DNA from: Actinomycetales bacterium
GTDB taxonomy: Bacteria; Actinomycetota; Actinomycetes; S36-B12
NCBI GenBank assembly: GCA_016125355.1
Contig: WGLX01000009.1
Span: 1-64,000, forward strand
DNA: 64,000 nt
Reading direction: 5' to 3'
This document shows positions 1 to 64,000 of this stretch, piece by piece (within the stretch, counting starts at the first letter, position 1; the number at the start of each line of letters is the position of its first letter). A program made the position numbers and the translations under genes. The notes below the pieces were generated by a model, which worked only from the letters and a program-made list of their open reading frames with translations, was not told the origin of the DNA and did not search any database.

Positions 1-162
1 GCGAGCCCCGGAGGCCGAAGGCCGGGGACGTGTCTTCGGCTGAGGAGCGAGCGCGGCGAGCCCCGGAGGCCGAAGGCCGGGGACGTGTCTTCGGCTGAGG
101 AGCGAGCGCGGCGAGCCCCGGAGGCCGAAGGCCGGGGACGCGTCCCCGGCTGAGGAGCGGGC
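1..162. repeat. 55-bp tandem repeat, about three copies
   Basis: Three head-to-tail copies of a 55-bp unit lie at 1-55, 56-110 and 111-162. The first two are identical. The third differs in its middle (cgtccccggc instead of tgtcttcggc) and breaks off just before the 3' end of the next gene. Each unit carries a GC-rich inverted repeat (CCCCGG at unit positions 6-11, CCGGGG at 22-27). The array touches the window edge and may be longer. There are no variable spacers, so it is not CRISPR-like. No function can be assigned. Confidence 0.9.
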
Positions 163-166
163 CCAC

Positions 167-1066
167 TCAACGAAGGGAGGCGGCGGAGCGGGCTCGTGCG
201 GCGGCGAAGCCGATGACCATGCCGACGGCGATGCCCCCGGCGCCCGCGGCGGCGGGAAGGGCAACCCGCTTGACCTGCTCGCGGCGCCGGAAGTCGCGCA
301 CCGTCCACCCGTTCTCCCGTGCATGCGCGCGTAGGGCCGAATCGGGGTTGACGGCCACCGGCTTCCCGACGATCGAGAGCATCGGGATGTCGTTGGACGA
401 GTCGGAGTACGCCGACGATCGTTCGAGGTCCAGCCCCTCACGGGCGGCAATGGCCCGGATCGCCTCGGCCTTGGCCAGGCCGTGCAGCGGCGGGCCCTCG
501 AGGTGGCCGGTGTACACGCCGTTGCGCACCTCGGCGACGGTGCCCAGCGCCCCGGTGAGCCCGAGGCGCTTGGCGATGACGGTGGCCAACTCGACCGGCG
601 TTGCCGTGACGAGCCAGACCTGCTGCCCCGCATCGAGATGGCCCTGCGCGATGGCCAGCGTGCCGGGGATGAGCTTGTCGACCATGATCTCGTCGAAGAT
701 CTCCTCGCCGAGCCGCTCGAGCTCGGCGACCTCGCGGCCCTCGACGAAGGACAGAGCGGCCTCCGTGGCCGACGCCATGTCCTCGAGATCCTCCGACCCG
801 CTCATGACGAACTTCAGCTGCTTGAGCCCGAAGCCCAGGATCTCCCGTCCGCTGAAGTAGTTGTGACGGGCCAGCCCGACCGCGAAGTGGAACAGGCTGG
901 CCCCCTTCATGATCGTGTTGTCGACGTCGAAGAAGGCGGCGCTGGTGGCCTCGTGACCCTCGTCATGGGGGGCGCTTGCGGCCCGCTCCGCCGAGGCCCT
1001 GCCCGCCTGACGGTAGCGGGACAGGACGTCGTCGGGACGCGCCGCGGAGGGGCCGGTCTCGTTCAC
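167..1066 (-). CDS. HAD-superfamily subfamily IB hydrolase (SerB-like)
   Basis: A 299-residue protein with the HAD nucleophile motif FFDVDNT near residue 45 and a conserved YSDSSNDIPML motif near residue 222 carrying the Mg2+-binding aspartates. This is the arrangement of phosphoserine-phosphatase-like HAD-IB enzymes. A hydrophobic stretch near the C-terminus (about 272-292) may tether it to the membrane. The substrate cannot be inferred. The GTG start at 1066 is favoured because a -10-like TAGTCT lies exactly 6 nt upstream, implying a leaderless mRNA. The stop codon sits inside a short sequence (162-176) that recurs at the end of the hairpin near 18810. In several actinomycetes a HAD-IB gene lies near glutaredoxin and rex, as here. 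Confidence 0.85.
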   Translation of the reverse strand: MNETGPSAARPDDVLSRYRQAGRASAERAASAPHDEGHEATSAAFFDVDNTIMKGASLFHFAVGLARHNYFSGREILGFGLKQLKFVMSGSEDLEDMASATEAALSFVEGREVAELERLGEEIFDEIMVDKLIPGTLAIAQGHLDAGQQVWLVTATPVELATVIAKRLGLTGALGTVAEVRNGVYTGHLEGPPLHGLAKAEAIRAIAAREGLDLERSSAYSDSSNDIPMLSIVGKPVAVNPDSALRAHARENGWTVRDFRRREQVKRVALPAAAGAGGIAVGMVIGFAAARARSAASLR

Positions 1067-1072
1067 GCCACG

Positions 1073-1078
1073 AGACTA
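1073..1078 (-). promoter_or_regulatory. -10 element of HAD gene (leaderless type)
   Basis: On the minus strand TAGTCT is followed by 6 nt and then the GTG start. No good -35 is visible. The spacing places the transcription start at or next to the start codon. Confidence 0.5.
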
Positions 1079-1137
1079 CCCAGCGAGGGGTGCGCGTGTG
1101 CCAGACTCAACCGAGGGCATCGTCCGAGGAGGCCGGC

Positions 1138-2655
1138 GTGAACGCCAACATCGCAGGATTCCTGCGTGCGTCGACACAGCGTCACCCCGACGCGGTGTGC
1201 ATCATCGCGGGCGGCCGCGAGTACACGTGGGGTGAGATCGACCGGGCGGCCGACGACTTCGCGGCCGGACTGGTTCAGCGGGGGCTGCACGCCGGCGACC
1301 GGGTGGCGATGCTCCTCGGGAACTGCGTCGAGTTCGTGATCGCCTACTACGGCGCCGCGCGTGCTGGACTGGTCTCGGTGCCGATGAACCCCGCGTACAC
1401 CAGCGCCGAGGTCGCCGTGCTGCTCGCCGACTCGGGTTCGCGGCTGCTCCTCGTCCAGCCCGAGACCCGCCAGGTGGGCGAGGACTCGGCTGCCGCGCTG
1501 CCCGGGTGCGAGGTCGTCGAGATCGGCTCCGACGAGTGGGACCGCATCATGGCGACGGGCCAGGGCGCCGTGCTCGCCGAGGTGATGACGCCGCCGGAGG
1601 CGCTCGCGCTGCTGCTGTTCACAGCCGGCACGAGCGGTCGCCCCAAGGGCGCGATGCTCTCGCACGGGGCGCTGCGCTCCAACGTCGAGATGCTCCTCGC
1701 CCTCACCGAGCCTCCTGCGGTGGTGGACGAGGACATCGTCCTCATCGTGCTCCCGATGTTCCATGTGTACGGACTCAACACCGCCCTGGGCCTGGCCGTC
1801 GCCGCGGGCGCGACGATCGTCATCAGCGACCGCTTCGACCCCAAGGACGCGCTCGACCTCATCGCTGCACGCCGGGTCACCACGATTGCAGGTGCGCCGG
1901 CGATGTACCAGGCGTGGTGCGCGACCCCCGGGGTGCGCGAGGCGATGGCCACCGTGCGGCTGCTGTCCAGCGGCGGCGCACCCCTCCCCTCGCGCGTCTT
2001 CGAGCAGTTCGAGCAGGTCTCGGGCCTGCGGATCTACGAGGGCTACGGCATGACCGAGACCGGCCCCGTGATCTCGACGACGTTGGTCTCCGGCGAGCCC
2101 AAGGCGGGCTCGGTGGGCCAGCCGCTGCCGGGGCTGGAGGTGCGCATCCTGGACGAGGACGGCGGCGAGGTCGACGAGGGCGATCCGGGAGAGTTGTGGG
2201 TGCGCGGGCCGTCGGTCTTCGCAGGCTACTGGCCGGATGGTGCGGGGGGTCCCGACGGCGAGGGCTGGTTCCACTCCGGCGATGTCGCCTACCGGGACGA
2301 GGGCGGCGACCTGCACCTTGTCGACCGGCGGCGCGAGGTGATCCTCGTCAACGGCTTCAACGTCTATCCGCGCGAGATCGAGATCGTCATCGACGATCTG
2401 CCTGATGTCGCGGAGGCCGCCGTCGTGGGCGTTCCCGACGACGAGACCGGGGAGGCGGTCACCGCCCTGGTCGTCCCGCGGCGGGGGGCGACGGTGACGG
2501 CCGAGCAGGTGGCCGAGCACTGTGCGACCCGACTCGCGCGCTTCAAGTGCCCCACCGTCATCCGGGTCGTCGAGGCGCTTCCGCACTCGGCCACGGGCAA
2601 GATCGCGAAGGGCCGGCTGCGCGACGTGTACGGCGACAGCGGCTACGGCTCGTGA
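1138..2655 (+). CDS. Acyl-CoA synthetase (AMP-forming), FadD-like
   Basis: A 505-residue class I adenylate-forming enzyme. The nucleotide-binding loop TAGTSGRPKG is near residue 163, the YGMTE motif near 303, the GDV hinge region near 380, and the catalytic lysine in TGKIAKG near 488, so the fold looks complete. It probably activates a carboxylic (fatty) acid to its CoA thioester; the chain length cannot be read from sequence. The GTG at 1138 is chosen because GAGGAGG lies just upstream and the family N-terminus begins there; upstream in-frame codons give a non-homologous Arg/Pro-rich lead. Its stop overlaps the next start (GTGA), so the two are translationally coupled. Confidence 0.88.
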   Translation: MNANIAGFLRASTQRHPDAVCIIAGGREYTWGEIDRAADDFAAGLVQRGLHAGDRVAMLLGNCVEFVIAYYGAARAGLVSVPMNPAYTSAEVAVLLADSGSRLLLVQPETRQVGEDSAAALPGCEVVEIGSDEWDRIMATGQGAVLAEVMTPPEALALLLFTAGTSGRPKGAMLSHGALRSNVEMLLALTEPPAVVDEDIVLIVLPMFHVYGLNTALGLAVAAGATIVISDRFDPKDALDLIAARRVTTIAGAPAMYQAWCATPGVREAMATVRLLSSGGAPLPSRVFEQFEQVSGLRIYEGYGMTETGPVISTTLVSGEPKAGSVGQPLPGLEVRILDEDGGEVDEGDPGELWVRGPSVFAGYWPDGAGGPDGEGWFHSGDVAYRDEGGDLHLVDRRREVILVNGFNVYPREIEIVIDDLPDVAEAAVVGVPDDETGEAVTALVVPRRGATVTAEQVAEHCATRLARFKCPTVIRVVEALPHSATGKIAKGRLRDVYGDSGYGS

Positions 2656-2972
2656 GCGCCGAGGATGTCGTCCGCGAGCGGGCCACGACGGCGCGGGACC
2701 CCCGGGTCACCCTGATCGGCAAGCCCGGCTGCCACCTGTGCGACGACGCGCGCGCGGTCGTCGCGACCATCTGCCGGGAGACCGGCGACTCCTACCGCGA
2801 ACTGTCCATCGAGGATGACCCGGCGCTGTACGACGAGTACTGGGAGCGCATCCCGGTGATCCTCGTCGATGGCCGTCCGCACGACTTCTGGCGTGTCGAT
2901 CCCCACCGACTGCGGACGGCGCTGGGGCGCCCAGCCGATAATCGGACGAGATCGTCCGGTCAGACTTTGTGA
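2652..2972 (+). CDS. Glutaredoxin-family (thioredoxin-fold) protein
   Basis: A 106-residue protein with a CHLC redox motif near residue 27 in the context IGKPGCHLC, followed by a segment IPVILVDG with the cis-proline of thioredoxin folds. It belongs to the short glutaredoxin-like (DUF836) group, presumably a cytoplasmic thiol-disulfide protein. The GTG start overlaps the ligase stop by four bases. Its stop codon lies within the -35 region of the predicted rex promoter. A glutaredoxin-like gene directly before rex is a recurring actinobacterial arrangement. The physiological partner is unknown. Confidence 0.82.
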   Translation: MSAEDVVRERATTARDPRVTLIGKPGCHLCDDARAVVATICRETGDSYRELSIEDDPALYDEYWERIPVILVDGRPHDFWRVDPHRLRTALGRPADNRTRSSGQTL

Positions 2973-2995
2973 GATCGTTCGCGAACTCTTAACCT
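2967..2995 (+). promoter_or_regulatory. Predicted rex promoter with overlapping Rex box
   Basis: A -35-like TTGTGA (2967-2972), a 17-nt spacer and TAACCT (2990-2995) form a plausible promoter. Over the -35 and spacer, positions 2968-2983 match 11 of 16 bases of the actinobacterial Rex operator TGTGAACGCGTTCACA as I recall it. Rex bound here would block its own transcription. The right half-site is degenerate, so this box is weaker than the one before nuoA. Confidence 0.45.
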
Positions 2996-3063
2996 AGGCG
3001 TCGTCGAACCCCTGTTGGAGGCCAGTTCGGCCCCCTGGAACGACAGCTTCCCCCTGGAGAACC

Positions 3064-3852
3064 GTGTCAGCCGCCCGCGCCCCTCGCACCTCCGTGCCCG
3101 CCCTTGGGACGGACGCAGTGTCGACGCGGAGCATCCCGCCGGCCACGGTCGCCCGACTTCCGGTCTACCACCGGGTGCTGACCCAGCTGTCCGACGCCGG
3201 CGTCGCACTCGTCTCCTCGGAGGACCTCGCCTCGGCGTGCGGGGTCTCGTCGGCCAAGCTGCGCAAGGACCTGTCCCACCTCGGCTCGTACGGGACGCGC
3301 GGCGTGGGCTACGACGTGCGCTTCCTCGCCTACCAGATCTCCCGTGAACTGGGCCTGACCCAGCCGTGGGGCGTGGTCATCGTGGGCGCCGGCAACCTCG
3401 GCCAGGCGCTGGTCTCGTACCGAGGCTTCGCATCACGAGGATTCGCCGTGGTGGGCCTGCTCGACTCCAACCCCGACGTCATCGGCCGGGAGCTGCCGAA
3501 TGCGGCCACCCCGATCACGGTCGGCACCATGGCCGATCTCGAGCCGCTCGTTCGCAGCGGCCAGGCCCAGATCGGCGTCATCGCCACCCCCGCCGAGGCC
3601 GCGCAGGACGTGTGCGACCGCCTCGTCGCGGCCGGGCTGCGCAGCATCCTGAACTTCGCCCCCGCCGTGATCACGGTTCCCGAGGGCGTGGAAATGCGCA
3701 AGGTGGACCTTGCGGTGGAACTCCAGATCCTGGCGTTCCACGAGCAGCGCCGCGCCGAGGAGCAGGAGGTCTCCCCGAAAGCGGCGGCCGGTCCCATCCC
3801 CGGCGCCCAGACCCCAGTTGCCGAGAAGCTCGGAGAGGCGATCAACGCATGA
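3064..3852 (+). CDS. rex: Redox-sensing transcriptional repressor Rex
   Basis: A 262-residue protein with an N-terminal winged-helix region (about 25-80, including SSAKLRKDLSHLG) and a Rossmann fold with GAGNLGQAL near residue 108 for NAD(H). Rex dimers bind DNA when NADH/NAD+ is low and release it when NADH rises, so they switch respiratory genes. The C-terminal tail beyond about 230 is Ala/Pro/Glu-rich and probably disordered. The GTG start follows the predicted promoter by about 60 nt. The stop overlaps the cobA-hemD start (ATGA), indicating an operon. Probable targets in this window are nuo and rex itself. Confidence 0.95.
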   Translation: MSAARAPRTSVPALGTDAVSTRSIPPATVARLPVYHRVLTQLSDAGVALVSSEDLASACGVSSAKLRKDLSHLGSYGTRGVGYDVRFLAYQISRELGLTQPWGVVIVGAGNLGQALVSYRGFASRGFAVVGLLDSNPDVIGRELPNAATPITVGTMADLEPLVRSGQAQIGVIATPAEAAQDVCDRLVAAGLRSILNFAPAVITVPEGVEMRKVDLAVELQILAFHEQRRAEEQEVSPKAAAGPIPGAQTPVAEKLGEAINA

Positions 3853-5840
3853 CATCACGAGTCGCCCACAGCAGCGCAGCCAAGAAGGCTTCGACTGCGA
3901 CCAGCCGCACTGCTGCGAAGGCGGGTTCGCGCGCCGCCGCGAAGCCGGCCGCCCGCACGACTGGCGCCAAGTCAGGTGCCAAGTCGCCCGAGAGCGGGTC
4001 GACGGCCAAGCCGTCGGCACGGAAGTCCGCGCCCAAGGCCGTGGACAGCGACTCGGCAGCCACGTCGCCAGCGCGGAAGACGACGCGGCCAGCGGAGGCG
4101 TCCAAGGCCTCACCGAAGGCTTCTTCCAAGGCGCCGACGAAGGCCCCGGTCAAGAAGAGCGCACCCAAGGCTGCCGCCACCAAGGCCCCCGCCAAGCCCG
4201 CCGCTGCGCGCGACGAGGTCAAGCCGGCCAAGGTGGAGGCTGCTCCCGTGCGCCGCAAGGCGCAGCAGGGGCACGTCGCGCTGGTCGCGGCCGGCCCCGG
4301 TGACCCCGAGCTCGTCACCCTGCGCGCTGCCGGCCTCCTCGCGGCCGCCGACCTGATCGTCACCGACGCCGCCGCGCTGGTGGTGGCCGAGACCCTGGCC
4401 GGACCGGACACGGAGATCACCGTGGCCACCGACGAGGCTGGGATGCCCCTGGACCAGGCGGCTCGCGGGGCGCTCGTCGTCGAGGCGGCCAAGGAGGGCC
4501 GTCGCGTCGTCCGCCTGATGTGCGGGGACCCCGTGCTCGACGGCTCCCTGCACACGGAGGCGACCGCGCTGCGCCGCGCGCACATCTCCTTCGAGGTGGC
4601 CCCGGGCGTTAGCGAGGTCACCGGTGTTCCGGCCTACGCAGGCTTCAGCCTCACGGGCGGGCGCACCCGCCAGGTGCGGCTCGTGGATGCCAACGACACC
4701 GACCTGCCGTGGGGCGACCTGGTCGCCGCACGCACGACGCTGGTGTTCGTCAACGGCGCGGACAAGGCCGGTGACATCGCCGAGCGGCTGATGGCGGCCG
4801 GTGCCCGCGAGGAGCTGCCGATCGCCGTGACCCGCCGCGGTACGACGGTCGACCAGCGCACGTTGGTCTCGACCCTGGCCGAGATCGGCTCGGTCGCGAA
4901 GTCGGCTCGACAGGCCGGCCCCGGCCTGGTCGTCGTCGGCGACGTCGTCACCCAGCGCGAGAAGCTCGACTGGTTCGAGGTCAAGTCGCTGTTCGGGTGG
5001 CGCGTGCTGATCCCTCGCACCCAGGACAACGCCAGCAAGGTGGTGGACCTCCTCCGCGGCCACGGTGCCGTGCCGATCGAGGTGCCCACCATCTCGGTGG
5101 AGCCTCCGCGCACTCCGCAGCAGATCGATCGGGCCATCCACGGCCTGGTGTCCGGCCGCTACGAGTGGATCGGCTTCACCTCGGTCAACGCGGTGCGGGC
5201 GATCCGCGAGAAGCTCCAGGAGTACGGCCTCGACGCCCGGTCCTTCGCGGGCCTGAAGGTCGCCGCCGTCGGCGAGGCGACCGTCGCCTCCCTGGTCGAG
5301 TTCGGCGTGCGTCCGGACATCGTGCCGAGCGGGGACCAGACCACCTCCGCGCTGCTCGAGGAGTGGCCCGCGTACGACTCGCTCCTCGACCCGATCAACC
5401 GGGTCTTCCTGCCGCGCGCGGACATCGCCACCGACACCCTGGCCGCGGGCTTGGCCGAGCTCGGCTGGGAGGTCGAGGACGTCACCGCGTACCGGACCGT
5501 TCGGGCGGCGCCTCCGCCCGCGGAGACGCGCGAGGCCATCAAGACGGGCGGGTTCGATGCCGTCCTGTTCACGTCGAGCAGCACCGTCCGCAACCTCGTC
5601 GGGATCGCGGGCAAGCCGCACGTGACCACGGTCGTCGCCTGCATCGGTCCCCAGACCGCCAAGGCCGCCGAGGAGCACGGCCTCCGGGTCGACGTCCTGG
5701 CGGACACTGCGACGGTGCAGGGCCTCGTCGAGGCCCTAGCCGCGCACGGCGAGTCGCTGCGTCAGGTGGCACTGGAGACCGGTGAGGGCACGTGGCGCCC
5801 GAGCCGACGCCGTACCACCGCCCGTCGCAAGGCCACGTGA
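3849..5840 (+). CDS. hemD: Uroporphyrinogen-III C-methyltransferase-like / uroporphyrinogen-III synthase fusion with basic N-terminal tail
   Basis: A 663-residue three-part protein. Residues 1 to about 140 are a Lys/Ala/Pro-rich, histone H1-like low-complexity tail. About 142-375 is a CobA/CysG-type SAM methyltransferase domain starting with VAAGPGDPELVTL and including CGDPVLDG. About 383-640 is a HemD domain (FGWRVLIPR at its start), which cyclises hydroxymethylbilane to uroporphyrinogen III. The fusion is common in actinobacteria; the basic tail is the unusual part. The methyltransferase domain departs from classical CobA motifs, so siroheme activity is uncertain. The ATG at 3849 overlaps the rex stop. 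hemA, hemC, hemB and hemL, which accompany this gene in Streptomyces, are not here. Confidence 0.88.
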   Translation: MTSRVAHSSAAKKASTATSRTAAKAGSRAAAKPAARTTGAKSGAKSPESGSTAKPSARKSAPKAVDSDSAATSPARKTTRPAEASKASPKASSKAPTKAPVKKSAPKAAATKAPAKPAAARDEVKPAKVEAAPVRRKAQQGHVALVAAGPGDPELVTLRAAGLLAAADLIVTDAAALVVAETLAGPDTEITVATDEAGMPLDQAARGALVVEAAKEGRRVVRLMCGDPVLDGSLHTEATALRRAHISFEVAPGVSEVTGVPAYAGFSLTGGRTRQVRLVDANDTDLPWGDLVAARTTLVFVNGADKAGDIAERLMAAGAREELPIAVTRRGTTVDQRTLVSTLAEIGSVAKSARQAGPGLVVVGDVVTQREKLDWFEVKSLFGWRVLIPRTQDNASKVVDLLRGHGAVPIEVPTISVEPPRTPQQIDRAIHGLVSGRYEWIGFTSVNAVRAIREKLQEYGLDARSFAGLKVAAVGEATVASLVEFGVRPDIVPSGDQTTSALLEEWPAYDSLLDPINRVFLPRADIATDTLAAGLAELGWEVEDVTAYRTVRAAPPPAETREAIKTGGFDAVLFTSSSTVRNLVGIAGKPHVTTVVACIGPQTAKAAEEHGLRVDVLADTATVQGLVEALAAHGESLRQVALETGEGTWRPSRRRTTARRKAT

Positions 5841-5841
5841 C

Positions 5842-6483
5842 GTGGCCGAGCGCACGGTGGTCCACCTGCTGCGTCACGGCGAGGTGTTCAACCCGGAGGG
5901 CGTGCTGTACGGACGCCTCCCGGGGTACTACCTGTCCGACCTCGGCAAGCAGATGGCGGTCCGTGCAGCCGACGCGTTGGCGGACAGCGACGTGACGCTC
6001 GTCGTCTCGTCCCCCATGGAGCGCGCCCAGCAGACGGCGGCCCCCGTGGCGGAGCGCCACGAGCTGCCGGTGGAGATCGACCCGGACCTCATCGAGGCCG
6101 ACAACGTGTTCGAGGGCAAGCGGGTCAGCGTCGGGGACGGTGTGCTCAAGCAGCCGCGCACGTGGAAGCACCTCTACAACCCGTTCCGCCCCTCCTGGGG
6201 GGAGCCGTACGCGGAGGTGGCTGAGCGGATGCACCGCGCCATCGGTGCGGCGCGGGAGAAGGCCCGCGGGCACGAGGCGGTGCTCGTCAGCCACCAGCTT
6301 CCGGTGTGGATCGCACGGCTGGCCGCCGAGGAACGACGCCTCTGGCACGATCCGCGCAGTCGGCAGTGCACCCTGGCATCGCTCACGTCGCTGGCGTACG
6401 ACGGCGACGACCTCGTCGCCATCACCTACACCGAGCCGTCTCGTGACCTGCTCGCCAAGGCGAGCAAGGTCGCCGGCGCCTGA
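5842..6483 (+). CDS. Histidine phosphatase family protein (phosphoglycerate-mutase-like)
   Basis: A 213-residue protein with the catalytic LLRHGE motif near residue 8, an SSPMERAQQTA segment near 55, and a second histidine in LVSHQLPV near 152. These are the core residues of the branch-1 histidine phosphatase (RHG) fold. The substrate is unknown. The GTG at 5842 starts two bases after the hemD stop and gives the normal family N-terminus; an upstream ATG at 5782 would add a non-homologous 20 residues. A gene of this family often precedes the resA-ccsB cytochrome c maturation genes in actinobacteria. Confidence 0.87.
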   Translation: MAERTVVHLLRHGEVFNPEGVLYGRLPGYYLSDLGKQMAVRAADALADSDVTLVVSSPMERAQQTAAPVAERHELPVEIDPDLIEADNVFEGKRVSVGDGVLKQPRTWKHLYNPFRPSWGEPYAEVAERMHRAIGAAREKARGHEAVLVSHQLPVWIARLAAEERRLWHDPRSRQCTLASLTSLAYDGDDLVAITYTEPSRDLLAKASKVAGA

Positions 6484-6559
6484 CCTCGCACGGTCGTTGG
6501 ACGTCGGGACCGACCTGCTCGCCGGGCACCCCGACCCCGCGGTTTATCGTGGCGATGCC

Positions 6560-7195
6560 ATGGCTGCCCCTTCCCCTGCTGCGCGCCCTGCTGCGCGTCC
6601 TCGAGTCCGCATCGCGGGCGCGGCCATCGCGCTGACGCTGCTGGCTCTCGGTCCCGCGCTGGCCGGCTGCTCGTCGTCGTCCCAGGCTGACCAGGCCAAT
6701 GCCGGCACCGGATTCGTGGCCGGCGACGGCTCGATCGTCGTCCTGCCGGAATCCGAGCGCGTGCCAGCGCCCGAGATCGAGGGGGTCACGCTCGGCGGCG
6801 ACACCTTCCGGCTCTCGGAGCATCGGGGCAAGCCCGTAGTCATCAACGTCTGGGCGTCCTGGTGTGCACCCTGCCGTGCCGAGGCCCCGTCCCTGGCCAA
6901 GGCGGCCCGTGAGCTCGGCGACACCGTGCAGTTCGTCGGCCTCGACACCCGGGACTCGGACGACACGGCACGGTCCTTCGTCGCGAAGTTCGGCATTCCC
7001 TACCCCAACGTCATCGATCGTGACGGGCAGCTCCAGCTGCTGTTCGGGGACTCCCTGCCGCCTCAGGCGATCCCTTCGACCGTGGTGATCGATCCCCAGG
7101 GTCGGGTGGCCGCCCGGGCGCTCGGTCGGGTGAGCGAGTCGTCCCTGCTCGGCATGGTCGACATGGCGCAGTCGCCGTCCGGAACACCCTCATGA
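6560..7195 (+). CDS. resA: TlpA/ResA-family thiol-disulfide oxidoreductase lipoprotein
   Basis: A 211-residue lipoprotein precursor: a hydrophobic signal ends in LAGC with the lipid-modified Cys at 37, then an AhpC/TSA-like thioredoxin fold with WASWCAPC near residue 100. ResA-type proteins reduce apocytochrome c haem-binding cysteines outside the membrane, drawing electrons from CcdA. The ATG at 6560 gives a typical n-region; a -10-like TATCGT at 6545-6550 lies 9 nt upstream. It overlaps ccdA (ATGA) and heads the resA-ccdA-resB-ccsB operon. Confidence 0.9.
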   Translation: MAAPSPAARPAARPRVRIAGAAIALTLLALGPALAGCSSSSQADQANAGTGFVAGDGSIVVLPESERVPAPEIEGVTLGGDTFRLSEHRGKPVVINVWASWCAPCRAEAPSLAKAARELGDTVQFVGLDTRDSDDTARSFVAKFGIPYPNVIDRDGQLQLLFGDSLPPQAIPSTVVIDPQGRVAARALGRVSESSLLGMVDMAQSPSGTPS

Positions 7196-7941
7196 GCGGG
7201 GTCGGCGAGCTCGTCTCCGGCGGTGCGCTGTGGATCGCCCTGCCCATCGCGTTCGCGGCCGGCATCGTGGCCTTCCTCAGCCCCTGCGTGCTGCCGCTGG
7301 CTCCGGGATACCTGTCGTACATCACCGGCCTGACGGGCGCCGAGCTGGCGGACACCCGCGGCCGGCGCATGCAGGTGCTCACCGGCAGCGCGCTCTTCGT
7401 GCTCGGGTTCAGCGTCGTGTTCGTCAGCTACGGCGCCCTGTTCGGCGGAGCCGGCTCGGTGCTGCTCGAGTACAGCGACGTCATCAACCGCGTCCTCGGA
7501 GTGGTCGTCATCGTCATGGGCCTGGCCTTCATGGGCCTCATCCCGGGCCTGCAGCGCGAGTGGCGGATGCACCGGCCTCCACGGTGGGGGGTCGCGGGCG
7601 CACCGCTCCTGGGCATCCTGTTCGGAGTCGGCTGGTCGCCGTGCATCGGGCCGACGCTGACCGCGGTGCAGTCCCTCGCCTTCACGGAGGCCAGTGCCCT
7701 GCGCGGCGCGGTCCTCTCCCTGGTGTACTGCCTCGGGCTGGGCCTGCCGTTCGTCCTGCTGGCGCTCGCCTTCAGCCGCATGGCGCACGCGATCCGGTGG
7801 GTGCGCGAGCACTACCTGTGGGTCATGCGCATCGGTGGCGGAATGCTCGTCGTCGTGGGCATCCTGCTGGTCACCGGCATCTGGACCGAGTTCACCATCT
7901 GGCTGCGCATCCAGGTACCCGGCTTCGAGACGGCGATCTGA
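7192..7941 (+). CDS. ccdA: Cytochrome c biogenesis protein CcdA
   Basis: A 249-residue polytopic membrane protein with six predicted hydrophobic helices. The paired redox motifs FLSPCVLPL (helix 1, near residue 27) and GWSPCIGP (helix 4, near residue 145) each supply one cysteine, as in the CcdA/DsbD transmembrane electron relay. It carries reducing equivalents from cytoplasmic thioredoxin to ResA. It overlaps resA by four bases and is followed two bases later by resB, so the four genes are one translational unit. Confidence 0.94.
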   Translation: MSGVGELVSGGALWIALPIAFAAGIVAFLSPCVLPLAPGYLSYITGLTGAELADTRGRRMQVLTGSALFVLGFSVVFVSYGALFGGAGSVLLEYSDVINRVLGVVVIVMGLAFMGLIPGLQREWRMHRPPRWGVAGAPLLGILFGVGWSPCIGPTLTAVQSLAFTEASALRGAVLSLVYCLGLGLPFVLLALAFSRMAHAIRWVREHYLWVMRIGGGMLVVVGILLVTGIWTEFTIWLRIQVPGFETAI

Positions 7942-7943
7942 CC

Positions 7944-9536
7944 ATGACGACAGACTCCACGACGACGACTCCCGAGCCGGTCGGTGCCGGCATGGGGGAT
8001 GAGCCGCCGCTGCCGCCACTGGGAACCACCGGACTGCTGCGCTGGCTCTGGCGTCAGCTGACCAGCATGCGCACGGCCCTGATCCTGCTGTTCCTCCTCG
8101 CCCTCGCGAGCGTGCCCGGCTCGGTTCTCCCACAGCGCGGAGCCAACCCGCAGCGGGTGAGCGAGTGGATCACCAACAACCCGACGATGGGGCCGATCCT
8201 CGACCGCCTCGGCTTCTTCGACGTGTTCGCCTCGCCCTGGTTCGCCGCCGTCTACCTGCTGCTCTTCATCTCGCTGATCGGCTGCGTGCTGCCGCGCATC
8301 GGCCAGCACTGGAAGGCGATGCGGACGCCGCCCCCGGCAGCCCCCAGGCGCCTGCTGCGACTGCCCGCCGCGACGGAGTTCGCGTCCGAGGACTCCGCGG
8401 ACGCCGCGCTCGCCAGCGCCCAGGCGTGGCTGCGCTCCCATCGGTGGCGCGTCCGCCGTGGGGAGACCGACGGCACTCCGTGGCTCGCCGCCGAGACCGG
8501 CTACCTGAGGGAGACCGGCAACCTGGTCTTCCACCTGTCGCTGATCATCATCCTGGTGGCGGTTGCCGTGGGCGGGCTGTTCGGCTGGAAGGGCAACGTC
8601 ATCGTGCGCGAGGGCACGGGATTCTCGAACACGCTGACGCAGTACGACGCCTGGGGCGGCGGCCGCATGGTCGATCCCGCGCAGCTCGCCCCGTTCTCCT
8701 TCACGCTCGACGACTTCAAGGTCGACTTCGAGCGCGGCGAGGCGCAGCGCGGAGCCCCGCGCCTCTTCGAGGCCGACGTGACCTACCGGCCCACCCCAGG
8801 CGCGCCCGCCCAGCCGACGACGATCGAGGTCAACCACCCATTGGACGTCGACGGCGCCCGCGTCTTCCTCATCGGCCACGGCTATGCGCTGCACTTCATC
8901 GTCCGCGACTCCACCGGCAACGTCGTCTACGACGACACCTCGGTCTTCCTGCCGCGCGACTCCAACCTGACCTCGAACGGTGTCGTCAAGGTGCCGGACT
9001 CCGACCCGCCCCTCGGCTTCAACGGACTGTTCCTGCCGACGGCCGCGATGGATGCCACGCGGGGCGGCTTCTCGACCTTCCCGGCGCTCGACAATCCCGA
9101 GGTGCTGCTGGCGGCCTTCCGCGGCGACCTCGGCCTGGACTCGGGGGTACCTCAGAGCGTCTACACGCTCGACACCTCCCGGATGAACAAGATCGGCCTC
9201 GAGGCCATGCGCCCGGGCGACATCTGGCAGCTGCCCAACGACTCCGGCTCGATCGAGTTCGCCGGGGTCGATCGGTGGGCCTCCCTCCAGATCGCCTACG
9301 ACCCGGGCAAGGAACTCGCCCTGCTGGCCGCCGTCATCGCGATCTCCGGCCTGACCCTCTCCCTCTTCATCCGTCGGCGACGGATCTGGGTCAAGGTTCT
9401 CGATGGGCCGGAGGGGGGTACCCTCGTCCAGATCGCGGCTCTCGCGAAGGCTGAGGGAGCCGATCCCAGCGACGACGTGTCAGCGCTGGCAGAACACCTG
9501 GGCGGCACCGCCGCCACCGAGAGGAGCGAGCCTTGA
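7944..9536 (+). CDS. resB: Cytochrome c biogenesis protein ResB (Ccs1)
   Basis: A 530-residue system II haem-ligation subunit. It has an N-terminal cytoplasmic tail, transmembrane segments near residues 45-62 and 90-112, a third near 195-215, a large extracytoplasmic domain, and a last membrane helix near 455-475. With CcsB it exports haem and attaches it to CXXCH motifs of apocytochromes c. The ATG at 7944 follows ccdA by two bases. The 3' end overlaps the TTG start of ccsB. Confidence 0.92.
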   Translation: MTTDSTTTTPEPVGAGMGDEPPLPPLGTTGLLRWLWRQLTSMRTALILLFLLALASVPGSVLPQRGANPQRVSEWITNNPTMGPILDRLGFFDVFASPWFAAVYLLLFISLIGCVLPRIGQHWKAMRTPPPAAPRRLLRLPAATEFASEDSADAALASAQAWLRSHRWRVRRGETDGTPWLAAETGYLRETGNLVFHLSLIIILVAVAVGGLFGWKGNVIVREGTGFSNTLTQYDAWGGGRMVDPAQLAPFSFTLDDFKVDFERGEAQRGAPRLFEADVTYRPTPGAPAQPTTIEVNHPLDVDGARVFLIGHGYALHFIVRDSTGNVVYDDTSVFLPRDSNLTSNGVVKVPDSDPPLGFNGLFLPTAAMDATRGGFSTFPALDNPEVLLAAFRGDLGLDSGVPQSVYTLDTSRMNKIGLEAMRPGDIWQLPNDSGSIEFAGVDRWASLQIAYDPGKELALLAAVIAISGLTLSLFIRRRRIWVKVLDGPEGGTLVQIAALAKAEGADPSDDVSALAEHLGGTAATERSEP

Positions 9537-10501
9537 CGAGCATCCAGCTGGCGCAGGCAAGCAATGCCCTGGTCTATGCATCGATGTTCACGCTCACCCT
9601 GGCGATGATCTTCTTCGCCGCGTCGTTCGCGAGCGGCCGGCGTCGTCCGGTGGCGCAGTCGGTCCCGGCGGCGGCTGCCGTCGAGGGGTCCGGCGGCACC
9701 GCCGTCCTGACCCGCCCGCCGGTGACCGACGAGCCGCCCATGGAGCCCGGCCGTCGGGCCGCCAACATCGGCATGTCGCTCACCTGGCTGGCGTTCCTGC
9801 TCCTCCTCGGCGGGGTCATCCTCCGCGGCCTGTGGGCGGGCCGCGCACCCTGGGGCAACATGTACGAGTTCTCGATCACGGGAGCGCTCGGCGTGCTCGC
9901 GGTGTTCCTCGGCGTCTCGGTGAAGCGCGACCTCCGTTGGCTGGGGCTGTTCGTCACCATCCCGACCCTGCTGTGGCTGGGTCTGGCGGTCACCGTCCTG
10001 TACACCGAGGCCGCCCAGCTGGTGCCCGCCCTGAAGTCGTACTGGCTGGTCATCCACGTCTCCGCGGCCATCATCTGCTTCGGCGGGTTCACCTTCGCGG
10101 CCGCCACCTCCGCGCTGTCCCTCATCCGCGGCCGCATCGAACGTCGGCAGGGGACCACCGACGTGACGGGCTGGACCTCCCGCATGCCGTCCAGCGAGCG
10201 CCTGCAGGCGCTCACCAACCGCGTGGTGGCCTTCGCCTTCCCGCTATGGACCTTCGCGGTCGTCGCCGGTGCGATCTGGGCCGAGAACGCATGGGGCCGC
10301 TACTGGGGGTGGGACCCCAAGGAGACGTGGGCGTTCATCACGTGGGTGATCTTCGCCGCCTACCTCCACGCCCGCTCGACGGCGGGCTGGCGCGGGTCGA
10401 GGGCCTCGTGGATCGCGCTGGCCGGCTGGGTGGCCTTCAACATCAACTACTTCGGCGTGAACATCTTCGCGAACAGCCTGCACTCGTACTCGGGCATGTA
10501 G
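9533..10501 (+). CDS. ccsB: c-type cytochrome biogenesis protein CcsB (ResC/CcsA family)
   Basis: A 322-residue multi-helix membrane protein with the tryptophan-rich haem-handling WWD-type motif WGRYWGWDPKETW near residues 258-270 and conserved histidines in neighbouring helices. It forms the haem translocation and ligation complex with ResB. The start is a TTG at 9533 overlapping the resB stop; it is supported by GAGGAGCGAG immediately upstream and by the natural N-terminus. It ends the resA-ccsB operon and faces a convergent gene across a GC-rich 45-bp gap. Confidence 0.92.
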   Translation: MTSIQLAQASNALVYASMFTLTLAMIFFAASFASGRRRPVAQSVPAAAAVEGSGGTAVLTRPPVTDEPPMEPGRRAANIGMSLTWLAFLLLLGGVILRGLWAGRAPWGNMYEFSITGALGVLAVFLGVSVKRDLRWLGLFVTIPTLLWLGLAVTVLYTEAAQLVPALKSYWLVIHVSAAIICFGGFTFAAATSALSLIRGRIERRQGTTDVTGWTSRMPSSERLQALTNRVVAFAFPLWTFAVVAGAIWAENAWGRYWGWDPKETWAFITWVIFAAYLHARSTAGWRGSRASWIALAGWVAFNINYFGVNIFANSLHSYSGM

Positions 10502-10546
10502 GCGGGCGCTGCAACGGCCCGGGTAACAGGGCCCGGCCCGGGGGTC

Positions 10547-10876
10547 TCAGGAGGGGGCGGGGCCGTCGGCGCTCGGATTCGAGCGACGCCGCCGCATCCG
10601 TTGGCTCCACGCGTCGTCACCGAGCTTCTTCAGGAAGGCCGGATCGTCATCAGGGGCCACCGGGCCACGGCGTCGGTTGCTGAAGGCACCGGGTGCACGC
10701 CACACGCGGCCGAGGATGAGCCACAGGACGCTGCCGACGATGGGCACGAAGATGACCAGGACGACCCAGAGCCACTTCGGAAGGGTGCGGGCCTCGCCCC
10801 CAGGCGTGCGCAGGACGTCGATGATGCAGTAGATGTAGACGGCGACGAGCAGGATCGCCCCGACGACTCGCAGCAC
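10547..10876 (-). CDS. Small membrane protein with PLDc_N-type domain
   Basis: A 109-residue protein with two hydrophobic helices (about 4-22 and 36-56). The TLPKWLWVVLVIFVPIVG segment is typical of the phospholipase D N-terminal-like (PLDc_N) two-helix domain, here without a phospholipase. The C-terminal half is basic and hydrophilic. The GTG start has a strong upstream GGAGAGGAGG. Converges with ccsB. The role is unknown. Confidence 0.78.
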   Translation of the reverse strand: MLRVVGAILLVAVYIYCIIDVLRTPGGEARTLPKWLWVVLVIFVPIVGSVLWLILGRVWRAPGAFSNRRRGPVAPDDDPAFLKKLGDDAWSQRMRRRRSNPSADGPAPS

Positions 10877-10965
10877 CTGGACCTCCTCTCCTCCGGCGTC
10901 ACCAGCCTAATTCACGATCGCCCACGTCGCCTCATGCCGGTTCGGGCGCCTTCGGGGGGCTGTCG

Positions 10966-10971
10966 TACCGT
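10966..10971 (+). promoter_or_regulatory. -10 element of DUF4229 gene (leaderless type)
   Basis: TACCGT followed by 6 nt and the GTG start at 10978. The same TACCGT-N6-start arrangement precedes genes at 36397 and 49057. No clear -35 is present. Confidence 0.5.
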
Positions 10972-10977
10972 AGACGG

Positions 10978-11400
10978 GTGGCTTCCTCCCGAGCGTCGAA
11001 GGTGTCGGCGATAGCCGTCTACACCGGGCTGAGGGTGGCCCTGTTCCTCCTCGTGTGGCTGACTCTCGAGCTGCTGACGCCGATCAGCGGGGTGTGGGCG
11101 ATGGTGGCCGCTCTGCTGATCTCCGGTGCCCTCAGCATCGTCTTCCTCGATCGCCAGCGTAGCCGGATGGCGGTGGTGGCCGACGGCTTCTTCAAGGGCC
11201 TGAACGAGCGGATCGAGGCGTCAGCGCGGGCCGAGGACGCCGATGATGACGAGAACGCGCCGGGCGGCGAGGTGCCGTCAGGCGGCCTGCAGGATGCCGG
11301 CCAGCCCGAGCAGCCCGCCGAGGGCGAGGCCGTGCGTCAGCAGGAGGATCCCGGTCTGCTTGAGGGCGGGAACGAGAGCGGGACCGAGCGCCCCGCCTAG
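10978..11400 (+). CDS. DUF4229-type small membrane protein
   Basis: A 140-residue protein with two hydrophobic helices (about 13-35 and 40-60), then SIVFLDRQRSRM and an acidic, Gln/Glu-rich tail. The core resembles the actinobacterial DUF4229 family of unknown function. The last 41 codons lie antisense to the 3' end of menA, and that portion (after about residue 100) looks low-complexity, probably constrained by menA coding. The GTG start is supported by the leaderless -10 six bases upstream. Confidence 0.72.
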   Translation: MASSRASKVSAIAVYTGLRVALFLLVWLTLELLTPISGVWAMVAALLISGALSIVFLDRQRSRMAVVADGFFKGLNERIEASARAEDADDDENAPGGEVPSGGLQDAGQPEQPAEGEAVRQQEDPGLLEGGNESGTERPA

Positions 11401-12171
11401 CACGACCCGCACGGGCCCGGCGGCCAGCAGGCTGGTCAACGTGGCCGCGGCGACCCATGGCTCGGTGAGCAGGCCCACCGCCACCGGTACGGCCGTGGCG
11501 ACGATCACCATGGCCACGTACAGGCGGCGGGTCGCACGATCACCGAGGCGGACCGCCAGCGTGTGCTTCCCGGCGACCGTGTCGCTGGGGATGTCGCGCA
11601 GGTTGTTCGTGACGAGGATCGCGCAGGCGAGCAGGCCGACTCCGATCGACGCCACGACGTCGACGAGCGCGACCTGACGCGTCTGGACATAGGCGGTGAA
11701 CACGACGGGCACGACGCCGAAGAACACGAAGACGAAGACCTCGCCGAGCCCGGCATATCCGTAGGGCCGCGGGCCTCCGGTGTACAGCCACGCGGCCGCG
11801 ATGCTGGCCGCTCCGACGAGGATCAGCCACCACTCGCCCGTGATGGTGACGATGGCCAGGCCCGCCACGGCCGCCACCAGGAAGGACAGGAGCGCCGCGC
11901 GGCGGACGGCCGCAGGCGCGGCGAGGCCCTGGCCGACGAGACGGACCGGGCCGACGCGCTTCTCATCCGTTCCCTTGATGCCGTCGCTGTAGTCGTTCGC
12001 GTAGTTCACCCCGACCTGCAGGGCGATGGCCACGACGAGGGCGAGCAGGCTGAGGCCGAGGCTGAAGGCGTGGGCCCAGGCGGCGAGACCGGCGCCGACC
12101 GAGACCGGTGCGATCGCCGCCGGCAGGGTGCGCGGCCGGGCACCCTCCACCCACTGTCCTGCTGTGGCCAC
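11278..12171 (-). CDS. menA: 1,4-dihydroxy-2-naphthoate polyprenyltransferase
   Basis: A 297-residue UbiA-family membrane prenyltransferase. The first Asp-rich motif NYANDYSDG near residue 60 and the second region DIPSD near 195 bind the polyprenyl diphosphate-Mg2+ complex. It joins the isoprenoid tail to DHNA to give demethylmenaquinone. The GTG at 12171 starts one base after the menE stop and gives the family N-terminus (EGARPRTLP); upstream codons overlap menE and look foreign. The 3' end overlaps the DUF4229 gene antisense by 123 bp. Confidence 0.93.
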   Translation of the reverse strand: MATAGQWVEGARPRTLPAAIAPVSVGAGLAAWAHAFSLGLSLLALVVAIALQVGVNYANDYSDGIKGTDEKRVGPVRLVGQGLAAPAAVRRAALLSFLVAAVAGLAIVTITGEWWLILVGAASIAAAWLYTGGPRPYGYAGLGEVFVFVFFGVVPVVFTAYVQTRQVALVDVVASIGVGLLACAILVTNNLRDIPSDTVAGKHTLAVRLGDRATRRLYVAMVIVATAVPVAVGLLTEPWVAAATLTSLLAAGPVRVVLGGALGPALVPALKQTGILLLTHGLALGGLLGLAGILQAA

Positions 12172-12172
12172 G

Positions 12173-13381
12173 TCAGTCGGTCCCCTTCCCTGCCTGCGTC
12201 TGCAGTGTCCGGCGGTCAACTTTGCCATTGGGCAGGTGGGGGAGCCGATCCACCCGGTGCACGATCGGCCGCGCATGGGGTCCGAGCCGTTCGGTCACCT
12301 GCTGGCGGATGGCGTCCTCCACGGCCGGAGCCTTCTCGCGCACGACCACGAAGGCGTGGACCGCCGGATCGCCGCCGGCATCCACGCCGGCCACGGCTGC
12401 CGCCATTCGGATGTCCGGCAGGTCCGACACGACGTGCTCGACCGCAAGGGGCGAGACGTTGACCCCGCGCACGATGATCACGTCGTCCGCTCGGCCGAGG
12501 ACCCGGACCGTGCCATCGGGCAGGACCTCGCCGAGGTCGCTGGTATGGAACGCGCCGCCGGCGAAGACGGCCGCACTGAGCTCCGGCTCCCCCCGATAGC
12601 CGAGGGCGACGCTCGGCCCCGTGATCACCAGCCGGCCGTCGGGCCCCGCGTGCACGGACACTCCGGGGAGGGGCCGGCCATCGAACACGCAGCCCCCCGC
12701 CGTCTCGGTGGCGCCGTAGGTGGTCGTCACCGCGATGCCGAGGTCCTCGGCACTCGAGAGCAGCGACCCGCGAGTGGCGGCTCCGCCGACCAGGATCGAC
12801 GCGCAGGAGCGGAGTGCGTCGATGCCCGCATCGTCGGCGAGCAGGCGGGCGAGCTGGGCCGGGACAAGTGCCGTCCGCACGTCACTGCTGCGGGACACCG
12901 CGTCGTCCACGGTCGCCGCGAACGCCTCCGGCGTGAACGGCCCGGCCCCGCCGATGCTGGGCACGACGAGCGGGTCCCGACCGGTGGCCAGGGCCCGGAC
13001 GAGGACGTTGAGCCCACCCATGGAGGTCACGGGCAGAGCGGCGATCCACTGGGGCGCGGCGTCGCCCTGCACTGCCGATGTCATCGCCGTCGCCTGGCCG
13101 GCGGTCAGGAGGACGCCCCTCGGCGAGCCGGTGGATCCGGAGGTCGGCACGACGAGGGCGACCTCGTCGGACTCCAGCGCGGAACCGTCGTCGCAGCGCA
13201 CAGCGGCCAGCAGTGACATGACGTAGTCGTTCGAGGTGGTGGCCGAGACGGTCGGGATCGGGGCGATGGCCGGCCCGGTGCCGTCGAGTGCGGCAGCGAG
13301 GGCCGGCAGCAGGCGCGCCGGGCCCTCCGGACCGGGAGGCACGGGCACGCGCTGCAGCAGACGGCTCACCACTTGCCGCAC
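12173..13381 (-). CDS. menE: o-succinylbenzoate-CoA ligase
   Basis: About 400 residues of adenylate-forming fold with [12 protein letters not shown] near residue 80, a YGATETAGG motif near 217, a [10 protein letters not shown] hinge region and the C-terminal lysine in LPNGKVD. It is shorter than FadD-type enzymes, as usual for actinobacterial MenE, and forms OSB-CoA for MenB. Directly coupled to menA. Start candidates are GTG 13381, GTG 13372 and GTG 13369; a -10-like TAGAGT (13385-13380) lies seven bases before 13372, so the true leaderless start may be 13372. Confidence 0.9.
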
Positions 13382-13400
13382 TCTAGGCGGGGGCTAGGTT
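13373..13400 (+). promoter_or_regulatory. Compact divergent menE/menB promoter
   Basis: Rightward: TTGCCG (13373-13378), a 16-nt spacer, TAGGTT (13395-13400), then 8 nt to the menB ATG. Leftward: TAGAGT (13385-13380) seven bases before a menE GTG at 13372. Only 27 bp separate the outermost start codons, so both transcripts would have virtually no leader and each promoter would lie partly in the other gene's 5' region. Confidence 0.5.
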
Positions 13401-13408
13401 GGTGGGCC

Positions 13409-14344
13409 ATGGACACCCGCACCCGCTACGTACTGCCCCCGATCGCGCCCGAGGGATCGCCGGCGCTGTCCGATCCGGCCCACTCGTCGGCCCGTCCCGG
13501 GTGCGAGTGGATCGACGCGGGGGAGCACTACCGCGACATCCGCTACCACCTGTCCGCCGGTGACGCGGCCGGCATCGCGAAGATCACCATCAACCGGCCG
13601 GAGAAGCGCAATGCCTTCCGGCCGCAGACCCTGTTCGAGCTGCAGGACGCCATGAACCGCGCCCGCGACGACGAGACGGTGGGCGTCATCATCCTGACCG
13701 GCCAGGGCGACCTGGCCTTCTGCTCAGGCGGCGACCAGGCCATCCGCGGCAACGACGGCTACATCGGCGACGACGAGGTCGCGCAGAAGGGCATCGGCCG
13801 ACTCAACGTCCTCGACCTGCAGATCCAGATCCGCCGGACGCCGAAGCCGGTCATCGCGATGGTGGCGGGCTACGCGATCGGCGGGGGACACGTCCTGCAC
13901 GTCGTCTGCGACCTGACCGTGGCCGCCGACAACGCCCGCTTCGGGCAGACCGGCCCGATGGTCGGCTCCTTCGACGGCGGATACGGCTCCGGCCTGCTCG
14001 CCCGGATCGTCGGCCAGAAGCGGGCCCGGGAGGTCTGGTACACGTGCCGCCAGTACGGGGCCGAGCAGGCCTACGACTGGGGGCTGGCGAACGAGGTCGT
14101 CCCGATCGAGGACCTCGAGGTGGCCACGGTCGCCATGGCACGGGAGATGCTCGTCATGTCCCCGCTGGCCATCCGGATGCTGAAGGCCTCGCACAACGCC
14201 GCCGACGACGGCCTGGCCGGAGTGCAGCAGCTGGCGGGCGACGCGACGCTGCTGTTCTACATGACCGAGGAGGCGCAGCACGGCCGCGACGCCTACAAGG
14301 AGAAGCGGCGCCCCGACTTCGGGCAGTTCCCCAAGCGCCCCTGA
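13409..14344 (+). CDS. menB: 1,4-dihydroxy-2-naphthoyl-CoA synthase
   Basis: A 311-residue crotonase-fold enzyme. [11 protein letters not shown] near residue 65, the oxyanion-hole segment FCSGGDQ near 105, the IGGGHVLH motif near 155 and SFDGGYGS near 190 match MenB. It cyclises OSB-CoA to DHNA-CoA. The N-terminus of about 45 residues before the crotonase fold is an extension common in this family. Its stop overlaps menC (TGATG). ATG 13409 is preferred over the upstream in-frame ATG because of promoter position. Confidence 0.94.
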
Positions 14345-15336
14345 TGGACCGACCCGCCCTCGGCGACGTGCTCGACGCCGCCGTGCCGTTCGCGCTGCCG
14401 TTGCGCCGCCGCTTTCGGGGTGTACAGGTGCGCGAGGGCGTCCTCATCAAGGGCCCGAGCGGCTGGGGGGAGTTCGCCCCGTTCGACGACTACTCGGACG
14501 CGGCTGCGGCCCGCTGGCTCGCCAGCGCCCTCGAGGCGTCGTTCGGCAGCTGGCCTGAGGGCGTCCGCGAGGAGATCGAGGTCAACGCCATCCTTCCCGA
14601 GGTGTCGTCCACCGACGCGGTGGCACTCGCCCGCGAGGCGGTGCTGGAACGGGGCTGCCGCACGATCAAGGTCAAGGTCGGCTCACCGATGCTCGCCGAT
14701 GACGAGGCCCGGGTCGCGTCCGTGCGCGACGTCCTCGACACGGTCCTCGGCCGCGGCGTGGGGGCCATCCGCATCGATGCGAACGGCGCCTGGTCGGTTG
14801 GCCAGGCACGACTCGCGCTCAGGCGCCTGGGCGCATACGGGCTGGAGTACGTCGAGCAGCCGTGTCGAACCGAGGAGGAACTGCGCGAGCTGCGCTCCCT
14901 CGTCGATGTGCCCTTCGCCGTGGACGAGACCATCCGGAGCGCGGCTGATCCGGGCCGCGTCCGCGTCCGGGAGCTGGCGGACGTCGCGGTGCTCAAGGCC
15001 GCCCCCCTAGGCGGGGCGCGGGCACTGCTGGCGATCGCCGAAGGGCTCGACGTGCCGGTCGTGGTGAGCGGATCGCTCGACTCGTCCGTCGGGCTGGGCA
15101 GTGCGCTGGCCGCCGCGGCGGCCCTGCCCGACCTGCCGTTCGCCTGCGGGCTGGGCACCGGTGCGCTCCTCGCCGCCGACCTCGCGGACCCGCGAATCCC
15201 CGACGAGGGGCGGCTCCGCGTCGAGCGGCCGGCCCCCGACCTGCCCGCTCTCCTGGCGGCCCGAGATCGCCTCAGCGAGGAGCGCGTGCGCTGGTGGCGT
15301 CAGCGCATCACGGCCGCGTGGGCTGTGGAAGGGTGA
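14344..15336 (+). CDS. menC: o-succinylbenzoate synthase
   Basis: A 330-residue enolase-superfamily enzyme. The catalytic-lysine motif TIKVKVG lies near residue 105, and metal ligands are in RIDANGAW (near 145), VEQPC (near 175) and AVDETIR (near 195). Another lysine is in VLKAAPLGG near 220, followed by SGSLDSSVG. It dehydrates SHCHC to OSB. One-base overlap with the menB stop and four bases before menD, so menB-menC-menD is one operon. Confidence 0.93.
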   Translation: MDRPALGDVLDAAVPFALPLRRRFRGVQVREGVLIKGPSGWGEFAPFDDYSDAAAARWLASALEASFGSWPEGVREEIEVNAILPEVSSTDAVALAREAVLERGCRTIKVKVGSPMLADDEARVASVRDVLDTVLGRGVGAIRIDANGAWSVGQARLALRRLGAYGLEYVEQPCRTEEELRELRSLVDVPFAVDETIRSAADPGRVRVRELADVAVLKAAPLGGARALLAIAEGLDVPVVVSGSLDSSVGLGSALAAAAALPDLPFACGLGTGALLAADLADPRIPDEGRLRVERPAPDLPALLAARDRLSEERVRWWRQRITAAWAVEG

Positions 15337-15340
15337 GCCC

Positions 15341-17089
15341 GTGAATCCGTCGACCGCCCAGGCGACCGTGATGGTGGACGAGCTCCTGCGTTGCGGCATC
15401 AGCGACGTCGTGCTGGCCCCCGGGTCCCGTTCGACGCCGTTGGCGCTGGCCTTCGCGGCTGCGGAGGGCCGTGGCGACGTCACCCTGCACGTGCGGCTCG
15501 ACGAGCGCTCGGCCGGCTACCTGGCCGTGGGCCTGGCGAAGGTCACAGGCCTGCCGGCCGTCGTCGTCACGACGTCGGGAACCGCCGCCGTGAACCTGCA
15601 CCCCGCGATCGTCGAGGCGGATCTGTCCGACGTGCCCATGATCGCGGTCACGGCCGACCGCCCGCCGCAGCTGCGCGGCGTCGGTGCCAACCAGACGATC
15701 CGGCAGCCGGCCGTGTTCGGCCGGGACGTCCGCCTGGCCATCGACATGGGCACCGCCACGCGCGAGGCGGGCCAGGTGCGCTATTGGCGCTCGACGGTCT
15801 CCCGCGCCGTGGCCGCCGCCACCGACGCGCTGCGGCCCGGCCCCGTGCACGTCAACGTGCCGTTCGCCGAACCCCTCACCCCGGAGGCATCGTCCGGCTG
15901 GGTGGAGTCACTGGAGGGGCGTCCCGATGGGCGGCCCTGGACGGCCGACGTGCGGCTGGTGGCCGGCATGAGCACGCCGTTGGACGACGTGCTCGACGCC
16001 CTCCTGGATCACGTCGACATCCCGGCGCGCGGAGTCGTCGTGCTCGGTGATCACGACGACACCGAGGCGATCGGGCTCGTCGACGAGCTGGCCGACATGC
16101 TCGGCTGGCCGGTCATCGCGGAGCCGAGCGGCAACGGGGCCGGGTGCTCGACGGCCCTGTCCCACGGACCGCTGCTGCTGGCGGACGGCGCCTTCGCCGA
16201 CGAGCACGTGCCCGACCTCGTGCTGACCGTGGGCCGCGTCGGCCTCACCCGCTCCGTCCTCCGGATGATCGCGCGTGCCGGCCTGCACGTGGCCGTCGAC
16301 GCCCGCCCCGAGTGGAGCGATCCGACCCGCACGGCCGACGTCGTCGTGGCCTCGGTGCCGCTGCCTCCCGAGGAGGCGGAGTTCGACGAGTCGTGGCTGG
16401 CGTCCTGGCAGCGCGCCGACGTGCTGGCGGCGGCCGCCGTCGAGACGGCCCTCGCGACCGGGGGCTCAGGCCTGACAGGCATGCAGGTGGCTCGGGTCGT
16501 GGCCAGTGCGGTCCCCGATGGGGGGCTGCTGTTCGTGGGGCCGTCGTGGCCGGTGCGCCATGTCGGATCCTTCGCCGCCAACACCGTGCAGGATGCCGTC
16601 ATCCTCGGCAATCGGGGCACCTCCGGCATCGACGGATGCGTCTCGACGGCCTGGGGTGCCGCGTTCGCGCTGCAGCGCAACGGCGGTGCCGGGGCGGTCG
16701 CGCTCGTGGGCGATCAGACCTTCCTCTACGACAGCAACGGTCTGCTCGCGCCCGCCGAGGAGGAGCGGCCCGACCTGGTGATCGTCGTGGCGGACAACGA
16801 TGGCGGAGGCATCTTCTCGCAGCTCGAGCAGGGTGCGGACGAGTACGCGGACCACTTCGAGAGGGTCTTCGGGAACCCGCTCGGCATCGACCTCGTGACG
16901 CTCACCCGCACCACGGGAATCAAGGCCGTGGGCGTCGACTCGGTGGAGGCGCTGGCCGAGGCGATCGACGATGCCGTCGGCGCCGGGGGCGTCCACGTGG
17001 TGGTGGCCCGGACCTGCTCGCGCGATGTCGAGGCGGGCATCCTGCGCGCCGTCCAGGAGGCCGTGGGCACGGCGCTCGGTTCCGCGTAG
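15341..17089 (+). CDS. menD: SEPHCHC synthase (2-succinyl-5-enolpyruvyl-6-hydroxy-3-cyclohexene-1-carboxylate synthase)
   Basis: A 582-residue thiamine-diphosphate enzyme. The N-terminal LAPGSRSTPLA region near residue 27 and the ThDP-binding GDQTFLYDSNGL segment near residue 458 are characteristic of MenD, which condenses 2-oxoglutarate with isochorismate. The GTG at 15341 follows menC by four bases and gives the expected NPSTAQA N-terminus. Its TAG stop forms part of the -10 element of the next gene. Confidence 0.94.
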   Translation: MNPSTAQATVMVDELLRCGISDVVLAPGSRSTPLALAFAAAEGRGDVTLHVRLDERSAGYLAVGLAKVTGLPAVVVTTSGTAAVNLHPAIVEADLSDVPMIAVTADRPPQLRGVGANQTIRQPAVFGRDVRLAIDMGTATREAGQVRYWRSTVSRAVAAATDALRPGPVHVNVPFAEPLTPEASSGWVESLEGRPDGRPWTADVRLVAGMSTPLDDVLDALLDHVDIPARGVVVLGDHDDTEAIGLVDELADMLGWPVIAEPSGNGAGCSTALSHGPLLLADGAFADEHVPDLVLTVGRVGLTRSVLRMIARAGLHVAVDARPEWSDPTRTADVVVASVPLPPEEAEFDESWLASWQRADVLAAAAVETALATGGSGLTGMQVARVVASAVPDGGLLFVGPSWPVRHVGSFAANTVQDAVILGNRGTSGIDGCVSTAWGAAFALQRNGGAGAVALVGDQTFLYDSNGLLAPAEEERPDLVIVVADNDGGGIFSQLEQGADEYADHFERVFGNPLGIDLVTLTRTTGIKAVGVDSVEALAEAIDDAVGAGGVHVVVARTCSRDVEAGILRAVQEAVGTALGSA

Positions 17090-17092
17090 CGT
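17087..17092 (+). promoter_or_regulatory. -10 element of TetR/GNAT gene (leaderless type)
   Basis: TAGCGT, beginning with the menD stop codon, is followed by 6 nt and the ATG at 17099. This predicts a separate leaderless transcript for the fusion gene despite its closeness to menD. Confidence 0.45.
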
Positions 17093-17098
17093 TTCCCT

Positions 17099-18745
17099 AT
17101 GGCCAGCGAACCGGAGGACAGGCGTGCGCGGATCCTCGACGCCGCAGCCCAGGTCTACGCGCAGCGCAGCATCGCGAACGCGAGCAAGCGCGACATCGCC
17201 CGGATCGCCGACACCTCGGTGCGTGCGGTCACCGAGGTGGGCGAGCACCGGGTCGACCTGCTCCGGGAAGTCGTCGAGGGACTGCCGTTCCCCCCGGTAG
17301 CCGAATCCATGGCGGCCCAGGCCCGGCACCCGAGCGAGCCAGCGCTCCAGGCCCTGCTGAGGGCCGCTCGCGACGTCCTCGGGGATCCCGGTGCGGCATG
17401 GGACCCGTTGGAGCTGCAGGCTCTCGTGTGCGCCCCGTACGACGAGGCCACCCGCGAGGTCGTCGCGGCCCGGCTGGCACTTCGGTGGGATGCTGCGCGC
17501 GAGGTGGTCCGGCAGCTCCGCGGAGCCGGCACCGACGACACGATCGGCGACGACGCGGCCGCCATGCACCTGATCGCCACGGGGCTCGGGCTGGCCGTGC
17601 TCGCGCCCGTCGCTGATCGGTGGAGCGATGCGCAGGCGTGGACGGCGCTCACGGCGCGCCTGCTGGAAACCATGGCCGCCGACTTGCCCGAGGACGCCGG
17701 GCCGCATCTTCGGTGGCGGGCGCGCATCGCGATGTCCGATGCGCCGTCGAGCATGGCCCACCTGCTTCGCGTGCTGTCGCTCCTCCAGGTCCACGTGGTC
17801 AGCGTTTTCACGGCCCCCCTCGGGGAGCGCGAGCAGCTCGTCGACCTGTTCCTCTCCGCGCCCGTCGACGTCGAGCGCTCGACGATCGTGCACGCGCTGG
17901 CTTCCGTGGGCTCCGACGTGATCGTCACCCGGGGTATCGAGAAGGACGCCGAGGACGTTGCGACCCGGGTCCTGCGCCTCAGCGCCCGGCTGGTGCAGCA
18001 CCCGGAGACCGTGCCCCAGGGGGTGGCCGACCTCGTCCTTGCGGATTCGTGGGAGGTCACGCCGTCGGTCGCGGGCGAGGACTCGTCGGCGCTCGTGATG
18101 CGCCTGCAGTGGACACCGGAGCGCCATGTCGTGCTGCGACGCGTCCGGGCGCCCTTCACGCCGACGGAGCGCCGACGCGCATCCGGCCTGCTGGCGCTCG
18201 TCGCCGAGCTGGCGGAGGTGCGCGGCGATGCCGACGCCTACGGATGGCGCGAGAACCTGCGTGACGGTCGCACGGTCGTGATCCGCCTGGCGCGGCCCGA
18301 GGACATGAGCGGCGTCGAGGCGTTGCACGATCGCTCCTCGGAGGAATCGCGGTTCCAGCGGTACTTCGCCCCGATGACGGAGTGGCGCGAGGACAACCTT
18401 CGGCGGATCTCCGGCGGGCACCGGGGTACGACGCTGGTGGCTACCGATGAGAGCGGCGATGTGATCGCCCTCGGCAACGTGTTCCCGCTCGGCCCGGACG
18501 AGGTCGAGAGCGCGGAGATCGCGGTGATCGTCGACGATGCCTGGCACCGCTGCGGCCTGGGCCGGCTCATGACCTCGCACCTGGTGGCGGTCGCCCGTCG
18601 CGCGGGCTTCGTCCGGCTCGTCGCCTATGTCCTCGCGGACAACGTGGCGATGCGGACCCTGCTCGACACGATGGACCTCGACTGGCAGGTCGAGCCGGAC
18701 GCCGATTTCGGCCCCGACGTCGTGCGCCTCACCGCGCCCCTCTGA
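17099..18745 (+). CDS. TetR-like regulator / ACT-like / GNAT acetyltransferase fusion
   Basis: A 548-residue protein. Residues about 8-55 resemble a TetR N-terminal helix-turn-helix (RARILDAAAQVYAQR then a short recognition region). About 70-210 is helical, like a TetR ligand-binding core. About 218-290 contains alternating beta/helix segments (LLQVHVVSVFTAP) suggestive of an ACT-type sensor. About 390-548 is a GNAT acetyltransferase with the acetyl-CoA loop WHRCGLGRLM near 482 and the protein-acetyltransferase-like ESRFQRYFAP near 418. It could bind a small molecule and acetylate a protein or metabolite; the substrate and DNA target are unknown. The fusion is uninterrupted in frame, so an assembly join of two genes is unlikely. 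Confidence 0.7.
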   Translation: MASEPEDRRARILDAAAQVYAQRSIANASKRDIARIADTSVRAVTEVGEHRVDLLREVVEGLPFPPVAESMAAQARHPSEPALQALLRAARDVLGDPGAAWDPLELQALVCAPYDEATREVVAARLALRWDAAREVVRQLRGAGTDDTIGDDAAAMHLIATGLGLAVLAPVADRWSDAQAWTALTARLLETMAADLPEDAGPHLRWRARIAMSDAPSSMAHLLRVLSLLQVHVVSVFTAPLGEREQLVDLFLSAPVDVERSTIVHALASVGSDVIVTRGIEKDAEDVATRVLRLSARLVQHPETVPQGVADLVLADSWEVTPSVAGEDSSALVMRLQWTPERHVVLRRVRAPFTPTERRRASGLLALVAELAEVRGDADAYGWRENLRDGRTVVIRLARPEDMSGVEALHDRSSEESRFQRYFAPMTEWREDNLRRISGGHRGTTLVATDESGDVIALGNVFPLGPDEVESAEIAVIVDDAWHRCGLGRLMTSHLVAVARRAGFVRLVAYVLADNVAMRTLLDTMDLDWQVEPDADFGPDVVRLTAPL

Positions 18746-18832
18746 CCCCATCGTCGAGTGGCCTGGTGGCGGCCGGAATTGCCACAATTCTCGCCGCCAC
18801 CAGGCCACTCAACGAGGGAGAGATGGGGGTCA
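18743..18832. terminator. Long hairpin between convergent genes
   Basis: An approximately 90-nt inverted repeat. Outer arms TGACCCCA (18743-18750) and TGGGGGTCA (18824-18832) contain the stop codons of the two convergent genes. Then an 18-bp perfect stem, 18756-18773 with 18793-18810, and an inner GAATT/AATTC stem around the 5-nt loop 18781-18785. There is no T-tract, so it is not a classical intrinsic terminator, but its position suits a bidirectional one. Confidence 0.6.
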
Positions 18833-20104
18833 GCGGGGCTCGAGGGCGTCCCGGATGGGGACGAGCTTCGCGGCCGACTCGGCGAGCTCATCGACGGGAT
18901 CCGAGCCCGCGACGATGCCGCACCCGGCGAACGAGCGGACCTCCCGGCGCTCCTGATCCACGAGCGCGCAGCGCAGTGCGATGCCGAACTCGCCGTCGCC
19001 GTGCCGGTCAAACCAGCCGACCGGGCCGGCGTAGCGTCCGCGGTCCATGCCCTCGAGCTCGTCGATGACGGACACGGCCCGCTCGGTGGGCGTTCCACAC
19101 ACCGCGGCCGTCGGGTGCAGCGAGGCAGCCAGGGCCAGCACCGTCGCCGAATCGGCGAGGCGGCCCGTGACATCGGTGGCCAGGTGCTGCACGTTCGACA
19201 GCTCCAGGACGTGCGGGCGGCTCGGCACGTCGAGATCGGTGCAGTGCGCCGCCAGTGCCTTCGCCACGGATCCCACGGCGTACTCGTGCTCGGCGATGTC
19301 CTTCCCGCTGGACAGCAGGGCCTTGGCCAGGCTGGCATCCGCCCGATCGTCACCGCGGCGCCGCACGGTGCCGGCCAGCACGCGGCTGGTGACGAGGTCC
19401 CCCATGCGTCGTACCAGCAGTTCCGGTGTTGCGCCCAGCAGGTCGCCGACACTGAAGGTCCAGCAGGTCGGATAGGCGTCCGCGAGGCGTAGCAGCAGGT
19501 GTCGCGGATCCAGCGGTCCGTCGACCACAGCCACGACGTCGCGCGCCAGGACGACCTTGTCCAGCTCGCCTGCCTGGATGCGGCGGACCGCCTCCCCGAC
19601 GGCCGACTGCCACTCGAGGGGACTGCGACTGCCCTCCGACCACGTCACGTAGAGCGGGGCCTCGGGTACGGACACCGGCGGCACCGACGGGCGCACCGCC
19701 GGGTCGCTGCCGATCACCGTCATCCAGGCCTGGCCGGCCCGGCGGCCGATGACCACCTGGGGCACCACGATCAGGGATGACGAGGAGTCCGCATCGAAGG
19801 AGAACGAGCCGAAGGCGACCGGTCCGGTCCCGGGCATGCTCACCGTGTCGTCGATCTCGAAGCGGGAGCAGAGTTCGGACCACCAGCGCTGCGCGCGGCT
19901 GAACCGCTCGGGACCGCGCACCTCGAGCTGTGCGGCGACTCCCCAGCCGATCAGTCCCTCGCCGCCCCGGACCCACGCGAGAGGGCCGCTGCGCGGCAGG
20001 CGCGCCAGCAGCTCGACGGGGTCCGTGATCGGGCGAGTGGTGACGAACACCCGCTCCGGCGACGGCTCCCCCGAGGACTGGGGCGTGGCGGCACGCGTGG
20101 TCAC
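18830..20104 (-). CDS. menF: Isochorismate synthase
   Basis: A 424-residue chorismate-binding enzyme. The KVVLARDVVA motif near residue 180, the ATPELLVRR region near 240, and C-terminal HPTAAVCGTP with GPVGWFDRHGDGEF match MenF/EntC isochorismate synthases. It supplies isochorismate to MenD. The GTG start is preceded at exactly 6 nt by TAGGCT. Divergent from menG across 61 bp. Confidence 0.9.
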   Translation of the reverse strand: MTTRAATPQSSGEPSPERVFVTTRPITDPVELLARLPRSGPLAWVRGGEGLIGWGVAAQLEVRGPERFSRAQRWWSELCSRFEIDDTVSMPGTGPVAFGSFSFDADSSSSLIVVPQVVIGRRAGQAWMTVIGSDPAVRPSVPPVSVPEAPLYVTWSEGSRSPLEWQSAVGEAVRRIQAGELDKVVLARDVVAVVDGPLDPRHLLLRLADAYPTCWTFSVGDLLGATPELLVRRMGDLVTSRVLAGTVRRRGDDRADASLAKALLSSGKDIAEHEYAVGSVAKALAAHCTDLDVPSRPHVLELSNVQHLATDVTGRLADSATVLALAASLHPTAAVCGTPTERAVSVIDELEGMDRGRYAGPVGWFDRHGDGEFGIALRCALVDQERREVRSFAGCGIVAGSDPVDELAESAAKLVPIRDALEPR

Positions 20105-20110
20105 CGGGCC

Positions 20111-20116
20111 AGCCTA
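20111..20116 (-). promoter_or_regulatory. -10 element of menF (leaderless type)
   Basis: Minus-strand TAGGCT, 6 nt, then the GTG start of menF. On the other strand GAGGAT lies 6 nt before the menG GTG at 20166, so both divergent genes may be leaderless. Confidence 0.45.
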
Positions 20117-20165
20117 GGGCTGGACCCTTCCGTCGGCGCGACGGGCGGGATGGGAGGATCGCCGC

Positions 20166-20885
20166 GTGACGCGCGCAGAGCTCGACAAGGACCCCGGCGA
20201 GGTTGCCGCGATGTTCGACGACGTGGCGGAGCGCTACGACATCACGAACGACGTGCTCTCCCTCGGCCAGACGCGGGCCTGGCGGCATGCGGTGGCTGAT
20301 GCCGTCGACGCGCAGCCGGGGGAGCGCGTGCTCGATCTTGCGGCCGGGACCGGCACGTCGAGCATCCCCTTCGCCCGCCACGGCGCCTTCGTCGTGCCCA
20401 CGGACTTCTCGCTCGGCATGCTGCAGGTCGGCAAGCGCCGACTGCCCTACCTGCCGTTCGTGGCGGGCGACGGCATGCACCTCCCGTTCAAGGACGGTGC
20501 GTTCGACGCGGCCACGATCTCCTTCGGACTGCGCAACATCCACGACCGTATGGCCGGCCTCCGGGAGCTGCTGCGCGTGGTGCGCCCGGGAGGTCGGCTC
20601 GTCGTCTGCGAGTTCTCGCACCCCACGTGGCCGCCGTTCCGCGCGCTGTACTCCGAGTACCTCATGAAGGCCCTGCCCCAGGTGGCTCGGCGCACGTCGA
20701 GCAACCCGGATGCCTACGTCTACCTGGCCGAGTCGATCCGCGCCTGGCCGGATCAGCGGGGCCTGGCCGCCGACCTCATGACTGCGGGCTGGGAGAGGGT
20801 GCAGTGGCGCAACCTCTCGGGCGGGATCGTGGCGCTGCATCGGGCCGTGCGCCCTCTGGGGGGTCAGGCGGGGGTGTCTGCGTGA
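20166..20885 (+). CDS. menG: Demethylmenaquinone methyltransferase (UbiE/MenG)
   Basis: A 239-residue class I SAM methyltransferase. The family motif [17 protein letters not shown] near residue 23, the SAM loop [11 protein letters not shown] near 58, and GLRNIHDR near 123 identify UbiE/MenG, which performs the last step of menaquinone synthesis. The GTG start follows a -10-like GAGGAT by 6 nt. Its stop is about 75 nt before nuoA, with the Rex-type operator in between. Confidence 0.93.
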
Positions 20886-20899
20886 TGTCGGCAGCCCAC

Positions 20900-20931
20900 T
20901 ATGCTGGGCCCGGTCGTGAAGTGATTCACAT
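20900..20931 (+). promoter_or_regulatory. nuo promoter with Rex operator
   Basis: A -10-like TATGCT (20900-20905) is followed by an 18-bp near-palindrome at 20914-20931, TCGTGAA-GTGA-TTCACAT. It matches 12 of the 14 fixed positions of the Rex box TTGTGAA-N4-TTCACAA, and the inner GTGAA/TTCAC arms are perfect. It sits at the expected transcription start, where a bound repressor would block nuo. The -35 is poor. Direct Rex control of nuo is established in Streptomyces. Confidence 0.75.
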
Positions 20932-20958
20932 TTGCGCAATTCGTGAGGAGCATCGGGC

Positions 20959-21318
20959 GTGAACGTCTACACCCCCATCCTCGTCCTCGGGCTTCTCGCC
21001 TTCGGGTTCTCCGTGTTCTCGGTGGCGGTGGCGTCGATCACGGGACCCAAGCGCTACAACCGGGCGAAGTACGACGCGTACGAGTGCGGTATCGAGCCGA
21101 CGCCCCAGCCCATCGGCGGGGGTCGGTTCCCGGTCAAGTACTACCTGACCGCGATGCTCTTCATCGTCTTCGACATCGAAATCGTCTTCCTGTACCCGTG
21201 GGCGGTGGCGTTCGACCAGCTCGCCCTGTTCGGGTTGATCGAGATGTTCCTGTTCATCATCACCGTCCTCGTCGTCTACGCGTACGTGTGGCGGCGGCGT
21301 GGGCTCGAGTGGGACTGA
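20959..21318 (+). CDS. nuoA: NADH-quinone oxidoreductase subunit A
   Basis: A 119-residue complex I membrane subunit with three transmembrane helices (about 4-24, 60-82, 88-110) and the conserved cysteine loop YECGIEP near residue 40 that faces the quinone entry site. First gene of the operon. The GTG start is supported by GAGGAGCATC upstream and lies 28 nt after the Rex box. Confidence 0.96.
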   Translation: MNVYTPILVLGLLAFGFSVFSVAVASITGPKRYNRAKYDAYECGIEPTPQPIGGGRFPVKYYLTAMLFIVFDIEIVFLYPWAVAFDQLALFGLIEMFLFIITVLVVYAYVWRRRGLEWD

Positions 21319-21329
21319 CGGAGTAGGTC

Positions 21330-21884
21330 ATGGGTCTTGAGGAGTCACTGCCGTCCGGCGTTCTGCTGACGACGGTCGAGAAGTTCGCCGGCTACGCCCG
21401 CAAGGGCTCCCTGTGGCCGGCCACCTTCGGCCTGGCGTGCTGCGCCATCGAGATGATGGCTGCGGGCGGGCCACGCTTCGACATCGCGCGGTACGGCATG
21501 GAGGTGTTCCGCGCCTCGCCTCGGCAGGCCGACCTGATGATCGTCGCCGGCCGGGTGAGCCAGAAGATGGCTCCGGTGCTGCGGCAGATCTACGACCAGA
21601 TGCCGAACCCGAAGTGGGTCATCTCGATGGGCGTCTGTGCGTCCAGCGGCGGGATGTTCAACAACTACGCGATTGTCCAGGGCGTCGACCACGTCGTGCC
21701 CGTCGACATCTACCTGCCCGGATGTCCGCCGAGGCCCGAGATGCTGTTCGACGCCATCTTGAAGCTGCACCAGAAGATCCAGGACACCAAGCTCGGGGCG
21801 CATCGTCGCGAGGAGATCGCCGAGATCGAGCAGGTGGCCCTGACGGCCCCCTCGACGCTGGAGATGAAGGGACTTCTGCGATGA
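21330..21884 (+). CDS. nuoB: NADH-quinone oxidoreductase subunit B
   Basis: A 184-residue peripheral-arm subunit that carries the terminal [4Fe-4S] cluster N2. Its ligands are visible as the tandem cysteines of LACCAIEMM near residue 35, the Cys of MGVCASSGG near 100 and the Cys of LPGCPPRPE near 130. Four-base overlap with nuoC. A shorter paralogue lies at 43902. Confidence 0.97.
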
Positions 21885-22585
21885 CCGACGCTCCCGTCCC
21901 GGCAGTGCCGGAGGGCGTGCACGAGCTCGACATCATCGGGGTCCGCCATGGTGCCTTCGGTGCGAGCGGCAGCGGTGACACCAGCGGCTTCGGCGGCCTC
22001 GTCGAGCCGATCGTCATGCCGGCGCCCGCGACCCGACCCTTCGGGGGCTGGTTCGACGAGGTGTCCGACGAGATCGAGCTCTCGCTCGAGGCGCGCAACC
22101 TGCCCGCCACCGGCGTGATCGAGAAGGTCGTCATCCATCGCGGCGAGATCACCTACCACGTGCGACGCGAGCACCTCGTGGCCTTCGCCACGGCGCTGCG
22201 AGACGAGCCGGGCCTGCGCTTCGAGCTGTGCCTCGGGGTCGACGGCGTGCACTACCCCGACGAGGAGGGCCGCGAGCTGCACGCGGTCTACCACTTCCTG
22301 TCGATCACTCATAACAACCGCGTCAGGGTCGAGGTGTCCGTACCGGACGGCGACCCGGTCATCCCGTCGCTCGTCGCGCTGTTCCCCACGCTGGACTGGC
22401 ACGAGCGCGAGACGTGGGACATGTTCGGCATCGTCTTCGAGGGCCATCCCGCCCTGACCCGCATCCTCATGCCCGACGACTGGCCGGGCCACCCGCAGCG
22501 GAAGGACTACCCGCTCGGCGGCATCCCGGTCGAGTTCAAGGGCGCCACCACCCCACCCCCGGACCAGCGGAGGTCGTACAACTGA
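21881..22585 (+). CDS. nuoC: NADH-quinone oxidoreductase subunit C
   Basis: A 234-residue 30-kDa subunit. The signature [19 protein letters not shown] near residue 175 is intact. The N-terminal 70 residues form a Gly/Pro-rich extension that is longer than in enteric enzymes but usual in actinobacteria. The ATG overlaps the nuoB stop and the stop overlaps the nuoD start (TGATG). Confidence 0.95.
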
Positions 22586-23973
22586 TGTCGACCGACAATG
22601 TCACCTACAGCTCCGCCGACGAGCCGGACGTCGAGTACTCCTCGGCTGACGAGGGCCCCGACGCCTACTCCGGCTCCTACGAGACCACCGAGGGGCGCGT
22701 CTACACCGTGTCCGGCGGCGACTGGGACACCATCTCCCCGGCACCGGAGGGCGAGCACGACCGCATCGTCGTGAACATGGGTCCCCAGCACCCGTCGACG
22801 CACGGCGTCCTCCGCCTGATCCTCGAGATCGACGGCGAGAACGTCACCGAGGCCCGCGCCGGCATCGGCTACCTGCACACCGGCATCGAGAAGAACATGG
22901 AGTTCCGCTCGTGGGTGCAGGGCGTCACCTTCGTGACGCGCATGGACTACCTCACGCCCATGTTCAACGAGACCGCCTACTGCCTCGCCGTCGAGAAGGC
23001 CCTCGACATCACCGAGCAGGTCCCCGAGCGCGCCACCGTCATCCGCGTCATCATGATGGAGCTCAACCGGATCGCCTCCCATCTGGTGGCGCTGGCCACG
23101 GGCGGCATGGAGCTCGGTGCCCTCACCGCGATGGAGTTCGGCTTCCGCGAGCGCGAGCTCGTTCTCGACATCTTCGAGATGGTCTCGGGCCTGCGGATGA
23201 ACAGCGCATACGTGCGTCCGGGCGGCGTGGCCCAGGACCTGCCGCCGGGCGGGGAGCAGAAGATCCGCGACACGATCCCGCTGCTGCGCAAGCGGCTGAA
23301 GGACACCGCCGACCTGCTTGTCGACAACAGCATCTGGATGGGACGCACCGTCGGCATCGGCTACCTCGACCTCGCCGGCTGCATGGCGCTGGGCATCACC
23401 GGCCCGATCCTCCGGTCGACCGGCCTGCCGTACGACCTGCGGAAGGCGCAGCCGTACTGCGGCTACGAGAACTACGAGTTCGACGTCATCACCAAGGACA
23501 CGTCCGACGTCTACGGCCGCTTCCTGATCCGCATCGAGGAGATGGAGCAGTCGCTGCGCATCGTCGAGCAGGCACTGGACCGGCTCAAGCCGGGCCCGGT
23601 GATGGTCGAGGACAAGAAGATCGCGTGGCCCGCCCAGCTGTCGATCGGCAGCGACGGCCAGGGCAACTCCCCGGAGCACATCCAGAAGATCATGGCCGAG
23701 TCGATGGAGGCACTCATCCATCACTTCAAGCTGGTCACCGAGGGCTTCCGGGTCCCCACGGGTCAGGTGTACGCCGCGGTGGAGTCGCCCAAGGGCGAGC
23801 TCGGCTGCCACCTCGTCAGCTCCGGAGGTACCCGTCCCTACCGGGTGCACTTCCGGGATCCGTCGTTCACCAACCTCCAGTCGGTCGCGGCGATGTCCGA
23901 GGGCAGCATGATCTCGGACGTCATCGCCGCCGTCGCCAGCATCGACCCCGTCATGGGCGGCGTGGACCGCTAG
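22585..23973 (+). CDS. nuoD: NADH-quinone oxidoreductase subunit D
   Basis: A 462-residue 49-kDa subunit that lines the quinone pocket with Nuo[16 protein letters not shown] near residue 65 carries the conserved quinone-contacting histidine. The first 55 residues are an acidic, Ser/Tyr-rich extension with a duplicated YSSADE motif. The C-terminus DPVMGGVDR is complete. Confidence 0.96.
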
Positions 23974-23996
23974 GAACCAGGAAGCGAAGAGACCAG

Positions 23997-24677
23997 ATGC
24001 CAATCAGCGACACCACTCGCGACCAGCTCCAGGAGCTCGTCGCGCGCTACCCGCGCCCGCGCTCCGCCCTGATGCCGATGCTGCACCTGGTCCAGAGCCT
24101 CGAGGGTGAGGTGACCTCCGAGGGCATCGCCGCGTGTGCGGAGGCGGCCGGCGTCAGCGCCGCGGAGGCCACGGCGGTGGCCTCCTTCTACACGATGTAC
24201 AAGCGCAAGCCGGTGGGCAAGCACCACATCGGCGTCTGCACCAACACGATGTGCGGCCTCCTCGGCGGCGACGAGGTGTACGCGGCGGTGAGCGAGCGTC
24301 TCGGCGTCGGCCACGACGAGCCGACCGCCGATGGCGAGTTCTGGCTCGAGCGCATCGAGTGCCAGGCGGCCTGCACGCACGCGCCCGTCATGACGGTGGA
24401 CTGGGAGTACATGGACGACGTCACCCCGACGTCCGCCGTCGACGTCATCGACCGACTGGCCCGCGGCGAGGAGGTCCGCTCCACCCGGGGCCCCGTGATC
24501 CGCGACTTCCGCGCCTCCGAGCACAGCCTGGCGTTCCCCGAGGACGGGCTCGCGGCTGAGGGCACGCCCGTGGACGAGAAGATGCTGGTCGGCCTGAGGC
24601 TCGCGAGGGAGCTGGGCATGGCCGCGCCGGACGCCCCGGTGGCCGGCACCACCAACGACGCCGGACAGGAGGGCTGA
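23997..24677 (+). CDS. nuoE: NADH-quinone oxidoreductase subunit E
   Basis: A 226-residue 24-kDa subunit. The four [2Fe-2S] N1a ligands are in CTNTMC (near residue 80) and CQAAC (near 122). A C-terminal extension after about 170 resembles that of other actinobacterial NuoE proteins. ATG 23997 is chosen after AGGAAGCGAAGAG; the long upstream in-frame reading is nuoD in another frame. Confidence 0.94.
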   Translation: MPISDTTRDQLQELVARYPRPRSALMPMLHLVQSLEGEVTSEGIAACAEAAGVSAAEATAVASFYTMYKRKPVGKHHIGVCTNTMCGLLGGDEVYAAVSERLGVGHDEPTADGEFWLERIECQAACTHAPVMTVDWEYMDDVTPTSAVDVIDRLARGEEVRSTRGPVIRDFRASEHSLAFPEDGLAAEGTPVDEKMLVGLRLARELGMAAPDAPVAGTTNDAGQEG

Positions 24678-24679
24678 CC

Positions 24680-25981
24680 GTGGCGCTGACCCCCGTCATC
24701 ACCGAGCACTGGGACGATCCGGAGCTCTTCACCATCGACGGCTACCGGCGACACGGAGGGTACCGCGCGCTGGAGTCCGCGATCCATCAGGACCCCGACG
24801 CGCTCATCGCCCTGGTGAAGGACTCCGGACTCCGTGGCCGCGGTGGCGCAGGCTTCCCCACCGGCCTGAAGTGGAGCTTCGTCCCGCAGGACGGCAAGCC
24901 GCACTACCTCGTGGTCAATGGCGACGAGTCCGAGCCGGGTGCCTGCAAGGACATCCCGATCATGCTTGCCAACCCGCACTCGCTGGTCGAGGGCGTCATC
25001 ATCACCTCGTACGCGATCCGCGCGAACCACGCCTTCATCTACATCCGCGGTGAGGTGCCCGAGGCCATCCGTCGCGTGGCGAATGCCGTGCGTGAGGCGC
25101 GCGAGGCCGGCTACATCGGCAAGAACATCCTCGGCAGCGGGTTCGACCTCGACGTGGTCGTGCACGCCGGGGCCGGCGCCTACATCTGCGGCGAGGAGAC
25201 CGCGCTGCTCGACTCGCTCGAGGGCTTCCGCGGGCAACCCCGGCTCAAGCCGCCGTTCCCCGCGGTGGCCGGCCTCTACGCGGCGCCGACCGTCATCAAC
25301 AACGTCGAGACGATCTGCAACATCCCGTACCTCGTCGATCGGGGCGTGGACTGGTTCCGGCAGTTCGGCACGGAGAAGTCCCCGGGCTTCAAGGTCTTCG
25401 CGATCTCCGGTCACGTCAACCGACCCGGCATCTACGAGGCCCCGCTCGGCATCACGATGCGTGAGCTGCTCGACTACGCCGGGGGCATGCGCGATGGACG
25501 CGAGGTCAAGTTCTGGCTTCCGGGCGGGTCGTCTGTCCCGATGCTCACCGCGGATCACCTCGACCTCCCGCTGACCTACGAGGACATCGCGGCCGCCGGC
25601 AGCATGCTCGGGACGGGCACGCCGATGCTCTTCGACGACACCGTGAGCGTCGTGAAGGCGGTCACCCGGTGGCTGGAGTTCTACAAGCACGAGTCCTGCG
25701 GCCAGTGCACCCCGTGCCGTGAGGGCACCTACTTCATCACCGGAACCCTCGAGCGGTTCGAGGAGGGGCACGGCACGGACAGGGAGATGGACACCCTCGC
25801 CGACCTGTGCGGGCAGATCTCCGGCCGCTCCTTCTGCGCCCTCGGCGATGCCGCGGCGACTCCCTACCCGGCCGCCATGAAGTACTTCCGCGACGAGTTC
25901 GTCGCGGCGACCAGCACGCCGGTGGACCAGCAGTTCGACCCAGCGGCGTCCTACGTGTTCTCGGGAGCGATTGCGCGATGA
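24680..25981 (+). CDS. nuoF: NADH-quinone oxidoreductase subunit F (NADH-binding)
   Basis: A 433-residue 51-kDa subunit. The NADH/FMN site [15 protein letters not shown] near residue 55, and the N3 [4Fe-4S] ligands [13 protein letters not shown] near 338 plus the Cys of RSFCALGD near 383, are all present. It receives hydride from NADH. GTG start two bases after nuoE; the stop overlaps nuoG by four bases. Confidence 0.97.
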
Positions 25982-28362
25982 CCGTGACCAACAACGCCGG
26001 CCCAGGCAGTGACGTCGAGGTCAGGACCGACCTCATCACCGTCGTCATCGACGGGGTGGAGATGCAGGTGCCCAAGGGCACCCTCGTCATCCGCGCTGCC
26101 GAGCAGCTCGGCATCGAGATCCCGCGCTTCTGCGATCACCCGCTCCTGGAGCCGGTGGCGGCGTGCCGGGCCTGCCTCATCGAGGTCGAGGGCATGCCCA
26201 AGCCGCAGCCCGCGTGTGCGCAGGTGCTGTCCGACGGGATGAACGTCAAGACCCAGTACTCCTCCGATGTCGCCCGGGAGGCGCAGGAGGGGGTCATGGA
26301 GTTCCTGCTCCTCAACCACCCCCTCGACTGCCCGGTCTGCGACAAGGGCGGCGAGTGCCCGCTGCAGAACCAGGCCATGTCCGTCGGACGACCGGACACG
26401 CGGTTCGACGGTGCGAAGCGGGAGTTCGAGAAGCCCATCAACGTCAGCGCCCAGATCCTTCTGGACCGGGAGCGCTGCGTGTCGTGCGCACGCTGCACCC
26501 GCTTCGCCGACCAGATCGCGGGAGATCCGTTGATCGACCTGCTGGCCCGCGGCGCCAAGCAGCAGGTCGGGACCGCCGATGACGTGCCGTTCGACTCCTA
26601 CTTCTCCGGCAACACCGTCCAGATCTGCCCGGTGGGTGCGCTGACCAGCGCGTCCTACCGATTCCGGTCCCGCCCGTTCGACCTGGTCTCCGTGCCGACG
26701 ACGTGCGAGCACTGTGCGTCGGGCTGCTCGTTGCGGACTGACTACCGACGCGGCGTGGTGGCCCGTCGGCTCGCGTGGGACGACCCCGAGGTCAACGAGG
26801 AGTGGAACTGCGACAAGGGTCGCTACGCGTTCGCGTACCTGGCCGAGGGCCGGATCGACAGCCCGATGATCCGCGAGAACGGCGAGCTGCGGGTGGCCTC
26901 GTGGCCCGAGGCCATCGCGGTGGCCGCGCAGGGCCTGGCCGATGCCAAGGGCCGGGCGGGCGTGCTGGTCGGCGGCCGCAGCACCGTCGAGGACGCCTAT
27001 GCGTACGCGCGCTTCGCACGCACCGTGCTGGGCACGGATGACATCGACTTCCGGGTCCGCCAGACCTCGGACGAGGAGACCCAGTTCCTCGCCTCCTCGG
27101 TGGCGGGAGCGCCCGTCACGACGACCTACGACGGCCTCGAGGGGGCGCCAGCAGTCCTGCTGGTCTCGTTCGAGCCCGAGGACGAGTCCCCGATCGTCTT
27201 CCTGCGGCTTCGCAAGGCGGCCAAGCGAGGCACCGCAGTGGTGTCCGTCGCCCCCTTCGCCAGTGCGGGCCTGACCAAGATGTCCGGCCGGCTGCTCCCC
27301 ACGCGGCCCGGCGCCGAGGCTGCGGCGCTGCGCGCCCTGCCCGAGGACGTCCGTGCGCAGCTCGGCGAGGACGGCGCCGTCATCATGGTCGGCGAGCGCG
27401 CGGCCGGTTCGGCCGGCACGCTGTCCGCAGCGGTTGAGCTGGCCCAGCAGACCGGTGCACGGCTCGCGTGGGTTCCGCGACGCGCGGGTGAGCGCGGGGC
27501 CCTCGACGCAGGAGCCCTTGCCGGCCTCCTCCCCGGCGGGCGTCCGCTGGAGGACGCGCAGGCCCGAGCGCAGGTCGCCGAGGCCTGGGGCATCGAGCCC
27601 GGGGAGCTGCCCGGCGGGAACGGACGAAGTGGGCAGGCCCTGCTCGAGGCCGCCCGTGACGGAGTGTTCGACGCCCTCCTCGTGGGCGGCGTCGAGCTGG
27701 CCGACTTCCCCGATCCGGCGCTGGCGACGGCGGCGATCGACGCCGCCGGATTCGTGGTCTCCCTCGAGAACCACCACTCCGCCGTCACCCAGCGTGCCGA
27801 TGTCGTCCTCCCGGTGGCCGTGGTCACCGAGAAGTCCGGCACGTTCATCGACTGGGAGGGTCGCCCCCGTCCCTTCAGCCAGGTCTTCCGCGACGCGCTG
27901 ACCATGAGCGATGCGCGCGTCCTGTCGATGATCGCCAGCGCGGCCGGCGTCACCGCTCCCGGCGACGTCCGCTCCCTGCGAGCCGAACTCGGCGGGCTGG
28001 GCCCCTGGTCCGGTGGTCGCTTCACCGCCCCTGCGGAGGCGTCCGGCGAGGCTCCTGCTGGGACGGTCCTCGCATCGTGGCGGCTGCTCCTCGACGCAGG
28101 GCTCATGCAGGAGGGCAACCCGCATCTCGCCGCCACCGCCCGGCCGACGGTCGCCGTCGTGTCGAAGGCGACGGCTGCCGCGCTGGGTGAGACCGCCACG
28201 GTCACCGGACCTGCGGGTTCGGTCACGCTGCCCGTCGTCGCCGCGGACATCGCGGACGGCGTGGTGTGGGTCCCGATGAACTCCCCTGGCTGTCACATCC
28301 ACGCGGACCTCGGTGTCGTGCCGGGAGCATCCGTCCAGCTGTCGGCAGGAGGCGCCGCATGA
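25978..28362 (+). CDS. nuoG: NADH-quinone oxidoreductase subunit G
   Basis: A 794-residue 75-kDa subunit. It has an N-terminal [2Fe-2S] domain ([15 protein letters not shown]), the His-Cys3 cluster region ([14 protein letters not shown]), N4/N5 ligands CVSCARC and CPVGA, and an extra N7-type motif CEHCASGC with a downstream Cys in WNCDKG. The N7 motif occurs in some bacterial NuoG proteins and not in mitochondrial ones. The C-terminal molybdopterin-like domain is degenerate, as usual. Confidence 0.95.
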
Positions 28363-29708
28363 CCGGCTCGCAGTTCGGCCTCTTCGGCACCGATCCGTGG
28401 TGGCTGGTGATCCTGAAGGTCGTCGCGATCTTCGCCATGCTGGTGCTGCTCACGCTGTTCACCATCTGGTGGGAGCGACGCGTCGTCTCGCGGATGCAGA
28501 ACCGCATCGGGCCCAACCGCACCGGTCCGCAGGGCCTTCTCCAGTCGCTCATGGACGGCGTGAAGCTGGCGCTGAAGGAGGAGATCATCCCCAAGACCGC
28601 GCACCTCGCGGTCTACTGGGTGGCACCCATCGTCTCCGCCACCGCTGCCTTCATGGCCTTCGCCGTGATCCCGTTCGGCCCGACGGTCTCCATCTTCGGC
28701 GTCGAGACGCCGCTGCAGCTGACCGACTTCCCGGTGTCGGTGCTGTACGTGCTCGCCATCGCCTCCATCGGCATCTACGGCATCGTGCTCGCGGGCTGGT
28801 CCTCGGGTTCGACCTACCCGCTGCTAGGCGGCCTGCGCTCGAGCGCGCAGATGATCTCGTACGAGATCGCCATGGGCTTGGCGTTCGTGGCGGTGTTCCT
28901 CTACGCAGGCTCCATGTCGACGTCGGAGATCGTCGCCGCGCAGCAGCCGATCTGGTTCGCCGTCATCCTGCTGCCCTCGTTCCTGATCTACACGACGGCG
29001 ATGGTCGGCGAGACCAACCGCGCGCCCTTCGACCTGCCGGAGGCCGAGGGCGAGATCGTCGGCGGCTTCCACACCGAGTACTCGTCCCTGAAGTTCGCGC
29101 TGTTCTTCCTCGCCGAGTACATCAACATGGTCACCGTGTCGGCCCTGGCCACCACCTTGTTCCTGGGTGGCTGGATGGCCCCCTGGCCGCTGTCCCTGTG
29201 GGAGGGCGCCAACCAGGGCTGGTGGCCGATGCTCTGGTGGCTGATCAAGGTGCAGATCTTCATCTTCGTGTTCATCTGGCTCCGCGGCACGCTGCCACGG
29301 ATGCGGTACGACCAGTTCATGAAGTTCGGGTGGAAGGTGCTGATCCCGGTCTCGATCGCCTGGATCATGATCGTCTCGGTCGCTCGCGTTCTCCGCAACG
29401 ACGTGACCATGTCGACCACCGAGATCCTCGTCTACGGCGCGATCCTGATCGCGTTGCTGCTGGTCGTCTCCTGGATCATGCAGTCGCGCGCCGATCGACG
29501 CGAGCGGGCCCTCGAGGAGGAGCTGGAGCGCAAGCGCACGGCGACCTTCGATCCCATGGAGGCCAACTACCCCGTGCCCCCGCTGCCGGGACAGTCCTTC
29601 ACGTTCACCTCGCGCCGCGCGGCCGCCCAGGGCACCACCATCGTGCAGGAGCCGCCGGCCACCGACACACCGGGCGACGATTCGCAAGGGGAGGAGTCCC
29701 ATGCCTGA
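28359..29708 (+). CDS. nuoH: NADH-quinone oxidoreductase subunit H
   Basis: A 449-residue membrane subunit with eight or nine helices. [18 protein letters not shown] near residue 47 and the quinone-channel loop [15 protein letters not shown] near 215 are diagnostic. The C-terminal 60 residues form a charged cytoplasmic extension ([17 protein letters not shown]). The 3' end overlaps nuoI by eight bases. Confidence 0.96.
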
Positions 29709-30258
29709 GATGCCGCAGGCCGTACGCGGCTTCGGTGTCACCTTCCTGACGATGTTCAAGAAGGTGGTGACCGAGCAGTACCCGGAGCAGAAGGTGCCGA
29801 CCGCGCCGCGCTACCACGGACGTCATCAGCTGAACCGCTGGGCCGACGGCCTGGAGAAGTGCGTGGGCTGCGAGCTGTGCGCCTGGGCCTGCCCCGCGGA
29901 CGCCATCTACGTCCAGGGCGCGGACAACTCCGACGAGGAGCGGTTCTCCCCGGGCGAGCGCTACGGCCGCGTCTACCAGATCAACTACTTGCGCTGCATC
30001 TTCTGCGGGCTGTGCATCGAGGCCTGCCCGACGCGTGCGCTCACCATGACGAACGAGTACGAGCTCGCTGATGACAGTCGGGCCAAGCTGATCTACGAGA
30101 AGCAGGACCTGCTCGCACCTCTCCTGCCCGGCATGGTCCAGCCGCCGCACGACATGGTGCCGGGCATGACCGAACGCGACTACTACGCGAACAAGGTCAC
30201 GGGCTCGTCTCCCGAACAGGTCACCACCGGGACGACCTCCGCGGAGGTGACCTCGTGA
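29701..30258 (+). CDS. nuoI: NADH-quinone oxidoreductase subunit I
   Basis: A 185-residue ferredoxin-like subunit with two [4Fe-4S] motifs, [12 protein letters not shown] near residue 53 and [12 protein letters not shown] near 99. These are clusters N6a and N6b that pass electrons to NuoB. It is full-length, with the amphipathic N-terminal region missing from the shorter paralogue at 44788. Confidence 0.97.
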
Positions 30259-31028
30259 CCGACGTCAACACCGGCGAGCAGGTGGTCTTCTGGATCTCCG
30301 CCATTCTCGCCGTCGCCGGGGCCCTCGGCATGATCCTGTCCCGCAAGGCCGTGCACAGCGCACTGTGGGTCGCCCTCACGATGATCAATCTCGCCATCCT
30401 GTACGTGGCCAATTCGGCGCCGTTCCTCGGCATGGTTCAGGTGATCGTCTACACGGGCGCGGTCATGATGCTGTTCCTGTTCGTGCTCATGGTCGTCGGC
30501 GTCGACTCGTCCGACTCTCTCATCGAGACCATCAAGGGCCAGCGGCTCGCCGCGATCCTGCTGGGGCTCGGGCTGGGAATCCTCATCATCTGGGGCATCG
30601 GTCACGGGCTCGAGGGCGCCACGTCCGTCGGACTGGATGCAGCCAACGCGAAGGACGGCGGCAACGTCCAGGGCATCGCCCACCTCGTCTTCACGCGGTA
30701 CCTGCTGGTCTTCGAGCTCACGTCGGGGCTGCTCATCACGGCCGCCATGGGTGCGATGGTGCTGGCCCACCGTGAGCGGTGGACGCCGGCACCGACCCAG
30801 CGGGAGCTGGCGACGGCCCGGTTCCGGCAGGAGGGCCATCCCGGCAACCTGCCCAACCCCGGTGTCTACGCCCGCCATAACGCGGTCGACACGCCGGCGC
30901 TGCTGCCCGACGGTGGAACCAGCGAGATCAGCGTTCCTGGACCGGTGCGGGCACGCGCGGACGAGCGATCCATCGACCCGATGGATCTCGAGGAGGTCCG
31001 CGAGATCACGGAGGGCAGGAGCGAATGA
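30255..31028 (+). CDS. nuoJ: NADH-quinone oxidoreductase subunit J
   Basis: A 257-residue subunit with five transmembrane helices in the first 170 residues, including [18 protein letters not shown], the family's pi-bulge helix near 58-75. A hydrophilic C-terminal tail of about 80 residues follows. GTG start overlapping nuoI; stop overlapping nuoK. Confidence 0.95.
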
Positions 31029-31324
31029 ACCCCGCCAACTACATCGTGCTCTCCGCGGTGCTGTTCAGCATCGGCGCGATCGGCGTGCTGGTACGCCGCA
31101 ACGCGATCGTCGTCTTCATGTCCATCGAGCTGATGCTGAATGCCGCGAACCTGGCGTTCGTGTCGTTCGCCCGCATGAACGGCAACCTCGACGGGCAGAC
31201 GGTGGCGTTCTTCGTCATGGTGGTGGCTGCCGCCGAGGTCGTGGTCGGCCTTGCCATCATCGTCACGATCTTCCGCACCCGGCGAACGGCGTCGATCGAC
31301 GAACCGAACCTCCTGAAGTACTGA
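31025..31324 (+). CDS. nuoK: NADH-quinone oxidoreductase subunit K
   Basis: A 99-residue three-helix subunit. The proton-channel glutamates are present in [15 protein letters not shown] (near 34) and in [11 protein letters not shown] (near 70). The ATG overlaps the nuoJ stop. A 46-nt gap, the longest inside the operon apart from nuoD-nuoE, separates it from nuoL. Confidence 0.97.
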
Positions 31325-31370
31325 TGGCCCACGCGACTTCTCACGACACGACGAACGATAGGAACGCACA

Positions 31371-33266
31371 GTGACTGAGCTCATGCCCGCCGAGGGGGTG
31401 TTCTCGCTCATCTGGTTGCTCATCGCCCTGCCGCTGGCCGGATCAGCCGTGCTGATCTTCGGCGGTCGCCGCACCAACTCCTGGGGGCCGTACCTGGCCA
31501 TCCTCATGGTGGTCGGCTCGGCCGCACTCGGCTGGACGATGCTGCTGTCGATGATGCAGAACTCCCCGGAGCAGCGCACCTTCGACCAGACGCTCTACTC
31601 CTGGGTGTTCGCCGGGTCCTTCCAGGCCGACATGGCCTTCCAGCTGGACCAGCTGTCCATGGTGTTCGTCCTCCTCATCACCACCGTCGGCGCGTTGATC
31701 CACATCTACTCGCTGGGCTACATGGCCCATGACGCCAACCGGCGCAAGTTCTTCGGCTACCTCAACCTGTTCGTCGCGGCGATGCTCATCCTCGTCCTGG
31801 CGAACAACTACCTGCTGCTCTACGTGGGCTGGGAGGGCGTGGGCCTGACGAGCTACCTGCTCATCGGCTTCTGGCTTCACAAGCCGGCGGCTGCCGCAGC
31901 CGCGAAGAAGGCCTTCATCATCAACCGCGTCGGTGATGTCGGCCTGAGCCTGGCGATCATGTTGCTGTTCGTCACCTTCGGCTCGGTCTCCTTCCAGGAC
32001 GTGTTCGGCGTGGCCGACCAGGCCAGCGAGGGCACGCTCACCGCGATCGGCCTGCTCCTCCTGCTCGCCGCCGCCGGCAAGTCCGCGCAGTTCCCGCTGC
32101 AGGCCTGGCTGCTCGACGCTATGGAGGGCCCGACGCCCGTCTCCGCCCTGATCCACGCCGCCACGATGGTCACCGCCGGCGTCTACCTCATCGTCCGCAG
32201 CAACGTGGTCTTCACGGCCGCCGAGTGGGCGGCCACGGCCGTGATCATCGTCGGCGTCATCACGATGTGGATGGGCGCGATCATCGGCTCGGCGAAGGAT
32301 GACATCAAGAAGTCACTCGCCGGATCCACGATGAGCCAGATCGGCTACATGATCACCGCCGCCGGACTCGGCCCGATCGGCTACGTGTTCGCGATCTTCC
32401 ACCTGCTCACGCACGGCGTCTTCAAGGCCGGCCTGTTCCTCGGTGCCGGGTCAGTCATGCACGGCATGCGCGACAACGTCAACATGCGCCGGTACGGCGC
32501 GCTGATGGGCCTCATGGGAATCACGGCCGTGACCTTCATCATCGACTACCTCGCGATCATCGGCATCCCGCCGTTCGCAGGCTTCTGGTCGAAGGACTCG
32601 ATCATCCATGCGGCCTTCGAGAAGAGCACCCTCGTCGGCATCCTCGCGATGCTCGCCGCCGGGCTCACCGGGTTCTACATGACCCGCATGGTGGCCATGA
32701 CCTTCTTCGGCAAGGCCCGCTGGGAGGACGACGAGCACCCGCACGAGTCACCCAAGGTCATGACCATCCCGCTGATCATCCTCGCGATCGGCGCGACCTT
32801 CCTCGGTATGGCGCTGCTCTTCTGGGGCAACATCAAGACCTGGCTCGAGCCGGTGACCGGCCTCGAGGAGGTGGAACTGCCGCTGCCCGAGCTCGCCTAC
32901 GGCGGGATGACGCTGGTGCTGGTGATCATCGGGTCCGTGATCGCGTGGGTCATGTACGCACGCCGATCCGTTCCCGTCGAGGCCCCGCGTGGCTCGTGGC
33001 TCACGCGCGCGGCCCGCAACGAGCTGTACGGAAACGAGGTCAACGACGTCCTGGTCGTGCGCCCCTCGTACCACGCGTCGCGTGCCCTGGTGTGGTTCGA
33101 CAACCGGGGGGTCGACGGACTGGTCAACGGGACCGCCGCCTTCGTCGGCGGCCTGTCCGGCAGGCTCAGGCGCTACCAGACAGGTTTCGCCCGTTCGTAT
33201 GCGTTGTCGATGGTGGGTGGCGCCGTCTTGGTCGTCCTCGCCCTGGTTCTGGTGAGGGCCTCGTGA
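31371..33266 (+). CDS. nuoL: NADH-quinone oxidoreductase subunit L
   Basis: A 631-residue antiporter-like subunit with about 15 helices and the long lateral-helix region at the C-terminus. [18 protein letters not shown] near residue 146 and [19 protein letters not shown] near 248 carry the conserved Glu and the loop residues of the proton channel. GTG 31371 has AGGAACG upstream; the in-frame ATG 31383 is an alternative. Confidence 0.95.
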
Positions 33267-34816
33267 CTACCTTTCCCTGGCTGACCACCCTGATGGTGGT
33301 GCCGCTCGTCGGCAGCATCATCGTGGCCCTGCTGCCGTCGGCGCGCGCGGCGCTGGCCAAGCAACTGGCGCTGGTGTTCTCGCTGGCGACCCTGGTCCTG
33401 ACCGTGCTCATGGCACTGCAGTTCCAAGGGGACTCCACCGAGCCGTTCCAGTTCGTCGAGTCGCATCCGTGGATCCCGGCGTTCGGCATCTCGTACTCGG
33501 TGGGCGTCGACGGCATCGCCCTGGTGCTCGTGGCGCTGGCCGCGACCCTCGTACCCATCGTGGTGCTCGCGGGCTGGAACGATGTCGACGACAGCCGCGG
33601 CAGCGTGAAGGGCTACTTCGCGCTGATCCTCGTCCTCGAGACGCTGATGATCGGCGTGTTCTCGGCCACCGATGTCTTCCTGTTCTACGTGTTCTTCGAG
33701 GTCATGCTCATCCCCACGTACTTCCTGATCGGGCGGTACGGAGGGCTCCAGCGCTCGTACGCCGCGGTGAAGTTCCTGCTGTACAGCCTCGTGGGCGGCC
33801 TGTTCATGCTCGCGGCGCTGATCGGCCTGTTCGTGGTGTCGGCCCAGCTGACTGGTCAGGGCACCTTCGACTTCCTGTCGCTGGCGGGGCTGGACATCGA
33901 CGAGAACACGCAGAAGCTGCTGTTCGTCGGCTTCTTCCTCGCGTTCGCCGTCAAGGCGCCGCTGTGGCCCTTCCACACCTGGCTGCCCGACGCCGCCGCC
34001 GAGGCCAAGGTCGGGACGTCCGTCCTGCTGATCGGCGTTCTCGACAAGGTCGGCACCTTCGGCATGATCCGCTACCTGCTGCCGATCTTCCCCGCGGCCT
34101 CGGACTTCTACGCGCCCTTCGTCATCGCGCTGGCCCTCATCGGCATCTTCTACGGCGCATACGTGGCGCTGGGACAGAACGACATGAAGCGGCTGTTCGC
34201 CTACTCGTCGATGTCGCACTTCGGCTTCATCACGCTCGGCATCTTCGTCTTCACGACCACCGGCCAGAGCGGCTCGGTGGTCTACATGGTCGCCCACGGC
34301 CTGTCGACGGCGGCGCTGTTCCTGACGGCGGGCTTCCTCATGAGCCGGTACCACGGGTCGAGCCTGATCTCGGACTACGGCGGCGTGAACAAGGCTGCCC
34401 CCGTGCTGTCGGGCTTCTTCATGATCGCGGCGCTGTCGTCCCTGGCGCTGCCGGGCATGGTCTCCTTCGTCGGCGAGTTCATGGTCCTGCTGGGCTCGTT
34501 CCAGCGGTACCTGTGGATCGGCGCGATCGCCACGCTGGGCATCGTGATCACCGCGGCCTACGTCCTTCGCCTCTACCAGAAGTCCATGACAGGCCCGCTC
34601 AAGCCGGAGCTCGAGGGGATGCGTGACCTCGGCGGCCGGGAGGTCACCGCCCTGGTGCCCGTCGCGGCCCTGATCATCGTGCTCGGCCTGTTCCCGGCAC
34701 CCCTGCTCAATGTCATCAACCCGGCCGTCCAGCAGACGATGACGAGCGTGGGAGCCACCGATCCGGCACCGACCATCCAGTCAGCCGGCCTTCCTGCGGA
34801 AGGAGCTGACCAGTGA
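33263..34816 (+). CDS. nuoM: NADH-quinone oxidoreductase subunit M
   Basis: A 517-residue antiporter-like subunit with about 14 helices. [20 protein letters not shown] near residue 142 and [20 protein letters not shown] near 238 hold the conserved Glu and channel residues. GTG start overlaps the nuoL stop; the end overlaps nuoN. Confidence 0.95.
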
Positions 34817-36384
34817 GCGCGCTGGCCACCGTTGCCACGGCTGACAACGTGAGCACGTTCCAGATGCCCAGCATCAACTACTACGCGATCACGCCGATCC
34901 TCATCATGTTCGGTGCGGCCGTCGTGTCCGTGCTCGTGGAGGCCTTCCTGCCGCGCGGAGCACGCCGCCCGGTGCAGCTGGTCCTGGTGCTCGGCTCGCT
35001 GGCAGCCGCCTTCATCGTCACCGTCGACCTCCGCGGCACGCGGCTGGTCACGGGCGATGGTGCGATCGCGGTCGATGGGCCCACCCTGCTGCTGTGGGGC
35101 GCCCTGCTCGTGGTCGCCTTCCTTGCTGCTCTGCTGTTCGCCGAGCGCTCGATCGACCCGCTGGGTGATGCCTTCGCCCCGCGGGCCTCGACGCTGCCCG
35201 GGTCGGTCGATGAGCAGGAGTTCACCCGTCGGGGCTTCCTGCAGACCGAGATCTGGCCCTTCCTGCTGTTCTCGGTGACGGGCATGCTGGCCTTCATCGC
35301 GGCGAACGACCTGCTCATGATGTTCGTCGCCCTCGAGGTCATGTCCCTGCCCCTGTACCTCCTGGCCGGCATGGCCCGTCGTCGCCGCCTGCTCTCGCAG
35401 GAGGCGGCCCTGAAGTACTTCCTGCTGGGGGCGTTCTCATCGGCGTTCTTCCTGTACGGCGCGGCGATGCTGTACGGCTACAGCGGCTCGGTCGGCCTGG
35501 TCGAGATCGCGGACACCCTGTCGGGCAAGACTGCCGAGGGCACGCTGGTGTTCATCGGCGTCGCGTTGCTGACGGTGGGCCTGCTGTTCAAGATCGCGGC
35601 CGTGCCGTTCCACCAGTGGGCGCCGGACGCGTACCAGGGGGCACCCACGCCGGTGACCGGCTTCATGGCGGCCACCGTCAAGATCGCCGCCTTCGGCGCG
35701 CTGCTCCGCGTCCTCTACGTGGGCCTTGGTGGCCTGCGCTGGGACTGGGAGCCCATGCTGTGGGTCATCGCGGCACTCACCATGCTCGTCGGCTCGATCA
35801 TCGCGATCACGCAGACCGACATCAAGCGGATGCTCGCGTACTCCTCCGTGGCCCAAGCGGGCTTCATCCTGATCGGCGTCATGGCGGCCAGCCCGCAGGG
35901 CCTGGGCAGTGCGATCTTCTACCTCGTGGCCTACGCGTTCACGACGATCGGGACGTTCGCCGTGGTGTCCATGGTGCGGGACGCGTCGGGCGAGGCGACC
36001 CACCTGTCGGCGTGGGCGGGCCTGGGCAAGAATTCGCCGGTCGTGGCCGCGGTCTTCTCGCTGTTCATGCTGTCGCTGGCCGGCATCCCGCTGACCAGCG
36101 GCTTCGTCGCCAAGTTCGGCGTGTTCGCGTCGGCGATCGACGCGGGCAACACCTGGATCGTGATCATCGGTGTCATCGCGAGCATCATCGCAGCGTTCTT
36201 CTACGTCCGCGTGATCGTCCTGATGTACTTCGCGGATCCCGGCCCCGACACGGCCTCCGTGGTGGTCCCGTCCGCCTTCACCACGATCGCCCTGACGGCC
36301 TCGGCCGTGATGACCATCGCCCTCGGCATCTTCCCGCAGTGGCTGCTGGACATCATCGGTCAAGCGGGCGTCTTCATCCGGTAG
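34813..36384 (+). CDS. nuoN: NADH-quinone oxidoreductase subunit N
   Basis: A 523-residue antiporter-like subunit with about 14 helices. MFVALEVMSLPLYLLAGM near residue 170 and FHQWAPDAYQGAPTPVTGF near 268 match the family. It completes the 14-subunit set in the canonical order A-N. The next gene begins 12 bases on, behind its own -10-like element. Confidence 0.95.
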   Translation: MSALATVATADNVSTFQMPSINYYAITPILIMFGAAVVSVLVEAFLPRGARRPVQLVLVLGSLAAAFIVTVDLRGTRLVTGDGAIAVDGPTLLLWGALLVVAFLAALLFAERSIDPLGDAFAPRASTLPGSVDEQEFTRRGFLQTEIWPFLLFSVTGMLAFIAANDLLMMFVALEVMSLPLYLLAGMARRRRLLSQEAALKYFLLGAFSSAFFLYGAAMLYGYSGSVGLVEIADTLSGKTAEGTLVFIGVALLTVGLLFKIAAVPFHQWAPDAYQGAPTPVTGFMAATVKIAAFGALLRVLYVGLGGLRWDWEPMLWVIAALTMLVGSIIAITQTDIKRMLAYSSVAQAGFILIGVMAASPQGLGSAIFYLVAYAFTTIGTFAVVSMVRDASGEATHLSAWAGLGKNSPVVAAVFSLFMLSLAGIPLTSGFVAKFGVFASAIDAGNTWIVIIGVIASIIAAFFYVRVIVLMYFADPGPDTASVVVPSAFTTIALTASAVMTIALGIFPQWLLDIIGQAGVFIR

Positions 36385-36390
36385 TACCGT
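36385..36390 (+). promoter_or_regulatory. -10 element of polyprenyl synthase gene (leaderless type)
   Basis: TACCGT starts immediately after the nuoN stop and is followed by 6 nt and ATG 36397. This suggests an additional promoter that would let the prenyl synthase be transcribed when Rex represses nuo. Confidence 0.45.
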
Positions 36391-36396
36391 AGCGCG

Positions 36397-37392
36397 ATGA
36401 CCGCTTCCGTCCTGGGCCTGCCGCTGCCCGATGCGGCGCTCGAGGCCCAGCTCGCCACTGGGCTGGTCGGCGTGGAGGAGGGGCTGCAGTCCGCGGTCGC
36501 CAGCGACGACCCGTTCATCGCCGACGCGGCGCGGTACCTCGTCGATGCGGGGGGCAAGCGGTTCCGTCCGCTGCTGGTGCTGCTGGCCGCCCAGTTCGGC
36601 GACCCGGAGTCCTGGGGCGTCGTCCCGGCGGGTGTCGTGGTCGAGCTCACCCATCTGGCCACGCTGTACCACGACGATGTCATGGACGAGGCCCAGGTAC
36701 GACGTGGTGCCCCGTCGGCGAACTCGCGCTGGGACAACTCGCTGGCCATCCTCACCGGCGACTTCCTGTTCGCGCGCTCCTCGGCGATCCTCGCCGACCT
36801 CGGGCCGGAGGCCGTCCGCATCCAGGCGCACACCTTCGAGCGCCTGTGCAAGGGCCAGATTCGCGAGACCGTCGGCCCCCGTGAGGGGCAGGACCCGGTG
36901 GAGCACCATCTCGAGGTCATCGCCGACAAGACCGGCTCGCTGATCGCGGCCTCCGGGCGCTATGGCGCGCTGATGGCAGGAGCTCCGGCGGCCCAGGTCG
37001 AGGTGCTCACCCAGTTCGGCGAGCGGATCGGCATCGCCTTCCAGCTCGCAGACGACCTTGTCGACATCACCTCCGAGTCGATGCAGTCGGGCAAGACGCC
37101 GGGCACCGACCTGCGCGAGGGCGTCCTGACCCTGGCGGGCCTCATCGCCATGAGGAGCCCCGATCCGGTCGACGACCGGCTCAAGGACCTGCTCGGACGA
37201 CCGCTGCCCGACGACGACGAGCACGCGGAGGCGCTGGCGCTGCTGCGGGCCCATCCGGCGATCACCGAGGCCCGGAAGCAGGCGCACTCGTGGTCGGACT
37301 CGGCGCGTGACCTGCTGGAGGACCTGCCGCCGGGTGGCGCCCGCGACGTGCTCGCCTTGCTGTGCGACTACGTCGTCTCCCGCACCGGCTGA
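36397..37392 (+). CDS. Polyprenyl diphosphate synthase
   Basis: A 331-residue trans-isoprenyl diphosphate synthase. The first aspartate-rich motif LYHDDVMDEA lies near residue 90, the second, FQLADDLVDI, near 218, and GGKRFRP near 52 binds IPP. Being next to nuo and in a window with all late men genes, it most likely makes the long menaquinone side chain (hepta- to nonaprenyl). Chain length is not readable with confidence. No subunit partner of a heterodimeric synthase is present. Confidence 0.9.
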   Translation: MTASVLGLPLPDAALEAQLATGLVGVEEGLQSAVASDDPFIADAARYLVDAGGKRFRPLLVLLAAQFGDPESWGVVPAGVVVELTHLATLYHDDVMDEAQVRRGAPSANSRWDNSLAILTGDFLFARSSAILADLGPEAVRIQAHTFERLCKGQIRETVGPREGQDPVEHHLEVIADKTGSLIAASGRYGALMAGAPAAQVEVLTQFGERIGIAFQLADDLVDITSESMQSGKTPGTDLREGVLTLAGLIAMRSPDPVDDRLKDLLGRPLPDDDEHAEALALLRAHPAITEARKQAHSWSDSARDLLEDLPPGGARDVLALLCDYVVSRTG

Positions 37393-37428
37393 CCGCGCTG
37401 GCTGACGGCACGTACCCTCCCACCCCCG

Positions 37429-37502
37429 CGAGTTGAACCGCTTCCCGGCTCAAATCTGCAGATGTGAGCCGGTTTCGCGGGTGAACTGGCGATTTGAACC
37501 GC
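37429..37502 (+). repeat. Inverted repeat copy A (left boundary of nuclease-like cassette)
   Basis: A 74-bp element starting CGAGTTGAACCGCTTCCCGG. It matches the reverse complement of 38550-38623 at 69 of 74 positions. Inside, 37445-37472 is a 28-bp near-palindrome centred on CTGCAG with one mismatched pair. A related element lies at 54675-54764. Confidence 0.92.
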
Positions 37503-37556
37503 CTGCCCCTGTGGATGACGCGAGCGGGTCGCGCGGGAATGCGGCACGGTGCCCCG

Positions 37557-38546
37557 ATGGCACACACCACCGACTCCCTCGCCCGCCGGTGGGCGGACGA
37601 CCCGCAGCTCACCAGCGGTGAGCAACGCGTCTTCCGACGCCGTGACCTCCTCGCCCTGGGCGTCCCGGATGCGACCCTGTCCGCGATGCTCCGGCGAGGA
37701 CTCCTGACGCGCGTGCGCCACGGCGTCTACGTTCACACCACCGTCCTCGAGTCAGCGGACGCCCTCGAGCGCCATCGCATCGACGCTGCCGCTGCAATCG
37801 CCGCCGCCGAAGAGCCCACTTGGGCGCTCGGCACCACGGCCGCCAGCCTGCATGGCATGCCGCTGCCCTTCGACGTCCCCCCTGCCGTGACCCTGGCCCG
37901 ACGACGGGCGGCGGATGAGCGGGGACTTCGACGCCCGAGCCGACATCGTCTGACGCTGCCGGACGTGCGCGTTGTCACGGGGCCCGTCGATGAGTCGACG
38001 ACCGTGCGCCTGGCGGGAGTCCCCACCGTCGGGCCGGCGCTGGCCGCGGTGAGCGCAGCCACCGAGCTCACCTCCTCCCGCTGGCGCACGGCTGTCCTCG
38101 ACTCGGCGCTCTGGCGGAAGGCGAGCGTGGAGACCCTGGGGAACACGATCGAGCAGTGGCGCCACCTCGGGCACCGGTGCGAGCTGATGGCGGCGCTCGG
38201 CGACGCCCGACCGGGAGCGCAGACCGTCTTGGAGACCTTCTCGCGCCTTGCGCTCCTGGAGGAGGGGCTGCCGGAGCCCGAACTCCAGGCACCCTTCCAC
38301 GATGCCGGGGGCCTGGTCGGTTACGTCGACTTGTGGTGGCCGGGGCTGCGCGTCGTGGGGGAGGCGGACGGCGCGATCAAGTACGCCACCCGCGATGACC
38401 TGCTGCGGGAGAAGGCACGCGAGGACCGGCTGCGCATGCTGGGCCTGGCCGTGGTCCGCTGGACGTGGGAGGAGATCACCGAACACCCCGAAGCTGTGGC
38501 CGCGCGGATCCTCACCGCGGCCAGGACGCGTCGACACTCCGCGTGA
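37557..38546 (+). CDS. AbiEi-antitoxin-like N-terminus with DUF559-type nuclease-like C-terminus
   Basis: A 329-residue protein. Residues about 20-65 (FRRRDLLALGVPDATLSAMLRRG) resemble the winged helix of AbiEi-type antitoxins, followed by the RVRHGVY strand typical of them. Residues about 255-320 resemble DUF559, a Vsr/MutH-like PD-(D/E)XK fold: VDLWWPGLRVVGEADG, then LREKAREDRLRMLG and VVRWTWEEI. No cognate AbiEii toxin is adjacent. Start codons are uncertain: ATG 37557 is used, with in-frame ATG 37515 or 37536 as alternatives; TTG 37494 lies in repeat A. The gene is enclosed by 74-bp inverted repeats, suggesting an acquired cassette. Activity is not demonstrated. Confidence 0.7.
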   Translation: MAHTTDSLARRWADDPQLTSGEQRVFRRRDLLALGVPDATLSAMLRRGLLTRVRHGVYVHTTVLESADALERHRIDAAAAIAAAEEPTWALGTTAASLHGMPLPFDVPPAVTLARRRAADERGLRRPSRHRLTLPDVRVVTGPVDESTTVRLAGVPTVGPALAAVSAATELTSSRWRTAVLDSALWRKASVETLGNTIEQWRHLGHRCELMAALGDARPGAQTVLETFSRLALLEEGLPEPELQAPFHDAGGLVGYVDLWWPGLRVVGEADGAIKYATRDDLLREKAREDRLRMLGLAVVRWTWEEITEHPEAVAARILTAARTRRHSA

Positions 38547-38549
38547 CGA

Positions 38550-38623
38550 GCGGTCCAAATCGGCAGTCCGCCCGCGAAACCGGCTCAAATCTGCAGATTT
38601 GAGCCGGGAAGCGGTTCAACTCG
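38550..38623 (-). repeat. Inverted repeat copy B (right boundary of nuclease-like cassette)
   Basis: A 74-bp element, the reverse-oriented partner of 37429-37502 (69/74 identical). It begins three bases after the stop of the enclosed gene and ends 36 bases before the MFS start. The central CCGGCTCAAATC-TGCA-GATTTGAGCCGG is a perfect 28-bp palindrome. Confidence 0.92.
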
Positions 38624-38647
38624 TGGGGAATTTGTCTAGATGACCTG

Positions 38648-38653
38648 TAGGGT
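38648..38653 (+). promoter_or_regulatory. -10 element of MFS gene (leaderless type)
   Basis: TAGGGT, 6 nt, then GTG 38660. The same hexamer and spacing precede the gene at 43902. No -35 is recognised. Confidence 0.45.
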
Positions 38654-38659
38654 CAGCGG

Positions 38660-39871
38660 GTGAGCCACGAGGTCGTCCATGCCCCCCACCGCCCGCGGCA
38701 CGATCGGCCCACGCTCGTGTCGTTCGCGGCCATCGCGCTGTGGTCGTGGTTCGTCTACGGGCTGGGTGCCTCCCTCGCCTTCCTCAAGGACGAGCAGGGC
38801 AGCGCCGCCTGGCTGAGTGGCCTGCACAGCACCGCGCTGGCGATCGGCGGCATCATCGGCGCCCTCGTTGCGCCGCGCCTGAACAACCGCTTCGGCCGCG
38901 GACTGGTCACCCGGGTTGGCGTGCTCGGCACCGCGACCTGCCTCGCCCTGTTCCTGCTGCCGATCCCGCACGCGGTGTGGACCCTTGCGTGGATCTTCAT
39001 CGCCTGCTTCTTCGGGAACCTGCTGGTCGTCGGCGTCAACTCCTTCATCGGCATCCACCAGGGAGCCGCCAGCCCGGCCGCGTTCACCGAGAGTGCCGCC
39101 CTCAACGCGCTCGCCGGGCTGCTCGGCCCGCTGGCGATCGGCATCTGCGCCGCGACGGTCCTCGGCTGGCGCTGGGGCGTGATCATCGCCATCGTGGGGA
39201 TGGTCGTCCTCGAGCTGATCCGCGGCCCGCGGGTCCGCTCGTACGGCGGTCCGGGCGAGGTGGCCACCAAGCGCACGTCCGGAAGCCTCCCCACCCGCAC
39301 CTACGTTGCCGTGGTCGCCACGATGAGCTATGTGGGCGCGGAGTTCTGCATGAGCCTGTGGGGAGTGCAGCTCATTGAGGAGCGCACCGGCCTCAGCGCG
39401 GCCGCCGCATCTGCGGGCCTCAGCACCTTCCTCGGCGGTTTGTTCGTCGGCCGGGTGGTCGGCTCCGGGCTGGCCCGGCGCATGGACGCGGAACTGCTCC
39501 TGAGGCTGGTCCTCGTCGCGGGGCTGTGCGTCTTCTCGCTGACGTGGCTGGCGACGTCCGCGTGGCTGCTGCTGCCGTCCTTCTTCCTCACCGGGCTCGC
39601 GCTGTCCCTGTCGTTCCCGCTGAACCTCTCGCGCACCCTGCGGTCGTCGGGCGGACGCACGGATCGGGCCGCGGCGCTCCAGCTGGCGGGCAGCACCGCG
39701 GCCATCGGCTCGGCGCCGTTCCTCCTCGGTGGCCTGGCCAGCGGGCTCACGGTGCACGGCGCGTTCCTGATCGTGCCCGTGCTGCTCGCGGTGGCGCTCA
39801 TCCTCGTCGTCGCGTTCCCCGTTCCCGACGTCGACAACGTGCCGGCCCTGGACGACGCCGCGGCGGCCTAG
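38660..39871 (+). CDS. Major facilitator superfamily transporter
   Basis: A 403-residue membrane protein with about 12 hydrophobic helices, a central loop near residue 200 (KRTSGSLPTRTYV) separating two six-helix halves, and charged turns such as PRLNNRFGRG after helix 2. The substrate is not inferable. Its TAG stop shares the palindrome CTAG with the stop of the convergent RarD-like gene. Confidence 0.85.
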   Translation: MSHEVVHAPHRPRHDRPTLVSFAAIALWSWFVYGLGASLAFLKDEQGSAAWLSGLHSTALAIGGIIGALVAPRLNNRFGRGLVTRVGVLGTATCLALFLLPIPHAVWTLAWIFIACFFGNLLVVGVNSFIGIHQGAASPAAFTESAALNALAGLLGPLAIGICAATVLGWRWGVIIAIVGMVVLELIRGPRVRSYGGPGEVATKRTSGSLPTRTYVAVVATMSYVGAEFCMSLWGVQLIEERTGLSAAAASAGLSTFLGGLFVGRVVGSGLARRMDAELLLRLVLVAGLCVFSLTWLATSAWLLLPSFFLTGLALSLSFPLNLSRTLRSSGGRTDRAAALQLAGSTAAIGSAPFLLGGLASGLTVHGAFLIVPVLLAVALILVVAFPVPDVDNVPALDDAAAA

Positions 39872-40779
39872 TCGGGCTCGACGACCTCGAGGTCGGTCAC
39901 CCGGGTCCGATGACGAATCCCGTCCACGGTCATCACGACCAGCGAGAGCCAGATCAGCAGGAACCCAGCCCACCGCGTGGCGGACATGGCCTCGCCGAAC
40001 ACGAACACGCCGATGAGGAACTGGAACACCGGAGTGAAGTACTGCAGGAGTCCGAGGGTCGAGAGCGGGATCCGGGTGGCCGCGCCGCCGAAGGCGAGCA
40101 GCGGCAGCGCGGTGACCGGGCCGAGGAGCACCAGCAGCACGACGTTCGAGAAGTCGCCCGACATCATCGCCGACGAGCCATCCGCCGCAAACCACGCCAT
40201 CACGAGCAGCGCCAGCGGGGCAAGCGTGGCAGTCTCGACGGTCAGGCTCTCGGCGGAGCCGACGCCGACCTGCTTCTTGATCAGCCCGTAGATGCCGAAG
40301 GAGAACGCGAGGACGAGGCTGATCCACGGCAGCCGCCCGTAGCTGACGGTGAGCACCGCCACCGCGAGGACGGCGATGCCGACCGCCACCCACTGGCCGG
40401 TACGGAGGCGCTCCCTCAGGAGGACGACACCGAGCCCCACGGACACCAGCGGGTTGATGAAGTAGCCCAGCGAGGCCTCCACGACCTGCCCGCTTTCGAC
40501 CGCCCAGACGTACACGCCCCAGTTCAGGGCGAGGAAGGCGGCCGCCAGGGCGAGCATGCCGACGCTGCGGGGCGCCCGGAGCACCGGCCCCATCCGCGCC
40601 CAGGTGCGGGTGACGGTGGCCAGGATGGCCAGGAACACCAGCGACCAGACCACGCGGTTGGCCACCACCTCAACCGGCGAGATGCCCTCGAGCAGGTGGA
40701 AGTAGAGCGGGAACAGCCCCCAGAGCGAGTAGGCGAGGAAGCCCAGCAGGATGCCCACGCCCGCCCGGGAGGCGGGCAC
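39868..40779 (-). CDS. rarD: EamA-family transporter, RarD type
   Basis: A 303-residue protein with ten predicted helices in two EamA repeats. The N-terminal GFLAYSLWGLFPLYFHLL is typical of RarD, a family linked to chloramphenicol sensitivity in E. coli but with no firmly known substrate. GTG start, 11 bases downstream of korB on the same strand, so it may be read through from korAB. The charged C-terminal tail is short. Confidence 0.82.
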   Translation of the reverse strand: MPASRAGVGILLGFLAYSLWGLFPLYFHLLEGISPVEVVANRVVWSLVFLAILATVTRTWARMGPVLRAPRSVGMLALAAAFLALNWGVYVWAVESGQVVEASLGYFINPLVSVGLGVVLLRERLRTGQWVAVGIAVLAVAVLTVSYGRLPWISLVLAFSFGIYGLIKKQVGVGSAESLTVETATLAPLALLVMAWFAADGSSAMMSGDFSNVVLLVLLGPVTALPLLAFGGAATRIPLSTLGLLQYFTPVFQFLIGVFVFGEAMSATRWAGFLLIWLSLVVMTVDGIRHRTRVTDLEVVEPD

Positions 40780-40790
40780 GGGGAACTTGC

Positions 40791-41834
40791 TCAGCTGACG
40801 ACCCAGGTGTCCGGACCGTTGAGCAGCGCCTGGAGGTCGCCCTCGCCCTTGTTGGCCTGCACCTCGGCCAGCTGATCGCGCACCAGCCTGTCGTACGACG
40901 GCCGCTGGATGTCGCGGAAGATACCGATCGGGGTGTTCTCCAGCGTGCGCGGGTTGTACAGGCGAGACAGCGCGAACGCGAGACCCGGGTCCTTGGCGTG
41001 CGAGTCGTGCTTGATGATCGCGTCCTCGCCGACCTCGGACACGTTGACGACGGCAATATGGCCCTCGTCGGTGCGGATGACGCCCTTCTCCATGTCCTTG
41101 CCGAAGCGAATCGGCTGACCGTCCTCGAGGCGCATCATGACGTCGTCACGTGTGTCGTTGTCCTTCAGCGGCTCCCACGCGCCGTCGTTGAAGATATTGC
41201 AGTTCTGGTAGATCTCGACGAGCGAGGCGCCCTCGTGATGGGCCGCCGCGCGGAGCACCTCCGTCATGTGCTTGCGATCGGAGTCGATCGTTCGAGCGAC
41301 GAAGGTGGCCTCAGCGCCCAGCGCGAGGGAGACGGGATTGAACGCGTAGTCCAGCGAGCCCTCGGGCGTGGACTTCGTGATCTTGCCCTGCTCGGAGGTG
41401 GGGGAGTACTGGCCCTTGGTCAGGCCGTAGATCCGGTTGTTGAAGAGCAGGATCTTGAGGTTGACGTTTCGCCGCAGGGCATGGATGAGGTGGTTGCCGC
41501 CGATGCTGAGCGCGTCGCCGTCACCGGTGACGACCCAGATCTGCAGGTCCGGACGCGACACGGCGAGACCGGTCGCGATGGCCGGGGCGCGGCCGTGGAT
41601 GGAGTGCATGCCGTACGTGTTCATGTAGTACGGGAAGCGCGACGAGCAGCCGATGCCCGAGATGAAGACGATGTTCTCCTTGGCCAGCCCGAGCTCGGGC
41701 AGGAAGCCCTGGACGTTGGACAGGATCGAGTAGTCACCGCAGCCCGGGCACCAGCGCACCTCCTGGTCGGACTTGAAGTCCTTCGCGGAGAGGGTGGCTT
41801 CTGACTTCGGGATCAGGTCGAGGTAGGTAGTCAT
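40791..41834 (-). CDS. korB: 2-oxoglutarate:ferredoxin oxidoreductase, beta subunit
   Basis: A 347-residue ThDP-binding subunit. VRWCPGCGDYSIL near residue 28 and ISGIGCSSRFPYY near 60 carry the [4Fe-4S] cysteines. WVVTGDGDALSIGGNH near 100 is the ThDP-Mg2+ motif. With KorA it oxidatively decarboxylates 2-oxoglutarate to succinyl-CoA and reduces ferredoxin. It starts seven bases after korA. Confidence 0.93.
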   Translation of the reverse strand: MTTYLDLIPKSEATLSAKDFKSDQEVRWCPGCGDYSILSNVQGFLPELGLAKENIVFISGIGCSSRFPYYMNTYGMHSIHGRAPAIATGLAVSRPDLQIWVVTGDGDALSIGGNHLIHALRRNVNLKILLFNNRIYGLTKGQYSPTSEQGKITKSTPEGSLDYAFNPVSLALGAEATFVARTIDSDRKHMTEVLRAAAHHEGASLVEIYQNCNIFNDGAWEPLKDNDTRDDVMMRLEDGQPIRFGKDMEKGVIRTDEGHIAVVNVSEVGEDAIIKHDSHAKDPGLAFALSRLYNPRTLENTPIGIFRDIQRPSYDRLVRDQLAEVQANKGEGDLQALLNGPDTWVVS

Positions 41835-41841
41835 CGGGACC

Positions 41842-43707
41842 TCACATGCTCTCGGCGGCTTCGGTGATGGCGGTCACCAGTTCGGACGACTTGAACGGCA
41901 TCCCTCGGACCTGGTTGAGGCCCTGGATGTCGACGAGGTACTTGGCGCGCAGCAGCATGGACAGCTGCCCGAGGTTCATCTCGGGAACGATGACCTTGTC
42001 GTACGAGCGGAGCACCTCGCCGAGGTTCGACGGGAACGGGTTGAGGTGGCGCAGGTGCGCCTGGGCGACCTTGACGCCAGCGCGCCGGGAGATCTGGCAC
42101 GCGGCCCCGATGGGTCCGTAGGTCGAGCCCCAGCCGAGGATCAGCAGGCGCGCATCGCCATCGGGATCGTCGACCTCGACGTCGGGGATCGTCTTGGCGA
42201 TCGCCTCGATCTTCCCCTGGCGCAGATGCACCATCGTGTCGTGGTTCTGGGCGTCGTAGGAGATGTTGCCCGGGCCATCGGCCTTCTCGAGGCCGCCGAT
42301 GCGGTGCTCGAGGCCCTTGGTGCCCGGTACCGCCCACGGGCGCGCGAGGGTCTCAGGATCGCGCAGGTAGGGCCAGAACTCCTCGTTGCCGTCGGCCTTG
42401 GTGTGGTTCGGCGCGGTGGCGAAGTTCGGGTCGATGTGCGGCAGGTCGTCGGCCTGCGGGATCTTCCACGGCTCGGACCCGTTGGCGAGGTAGCCGTCCG
42501 AGAGCAGGAACACCGGGGTGCGGTACTCGATGGCGACCCGCGCGGCCTCGATGGCTGCGTAGAAGCAGTCCGAGGGCGACTTGGGGGCGATGACCGGGAC
42601 GGGCGACTCGCCATTGCGACCGAACATCGCCTGCAGGAGATCGGACTGCTCGGTCTTGGTGGGCAGTCCGGTGGACGGGCCACCGCGCTGGACGTCGACG
42701 ATGATCAGCGGCAGCTCGAGCGAGACGGCCAGGCCGATCGCCTCCGACTTCAGGGCGATGCCGGGCCCGGACGTGGTCGTGACGGCCAGTGCCCCGCCGT
42801 AGGAGGCGCCGATGGCGCCGCCGATGCCCGCGATCTCGTCCTCGGCCTGGAAGGTGGTGACGCCGAAGTGATGGTTCTTGGCCAGCTCGTGCAGGATGTC
42901 GGATGCCGGGGTGATCGGGTAGGACCCGAGGAACAGCGGCAGGCCGGAGCGCTTGGCCGCGGCGATGAGGCCATAGGCCAGCGCCGGGTTGCCCATGATG
43001 TTGCGGTAGGTGCCCGGCGGGAGGTCCGCCGCCTTGGCGACCTCGTACTGCACCGAGAAGATCTCGGTGGTCTCACCGAAGGACCAGCCCGCCTCGAAGG
43101 CGGCAAGGTTCGCAGCGAGGATCTCCGGCTTGTGGCCGAACTTCTTCTGCAGGAAGCGCCGGGTTCCCTCCGCGGGCCGCGAGTAGAGCCACGACAGCAG
43201 GCCGAGCGCGTACATGTTCTTCGACCGCTGTGCCTCCTTCTTCGTGATGTCGAACCCCTTGAGGGCCTCGACCGTCTGGGAGGTCAGCGCAATGGCGTGC
43301 ACGTTGTAGCCGTCGAGGGAGCCGTCCTCGATCGGATTGGTCTCGTAGCCGACCTTCTCCAGATTGCGCTTGGTGAACTCGTCGGTGTTGATGATGAGAT
43401 CGGCACCGCGCGGCAGGTCCTTGAGATTGGCCTTCAGGGCCGCCGGGTTCATCGCCACCAGCACGTTCGGGTCATCGCCCGGCGTGGTGATGTCGTGATC
43501 GGCGAAGGCGAGCTGGAAGGCCGAGACGCCGCCGATGGTCCCTGCTGGCGCGCGGATCTCGGCGGGGAAGTCGGGAAGGGTCGACAGGTCGTTGCCCATC
43601 CCTGCGGTCTCGGAGGTGAACCGGTCGCCGGTCAACTGCATGCCGTCGCCGGAATCCCCAGCGAAACGGATGACGACGCGATTGAGAGTGACGAGCTGCT
43701 TGCTCAC
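41842..43707 (-). CDS. korA: 2-oxoglutarate:ferredoxin oxidoreductase, fused gamma/alpha subunit
   Basis: A 621-residue protein. The N-terminal gamma domain begins VVIRFAGDSGDGMQLTGDRF; the alpha domain (from about 215) includes YPITPASDILHELAK and FQAEDEIAGIGGAIGAS. This fused form with KorB is the oxygen-tolerant actinobacterial type. GTG 43707 is chosen because AGGAAG precedes it; upstream in-frame codons to 43815 give a basic, non-homologous lead. A -10-like TAGTCT on the minus strand (43801-43796) implies a leader of about 85 nt. Confidence 0.92.
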   Translation of the reverse strand: MSKQLVTLNRVVIRFAGDSGDGMQLTGDRFTSETAGMGNDLSTLPDFPAEIRAPAGTIGGVSAFQLAFADHDITTPGDDPNVLVAMNPAALKANLKDLPRGADLIINTDEFTKRNLEKVGYETNPIEDGSLDGYNVHAIALTSQTVEALKGFDITKKEAQRSKNMYALGLLSWLYSRPAEGTRRFLQKKFGHKPEILAANLAAFEAGWSFGETTEIFSVQYEVAKAADLPPGTYRNIMGNPALAYGLIAAAKRSGLPLFLGSYPITPASDILHELAKNHHFGVTTFQAEDEIAGIGGAIGASYGGALAVTTTSGPGIALKSEAIGLAVSLELPLIIVDVQRGGPSTGLPTKTEQSDLLQAMFGRNGESPVPVIAPKSPSDCFYAAIEAARVAIEYRTPVFLLSDGYLANGSEPWKIPQADDLPHIDPNFATAPNHTKADGNEEFWPYLRDPETLARPWAVPGTKGLEHRIGGLEKADGPGNISYDAQNHDTMVHLRQGKIEAIAKTIPDVEVDDPDGDARLLILGWGSTYGPIGAACQISRRAGVKVAQAHLRHLNPFPSNLGEVLRSYDKVIVPEMNLGQLSMLLRAKYLVDIQGLNQVRGMPFKSSELVTAITEAAESM

Positions 43708-43795
43708 GGGCTTCCTCAGTTGGCGAAGGACTCTTGGGGTCCGGTCGTTCGCATTGTGTGCTCTCGGCCGTCGGTGCTTTGTTGGACGTCCTAAT

Positions 43796-43801
43796 AGACT
43801 A
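43796..43801 (-). promoter_or_regulatory. -10-like element of korA
   Basis: Minus-strand TAGTCT (continuing ATTAGG) about 90 nt upstream of the korA GTG. Unlike most genes here, korA would therefore have a leadered mRNA with a Shine-Dalgarno sequence. Confidence 0.35.
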
Positions 43802-43889
43802 CACCTGCCGTTCACGGCGGTGCACAGGCCAAACGGTCGGATTACCTCGCGTCGCGAATCGCGGATCGGCGCCTGCCGCGACCGCTGAA

Positions 43890-43895
43890 TAGGGT
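43890..43895 (+). promoter_or_regulatory. -10 element of NuoB-like mini-operon (leaderless type)
   Basis: TAGGGT, 6 nt, then ATG 43902. It marks the first gene of the four-gene operon divergent from korAB. Confidence 0.5.
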
Positions 43896-43901
43896 GGCGC
43901 C

Positions 43902-44318
43902 ATGACCGAGATCGCGTGGCTGCGGCTGGCCGCGGACCCGGGTGTCCGCGTGGGCAGCCTGCCCCTGGCCTGCTGCGCTCTGGAGGTCGAGTCGGCCGTC
44001 CGGCAGGGTGCCTTGCGCGCAGAGACGGCGGCTGACGGCCACCCCCGCGAGACGGTCCTGCTCGTGGCGGGCACCGTCACCGCACCACTGGCCCCGCTCG
44101 TCCGCATGGTCGTCGACCAGGCCCCGGCCGGCACCCGCGTGGTGGCCTTCGGCGCGTGCGCCACGTCCGGTGGCCCGTACTGGGATGCGCCCAGCGTCCG
44201 CCCGGGAGCCGATGCGGCCGGGGCCGCGGGCGTCCCCATCGACGTCTACGTGCCCGGCTGCCCGCCCCCTCCGGAGGCCCTCGTGGCCGCGATCACCGGC
44301 CGCGAGGTCGCCCCGTGA
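43902..44318 (+). CDS. Short NuoB-like [4Fe-4S] protein
   Basis: A 138-residue paralogue of NuoB (the true NuoB at 21330 has 184). All four N2-type cysteines are kept: tandem C24-C25 (LACCALEVE), C86 (GACATSGG) and C120 (VPGCPPPPEA). It lacks the N-terminal segment and the MAAGG/RFD region that line the quinone pocket, and the sequence is otherwise divergent. First gene of a tightly overlapping operon with NuoC-like and NuoI-like genes. It probably carries an iron-sulfur cluster in a small soluble or peripheral electron-transfer complex; partners beyond the operon are unknown. Confidence 0.75.
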   Translation: MTEIAWLRLAADPGVRVGSLPLACCALEVESAVRQGALRAETAADGHPRETVLLVAGTVTAPLAPLVRMVVDQAPAGTRVVAFGACATSGGPYWDAPSVRPGADAAGAAGVPIDVYVPGCPPPPEALVAAITGREVAP

Positions 44319-44791
44319 TCGCCGATGACATGCTCGAGGTCGCTGTGGCCGAGTGGGCCGAGGCGGCCCGGGAGGCGCGCGATGGCGGGCTGCCCTTCCT
44401 CGAGCTGCTGACCGTGGTGGATCGGGGCGACGAGCTTGACGTGGTCGCGCGGATGAGCGACGCGTCAGGCAGGCTTTCCCTCGGACTGATGACGAGGGTG
44501 GCGGCCGACGCCCCGCGGATCGAGAGCCTGGCCGCGGTCCTGCCGGCAGCCTCATGGCACGAGCGCGAGGTCGCTGAGATGTTCGGCGTCGTCTTCGACG
44601 GCCATCCCGATCCGCGACCGCTGCTCCTCCGCGGGACGGCGGGCGCACCTCCCCTGCGACGCGGCACACCCCTCGCGGTCCGGCTGGAGCGGGCGTGGCC
44701 CGGGGAGGTCGAACCGGCGAGTCGACGGCGATCGCGGCAGCAGCTTCCGCCGGGCGTCCGCCCCGAGTGGCTCCCGGGAGGCTCCGCGTGA
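44315..44791 (+). CDS. Short NuoC-like protein
   Basis: A 158-residue paralogue of NuoC. The signature SWHEREVAEMFGVVFDGHPD near residue 80 aligns with [19 protein letters not shown] of the main NuoC. The N-terminal NuoC domain is present but shortened, and the C-terminus is Arg/Pro-rich. GTG start overlapping the NuoB-like stop by four bases; stop overlapping the next gene by four bases. Likely a scaffold partner of the NuoB-like protein, as NuoC and NuoB lie together in complex I and in group 4 hydrogenases. Confidence 0.75.
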   Translation: MIADDMLEVAVAEWAEAAREARDGGLPFLELLTVVDRGDELDVVARMSDASGRLSLGLMTRVAADAPRIESLAAVLPAASWHEREVAEMFGVVFDGHPDPRPLLLRGTAGAPPLRRGTPLAVRLERAWPGEVEPASRRRSRQQLPPGVRPEWLPGGSA

Positions 44792-45120
44792 CCGCGCCGA
44801 CGCCGCACCACTTCATCGCCCTCATCGAGGATGCGTGCACCAGCTGCCTCATCTGCGTGCAGGAGTGCCCGACGTGGTGCATCAGCCTGGACAGTCACCA
44901 CGAGGAGGTCTCGGAGCCGGGAGCGAGGCGACCTCGCACCGTGAGCGTGCTCGATGACTTCCGCATCGACTACGGCCTGTGCATGTACTGCGGGATCTGC
45001 GTCGACCTGTGCCCGTTCGACGCCCTCGAATGGCGGCCACGCGTCGGCTACCAGGCGGAGGGACGCGATGATCTCGTCCACGACATCGCCCGGCTCGACG
45101 GAGGGACATCCGATGGCTGA
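44788..45120 (+). CDS. NuoI-like 2[4Fe-4S] ferredoxin
   Basis: A 110-residue protein with two [4Fe-4S] motifs, CTSCLICVQECP (residues 17-28) and CMYCGICVDLCP (65-76), in the NuoI spacing. It lacks the amphipathic N-terminus of NuoI (185 residues at 29701) and so may be soluble. GTG start overlapping the NuoC-like gene. It could accept electrons from the KorAB-reduced ferredoxin pool or serve as an acceptor itself; this is inference from position. Confidence 0.78.
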   Translation: MTAPTPHHFIALIEDACTSCLICVQECPTWCISLDSHHEEVSEPGARRPRTVSVLDDFRIDYGLCMYCGICVDLCPFDALEWRPRVGYQAEGRDDLVHDIARLDGGTSDG

Positions 45121-45583
45121 CGCGCTCACGCCCATGGATCCGCTCGAGGAGCGACGGTTGGCCTCCGAGCTGTTCAACCTCGTCTGGACGCTCCTCGAGC
45201 TCGACGAGCGCACGCCCGAACAGGACGACGCCATGATCCACGCGGCGCATGCCAGCCGGTGGCACTGGGCCCAGGTGGGCAGCCCGCAGCATCGGGCCAT
45301 CGGGGAGTGGCAGTGCAGCCGCGTCTACGCGACCCTCGGGCGCCCCGAGCCCGCCCTGCACCACGCGCGGCGCTGCCTCGACCTAAGCGCCGTGGACGGG
45401 GTGGACCCGTTCGTCGAGGCCTCGGCGCATGAGGCCATGGCGCGAGCCCTCGCGGTGGCGGGTGATGTCGACGGTGCCACCGCCGAGCGCAATCTCGCGT
45501 ACGGGCTGGCGGTGGCGCTGGAGGACGACGACGACCGCGCCGTCATCGAGGCGGACCTGGCCACGCTGCCGTTGGAGGGATGA
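45113..45583 (+). CDS. Helical, TPR-like protein of unknown function
   Basis: A 156-residue, almost wholly alpha-helical protein rich in Ala, Glu and Asp. Segments such as RVYATLGRPEPALHHARRCL and ARALAVAGDVDGATAERN look like degenerate tetratricopeptide repeats. No enzyme motif and no cysteine pattern. ATG 45113 lies inside the NuoI-like gene (eight-base overlap), so it is translationally coupled to the mini-operon; it may be an assembly or adaptor protein, or merely a passenger. Confidence 0.65.
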   Translation: MADALTPMDPLEERRLASELFNLVWTLLELDERTPEQDDAMIHAAHASRWHWAQVGSPQHRAIGEWQCSRVYATLGRPEPALHHARRCLDLSAVDGVDPFVEASAHEAMARALAVAGDVDGATAERNLAYGLAVALEDDDDRAVIEADLATLPLEG

Positions 45584-45607
45584 GGCCGGCCGACCTCTCT
45601 GCGACGC

Positions 45608-46099
45608 CTAGCGGTAGTTGTCGAACTGCACCGCGAAGTCGAGGTCGGCGCCCTTGACGAGCGCGATCACGGCCTGCAGGTCGTCGCGGCTCTTGCTCGT
45701 GACCCGGAGCTCGTCGCCCATCACCTGGGTCTTGACCGACTTGGGCCCCTCGTCCCGGATGAGCTTGGACAGCTTCTTCGCCTGCTCCTGGGAGATGCCG
45801 GCCTTGAAGGTGCCGGAGATCTTCGCCTCCTTGCCGGACTGCCGGACGTCGTCCGCCTCGAAGGCCTTCAGGCTGATGCCCCGCTTGATCAGCTTCTCCC
45901 GGAAGACCTCGAGGGCGGCCTTGGCACGCTCCTCCGTCGAGGAGGCGATCTCCACGGACAGCTCACCCTTCCAGGTCACCGTGGTGTCGGTGTTCTTGAA
46001 GTCGAACCGCGTGGCCAGTTCCTTGGCGGCCTGGTTGAGGGCGTTGTCCGCCTCCTGTCGGTCGACCTTGGACACGATGTCGAAGCTGCTGTCAGCCAT
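45608..46099 (-). CDS. YajQ-family nucleotide-binding protein
   Basis: A 163-residue protein with the YajQ N-terminus [20 protein letters not shown] and C-terminal [17 protein letters not shown]. YajQ proteins have two ferredoxin-like folds; some bind cyclic di-GMP, others RNA or nucleotides. Role here unknown. The ATG start has a near-perfect Shine-Dalgarno, AAGGAGGTCC. It converges with the helical gene at 45113. Confidence 0.9.
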
Positions 46100-46136
46100 G
46101 GGACCTCCTTGGGTGCGGCCATTGTGCCAGCGGTCC

Positions 46137-48185
46137 CTAGACCGGCAGGTCCCGCCTCAAGGGGGCAGGGAAGTCCGGTGACGGGAGGTCGAGCTCGCGG
46201 GCGAGGCGGTGGCCGTCGAACACGGCCTCGGAGATCCATCGCGGCGACCGGGCATCGCCGATCAGGTGCAGCGCCGAGATGCCGGCGTCCGCGAGGCGCT
46301 CCGAGTCCGCGGCGAGCGCGCGGTAGAGGGTGTCGTCGGGGACCTGATGGGTCACGAGCACGAGGTCGTCGACCTCGAGGGACCACGGATCCTCGTACGC
46401 GGTCTCGCCGATCACGGATCCGGGGCGCCGTTCGCGCAGGGTGATGCCCGTGTGCATCGCGATGCCGACGTCGTGGAGGTGGCGTCGGAGCATGTCCCCC
46501 TCGAGCGTGCCATCGCTCATCGGCGAGACGACCGCCTCCGGCGTGACGAGGTGCACCTCATAGCCCTCGGCGGCGAGCAGCTCGGCGATGCCCGGGGCGA
46601 CGTAGTAGCCGTCGCAGTCGTAGACCGCGACCCGCTGGCCGCCAGGCCGGTCACCTGCCATCACGCGCTCCGGGGTCAGCGAGCCGGCGGACCCGAGGAT
46701 CGGCCGACGGGTACCCGGCTGGGTGCCGCCATCACTCCAGTGGCTGCCGGTGGCCACGACGACGATGCCGGCGCCGTAGTCGAGCACGTCAGCCACGTCG
46801 AGCCGTCGGCCCGTGATCACCTGCACGTTGTCGAGTCGGTCGAGCTGGGTGCGTCGCCAGTCGATGATCCGCCCCCAGTCGCCGAGTGTCGGCAGCCGGC
46901 GGGTCCAGGTGAGTCGACCGCCGATGTCGTCGGACGCCTCCACGAGGTGCACGGCCGCGAAGCCACGCCTGCCCAGCGTGAGCGCGCATTCCATGCCCGC
47001 GGGCCCGGCGCCGATCACGAGGACTGCACGGTCGGGATCGTCGGTGGTGGGCACCTCCTCGGGATGCCAGGAGCGGCGATACTCCTCACCCGCCGTCGGG
47101 TTCTGGATGCAGCCGACGTGCCGGAAGTCCTCCTCCTTCAGGATGCACACGTTCGAGCCGGTGCACTCGCGGATGTCGCCCAGCCGGCCCTCGGCGATCT
47201 TGCGGGGGAGGAAGGGGTCGGCGATGGCCGGACGAGCCGCGCCGATCAGGTCGAACTGCCCCGAGGCGATCAGGGCGGCCATCTGATCGGGGTTCGTGTA
47301 GCGGCCGACGCCCACGATGGGCTTGCTCGTCGCCTCCCGAACCTGGCTGGTCCACGACAGCTGGTGCCCCTCCGGGTAGTAGCGGGACGTGCCCGAGTCC
47401 TCCGGCCACGACCCGACGGTCACGTCGAAGAGGTCGACGAGGGGCTCGGCCAGCTGCACGAACCGGAGCATCTCCTCGACGCGCACACCCTTGACCCCGC
47501 TCCGCCCGTCGAGGCAGAACCGCGTCGCGATGGCGCAGTCGTCGCCGATGGCGTCGCGCACCTTCTCCAAGGTCTCGAGTGCGAAGCGCGCCCGGCCCGC
47601 GAGGCTGCCGCCATAGGCGTCGGTGCGCAGGTTGTGCCACGGTGACAGGAACTGGGTGAGCAGGTAGCCGTGCGCTCCGTAGACGTACACGATGTCGAAT
47701 CCGATGTCGCGGGCGAGCCGCGCGGCATGGACGAAGTCGGCCTGCACGCGGGCGATGTCGTCGAGGTCCATCTCCCGAGCACTCGATCCCCATCGGATCT
47801 CGGCAGCGGCCGCGCTCGGTGCGATGCGGGTGTGCCGGCTCGTGACGTTCTTGCTCGAGTTGCCCCCGTGGTACAGCTCCACGCCGGCGAGCGCCCCGTG
47901 GCGATGGATCGCCTCGACGGTCGGCCGCAGGGCCGCCGCGTCGCGGTCGTCCTGCAGGTAGGCAGCGACGTGCGGCTCCTCGTCGGCGTCGGCGGACACA
48001 GGGGAGTACTCGACGCAGACACCGCCCCAGCCGCCCTCCGCCTTGATGCCGCGGAAGGCAGCTTGCGTGAGCGGCCGTGCCGAGCCGAACCCGGACGCGT
48101 GTGGAACCTGGTAGAAGCGGTTGGGCAGCGTCTTCGGCCCGATCTGCACGGATTCGAAGAGAATCGCGTGTCGCGGATCCATCAT
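46137..48185 (-). CDS. Trimethylamine-dehydrogenase-family flavoprotein with altered cofactor sites
   Basis: A 682-residue protein colinear with TMADH: an FMN TIM barrel (1 to about 370), an iron-sulfur region near 340-360, then a nucleotide-binding fold ([15 protein letters not shown] near 385). Catalytic YVYGAH and the EDSG aspartate are kept. But the residue matching TMADH Cys30 (6-S-cysteinyl-FMN) is Ala30, the cluster motif reads CTGSNVC, replacing one of four ligands with Ser, and the bowl Trp355 is not conserved. It may use another amine or an enoate-like substrate and may not hold a normal [4Fe-4S] cluster. ATG 48185 precedes a second Met. Confidence 0.82.
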
Positions 48186-48190
48186 GCCCC

Positions 48191-48196
48191 TACCCT
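48191..48196 (+). promoter_or_regulatory. -10 element of HAD-like gene at 48204
   Basis: TACCCT, 7 nt, then GTG 48204. It lies in an 18-bp divergent intergenic gap. Confidence 0.4.
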
Positions 48197-48203
48197 CGCA
48201 CGG

Positions 48204-48848
48204 GTGGCGGCCCGCGCACTGCTCCTCGACCTCGATCGCACGCTGGTGGACCTGCAGTCCTACACGGACTACGCGGCGGCGCTTGCGGATGTCCGGGCAC
48301 TCATGGGCGACTGGTTGCCGGCCGACGTGCCTGAGACGGACTGGGACCGGCCGACGATGGCGTGCATGTCGGTGCTCCACTCACTGATCGGTGACCCGCG
48401 CTGGGATGAGATGTCGGCCGCGATCGCCGTGCATGAGCGCACCGCGATCCCGCAGTCGGTCGTGATGCCGACCGTGCCCGACGCCCTGGCCGCGCTGCGC
48501 GAGCTCCCGACCGCCGTCGTCACCCTGCTCGCCGCCGAGCTGGTCCCCGAGGTCCTCGCCGCTCATGGCATCGGCGTCGGGCCCCAGCGGGAGGTCGACG
48601 TCGTGGTCGGCCGCGCATGGGATGTCCGGCCGAAGCCGGAGCCTGACGGCCTGCTGGCCGCCTGCTCCGCACTCGAGGTGGCGCCGGCGGACGCCGTCAT
48701 GATCGGGGACTCCTCCTGGGACGCGCAGTCCGCAGAGCGCGCAGGCATCCGGTTCATCGGGGTGCCGAGCAGCCCCGGCGGACTGGTCGGCAGTACCGAG
48801 ACGGTCCCCGACTTCGCGGCCGCCGTGGCCAAGGCGCTGAGGGACTGA
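48204..48848 (+). CDS. HAD-family hydrolase
   Basis: A 214-residue HAD protein. Motif I is LLDLDRTLVDL near residue 10, a lysine lies in VRPKPEPDG near 136, and motif IV is MIGDSSWDAQSAERAG near 163. A helical cap sits between motifs I and II. It probably dephosphorylates a small metabolite; the substrate is unknown. GTG 48204 is favoured by the TACCCT element 7 nt upstream. Divergent from the TMADH-family gene. Confidence 0.85.
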   Translation: MAARALLLDLDRTLVDLQSYTDYAAALADVRALMGDWLPADVPETDWDRPTMACMSVLHSLIGDPRWDEMSAAIAVHERTAIPQSVVMPTVPDALAALRELPTAVVTLLAAELVPEVLAAHGIGVGPQREVDVVVGRAWDVRPKPEPDGLLAACSALEVAPADAVMIGDSSWDAQSAERAGIRFIGVPSSPGGLVGSTETVPDFAAAVAKALRD

Positions 48849-48897
48849 CCCGCCGAGAGCCCCCGGGGCGGTCCTTGTATCCTTGCCGCTGCACCCA

Positions 48898-48983
48898 GGC
48901 GGGTTGCCCGAGCGGCCAATGGGAGCGGACTGTAAATCCGTCGGCTTACGCCTACCCAGGTTCGAATCCTGGACCCGCCACCA
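48898..48983 (+). tRNA. tRNA-Tyr (GTA)
   Basis: Acceptor GGCGGGT pairs with ACCCGCC. The anticodon GTA is at 48932-48934 in the loop CTGTAAA. A long variable arm (class II tRNA) precedes GGTTCGAATCC. CCA is encoded (48981-48983). A -10-like TATCCT lies at 48878-48883. Confidence 0.97.
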
Positions 48984-48984
48984 C

Positions 48985-49016
48985 CGAGGGGCCGGCTCTG
49001 ATGAGCCGGCCCCTCG
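48985..49016 (+). terminator. Hairpin terminator after tRNA-Tyr
   Basis: A 14-bp perfect stem (48985-48998 with 49003-49016) around the loop TGAT. It starts two bases after the encoded CCA. No T-tract follows, as is common in GC-rich actinobacteria. Confidence 0.8.
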
Positions 49017-49044
49017 CGCATGAGGGTCCATCCCGGGCGTCGGC

Positions 49045-49050
49045 TACCGT
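49045..49050 (+). promoter_or_regulatory. -10 element of metallo-beta-lactamase gene (leaderless type)
   Basis: TACCGT, 6 nt (GGCGCC), then GTG 49057. It has the same spacing and intervening hexamer as the element before ATG 43902. Confidence 0.5.
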
Positions 49051-49056
49051 GGCGCC

Positions 49057-49824
49057 GTGGGCTCCCCGCTGGTCGCCGTCGCCGAAGGCGTGTGGGTCAC
49101 CACCTCGCGTCGCTACGCGACGACCTCGACCGTCCTGCTGGACGGGCAGGGCGGGGCGCTCGTCGTCGATCCCGCATGGGACCCCGATGAGCTGGCGGCC
49201 ATCCCGGCCGCGCTCGCGCAGCTGGGTGTCACATGCATCGGTGGCGTCGCCACGCACGAGCACTACGACCATGTGCTGTGGCACCCGGACCTGGGGGAGG
49301 TCCCCCGGTGGACGACCCAGCGCACGGTGGACGACCTGACCGGGGACCGCGCCCGGCTGCTCGCGCCTCTTGCCGAGTTCCTCACGCCTGACCTCATCGA
49401 GATCGCCGGGCGCCTGTCCCCGCTGGCGGGTGGAGCGATCCCGTGGTCTGGTCCGGCGGCCCGGATCATCACGCACGATGCCCACGCGCCCGGTCACCTC
49501 GCCGTGCACCTCGAGTCCGAGGGAGTGCTCCTCGCCGGCGACATGCTGAGCGACATCGAGCTCCCGATGCCGGCCGCCGACGACCTCACCCTCGACACCT
49601 ACCTGACCGGCCTCGAGCGGCTGCGCCCGGCGGTGGCCGCATCGAGCCTGCTGGTGCCGGGCCACGGGTCGCCGACCCGCGATCCGCAAGGGCGGCTCGA
49701 TGCCGACCTGCGCTACCTGGACGATCTCCTCTCCGGCCGACCGAGTGATGATCCGCGCATCGGCGATCCGGAGAATGCCGACCTCCATCGGGCGAACCTG
49801 GCTCGCGCCGAGCGGATGCGCTGA
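49057..49824 (+). CDS. Metallo-beta-lactamase-fold hydrolase
   Basis: A 255-residue protein. The metal-binding motif THEHYDH is near residue 67; further ligands are in HAPGHLAVHL near 145, LAGDML near 160 and VPGHGSP near 205. Members include glyoxalase II-like thioesterases and many uncharacterised hydrolases; the substrate is not inferable. Transcribed after tRNA-Tyr from its own predicted leaderless promoter. Confidence 0.87.
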   Translation: MGSPLVAVAEGVWVTTSRRYATTSTVLLDGQGGALVVDPAWDPDELAAIPAALAQLGVTCIGGVATHEHYDHVLWHPDLGEVPRWTTQRTVDDLTGDRARLLAPLAEFLTPDLIEIAGRLSPLAGGAIPWSGPAARIITHDAHAPGHLAVHLESEGVLLAGDMLSDIELPMPAADDLTLDTYLTGLERLRPAVAASSLLVPGHGSPTRDPQGRLDADLRYLDDLLSGRPSDDPRIGDPENADLHRANLARAERMR

Positions 49825-49850
49825 CCCTCGCGGAGATCCGGGCGCGCCCC

Positions 49851-50246
49851 TCAGGACGCGGCGGACAGCCTGCGCAGCAGGGCCACGGACTCCTCGACGT
49901 CATCGATCGGCACGAGGATGTGGTCGTGGAAGAACCCGGCGATGACGTTGGCGGGGATGTCCGCAGCCGCCAGCGTGGAGCTGACGGCCGCGGTGAGTCC
50001 GACGGCCGCGAGGGCCGAATGCACCTGCAGGGTCACCCAGCCCGCGACGAAGTCATAGGGCCAGCCCTGCTCGTCGGCGATCTCGCGCCGGACGACGTGG
50101 GTGATGCCCTCGTCCTCGACGACGGTCGCCTCCACCGGCACCGGGACCGCCTCGGGCAGGCACACGAGCACGAACTCGCCTTCGCGCACGGAGGGCTCCA
50201 TCGTGGCCAGCAGACGGGCCAGGTCGGTCTCGCCGGCCGTCGTCAT
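49851..50246 (-). CDS. ACT-domain protein
   Basis: A 131-residue protein. FVLVCLPEA at about 24-32, WVTLQVHSALAAVGLTAAV near 71 and ANVIAGFFHDHILVPIDDVE near 99 form the beta-alpha-beta pattern of a tandem ACT-type amino-acid-binding fold. Its ATG overlaps the stop of the agmatine deiminase gene (ATGA), so the two are coupled. It may sense an amino acid or amine related to that enzyme's pathway; this rests on context only. Confidence 0.75.
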   Translation of the reverse strand: MTTAGETDLARLLATMEPSVREGEFVLVCLPEAVPVPVEATVVEDEGITHVVRREIADEQGWPYDFVAGWVTLQVHSALAAVGLTAAVSSTLAAADIPANVIAGFFHDHILVPIDDVEESVALLRRLSAAS

Positions 50247-51259
50247 GGCGACACTCTCGGCTGCTGCTGCGTGATGCAGTGGATGCCGCCGCCGCGTGCG
50301 AACAGGGGACGCGCGTCCACGAGGACGATCTCGCGGTCCGGGTAGGCCTCGCCGAGGATCTGCGCCGCGCGCGCGTCCCCGGGATCGTCGAAGGCGCACA
50401 GGATGACCGCGCCGTTGCAGACGTAGTGGTTGATGTAGCTGTAGTCCACCCAGCCCTCGTCATCGCGCAGCACGTCGGGGGCAGGGACGTCGACGATGCG
50501 CTTGTCGGGCAGCGCGTCCGCGAGATGGGCGCGCACCTCGGCGCTCACCGCGAAGTCTGGGTGCGCGCGGTCGCGCTGGTCGTGCACGAGCACGGTGTCG
50601 GGCCCGGCGAAGCAGGCCACGATGTCGACGTGCCCCCGGGTGCCGAACTCGTCGTAGTCGCGCGTGAGGCCTCGCTCCAGCCACACGAACCGGTCGACGC
50701 CGATGGTGCGGCGCAGCTCGTCCTCGACCTCGGCCTGGCTCCACTCGGCGTTGCGTCCCTCGCCGAGCTGGACCGTGCGCGTGAGCAGCACCGTGCCCCG
50801 GCCATCGACGTGGATGCCTCCGCCCTCGTTCACCAGGGCCGACGGCACCTCGGGGACGGACGCCTCCGCGCACACCCGTCTCGCGATCTCGGCGTCTCGC
50901 TCCCACTGGGCCCAGGACTGTGCGCCCCAGCCATTGAAGACCCAGTCGACGCCCCCGAGCCGACCCGTGTCGTCGAGGACGAACGTGGGCCCGATGTCCC
51001 GCATCCAGGCGTCGTCGAGCGGCATCGGACACAGCTCGACCCGCGGATCCAGGAGGGCCCGCGCGAGGTCAGCATCCTCCGGAGTCACGACCATCGTGAG
51101 GGGCTCGTGTCGGACGATGGCGTTGGCAACCGCGGCCCAGGCTGCGCGGGCCTCGGCCGCGTCCTCGTCGGTATCGCCGAGCGTGTAGCCGGAGGAGGGC
51201 CACGCCATCCAGGTGCGCTCGTGCGGGGCCCACTCCGGGGGCATGTGCCAGCGCGTCAC
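50243..51259 (-). CDS. Agmatine deiminase family protein
   Basis: A 338-residue protein of the peptidyl-arginine-deiminase/agmatine deiminase fold. The catalytic Cys lies in GGGIHCITQQQP near the C-terminus; NEGGGIHVDG (near 175) and RGHVDIVACF (near 228) supply the other catalytic residues, and WPYDF-type edges are replaced by MAWPSSG. It should hydrolyse agmatine to N-carbamoylputrescine and ammonia. GTG 51259 has a perfect AGGAGG. No partner N-carbamoylputrescine amidase is in the window. Confidence 0.87.
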   Translation of the reverse strand: MTRWHMPPEWAPHERTWMAWPSSGYTLGDTDEDAAEARAAWAAVANAIVRHEPLTMVVTPEDADLARALLDPRVELCPMPLDDAWMRDIGPTFVLDDTGRLGGVDWVFNGWGAQSWAQWERDAEIARRVCAEASVPEVPSALVNEGGGIHVDGRGTVLLTRTVQLGEGRNAEWSQAEVEDELRRTIGVDRFVWLERGLTRDYDEFGTRGHVDIVACFAGPDTVLVHDQRDRAHPDFAVSAEVRAHLADALPDKRIVDVPAPDVLRDDEGWVDYSYINHYVCNGAVILCAFDDPGDARAAQILGEAYPDREIVLVDARPLFARGGGIHCITQQQPRVSP

Positions 51260-51272
51260 GGTTCCTCCTGCG

Positions 51273-52220
51273 TCAGGGTGCGTCCAGCGGGTATCGGACA
51301 CCCGTCAGGCGCTCGCTCATGGTCCACAGCGTGGCGGCGTCCGCCGCGCTCTTGGCATTCCTCGAGCGATCGACCAGCCGGGGGTAGCCGCGCTGCTCGG
51401 CGAAGCCGTCCGGACCAACGTAGCTGTTCCCGGGCAGTCCCGGGTACGTCGCGGCGAACAGCGTGGGCAGGGCCCCCATGTCCGCGCTCTGCGCGATCAG
51501 CCGGTTCGCCAGCTCGACCGGCCGCAGGGCCCAGTCCCGGCCCCGCATCCGCGGTCCCACCGAGGCCAGATTGGTGCTCGCGTAGCCGGGATGCGCTGCC
51601 ATGGCCCGCACGCCGACTCCCGCGGCGGCCAGTCGCCGCTGCAGTTCGGAGGTGAAGAGCAGGTTCGCCAGCTTGCTCTGTCCGTAGGCCCGCCAGGGCG
51701 AGTAGCGCCGCGCACCCATGAGGTCGGCGAAGTCCATGCGGCCGAAACGGTGCGCTCCGGAGGACACGGTGACCACCCGCGACCGGGGTCGGGCCACCAG
51801 CGCGGGCACGAGGAGTCCGGTGAGGGCGAAGTGCCCGAGGTGGTTGGTCCCGAACTGGCGCTCGAATCCGTCGGCCGTCTCCTGCCGGGGGATGGCCATG
51901 ACGCCGGCGTTGTTGATGAGGAGGTCGAGCCCCGCCGGGTGGTCCGTCGCCCAGGTCGCGGCGAACTCGCGCACCGACGACAGATCGGCAAGGTCGAGCC
52001 GAGCGGCGCGGACGCTGGCGTCGGGGTGGGCCGCGAGGATCCGGTCGAGGGCGTCCTGCCCGCGTTGGGGATCCCGCACCGCGAGGGTCACCTCGGCGCC
52101 GCGGCCGGCCAGTTCACGGGCGGTGACGAGGCCGATCCCGGAGTTGGCGCCGGTGACGATCACGGCCCGTCCGGAGAGGTCCGGAAGGTCCGCTGTCGTC
52201 CACGAAGGCGTCGTTGTCAT
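51273..52220 (-). CDS. Short-chain dehydrogenase/reductase
   Basis: A 315-residue SDR. The cofactor loop TGANSGIG is near residue 24, NNAGVM near 102, and the catalytic YGQSK near 175 with an upstream Ser (SSGAH). The pattern is of WW-domain-oxidoreductase/retinol-dehydrogenase-like SDRs, probably NADP-dependent. ATG 52220 is preferred; an upstream TTG at 52232 adds four residues. 13 bases upstream of the deiminase gene on the same strand, possibly cotranscribed. Confidence 0.88.
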   Translation of the reverse strand: MTTTPSWTTADLPDLSGRAVIVTGANSGIGLVTARELAGRGAEVTLAVRDPQRGQDALDRILAAHPDASVRAARLDLADLSSVREFAATWATDHPAGLDLLINNAGVMAIPRQETADGFERQFGTNHLGHFALTGLLVPALVARPRSRVVTVSSGAHRFGRMDFADLMGARRYSPWRAYGQSKLANLLFTSELQRRLAAAGVGVRAMAAHPGYASTNLASVGPRMRGRDWALRPVELANRLIAQSADMGALPTLFAATYPGLPGNSYVGPDGFAEQRGYPRLVDRSRNAKSAADAATLWTMSERLTGVRYPLDAP

Positions 52221-52290
52221 GGCCCTAGTCAACCCAGTGACCCGGATTTCCTCCCATGGGGGCCCAGTGTGTACGCTAGCGGGGCTTTGC

Positions 52291-52363
52291 GCCCCTTTAG
52301 CTCAGTCGGCAGAGCGTCTCCATGGTAAGGAGAAGGTCTACGGTTCGATTCCGTAAAGGGGCT
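52291..52363 (+). tRNA. tRNA-Thr (GGT)
   Basis: Acceptor GCCCCTT pairs with AAGGGGC. The anticodon GGT is at 52324-52326 in the loop ATGGTAA. T-arm GGTTCGATTCC. CCA is not encoded. A -10-like TACGCT lies at 52272-52277. Confidence 0.97.
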
Positions 52364-52386
52364 CGGTGGGGCGTGAGCCTCATTGC

Positions 52387-52459
52387 GGCGGGGTAGCTCA
52401 GTTGGTAGAGCAAGCGGCTCATAATCGCTGTGTCGCCGGTTCAAGTCCGGCCTCCGCTA
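52387..52459 (+). tRNA. tRNA-Met (CAT), elongator type
   Basis: The D-arm TAGCTCAGTTGG and T-loop GTTCAAGTCC are normal. The anticodon CAT is at 52420-52422 in the loop CTCATAA. The acceptor GGCGGGG pairs with CTCCGCT through two G-T wobbles. The stem lacks the three consecutive G-C pairs of initiators. CCA is not encoded. It is 23 nt after tRNA-Thr. Confidence 0.95.
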
Positions 52460-52534
52460 CTCGACTGCACGACCCGAAAGCACGACCATGCCGGACAAGT
52501 CCCCTTGCCGGCACCACACGAAAGAGGAAGACCA

Positions 52535-52702
52535 GTGGCCAAGGCGACGGATATCCGCCCGAAGATCACCATGGCGTGCGAGGAGTGCAAGCACCGCAAC
52601 TACATCACCAAGAAGAACCGTCGGAATGACCCCGACCGGCTCGAGGCGAAGAAGTTCTGCCCGAACTGCAACAAGCACACCAACCACAAGGAAACCCGCT
52701 AG
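52535..52702 (+). CDS. rpmG: 50S ribosomal protein L33
   Basis: A 55-residue ribosomal protein with [11 protein letters not shown] and FCPNCNKHT, supplying the four cysteines of the zinc-binding (C+) form. Actinobacteria often carry an additional Cys-free copy induced by zinc limitation; none is in this window. The GTG start follows AAAGAGGAAG. It is the first protein gene after the tRNA pair and precedes hadA by 37 nt. Confidence 0.96.
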
Positions 52703-52739
52703 CCCCTGCGGGGTCACGGGTAGTCCCCACCGGATCACG

Positions 52740-53195
52740 GTGCCACTGAACGAGGCGTTCCTCGGACGGGTGTTCCCTCCGAGCGCTCCCTACCAGGTCG
52801 GACGGGAGAAGATCCGCGAGTTCGCGTCAGCGATCGGCGACGCCAACCCGGCCTTCCACGATGTCGAGGCGGCTCGTGCGCTCGGCTATCCGGACGTCAT
52901 CGCGCCTCCGACCTTCGCCGTGGTGCTCGCGCTGAAGGCGTCCACCGCGGCGGTCAAGGACCCCGAGCTCGGGCTCGACTACTCCCGGGTGGTCCACGGA
53001 GAGCAGACCTTCGCCTACTCCCGACCGATCGTGGCGGGCGACGAACTCGTCGTCACGGTGACGATCGACTCCCTGCGCACGATCGCCGGCAACGACATGG
53101 TCAACGCCCGAGGCGACATCACCACCGTCGACGGGGAGCATGTGGCCACGACGACATCCCTCCTCGTGGCCCGTGCCCTGGAGCCCAGCGAATGA
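52740..53195 (+). CDS. hadA: MaoC-like dehydratase, HadA type (FAS1-like hot-dog N-terminal)
   Basis: A 151-residue single hot-dog protein (MaoC_dehydrat_N type). APYQVGREKIREFASAIGD and YPDVIAPPTFAVVL match mycobacterial HadA/HadC, the substrate-binding partner in (3R)-hydroxyacyl-ACP dehydratases. It pairs with the coupled HadB. GTG 52740 is the only start giving the family N-terminus; no Shine-Dalgarno is evident. Mycolic acids themselves cannot be inferred, since the pair occurs in actinobacteria lacking them. Confidence 0.85.
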   Translation: MPLNEAFLGRVFPPSAPYQVGREKIREFASAIGDANPAFHDVEAARALGYPDVIAPPTFAVVLALKASTAAVKDPELGLDYSRVVHGEQTFAYSRPIVAGDELVVTVTIDSLRTIAGNDMVNARGDITTVDGEHVATTTSLLVARALEPSE

Positions 53196-53620
53196 CCGCC
53201 CGGGTCGCGCTGGCCGACGTCGAGGTCGGCACCGAGCTTCCGGCGCAGGTCTTCCACGTCGACCGGGCCGGCCTCGTCCGGTACGCGGGCGCGTCGGGCG
53301 ACTTCAACGTGATCCACTGGAACGAGCGCCTCGCCACCTCGGTGGGCCTGCCCAACGTGATCGCCCACGGCATGCTCACCATGGCCCTCGCCGGACGCAC
53401 GGTCACGGACTGGGTGGGCGATCCGGGAGCGGTCGTGGAGTTCGGCACGAAGTTCACTCGACCGGTCGTCGTCCCGGACGATGCGGACGGTGCGACCGTC
53501 GAGGTGACCGGCAAGGTCGCCGCCATCAACGACGACGGCACCGTGCGCGTCAGCCTGTCCGTCGTCTGCGACGGCGTGACCGTGCTGGGGAACCCGCGCG
53601 CCGTCGTCCGACTGGCCTGA
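53192..53620 (+). CDS. hadB: MaoC-like dehydratase, HadB type
   Basis: A 142-residue hot-dog protein. The hydratase-2 motif YAGASGDFNVIHWNERLA near residue 32 carries the catalytic Asp and His. With HadA it likely dehydrates 3-hydroxyacyl thioesters. The ATG overlaps hadA by four bases; murB begins eight bases after its stop. The order rpmG-hadA-hadB-murB is conserved in many actinobacteria. Confidence 0.9.
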   Translation: MTARVALADVEVGTELPAQVFHVDRAGLVRYAGASGDFNVIHWNERLATSVGLPNVIAHGMLTMALAGRTVTDWVGDPGAVVEFGTKFTRPVVVPDDADGATVEVTGKVAAINDDGTVRVSLSVVCDGVTVLGNPRAVVRLA

Positions 53621-53628
53621 CCGGCACC

Positions 53629-54660
53629 GTGGGCGCCCGCCGACTGCTCGCCGACCACACCACCTTCCGCGTGGGTGGGCCTGCCGATGCGTGGATCACC
53701 GCGACGGCGGAGGCGGACCTCGTCGAGGCGATCCTGCGGTGCGATCGGGACGACGTGCCCGTCCTGCTGGTCGGCGGCGGGAGCAACCTGCTGGTGGCCG
53801 ATGAGGGCTTCCGGGGCACCGTGGTCGAGGTTGCGGTCCCGGGCGTGGATGCGCAGGATCGGGGGGACGCGGTCAGCGTCACGCTCGCTGCGGGCGAGGT
53901 GTGGGATGACGTCGTCTCCCGCGCGGTGGCGCGCGGGTGGACCGGCATCGAGGCGCTGTCCGGCATCCCGGGCCGGGTCGGCGCCACTCCCGTCCAGAAC
54001 GTCGGAGCCTATGGTCAGGAGATCGCGCAGGTGGTCACCTCCGTGCGCGCGCTCGACCGGTCGACCGCCACGGTGACCGACCTGAGCGTCGACGAGTGCG
54101 GCTTCGGCTACCGGACCAGCCGGTTCAAGCAGGAGCGGGACCGGTGGGTGGTGCTCTCGGTGACGATGGACCTCGGCGTGAGCGGGCAGGGGGCGGTCCG
54201 GTACCTCGAGCTGGCCCAGGCCCTCGGGGTCGAGGTCGGGGGGCAGGCTCCCGTGGCGGCTATCCGCGGCGCGGTGCTCGGTCTCCGCGCACGCAAGGGG
54301 ATGGTCGTCACCCCCGATGACCCGGACACCTGGAGTGCCGGCTCGTTCTTCACCAACCCCATCGTCTCCGACGAGACGGCCGCGGCGATCCCCGCCGCGT
54401 GCCCGCGCTACCCCGCGGCTGCGGGCGTGAAGCTCAGCGCCGCCTGGCTGATCGAGCAGGCCGGCATCTCGCGTGGTTTCGCCGTCGCGGACGACGCACC
54501 GGCGGCGATCTCGGGCAAGCACACCCTGGCCCTGACCAACCGGGGGAGTGCCCGCGCCGCCGACGTGGTGGACCTCGCCCGCGTCGTGCGGCTGCAGGTG
54601 CTGGAGGCCTTCGGCATCACGCTCGAGCCGGAGCCCGTCCTCGTCGGCCTGTCACTCTGA
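53629..54660 (+). CDS. murB: UDP-N-acetylmuramate dehydrogenase
   Basis: A 343-residue FAD enzyme. HTTFRVGGPADAWI near residue 10, the FAD motif LLVGGGSNLLVAD near 45, IEALSGIPGRVGATPVQNVG near 105, and the catalytic serine in SAGSFFTNP near 240 are intact. It reduces UDP-GlcNAc-enolpyruvate in peptidoglycan synthesis. GTG 53629 gives the family N-terminus. Confidence 0.95.
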   Translation: MGARRLLADHTTFRVGGPADAWITATAEADLVEAILRCDRDDVPVLLVGGGSNLLVADEGFRGTVVEVAVPGVDAQDRGDAVSVTLAAGEVWDDVVSRAVARGWTGIEALSGIPGRVGATPVQNVGAYGQEIAQVVTSVRALDRSTATVTDLSVDECGFGYRTSRFKQERDRWVVLSVTMDLGVSGQGAVRYLELAQALGVEVGGQAPVAAIRGAVLGLRARKGMVVTPDDPDTWSAGSFFTNPIVSDETAAAIPAACPRYPAAAGVKLSAAWLIEQAGISRGFAVADDAPAAISGKHTLALTNRGSARAADVVDLARVVRLQVLEAFGITLEPEPVLVGLSL

Positions 54661-54674
54661 CCCCTCCCGCCCCA

Positions 54675-54764
54675 CGAGTTGAACCGCTTCCCGGCTCAAT
54701 TCCGCAGAATTGAGCCGGGATCGCGTCGAAAACGCGGATTTGAACCGGGAAGCGGTTCAACTCG
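54675..54764. repeat. Repeat copy C: 90-bp palindromic element between convergent genes
   Basis: It starts CGAGTTGAACCGCTTCCCGG and ends with the exact reverse complement of those 20 bases. Its left part contains CCGGCTCAATTC-CGCA-GAATTGAGCCGG, a 12-bp stem whose sequence differs from copies A and B by paired changes. It lies between the stops of murB and the aminotransferase and may serve as a bidirectional terminator. Confidence 0.9.
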
Positions 54765-54772
54765 TCAGGGGG

Positions 54773-55978
54773 CTAGTGGGCCTCGGCGAGCAGGGTGGCC
54801 ATGCGGCCCACGCCCTCGGTGATGTCTGCGTCCGACGTGGCGTACGACAGGCGCAGGTAGCCGGGGGTGCCGAACGCCTCGCCGGGGACGACCGCGACCT
54901 CGACCTCGTCGAGGATCAGGCCGGCGATCTGCGCCGACGACTCGATGACCGTCCCGCGCAGGGACCGGCCGACGAGCTCCTTCACCGACGGGTACACGTA
55001 GAACGCACCCTCCGGGGTCGGGCAGGCGACGCCGGGGATGGCGTCCAGCATCCCGGAGATGAGCAGGCGGCGCCGGTCGAATGCCACCTTCATCTCCTCG
55101 ACGGCCGAGAGGTCGCCGCTCACCGCGGCGAGGGCCGCCACCTGGGACACGTTGGCGACATTGGACGTCGCGTGCGACTGCAGGTTGGTGGCCGCCTTGA
55201 CGACGTCCGCGGGGCCGATCATCCAGCCCACCCGCCAGCCGGTCATGGCGTACGTCTTGGCCACGCCATTGACGACGACGCAGCGATCCGCCAGCTCGGG
55301 AACGAGCACGGGCATCGAGGAGAACTCGGCATTGCCGTAGACGAGGTGCTCGTAGATCTCGTCCGTGACGACCCAGAGGCCATTGGCCGCCGCCCACTCG
55401 CCGATCGCCTTGACCTCGGCGGGGGTGTAGACGGCGCCCGTCGGGTTGGACGGGGAGACGAAGACCAGCACCTTCGTGCGCTCGGTCCGAGCGGCCTCGA
55501 GCTGCTCGACGGTGGCCCGGTAGCCGGACGTCTCGTCGGTCATGACCTCGACCGGCACGCCGCCGGCCAGCCGGATGGACTCCGGGTAGGTGGTCCAGTA
55601 GGGGGCGGGCAGCAGCACCTCGTCGCCCGGATCGAGCAGCGTGGCGAAGGCGTTGTACAGGGCCTGCTTGCCGCCGTTGGTGATGAGCACCTGGCCGGCC
55701 GTGACCGAATAGCCCGAATCGCGGAGCGTCTTGGCGGCCACCGCCTCCTTGAGCTCGGGCAGCCCACCGGCCGGGGTGTACCGGTGCCAACGGGGGTCCG
55801 CGCAGGCCGCCACGGCCGCGGCGACCACGTAGTCGGGCGTGGGGAAGTCCGGTTCGCCGGCGCCGAAACCGATGACCGGCCGGCCGGCGGCTTTGAGGGC
55901 CTTGGCCTTGGCGTCGACGGCAAGGGTGGCGGACTCGGTGATGCTGCCGATACGGCGGGAGATGCGGGACTGCGTCAT
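54773..55978 (-). CDS. PLP-dependent aminotransferase, aspartate aminotransferase type
   Basis: A 401-residue fold-type I class I aminotransferase. The PLP lysine is in [16 protein letters not shown] near residue 238; [10 protein letters not shown] near 175, [13 protein letters not shown] near 100 and the substrate-binding Arg in LRLSYATSD near 380 are present. Probably aspartate/2-oxoglutarate aminotransferase (AspC/AspB group); the exact substrate is not certain. ATG 55978 has AAGGATGG upstream. Confidence 0.9.
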
Positions 55979-56013
55979 GGGGCCATCCTTGCAGCCTCGC
56001 TGCCGGGGGCGGA

Positions 56014-56044
56014 TTGGACCCGTCCCCGTGACCCCACGTAGACT
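56014..56044 (+). promoter_or_regulatory. Possible promoter of tRNA-Trp-secE-nusG
   Basis: TTGGAC (56014-56019) and TAGACT (56039-56044) with a 19-nt spacer, about 70 nt before the tRNA. The long spacer makes it tentative. Confidence 0.35.
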
Positions 56045-56118
56045 GCCTCCCCGCGAACGATGGTGGGCGGCAGCCTGCCCTCTGACGTGCACGTGGGGTC
56101 GCCCGACGACGACTCCGA

Positions 56119-56191
56119 AGGGTCGTAGCTCAATTGGTAGAGCACCGGTCTCCAAAACCGGCGGTTGGGGGTTCAAGTCCCTCCGGCCCTG
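56119..56191 (+). tRNA. tRNA-Trp (CCA)
   Basis: Acceptor AGGGTCG pairs with CGGCCCT with one G-T. The anticodon CCA is at 56152-56154 in the loop CTCCAAA. T-arm GGTTCAAGTCC. CCA end not encoded. A position directly before secE is conserved in actinobacteria. Confidence 0.97.
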
Positions 56192-56243
56192 CGAATGAGG
56201 CAGTGACCGAGGTCAACTCGGCAGACGAAGAAGGCAGGAAGGC

Positions 56244-56501
56244 ATGACGGACACCGACGCCAGGTCGGGCCACGGCTCCGAGGGGCGGGGTCGCAAGGAC
56301 TCCGCGCGCGGGAACGTGTTCTCGCGGCTGGCGCTGTTCATCCGCCAGGTCATCGCCGAGCTGCGCAAGGTCATCTGGCCGACGCGCAAGGAGCTCGTCG
56401 CCTACACGACCGTCGTCGTGGTGTTCGTCCTCGTCATGGCCGGGATCATCGCCGCCTTCGACTACGTGTTCACCAAGGGCGTGCTGTTCGTCTTCGGTTG
56501 A
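56244..56501 (+). CDS. secE: Preprotein translocase subunit SecE
   Basis: An 85-residue single-span membrane protein. The amphipathic helix [18 protein letters not shown] (near 36-53) precedes the membrane helix (about 58-80), as in all SecE. The first 30 residues are a hydrophilic, Arg/Ser-rich extension. It stabilises SecY in the SecYEG channel. ATG 56244 follows GAAGGCAGGAAGG. Confidence 0.95.
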
Positions 56502-56547
56502 TCCCGCGCCCCGCTTCCCCACCCACGACTCAAGGAGACTGACCACC

Positions 56548-57405
56548 GTGTCCGACCAGGACCTCACGTCGCCGTCGAACGACCCCTTCGCCGCCCCTGC
56601 CGCAGCGGAGGAGGTCGCCGCTGTCGCTGAGGAGGCCGCCCTCGAGGAAGCAGCCGAGGAAGCCGCCGTCGTGGACGAGGCACAGGAGGTCGCCGACATC
56701 GCCGAGGCCGTCGAGGAGGCGGAGGAGGCCGAGGTGGTGGCCGAGGCTGAGGAGATCGCTGACATCGCGGAGGCCGTCGAGGAGGCCGAGGACGAGGATC
56801 CGGTCGAGGCCTTCCGCGAGCAGATGAGGATCTCGCCCGGGGACTGGTACGTCATCCACTCGTACGCCGGTTACGAGAACAAGGTCAAGGGCAACATCGA
56901 GGCGCGCATCTCCACCCTCAACATGGAGGACTACATCTTCCAGGTCGAGGTTCCGATGGAGGAGGTCACCGAGATCAAGGGTGGCGTCCGCAAGCTCGTC
57001 CGCCGCAACAAGTTCCCCGGCTACGTGCTCGTCCGGATGGATCTCACCGACGAGTCCTGGGGTGCCATCCGGCACACGCCGGGCGTGACCGGCTTCGTCG
57101 GGCACGGCCACCAGCCGGCTCCGCTGTCGCTGGACGAGGTGGTGGCCATCCTCGCTCCTGCTCCGGAGAAGAAGCCGGCCGCCGCCGGACCGGCTGCTGC
57201 TGCCTCCGGCGCCGCCCCCGCCGCGACCGTCGAGGTCGACTTCAGCGTGGGCGACTCCGTGACTGTCGTGGACGGGCCGTTCGCGACACTGCACGCCACC
57301 ATCTCGGAGATCAACATCGAGGCCCAGAAGGTCACGGGCCTGGTCGAGATCTTCGGACGCGAGACTCCTGTCGAGCTGGCCTTCAACCAGATCGTCAAGA
57401 ACTAG
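56548..57405 (+). CDS. nusG: Transcription termination/antitermination protein NusG
   Basis: A 285-residue NusG. Residues 1 to about 95 are an acidic Ala/Glu/Val-rich extension in which [11 protein letters not shown] occurs twice. The NGN domain follows ([32 protein letters not shown]), then an Ala/Pro linker and a KOW domain ([19 protein letters not shown]). It binds RNA polymerase and couples it to Rho or the ribosome. Actinobacterial NusG proteins usually have such an acidic tail. Confidence 0.95.
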
Positions 57406-57418
57406 CACGACCGCACCA

Positions 57419-57443
57419 CCCCCGAGGGCGATCGCCCGAGGGG
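57419..57443 (+). promoter_or_regulatory. Stem with tandem G-A pairs in the rplK leader
   Basis: Between nusG and rplK, CCCC(C)-GA-GGGCGATCGCCC-GA-GGGG can fold into a stem in which two GA steps oppose each other (tandem sheared G-A pairs). It could be part of an L1 binding site for autogenous control of rplK-rplA, which is known in other bacteria, or a partial terminator. Confidence 0.35.
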
Positions 57444-57470
57444 TCACCACGACGAAGGACCCGACACACC

Positions 57471-57902
57471 ATGGCACCGAAGAAGAAGGTTGCCGGCCTG
57501 ATCAAGTTGCAGATCCAGGCCGGTGCCGCGAACCCGGCGCCCCCCGTTGGTCCCGCACTGGGCCAGCACGGCGTCAACATCATGGAGTTCTGCAAGGCCT
57601 ACAACGCGGCCACGGAGAACCAGCGCGGCAACATCATCCCGGTCGAGATCACCGTCTACGAGGATCGCACGTTCGACTTCATCCTCAAGACCCCGCCGGC
57701 CTCCCGCCTCATCCTGAAGGCCGCGGGCCTCGACAAGGGCTCCGGCGAGCCGCACAAGACCAAGGCCGGCTCCATCACGAAGGCCCAGGTCCGTGAGATC
57801 GCCGAGACCAAGATGCCCGACCTCAACGCGAACGACATCGACGCCGCGATGAAGATCATCGAGGGCACCGCCCGCCAGATGGGCATCACCATCTCCGCCT
57901 GA
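57471..57902 (+). CDS. rplK: 50S ribosomal protein L11
   Basis: A 143-residue L11 with the methylated N-terminal region [20 protein letters not shown], the [15 protein letters not shown] loop near residue 26, and the C-terminal RNA-binding domain ending near GTARQMGI. Full length. It binds the GTPase-associated centre of 23S rRNA. 77 nt before rplA. Confidence 0.98.
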
Positions 57903-57979
57903 TCGGACCACCGGTCACAGGCGACAACCCCAGTGGCAGAGCCGGCGCGGCTCGGACCACGACCTGCGAAGGAGCAGAG

Positions 57980-58693
57980 ATGAAGCGCAGCAAGGCATAC
58001 CGCTCGGCGGTAGAGAAGATCGATCCCGACAAGCTGTACGCGCCCCTCGAGGCCGTCCGCATCGTCAAGGACACGTCCGCGACCAAGTTCGACCCGACCG
58101 TCGAGATCTCGATGCGTCTCGGTGTCGATCCCCGCAAGGCGGACCAGATGGTCCGCGGCACCGTCAATCTTCCGCATGGCACCGGCAAGACCGCTCGGGT
58201 CCTGGTCTTCGCCAACGGCGAGAAGGCGGACGAGGCACGTGCGGCGGGTGCCGACTTCGTCGGCGGCGACGACATGATCGAGAAGGTCAAGGGCGGCTGG
58301 ACGGACTTCGATGCCGCCGTGGCCACCCCCGACCTCATGGGCAAGGTGGGCACGCTCGGCAAGGTCCTCGGTCCCCGCGGCCTGATGCCGAACCCGAAGA
58401 CCGGCACCGTCACGATGGACGTGGCGAAGGCGGTCGGCGACATCAAGGGCGGCAAGATCGAGTTCCGCGTCGACAAGCACTCGAATCTGCACTTCCCGAT
58501 CGGCAAGGCGTCGTTCACCGAGCAGGCGCTCGTGGAGAACTACGGTGCCGCGCTCGACGAGATCATGCGGCTGAAGCCGTCGGCAGCCAAGGGCCGGTAC
58601 GTCAAGAAGGCGACCATGTCCTCGACGATGGGCCCGGGCATCCCGCTCGACCCGAACCGGACGAAGAACCTGCTCGCGGAGGACGAGGCCTGA
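57980..58693 (+). CDS. rplA: 50S ribosomal protein L1
   Basis: A 237-residue L1 with [15 protein letters not shown] at the start, [20 protein letters not shown] near residue 95 and the signature [19 protein letters not shown] near 125. It forms the L1 stalk and is a likely translational repressor of its own operon. GAAGGAG precedes the ATG. A strong hairpin follows 17 bases after the stop, so rplJ-rplL is not directly next. Confidence 0.98.
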
Positions 58694-58710
58694 GCCTCAC
58701 CCCCACGTGA

Positions 58711-58747
58711 CGACGGAGGGCCCGCGCAATGCGCGGGCCCTCCGTCG
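58711..58747 (+). terminator. Terminator after rplA
   Basis: A 17-bp perfect stem (58711-58727 with 58731-58747) around the loop AAT, followed by TGCTTCT. A smaller GCACCT-TCC-AGGTGC hairpin follows at 58756-58770. Confidence 0.9.
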
Positions 58748-58793
58748 TGCTTCTGGCACCTTCCAGGTGCGCTCCGGGGGTTCGTCATTTCGG

Positions 58794-58822
58794 TTGCAGG
58801 GCGCTGTCACGACGATCACACT
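58794..58822 (+). promoter_or_regulatory. Possible leaderless liv promoter
   Basis: TTGCAG (58794-58799), a 17-nt spacer and CACACT (58817-58822), then 6 nt to the livG ATG at 58829. The -10 keeps only the A2 and T6 anchors, but the whole arrangement has standard spacing. Confidence 0.4.
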
Positions 58823-58828
58823 TCAGGG

Positions 58829-59602
58829 ATGCCCGGCGACGCGATCCTCGAACTGCGCGATGTCAGCGTCCGGTTGAGCGGGCTGCAGATCCTCGACCAC
58901 GTCACCATCTCGGTCCCGCGCGGACACGTCGTCGGCGTCATCGGGCCGAACGGTGCCGGCAAGACCACCGTCTTCAACGTCATCAGCGGGTTCGTGCGGC
59001 CGGACAGCGGCACGGTCACCTACGACGGCCGGGTCCAGCGCCGGATGAAGCCCCATCACCTGACCCGCATGGGCATCGCCCGCACTCTCCAGGGCGTCGG
59101 CCTCTTCGGCCGCCTCCCCGCCCTGGAGAACGTGATGCAGGGCGGCTCGGGGCGGATCCGATCGGGGATCGTGTCCCAGTCGCTGGCGATGCCCTGGACC
59201 GACATCGAGTCCGAGCGCCTTCGCGTGGAGGCACTGGCCGCGCTCGACCAGCTCGGCATCGCCGACCAGGCGGACCGGCTCCCGAGCGAGCTTCCCTACC
59301 CGATCCAGAAGCGGGTGGCCCTCGCCCGAGCCATGGTCTCCGACCCGGACCTCCTCCTGCTCGACGAGCCCGCGGGCGGCGTCAGCGCCGACGACATGGC
59401 CGACCTCGCGCAGCTCATCCGAGGCTGGGTGCCCGAGCGCAGCGTGCTGCTGGTCGAGCACCACATGGAGCTGGTCATGGAGGTCTGCGATCTCATCTGG
59501 GTCCTCGACGCCGGTCGGGTGATCGCCTCGGGGACGCCGGACGAGGTGCGCAGCGACCCGGCCGTCCTCGCGGCCTACCTGGGCGAGGATGGGGCGGCCT
59601 GA
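58829..59602 (+). CDS. livG: Branched-chain amino acid ABC transporter, ATP-binding protein LivG
   Basis: A 257-residue ABC ATPase. Walker A is GPNGAGKTT near residue 38 and Walker B LLLLDEPAGG near 175. The ABC signature is degenerate: the expected LSGGQ position reads ELPYPIQKRVALARAM, close to the LSYG-type pattern of LivG but further diverged. An H-loop histidine is in LVEHHME. It powers import with LivF. The stop overlaps the livF start (TGATG). Confidence 0.88.
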   Translation: MPGDAILELRDVSVRLSGLQILDHVTISVPRGHVVGVIGPNGAGKTTVFNVISGFVRPDSGTVTYDGRVQRRMKPHHLTRMGIARTLQGVGLFGRLPALENVMQGGSGRIRSGIVSQSLAMPWTDIESERLRVEALAALDQLGIADQADRLPSELPYPIQKRVALARAMVSDPDLLLLDEPAGGVSADDMADLAQLIRGWVPERSVLLVEHHMELVMEVCDLIWVLDAGRVIASGTPDEVRSDPAVLAAYLGEDGAA

Positions 59603-60306
59603 TGCTCAAGATCGACGGCATGTCCGTCTCGTACGGGCCCGTGCAGGCGCTGCGGGATGTCTCGCTCGAGGTGCCCCGCGGTGAGGTGACCGCAGTCATC
59701 GGAGCCAACGGCGCGGGCAAGTCGACACTGATGAGGACGTTGGCCGGGCTGGTGAGGCCCGCTGCCGGATCTGCGACGCTCGACGGTCACAGCCTGACCG
59801 GGCGCAAGCCCGAGGATGTCGTGCGCATGGGCGTCTCCCTCGTGCCCGAGGGCCGTTCGACGGTTCCGGAGCTCACCGTCGACGAGAACCTGCGGCTGGG
59901 CGGCATGTGGCGGAGCAAGGCGGAGCGGGCGAGCACGCACGCCGAGGTCTACGACATGTTCCCGGTCCTCGGGGATCGCCGTTCGATGCGCGCCGACACC
60001 CTGAGCGGGGGGGAGCGCCAGCAGCTGGCGATCGGCCGTGCGCTCATGTCGGCGCCGGAGTGCCTCCTGCTCGACGAGCCGTCGCTGGGCCTTGCACCGC
60101 TGATCGTCACCCAGATCCTCGAGTTGGTGAAGCGGCTCGCGGAGGAATCGAACCTCGCCGTCCTCCTGGTCGAGCAGAACGCTGTCACGGCCCTGCGAGT
60201 CGCGCACTCTGCTGTCGTCCTCAACCTCGGGCAGGTCGTGATGTCCGGGTCCGCTGCCGACATCGCCTCCCACGAGGAGCTTCGCCATGCGTACCTGGGC
60301 TACTGA
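59602..60306 (+). CDS. livF: Branched-chain amino acid ABC transporter, ATP-binding protein LivF
   Basis: A 234-residue ABC ATPase. Walker A is GANGAGKST near residue 36, the family-typical VPEGRSTVPELTVDENLRLG near 85, signature LSGGERQQLAIGRAL near 135, and Walker B CLLLDEPSLGLAP near 155. LivF and LivG form the nucleotide-binding heterodimer. The ATG overlaps livG by one base. Confidence 0.92.
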   Translation: MLKIDGMSVSYGPVQALRDVSLEVPRGEVTAVIGANGAGKSTLMRTLAGLVRPAAGSATLDGHSLTGRKPEDVVRMGVSLVPEGRSTVPELTVDENLRLGGMWRSKAERASTHAEVYDMFPVLGDRRSMRADTLSGGERQQLAIGRALMSAPECLLLDEPSLGLAPLIVTQILELVKRLAEESNLAVLLVEQNAVTALRVAHSAVVLNLGQVVMSGSAADIASHEELRHAYLGY

Positions 60307-60318
60307 GGGGGTGCGGCC

Positions 60319-61197
60319 GTGACCCAGCTCATCGACTACATCCTCGGCGGTGCCGGGTCCGGGATGATCATCGCGCTCATGGCGCTCGCCCTGGTCCTCA
60401 CCTGGCGCGCGACGCGGGTGGTCAACTTCGCGCAGGTGGGGCAGGCGATGTTCACGACGTTCATCGCCCTGTCGCTCCAGACGCTCACCGGGTCGTGGTG
60501 GGTCGCTCTCCTCGGCGCGCTGGTCGCCGGCGCGGTCGTGGGCGTCGTGGTCCAGTACCTCGTGCTCCGCCCCGTCAAGAGGATGGACACTTCCGGTGCC
60601 ATCATCGCCACCTTCGGCGTGCTCATCGCCCTGCAGGCGGCAGCCGGCATGATCTGGGGCGGCGACAGCCAGGCCTATCCCCAGCCGTTCAACAACACCG
60701 CGCTGACGGTGTTCGGCCGTGAGTGGCCGATCAGCGCCTACGACCTCGTCGTCATCGGCTTCGGCGTGGCCCTCGTCATCGGGCTCACGCTGCTGTTCAC
60801 CCGCACCAACCTCGGCCTGGCGATGCGCGCCACCGCGTTCAACCCCGAGGTCGCTCGGCTCTCCGGCGTCCGCGTGAGCCGGACGCTCACCATCGGATGG
60901 GCCCTGGCCGGCATCGTCGGGGCGCTGGCGGGGGTGCTCGTGGCTCCGGTGTCGGGCATCTCCCCGAACAGCTTCGACATCCTGCTGGTCTTCGCCTTCA
61001 CCGCGGCCGTCATCGGCGGCCTCGACAGCCTCATCGGCGCCGTGTCCGTGGGCATCGGCACCGGACTGATCCTGTCCGTCGTCTCCGGGTATAGCGACTC
61101 CAGCAACGCCCCGGTGGTGGCCCTGATCCTGCTGGCCCTCAACCTCGCGCTCAAGCCCGAGGGCATCTTCGGCCACAACTCGGCACGGTCGGTGTAG
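60319..61197 (+). CDS. livH: Branched-chain amino acid ABC transporter, permease LivH
   Basis: A 292-residue permease with about eight helices. ALVLTWRATRVVNFAQVGQ near residue 25 (the normal LivH motif NFAHG is NFAQV here) and RATAFNPEVARLSGVRV near 175 fit the family. GTG start 12 bases after livF. The substrate class of the operon, branched-chain amino acids or related amides, is assigned from the family only. Confidence 0.9.
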   Translation: MTQLIDYILGGAGSGMIIALMALALVLTWRATRVVNFAQVGQAMFTTFIALSLQTLTGSWWVALLGALVAGAVVGVVVQYLVLRPVKRMDTSGAIIATFGVLIALQAAAGMIWGGDSQAYPQPFNNTALTVFGREWPISAYDLVVIGFGVALVIGLTLLFTRTNLGLAMRATAFNPEVARLSGVRVSRTLTIGWALAGIVGALAGVLVAPVSGISPNSFDILLVFAFTAAVIGGLDSLIGAVSVGIGTGLILSVVSGYSDSSNAPVVALILLALNLALKPEGIFGHNSARSV

Positions 61198-61205
61198 GGA
61201 TCGCG

Positions 61206-62600
61206 ATGCAGAACCTCCTTCGACTCCCCGGTGCGCGGCTGGTGACCCATGCGGTCCTGGTCCTGGCGATCTGGCGCGTGGCGATGCTCGTCACGGATGC
61301 CGTCGATCCCCTGACCGACTACTACATCGCACTCGTCGCGATGTACGCCACCGCGATGTTCGGCATGGTCATCCTGGTCGGGCTGTCCGGGCAGGTGTCC
61401 CTCGGCAACGGCGCGCTCATGGCGATCGGCGGCTATGTGTTCGCCGTCACCACCCTGAACTGGCAGACGGTCCCGTTCACGAGCTTCCCCATGAACGGCA
61501 CGTGGGCCATCGTGTTCGCGGCGATCGGCGGCGTCGTGGCCGGACTCCTCATCGGCATCCTGGGTGCCCGCCTGCGTGGTCCGTACCTGGCCGGCCTCAC
61601 CCTCGGCATCGCCGTGGGCATCCCCGCCATCGCCAACAGGTTCCCCGACCTGCTCGGGGGCGAGACCGGGCTCGAGCTGACGGTGCCGTATCCGGACGGC
61701 GGCTACGCGCCCGTCGACGACACCGGCACGACGGACGAGCCTGTCGACGTGCTGCCCACGGCCCAGGCGGGCGCGTCCGGGGACGCGACGCCGGCGCCCG
61801 GCGACGAGCTGACGCTGGACACCTTTCCGACGGAGCAGGCGGCGCTTCCGACCGGTCAGCCGCCGCTGGCCTCCAGCGGCACGGGCACCGGGGACGAGCT
61901 GACGCTGGACACCTTCCCGACCGCGCAGCCCTCCGGCGGCACGGGTGACGAACTGACCCTGGACACCTTCCCGACGGCCACCCCCGAGCCGGTTGCCAGC
62001 CCCGACCTGTCCTCGGCCCCCATCGATGGCGGCACGGACGCGCTGGCCGGCGTCGATGTCGGATTCGTGCTGGAGCGCTGGCAGGCAGGGCTCGCGGTCG
62101 CCGTCGCCTGCATCGTGGGCTTCGTGGCGCTGAACCTGGTCCGGGGGCGCCAGGGCCAGGTGTGGCGCGCCGTCCGGGACGATCCGGTCGCGGCTGCCGT
62201 GTCCGGCATCTCGCCCTCCACGTCCAAGGTGTCCGCGTTCGTGGTGAGCAGCCTGTTCGCCGCCGTTGCGGGCGCGGTCTTCGCGCAGATCCTCGCCTAT
62301 GTGGGACCGGGTGCCTTCGGCCTCGGGCTGTCGCTGTCCTTGCTCGTGGGTATCGTGCTCGGCGGCCGCGGCTCGCTGGTCGGCGCGCTGCTGGGAGCGG
62401 TCCTGCTGGTGTGGCTGCCTGAGTTCGTCCTGCAGCTCGCTGGCGACCGCGGATGGCCGGAGCAGGTGACCAACAACGCCCCGAACCTGATCTACGGGCT
62501 CCTCGTGGTGCTCGTCGTGCTCGTGGCTCCCGGGGGCATCGTGGGCGGCATCCAGGCCGGGTATGCGCGCCTTCGCGGTCGCGCTGGACGGTCAGGTTAA
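61206..62600 (+). CDS. livM: Branched-chain amino acid ABC transporter, permease LivM with repeat-bearing insert
   Basis: A 464-residue permease, longer than the usual 300-350. Helices in residues 10-150 and 290-450 frame a hydrophilic Pro/Thr/Asp/Gly-rich insert at about 160-285 that contains the peptide GDELTLDTFPT three times (199-209, 229-239, 247-257). The core has the LSGQVSLGNGALMAIGGY motif near 60, as in LivM, and WRAVRDDPVAAAVSGI near 320, the coupling-helix region. The insert would be extracytoplasmic or a loop; its job is unknown. Confidence 0.85.
   Translation: MQNLLRLPGARLVTHAVLVLAIWRVAMLVTDAVDPLTDYYIALVAMYATAMFGMVILVGLSGQVSLGNGALMAIGGYVFAVTTLNWQTVPFTSFPMNGTWAIVFAAIGGVVAGLLIGILGARLRGPYLAGLTLGIAVGIPAIANRFPDLLGGETGLELTVPYPDGGYAPVDDTGTTDEPVDVLPTAQAGASGDATPAPGDELTLDTFPTEQAALPTGQPPLASSGTGTGDELTLDTFPTAQPSGGTGDELTLDTFPTATPEPVASPDLSSAPIDGGTDALAGVDVGFVLERWQAGLAVAVACIVGFVALNLVRGRQGQVWRAVRDDPVAAAVSGISPSTSKVSAFVVSSLFAAVAGAVFAQILAYVGPGAFGLGLSLSLLVGIVLGGRGSLVGALLGAVLLVWLPEFVLQLAGDRGWPEQVTNNAPNLIYGLLVVLVVLVAPGGIVGGIQAGYARLRGRAGRSG
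61800..61976 (+). repeat. Threefold coding repeat in livM
   Basis: Three copies of a 33-base coding unit at 61800-61832, 61890-61922 and 61944-61976, each encoding GDELTLDTFPT. Third-position differences between copies show the repeat is maintained at protein level rather than being a very recent DNA duplication. Confidence 0.9.
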
Positions 62601-62676
62601 TCCCGTTTGGCGTGCAACCGCCGTTCCGGGGACGTAGCCTCCGGGGATCTGGTCCACCACAGGGGAGGAATGTGTC

Positions 62677-63963
62677 GTGAGAAGAATCCTGGCGGCCCGC
62701 GCGGTCGCAATCGGAGCAGCAGGGGCGGTCGCCCTCGGCGCTGCTCTGCCGGCGGAGGCGGCAGTACCGGCTGCTGATCCCGGTGTCAGCTCCAACCAGA
62801 TCGTGATCGGAACCACGACGCCTCTGACGGGACCGGCCTCGCCCGGCTACAAGGACGTCGCCCCCGCGGCCCAGGCGTACTTCGACTATGTCAATGCCAG
62901 CGGCGGCATCAACGGGCGGAAGATCAAGTACGTCGTCAAGGACGACGCGTACAACCCGGCCAAGACGAAGAGCGCGACGAGCGAGCTCATCCTGCGCGAC
63001 AAGATCTTCGCCATGTTCGGTGCGCTGGGAACGCCCACGCACTCTGCGGTGGTCTCCGACCTCAACCGCCGAGGGATCCCCGACGTGTTCGTGAACACCG
63101 GGTCGTCCAACTTCGACAACCCGCGCAAGTACCCGACGACGTTCCCGTACTTCCCGTCCTACGTGGTCGAGGCCAAGGTGATGGCCTACTACATCGCCCA
63201 GGACTCGGCGCTGAACGCGAAGAAGCGCTGCCTGTTCTACCAGGACGGTGAGTTCGGCGAGAACGCCCAGAAGGGCTTCAAGGCCGCAGGCATGTCCTTC
63301 GACACCACCGTCTCTTACTTCTCCGGGCAGCAGGTGGCGCCGTTCACCTCGCAGATCACGAAGCTCAAGTCCGCGGGATGCGACCTCGTGGTCTTCTTCG
63401 GCGTCACCTCGGCGACGGCCCAGATGCTGGGCACGGCTGCCAAGGCCGGCTTCAAGCCGACGTGGATGGTGACCTCGGTCGGATCCGATCCGTCCGTCCT
63501 CGCCGGCTCCCTCGGGGCGGCGACCAACCAGCTGCTGCAGGGCATGTACTCGCCGAGCTTCCTCGTGCCGATCCAGGACACCAGCAACGCCTACGTGCGG
63601 CAGATGAAGGTCATCGCCGACGCCAAGGGGCTGCCCTGGAACTTCTACACGTACTACGGGCTCAACACCGCGTACGTGCTGTCCCAGGCCATCAAGGCGG
63701 CCGGTCCGAACCTGACCCGCAAGGGCCTGATCAACGCCCTGCAGACGAAGGCCGCGTCCTTCCGCTCCGCAGCCGTCGTCCCGATGGTCATCAACAGCAG
63801 GAGCCACCAGGGCCTGACCGGCTACTACATGGGCCAGTACGACGGCGGCGGCCAGCTCCAGCGCCTGACCAGCTACGTGATGCTGGCCAACAGCGCCGCC
63901 ACCGGCAAGGCCAAGAAGGCCGTGTTCAAGCCCGGTAACCCGACATCCAAGCTGCTCCCGTAG
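62677..63963 (+). CDS. livJ: Branched-chain amino acid ABC transporter, substrate-binding protein
   Basis: A 428-residue type I periplasmic-binding protein (Peripla_BP_6). A Sec signal with Ala-rich core ends near AEAA (about 25-28); there is no lipobox, unusual for a Gram-positive binding protein. The mature part starts with SSNQIVIGTTTPLTGPAS and YFDYVNASGGINGRKI, typical of LivJ/LivK. The GTG start has AGGGGAGGAATG upstream. The ligand is not inferable. Confidence 0.88.
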   Translation: MRRILAARAVAIGAAGAVALGAALPAEAAVPAADPGVSSNQIVIGTTTPLTGPASPGYKDVAPAAQAYFDYVNASGGINGRKIKYVVKDDAYNPAKTKSATSELILRDKIFAMFGALGTPTHSAVVSDLNRRGIPDVFVNTGSSNFDNPRKYPTTFPYFPSYVVEAKVMAYYIAQDSALNAKKRCLFYQDGEFGENAQKGFKAAGMSFDTTVSYFSGQQVAPFTSQITKLKSAGCDLVVFFGVTSATAQMLGTAAKAGFKPTWMVTSVGSDPSVLAGSLGAATNQLLQGMYSPSFLVPIQDTSNAYVRQMKVIADAKGLPWNFYTYYGLNTAYVLSQAIKAAGPNLTRKGLINALQTKAASFRSAAVVPMVINSRSHQGLTGYYMGQYDGGGQLQRLTSYVMLANSAATGKAKKAVFKPGNPTSKLLP

Positions 63964-63975
63964 GTGAGGACCGAC

Positions 63976-64000
63976 ATGACGAATCGATTGATGCGCCGCC
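63976..64000 (+). CDS. Start of a further gene, cut by the window edge
   Basis: An ATG at 63976 follows GTGAGGACC by normal spacing and reads a basic N-terminus (MTNRLMRR) compatible with a signal peptide. It is probably another gene of the liv operon, but eight codons cannot identify it. Confidence 0.4.

Follow-up and report, generated by a model that had tools for sequence, protein, structure and literature searches.

Three linked genes and an unlinked nuoD-like gene of an actinobacterium: probably a free-standing Q-module left from a second complex I (Nuo2)

The window is the whole stretch of 64,000 nucleotides from an Actinomycetales bacterium that was analysed. It encodes a main complex I and, separately, short proteins resembling NuoB, NuoC and NuoI (B2, C2 and I2), beside which the corresponding membrane genes A2, H2 and J2-N2 were not found. 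What can such a set be, and where does it come from? The evidence points to a soluble enzyme, present in many actinobacteria, that would be the electron-carrying core of a second complex I. The features of the window are given in Table 1.

Table 1. Features at and around the B2-C2-I2 locus. Positions are those of the window. The korA limits are those of the open reading frame as listed; the real start is probably further in. The limits of the main nuo operon are approximate and come from matches.
Feature	Position	Strand	Length (aa)	Matches and remarks
main nuo operon (separate complex I)	~20983..36348	+		A, B, C, D, H-N by tblastn; F, G by Pfam
korB	40791..41834	-		TPP_enzyme_C
korA	41842..43815	-		POR_N, POR, PFOR_II; divergent neighbour of B2
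B2, NuoB-like	43902..44318	+	138	PF01058 E 3.3e-18
C2, NuoC-like	44315..44791	+	158	PF00329 E 1.7e-23
I2, NuoI-like	44788..45120	+	110	Fer4 E 1.3e-12 and NuoI models
TPR-like protein	45113..45583	+	156	best Pfam E 0.0035, sub-threshold
yajQ-like gene (DUF520)	45608..46099	-		PF04461 E 3.5e-56; syntenic marker downstream

Open reading frames and Pfam matches bear out the original prediction of three overlapping NuoB-, NuoC- and NuoI-like genes with all cluster cysteines, divergent from korAB on the opposite strand; the main nuo genes that it placed in the window are also there. B2 carries the four ligand cysteines of an N2-type cluster (CC, GAC, PGC), C2 the WHERE motif and I2 two 4Fe-4S motifs (CxxCxxCxxxC); the N-terminal membrane-side segment of I2 is absent. 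The overlaps are of 4 nt (B2/C2, the GTG start of C2 overlapping the B2 stop), 4 nt (C2/I2) and 8 nt (I2/TPR-like gene). The PDB relatives of B2 are complex I NuoB/PSST chains and those of C2 are complex I 30-kDa chains. B2, C2 and I2 score under the listed NCBIfam cut-offs and are therefore regarded as divergent paralogues. The fourth gene is coupled by its overlap, as predicted, but its TPR label is weak. Of 29 further B2 loci, all have C2 after B2 and 28 have I2 (in the exception, L029, the contig stops); only one (L009, same genus) has a relative of the TPR-like gene behind I2. Thus B2-C2-I2 recurs across relatives but the proposed B-C-I-TPR set does not. The TPR-like gene was rejected as a core part; it is a lineage-specific passenger outside the conserved module. 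The TPR-like protein is 77% identical to its nearest relative (L088:9118-9582), where B2 is 56% identical: a slowly changing passenger.

The genome of the window (3.34 Mb, 45 contigs, 96% complete) contains two NuoB (PF01058 search) and, according to a PF00346 search, the main NuoD and a second NuoD-like gene (D2) on contig C41. The claim that no NuoD paralogue accompanies the set therefore holds at the locus but not genome-wide. PF00146, a search that could overlook weakly matching NuoH, matched one NuoH and no second one in this genome. Of the NuoD and NuoH paralogues of a normal second complex, which the original prediction had named as evidence against itself, the first exists and the second was not found; a normal second complex I elsewhere in the genome is rejected on the single NuoH, despite the second NuoD. 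Across the order, NuoH matches 114 of 119 genomes, most of them once; a distant second NuoH (E 1e-29 to 5e-40) is found in nine and NuoH is in two pieces in four. One further genome of the order has a second strong NuoH-like match (G117:C27:5853-6833, E 1.1e-115), which may reflect contamination or duplication.

D2 is intact, encodes 374 aa and has a Rossmann/DUF2520 gene as its divergent neighbour. All 21 D2 loci examined in the order have a DUF2520 relative at a distance of at most 6 kb, as do 6/12 named loci at a distance of at most 8 kb; the other six have none in the available flank, some flanks being short. The best matches of D2 are complex I subunits. Its three cysteines are all single; since it lacks the two CxxC motifs, a [NiFe] hydrogenase large subunit was rejected.

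Relatives of B2 and D2 are widespread across the 119 genomes of the order. The sample of the class comprises 296 genomes, each at least 90% complete; most genomes surveyed are MAGs. D2 was found in 116 and B2 in 112: both in 111, neither in 179 and one only in 6 (D2 without B2 in G002, G066, G136, G159 and G287; B2 without D2 in G135). The co-occurrence has a one-sided Fisher p of 3e-74, a value that ignores relatedness among genomes. Among the 80 top-scoring stretches of 566 confirmed, named D2 genomes include Streptomyces, Kitasatospora, Nonomuraea, Actinoallomurus, Aeromicrobium, Ornithinimicrobium, Motilibacter and one MAG titled Candidatus Nanopelagicales, which by its matching coordinates is apparently G045 of the order. 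Two MAGs titled Bifidobacterium breve (L112, L114) have D2 49% identical to that of the window; the titles look mislabelled. A single B2 search of viral contigs, made to look for a viral origin, found no relatives.

The origin of the module is indicated by Streptomyces lavendulae, in which an operon A2-B2-C2-H2-I2-J2-K2-L2-M2-N2 stands beside korA and D2 is unlinked; all genes of the operon except B2 have Pfam support. It is the published Streptomyces nuo2 with its separate nuoD2 (PMC3765725, PMC8388888), whose function is described as unclear in an excerpt of PMC9239103. The window module shares with it homologous B2 and I2, the unlinked D2, the lack of EFG genes in the operon and the side of korA on which it lies; Streptomyces nuo2 retains A2, H2 and J2-N2, whereas the lineage of the window is without them. 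B2, C2, I2 and D2 group with Nuo2 rather than with the main Nuo sequences. I2 is 51% identical to I2 of S. lavendulae (over 96 aa) against 28% to the main NuoI of the window (over 88 aa). Every D2 row falls in one group against main NuoD (support 100/100), and D2 has RH[DE]W where main NuoD has RMDY (W in 50/50 D2, Y in 11/11 main). The S. lavendulae operon has a NuoC gene between B2 and H2 (L208:9223-10566; PF00329 E 3.6e-33). Excerpts of two Streptomyces papers list no nuoC2, and in that of a third NuoC is called lacking in S. coelicolor (PMC3765725, PMC8388888, PMC9239103).

Among the neighbourhoods compared, 12 contain full nuo2-type operons. The reduced form (B2-C2 without H2-N2) was found in 20/20 loci of the order and in 14 outside it (L211, L241-L246, L248-L251, L256, L258, L259). 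L211 is from the cultured Motilibacter deserti, whose D2 is in L181. I2 was not seen in one reduced locus of the order, L095, where the contig ends. The yajQ-like gene adjoins the module in many relatives. Gaps in MAGs are unlikely to explain the missing genes: B2-C2-I2 is bounded by known flanking genes in most of the 20 loci of the order (L094, L095 and L104 reach a contig edge on the far side), and the one-contig genome G306 (L251) also shows the reduced form. Partial states are also found. Another one-contig genome, G156 (L260), keeps A2, B2, C2 and I2, together with a stump of H2 of 123 aa; L214 (Microbispora) and its tree sister L253 have no H2-N2 and carry unrelated genes between C2 and I2. 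In these two loci about 4 kb separate C2 from I2; the place taken in relatives by the membrane genes of nuo2 is here occupied by a long opposite-strand gene (about 735-759 aa). L216/L247 (same contig), L252 and L254 were left unclassified. G145 and G262 were classed by the neighbourhoods L254 (ending at a contig edge) and L253, with NuoH candidates unscored; the D2 rows L119, L120, L131 and L138 are called full from checked congeners, and L279 from two NuoH matches. In G235 (L255, G235:C1:268000-286000; L275), the single NuoB, NuoD and NuoH matches are all of Nuo2 type and the nuo2 operon is full; this genome seems to have lost the main complex I and retained Nuo2. No description of the reduced B-C-D-I form was recognised in the open-licence literature searched.

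Rooted on main NuoD, the D2 tree has the full forms at its base. All 37 old reduced D2 rows group together in a single clade (support 94/89; recovered in 96% of 200 bootstrap trees); two recent reductions, L276 and L149+L280, are nested elsewhere, among full-form rows. The D2 sequences thus put the full form first, apparently followed by one old and two recent reductions. The gene order of nuo2, canonical except for the missing D, likewise suggests that the full form is the older one. A midpoint-rooted B2-C2-I2 tree has its root among the reduced forms, the opposite of the D2 tree; it was set aside because it has no outgroup and its reduced rows are long-branched, and D2 with the main-NuoD outgroup was used. 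One locus, L104, stands beside the full forms in the B2-C2-I2 tree, but its D2 (L087) belongs to the old reduced clade. Compared with korA, the genes B2, C2 and D2 change far more rapidly.

The original prediction proposed that ferredoxin reduced by KorAB possibly serves the module. korA adjoins it in the window, and the same holds for many relatives of both full and reduced form. In the strict version of this proposal the module would be an obligate partner that accepts electrons from 2-oxoglutarate oxidation. The genomes contradict this link from both sides. korA is absent from 42/119 genomes of the order, and 16 of the 20 korA-less genomes listed (42 in all) have clear matches to both B2 and D2, with completeness of at least 95% in 10 of these 16. 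korA also occurs in genomes that have neither B2 nor D2 (e.g. G003, G004, G009, G013, G016, G018). KorAB is not required, because the module persists in those 16; as an obligate donor it was rejected, and the strict version is now barely credible, though a link may hold in single species.

Rapid divergence and partial states such as the H2 remnant of G156 could also be those of a functionless, decaying relic of Nuo2. This is very improbable given what has been kept. The B2 ligand cysteines are present in 38/38 non-full rows and the I2 cluster cysteines in 35/35; the readable rows dropped by the filter (L097, L098, L105) have them intact, by eye, so that ligands are kept in every row examined. 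By cysteine counts, the N2 and both NuoI cluster ligand sets of complex I are complete. Between close reduced pairs, dN/dS is low for all four genes: about 0.06-0.09 (B2), 0.14-0.18 (C2), 0.03-0.14 (I2) and 0.07-0.19 (D2). Only close pairs are quoted because the values of divergent pairs (medians 0.34-0.40) are unreliable through saturation; some of the pairs listed are one genome taken twice or are full forms. The unlinked genes are, moreover, retained jointly across many families. Selection on the ligands makes a relic hard to sustain, and the small electron-transfer module that had been proposed fits: conserved well beyond the genus, with Fe-S ligands kept and purifying selection.

What has been lost lies on the membrane side. 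The distance from the C2 stop to the first cluster cysteine of I2 is 35-104 nt in the 33 measurable old reduced loci. The I2 segment ending in YP..P.LP is present in 12/12 full loci and 1/35 old reduced ones (L104, without the preceding helix); it also occurs in L260 and L253, and in a changed version in L214. The N-terminus of B2 is likewise lost or altered in old reduced lineages. The B2 motif NWGRRYS follows the same pattern, with 12/12 full and 1/35 old reduced (L104), six of these 35 rows having been read by eye; it also occurs in L214, L216, L253, L254 and L260. In D2, the quinone-site columns of NuoD His and Tyr (presumably His38 and Tyr87 in Nqo4 numbering) hold Val and Trp in the window. 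As Trp is found in 50/50 D2 rows, full Nuo2 included, the site was modified before reduction and Trp is no marker of it. The loop GPQHP[SA]THG, which holds the quinone-ligand histidine of NuoD (PMC8119997, excerpt), was found in 11/11 main, 10/10 full, 3/3 recent reduced and 1/37 old reduced rows. Its histidine is kept in 29/37 old reduced rows (15/21 in the order, 14/16 outside) and is lost in the window's own genus (L004, L068). Judged from these residues, old reduced D2 may still bind quinone.

Two readings use this histidine. The first takes up the predicted subunit swap: B2-C2-D2-I2 would dock on the main membrane arm (A, H, J-N) and form a ferredoxin:quinone oxidoreductase sharing its proton pump. 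The genes for that arm lie 6-8 kb from the module in the window and next to it in many relatives, and hybrids of nuo and nuo2 products have been suggested in Streptomyces (PMC9239103, excerpt). The parts of I2, B2 and D2 that are lost or altered in the old reduced lineages are, however, those facing the membrane, while main NuoD keeps its loop in 11/11 rows, and B2, C2 and D2 diverge widely across species whose main complex is conserved; the swap is disfavoured and considered unlikely. The second reading, a module at the membrane surface that uses menaquinone or has an unrelated anchor in place of NuoH, draws on the same 29/37 rows. Against it, no conserved new neighbour was seen beside the module, whose flanks are korAB, yajQ, htpX or unrelated genes; this reading is rated as quite unlikely. 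That the membrane-side parts, including those of the unlinked D2, went when the membrane arm did argues for a soluble module and is difficult to reconcile with docking on the main complex.

The preferred reading is therefore a free-standing Q-module, made of B2, C2, I2 and the unlinked D2 and left from the actinobacterial second complex I; it is held to be probable. The ancestral Nuo2 would have had no NADH module, and its NuoD gene would already have been outside the operon. An ancestor would then have lost the membrane subunits A2, H2 and J2-N2 and kept the four peripheral ones, probably as a soluble complex. Electrons would pass from a small low-potential carrier, probably ferredoxin of more than one source, to the two 4Fe-4S clusters of I2, on to the N2-type cluster of B2 and to what was once the quinone pocket, between B2 and D2. 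There an acceptor other than quinone in the NuoH tunnel would be reduced, or the flow would be reversed. Assembly, solubility, donor, acceptor and direction are what we infer from the genes. A fuller version is put forward tentatively, at somewhat less than even chances: the membrane arm was stripped at least three times in actinobacteria and left a soluble Q-module whose pocket took on new redox chemistry on a non-membrane substrate.

If active, the module would offer a Q-module that occurs on its own in nature and consists of just four small proteins. Electron delivery to N2 could be followed in it free of proton pumping, and a redox reaction not yet described may be found there, in actinobacteria that are common. 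The recent and partial reductions (G126, G262, G156) let the order of losses be read. Complex I is usually seen as assembled from soluble hydrogenase and antiporter parts; here evolution appears reversed: the membrane arm is given up, and the quinone module stays under selection. Group 3 soluble [NiFe] hydrogenases (e.g. the F420-reducing ones) likewise lack a membrane arm; their small and large subunits are relatives of NuoB and NuoD, and they have ferredoxin-like clusters. B2 weakly matches FrhG; unlike those enzymes, D2 has no CxxC pair and best matches complex I subunits. The subunits of the set, D, C, B and I, are exactly those of the complex I Q-module (NDUFS2, S3, S7 and S8 in a table of PMC7447434). 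That Q-module is part of a membrane complex, whereas the set of the window is encoded without a partner module of its own. The complex of Desulfitobacterium and the EFG-less nuo cluster of Ca. Actinomarinales (PMC7771536) likewise have a Q-module without an NADH module; the donors proposed are ferredoxin for the former and F420 for the latter. Unlike the module of the window, both retain a membrane arm and quinone or proton coupling.
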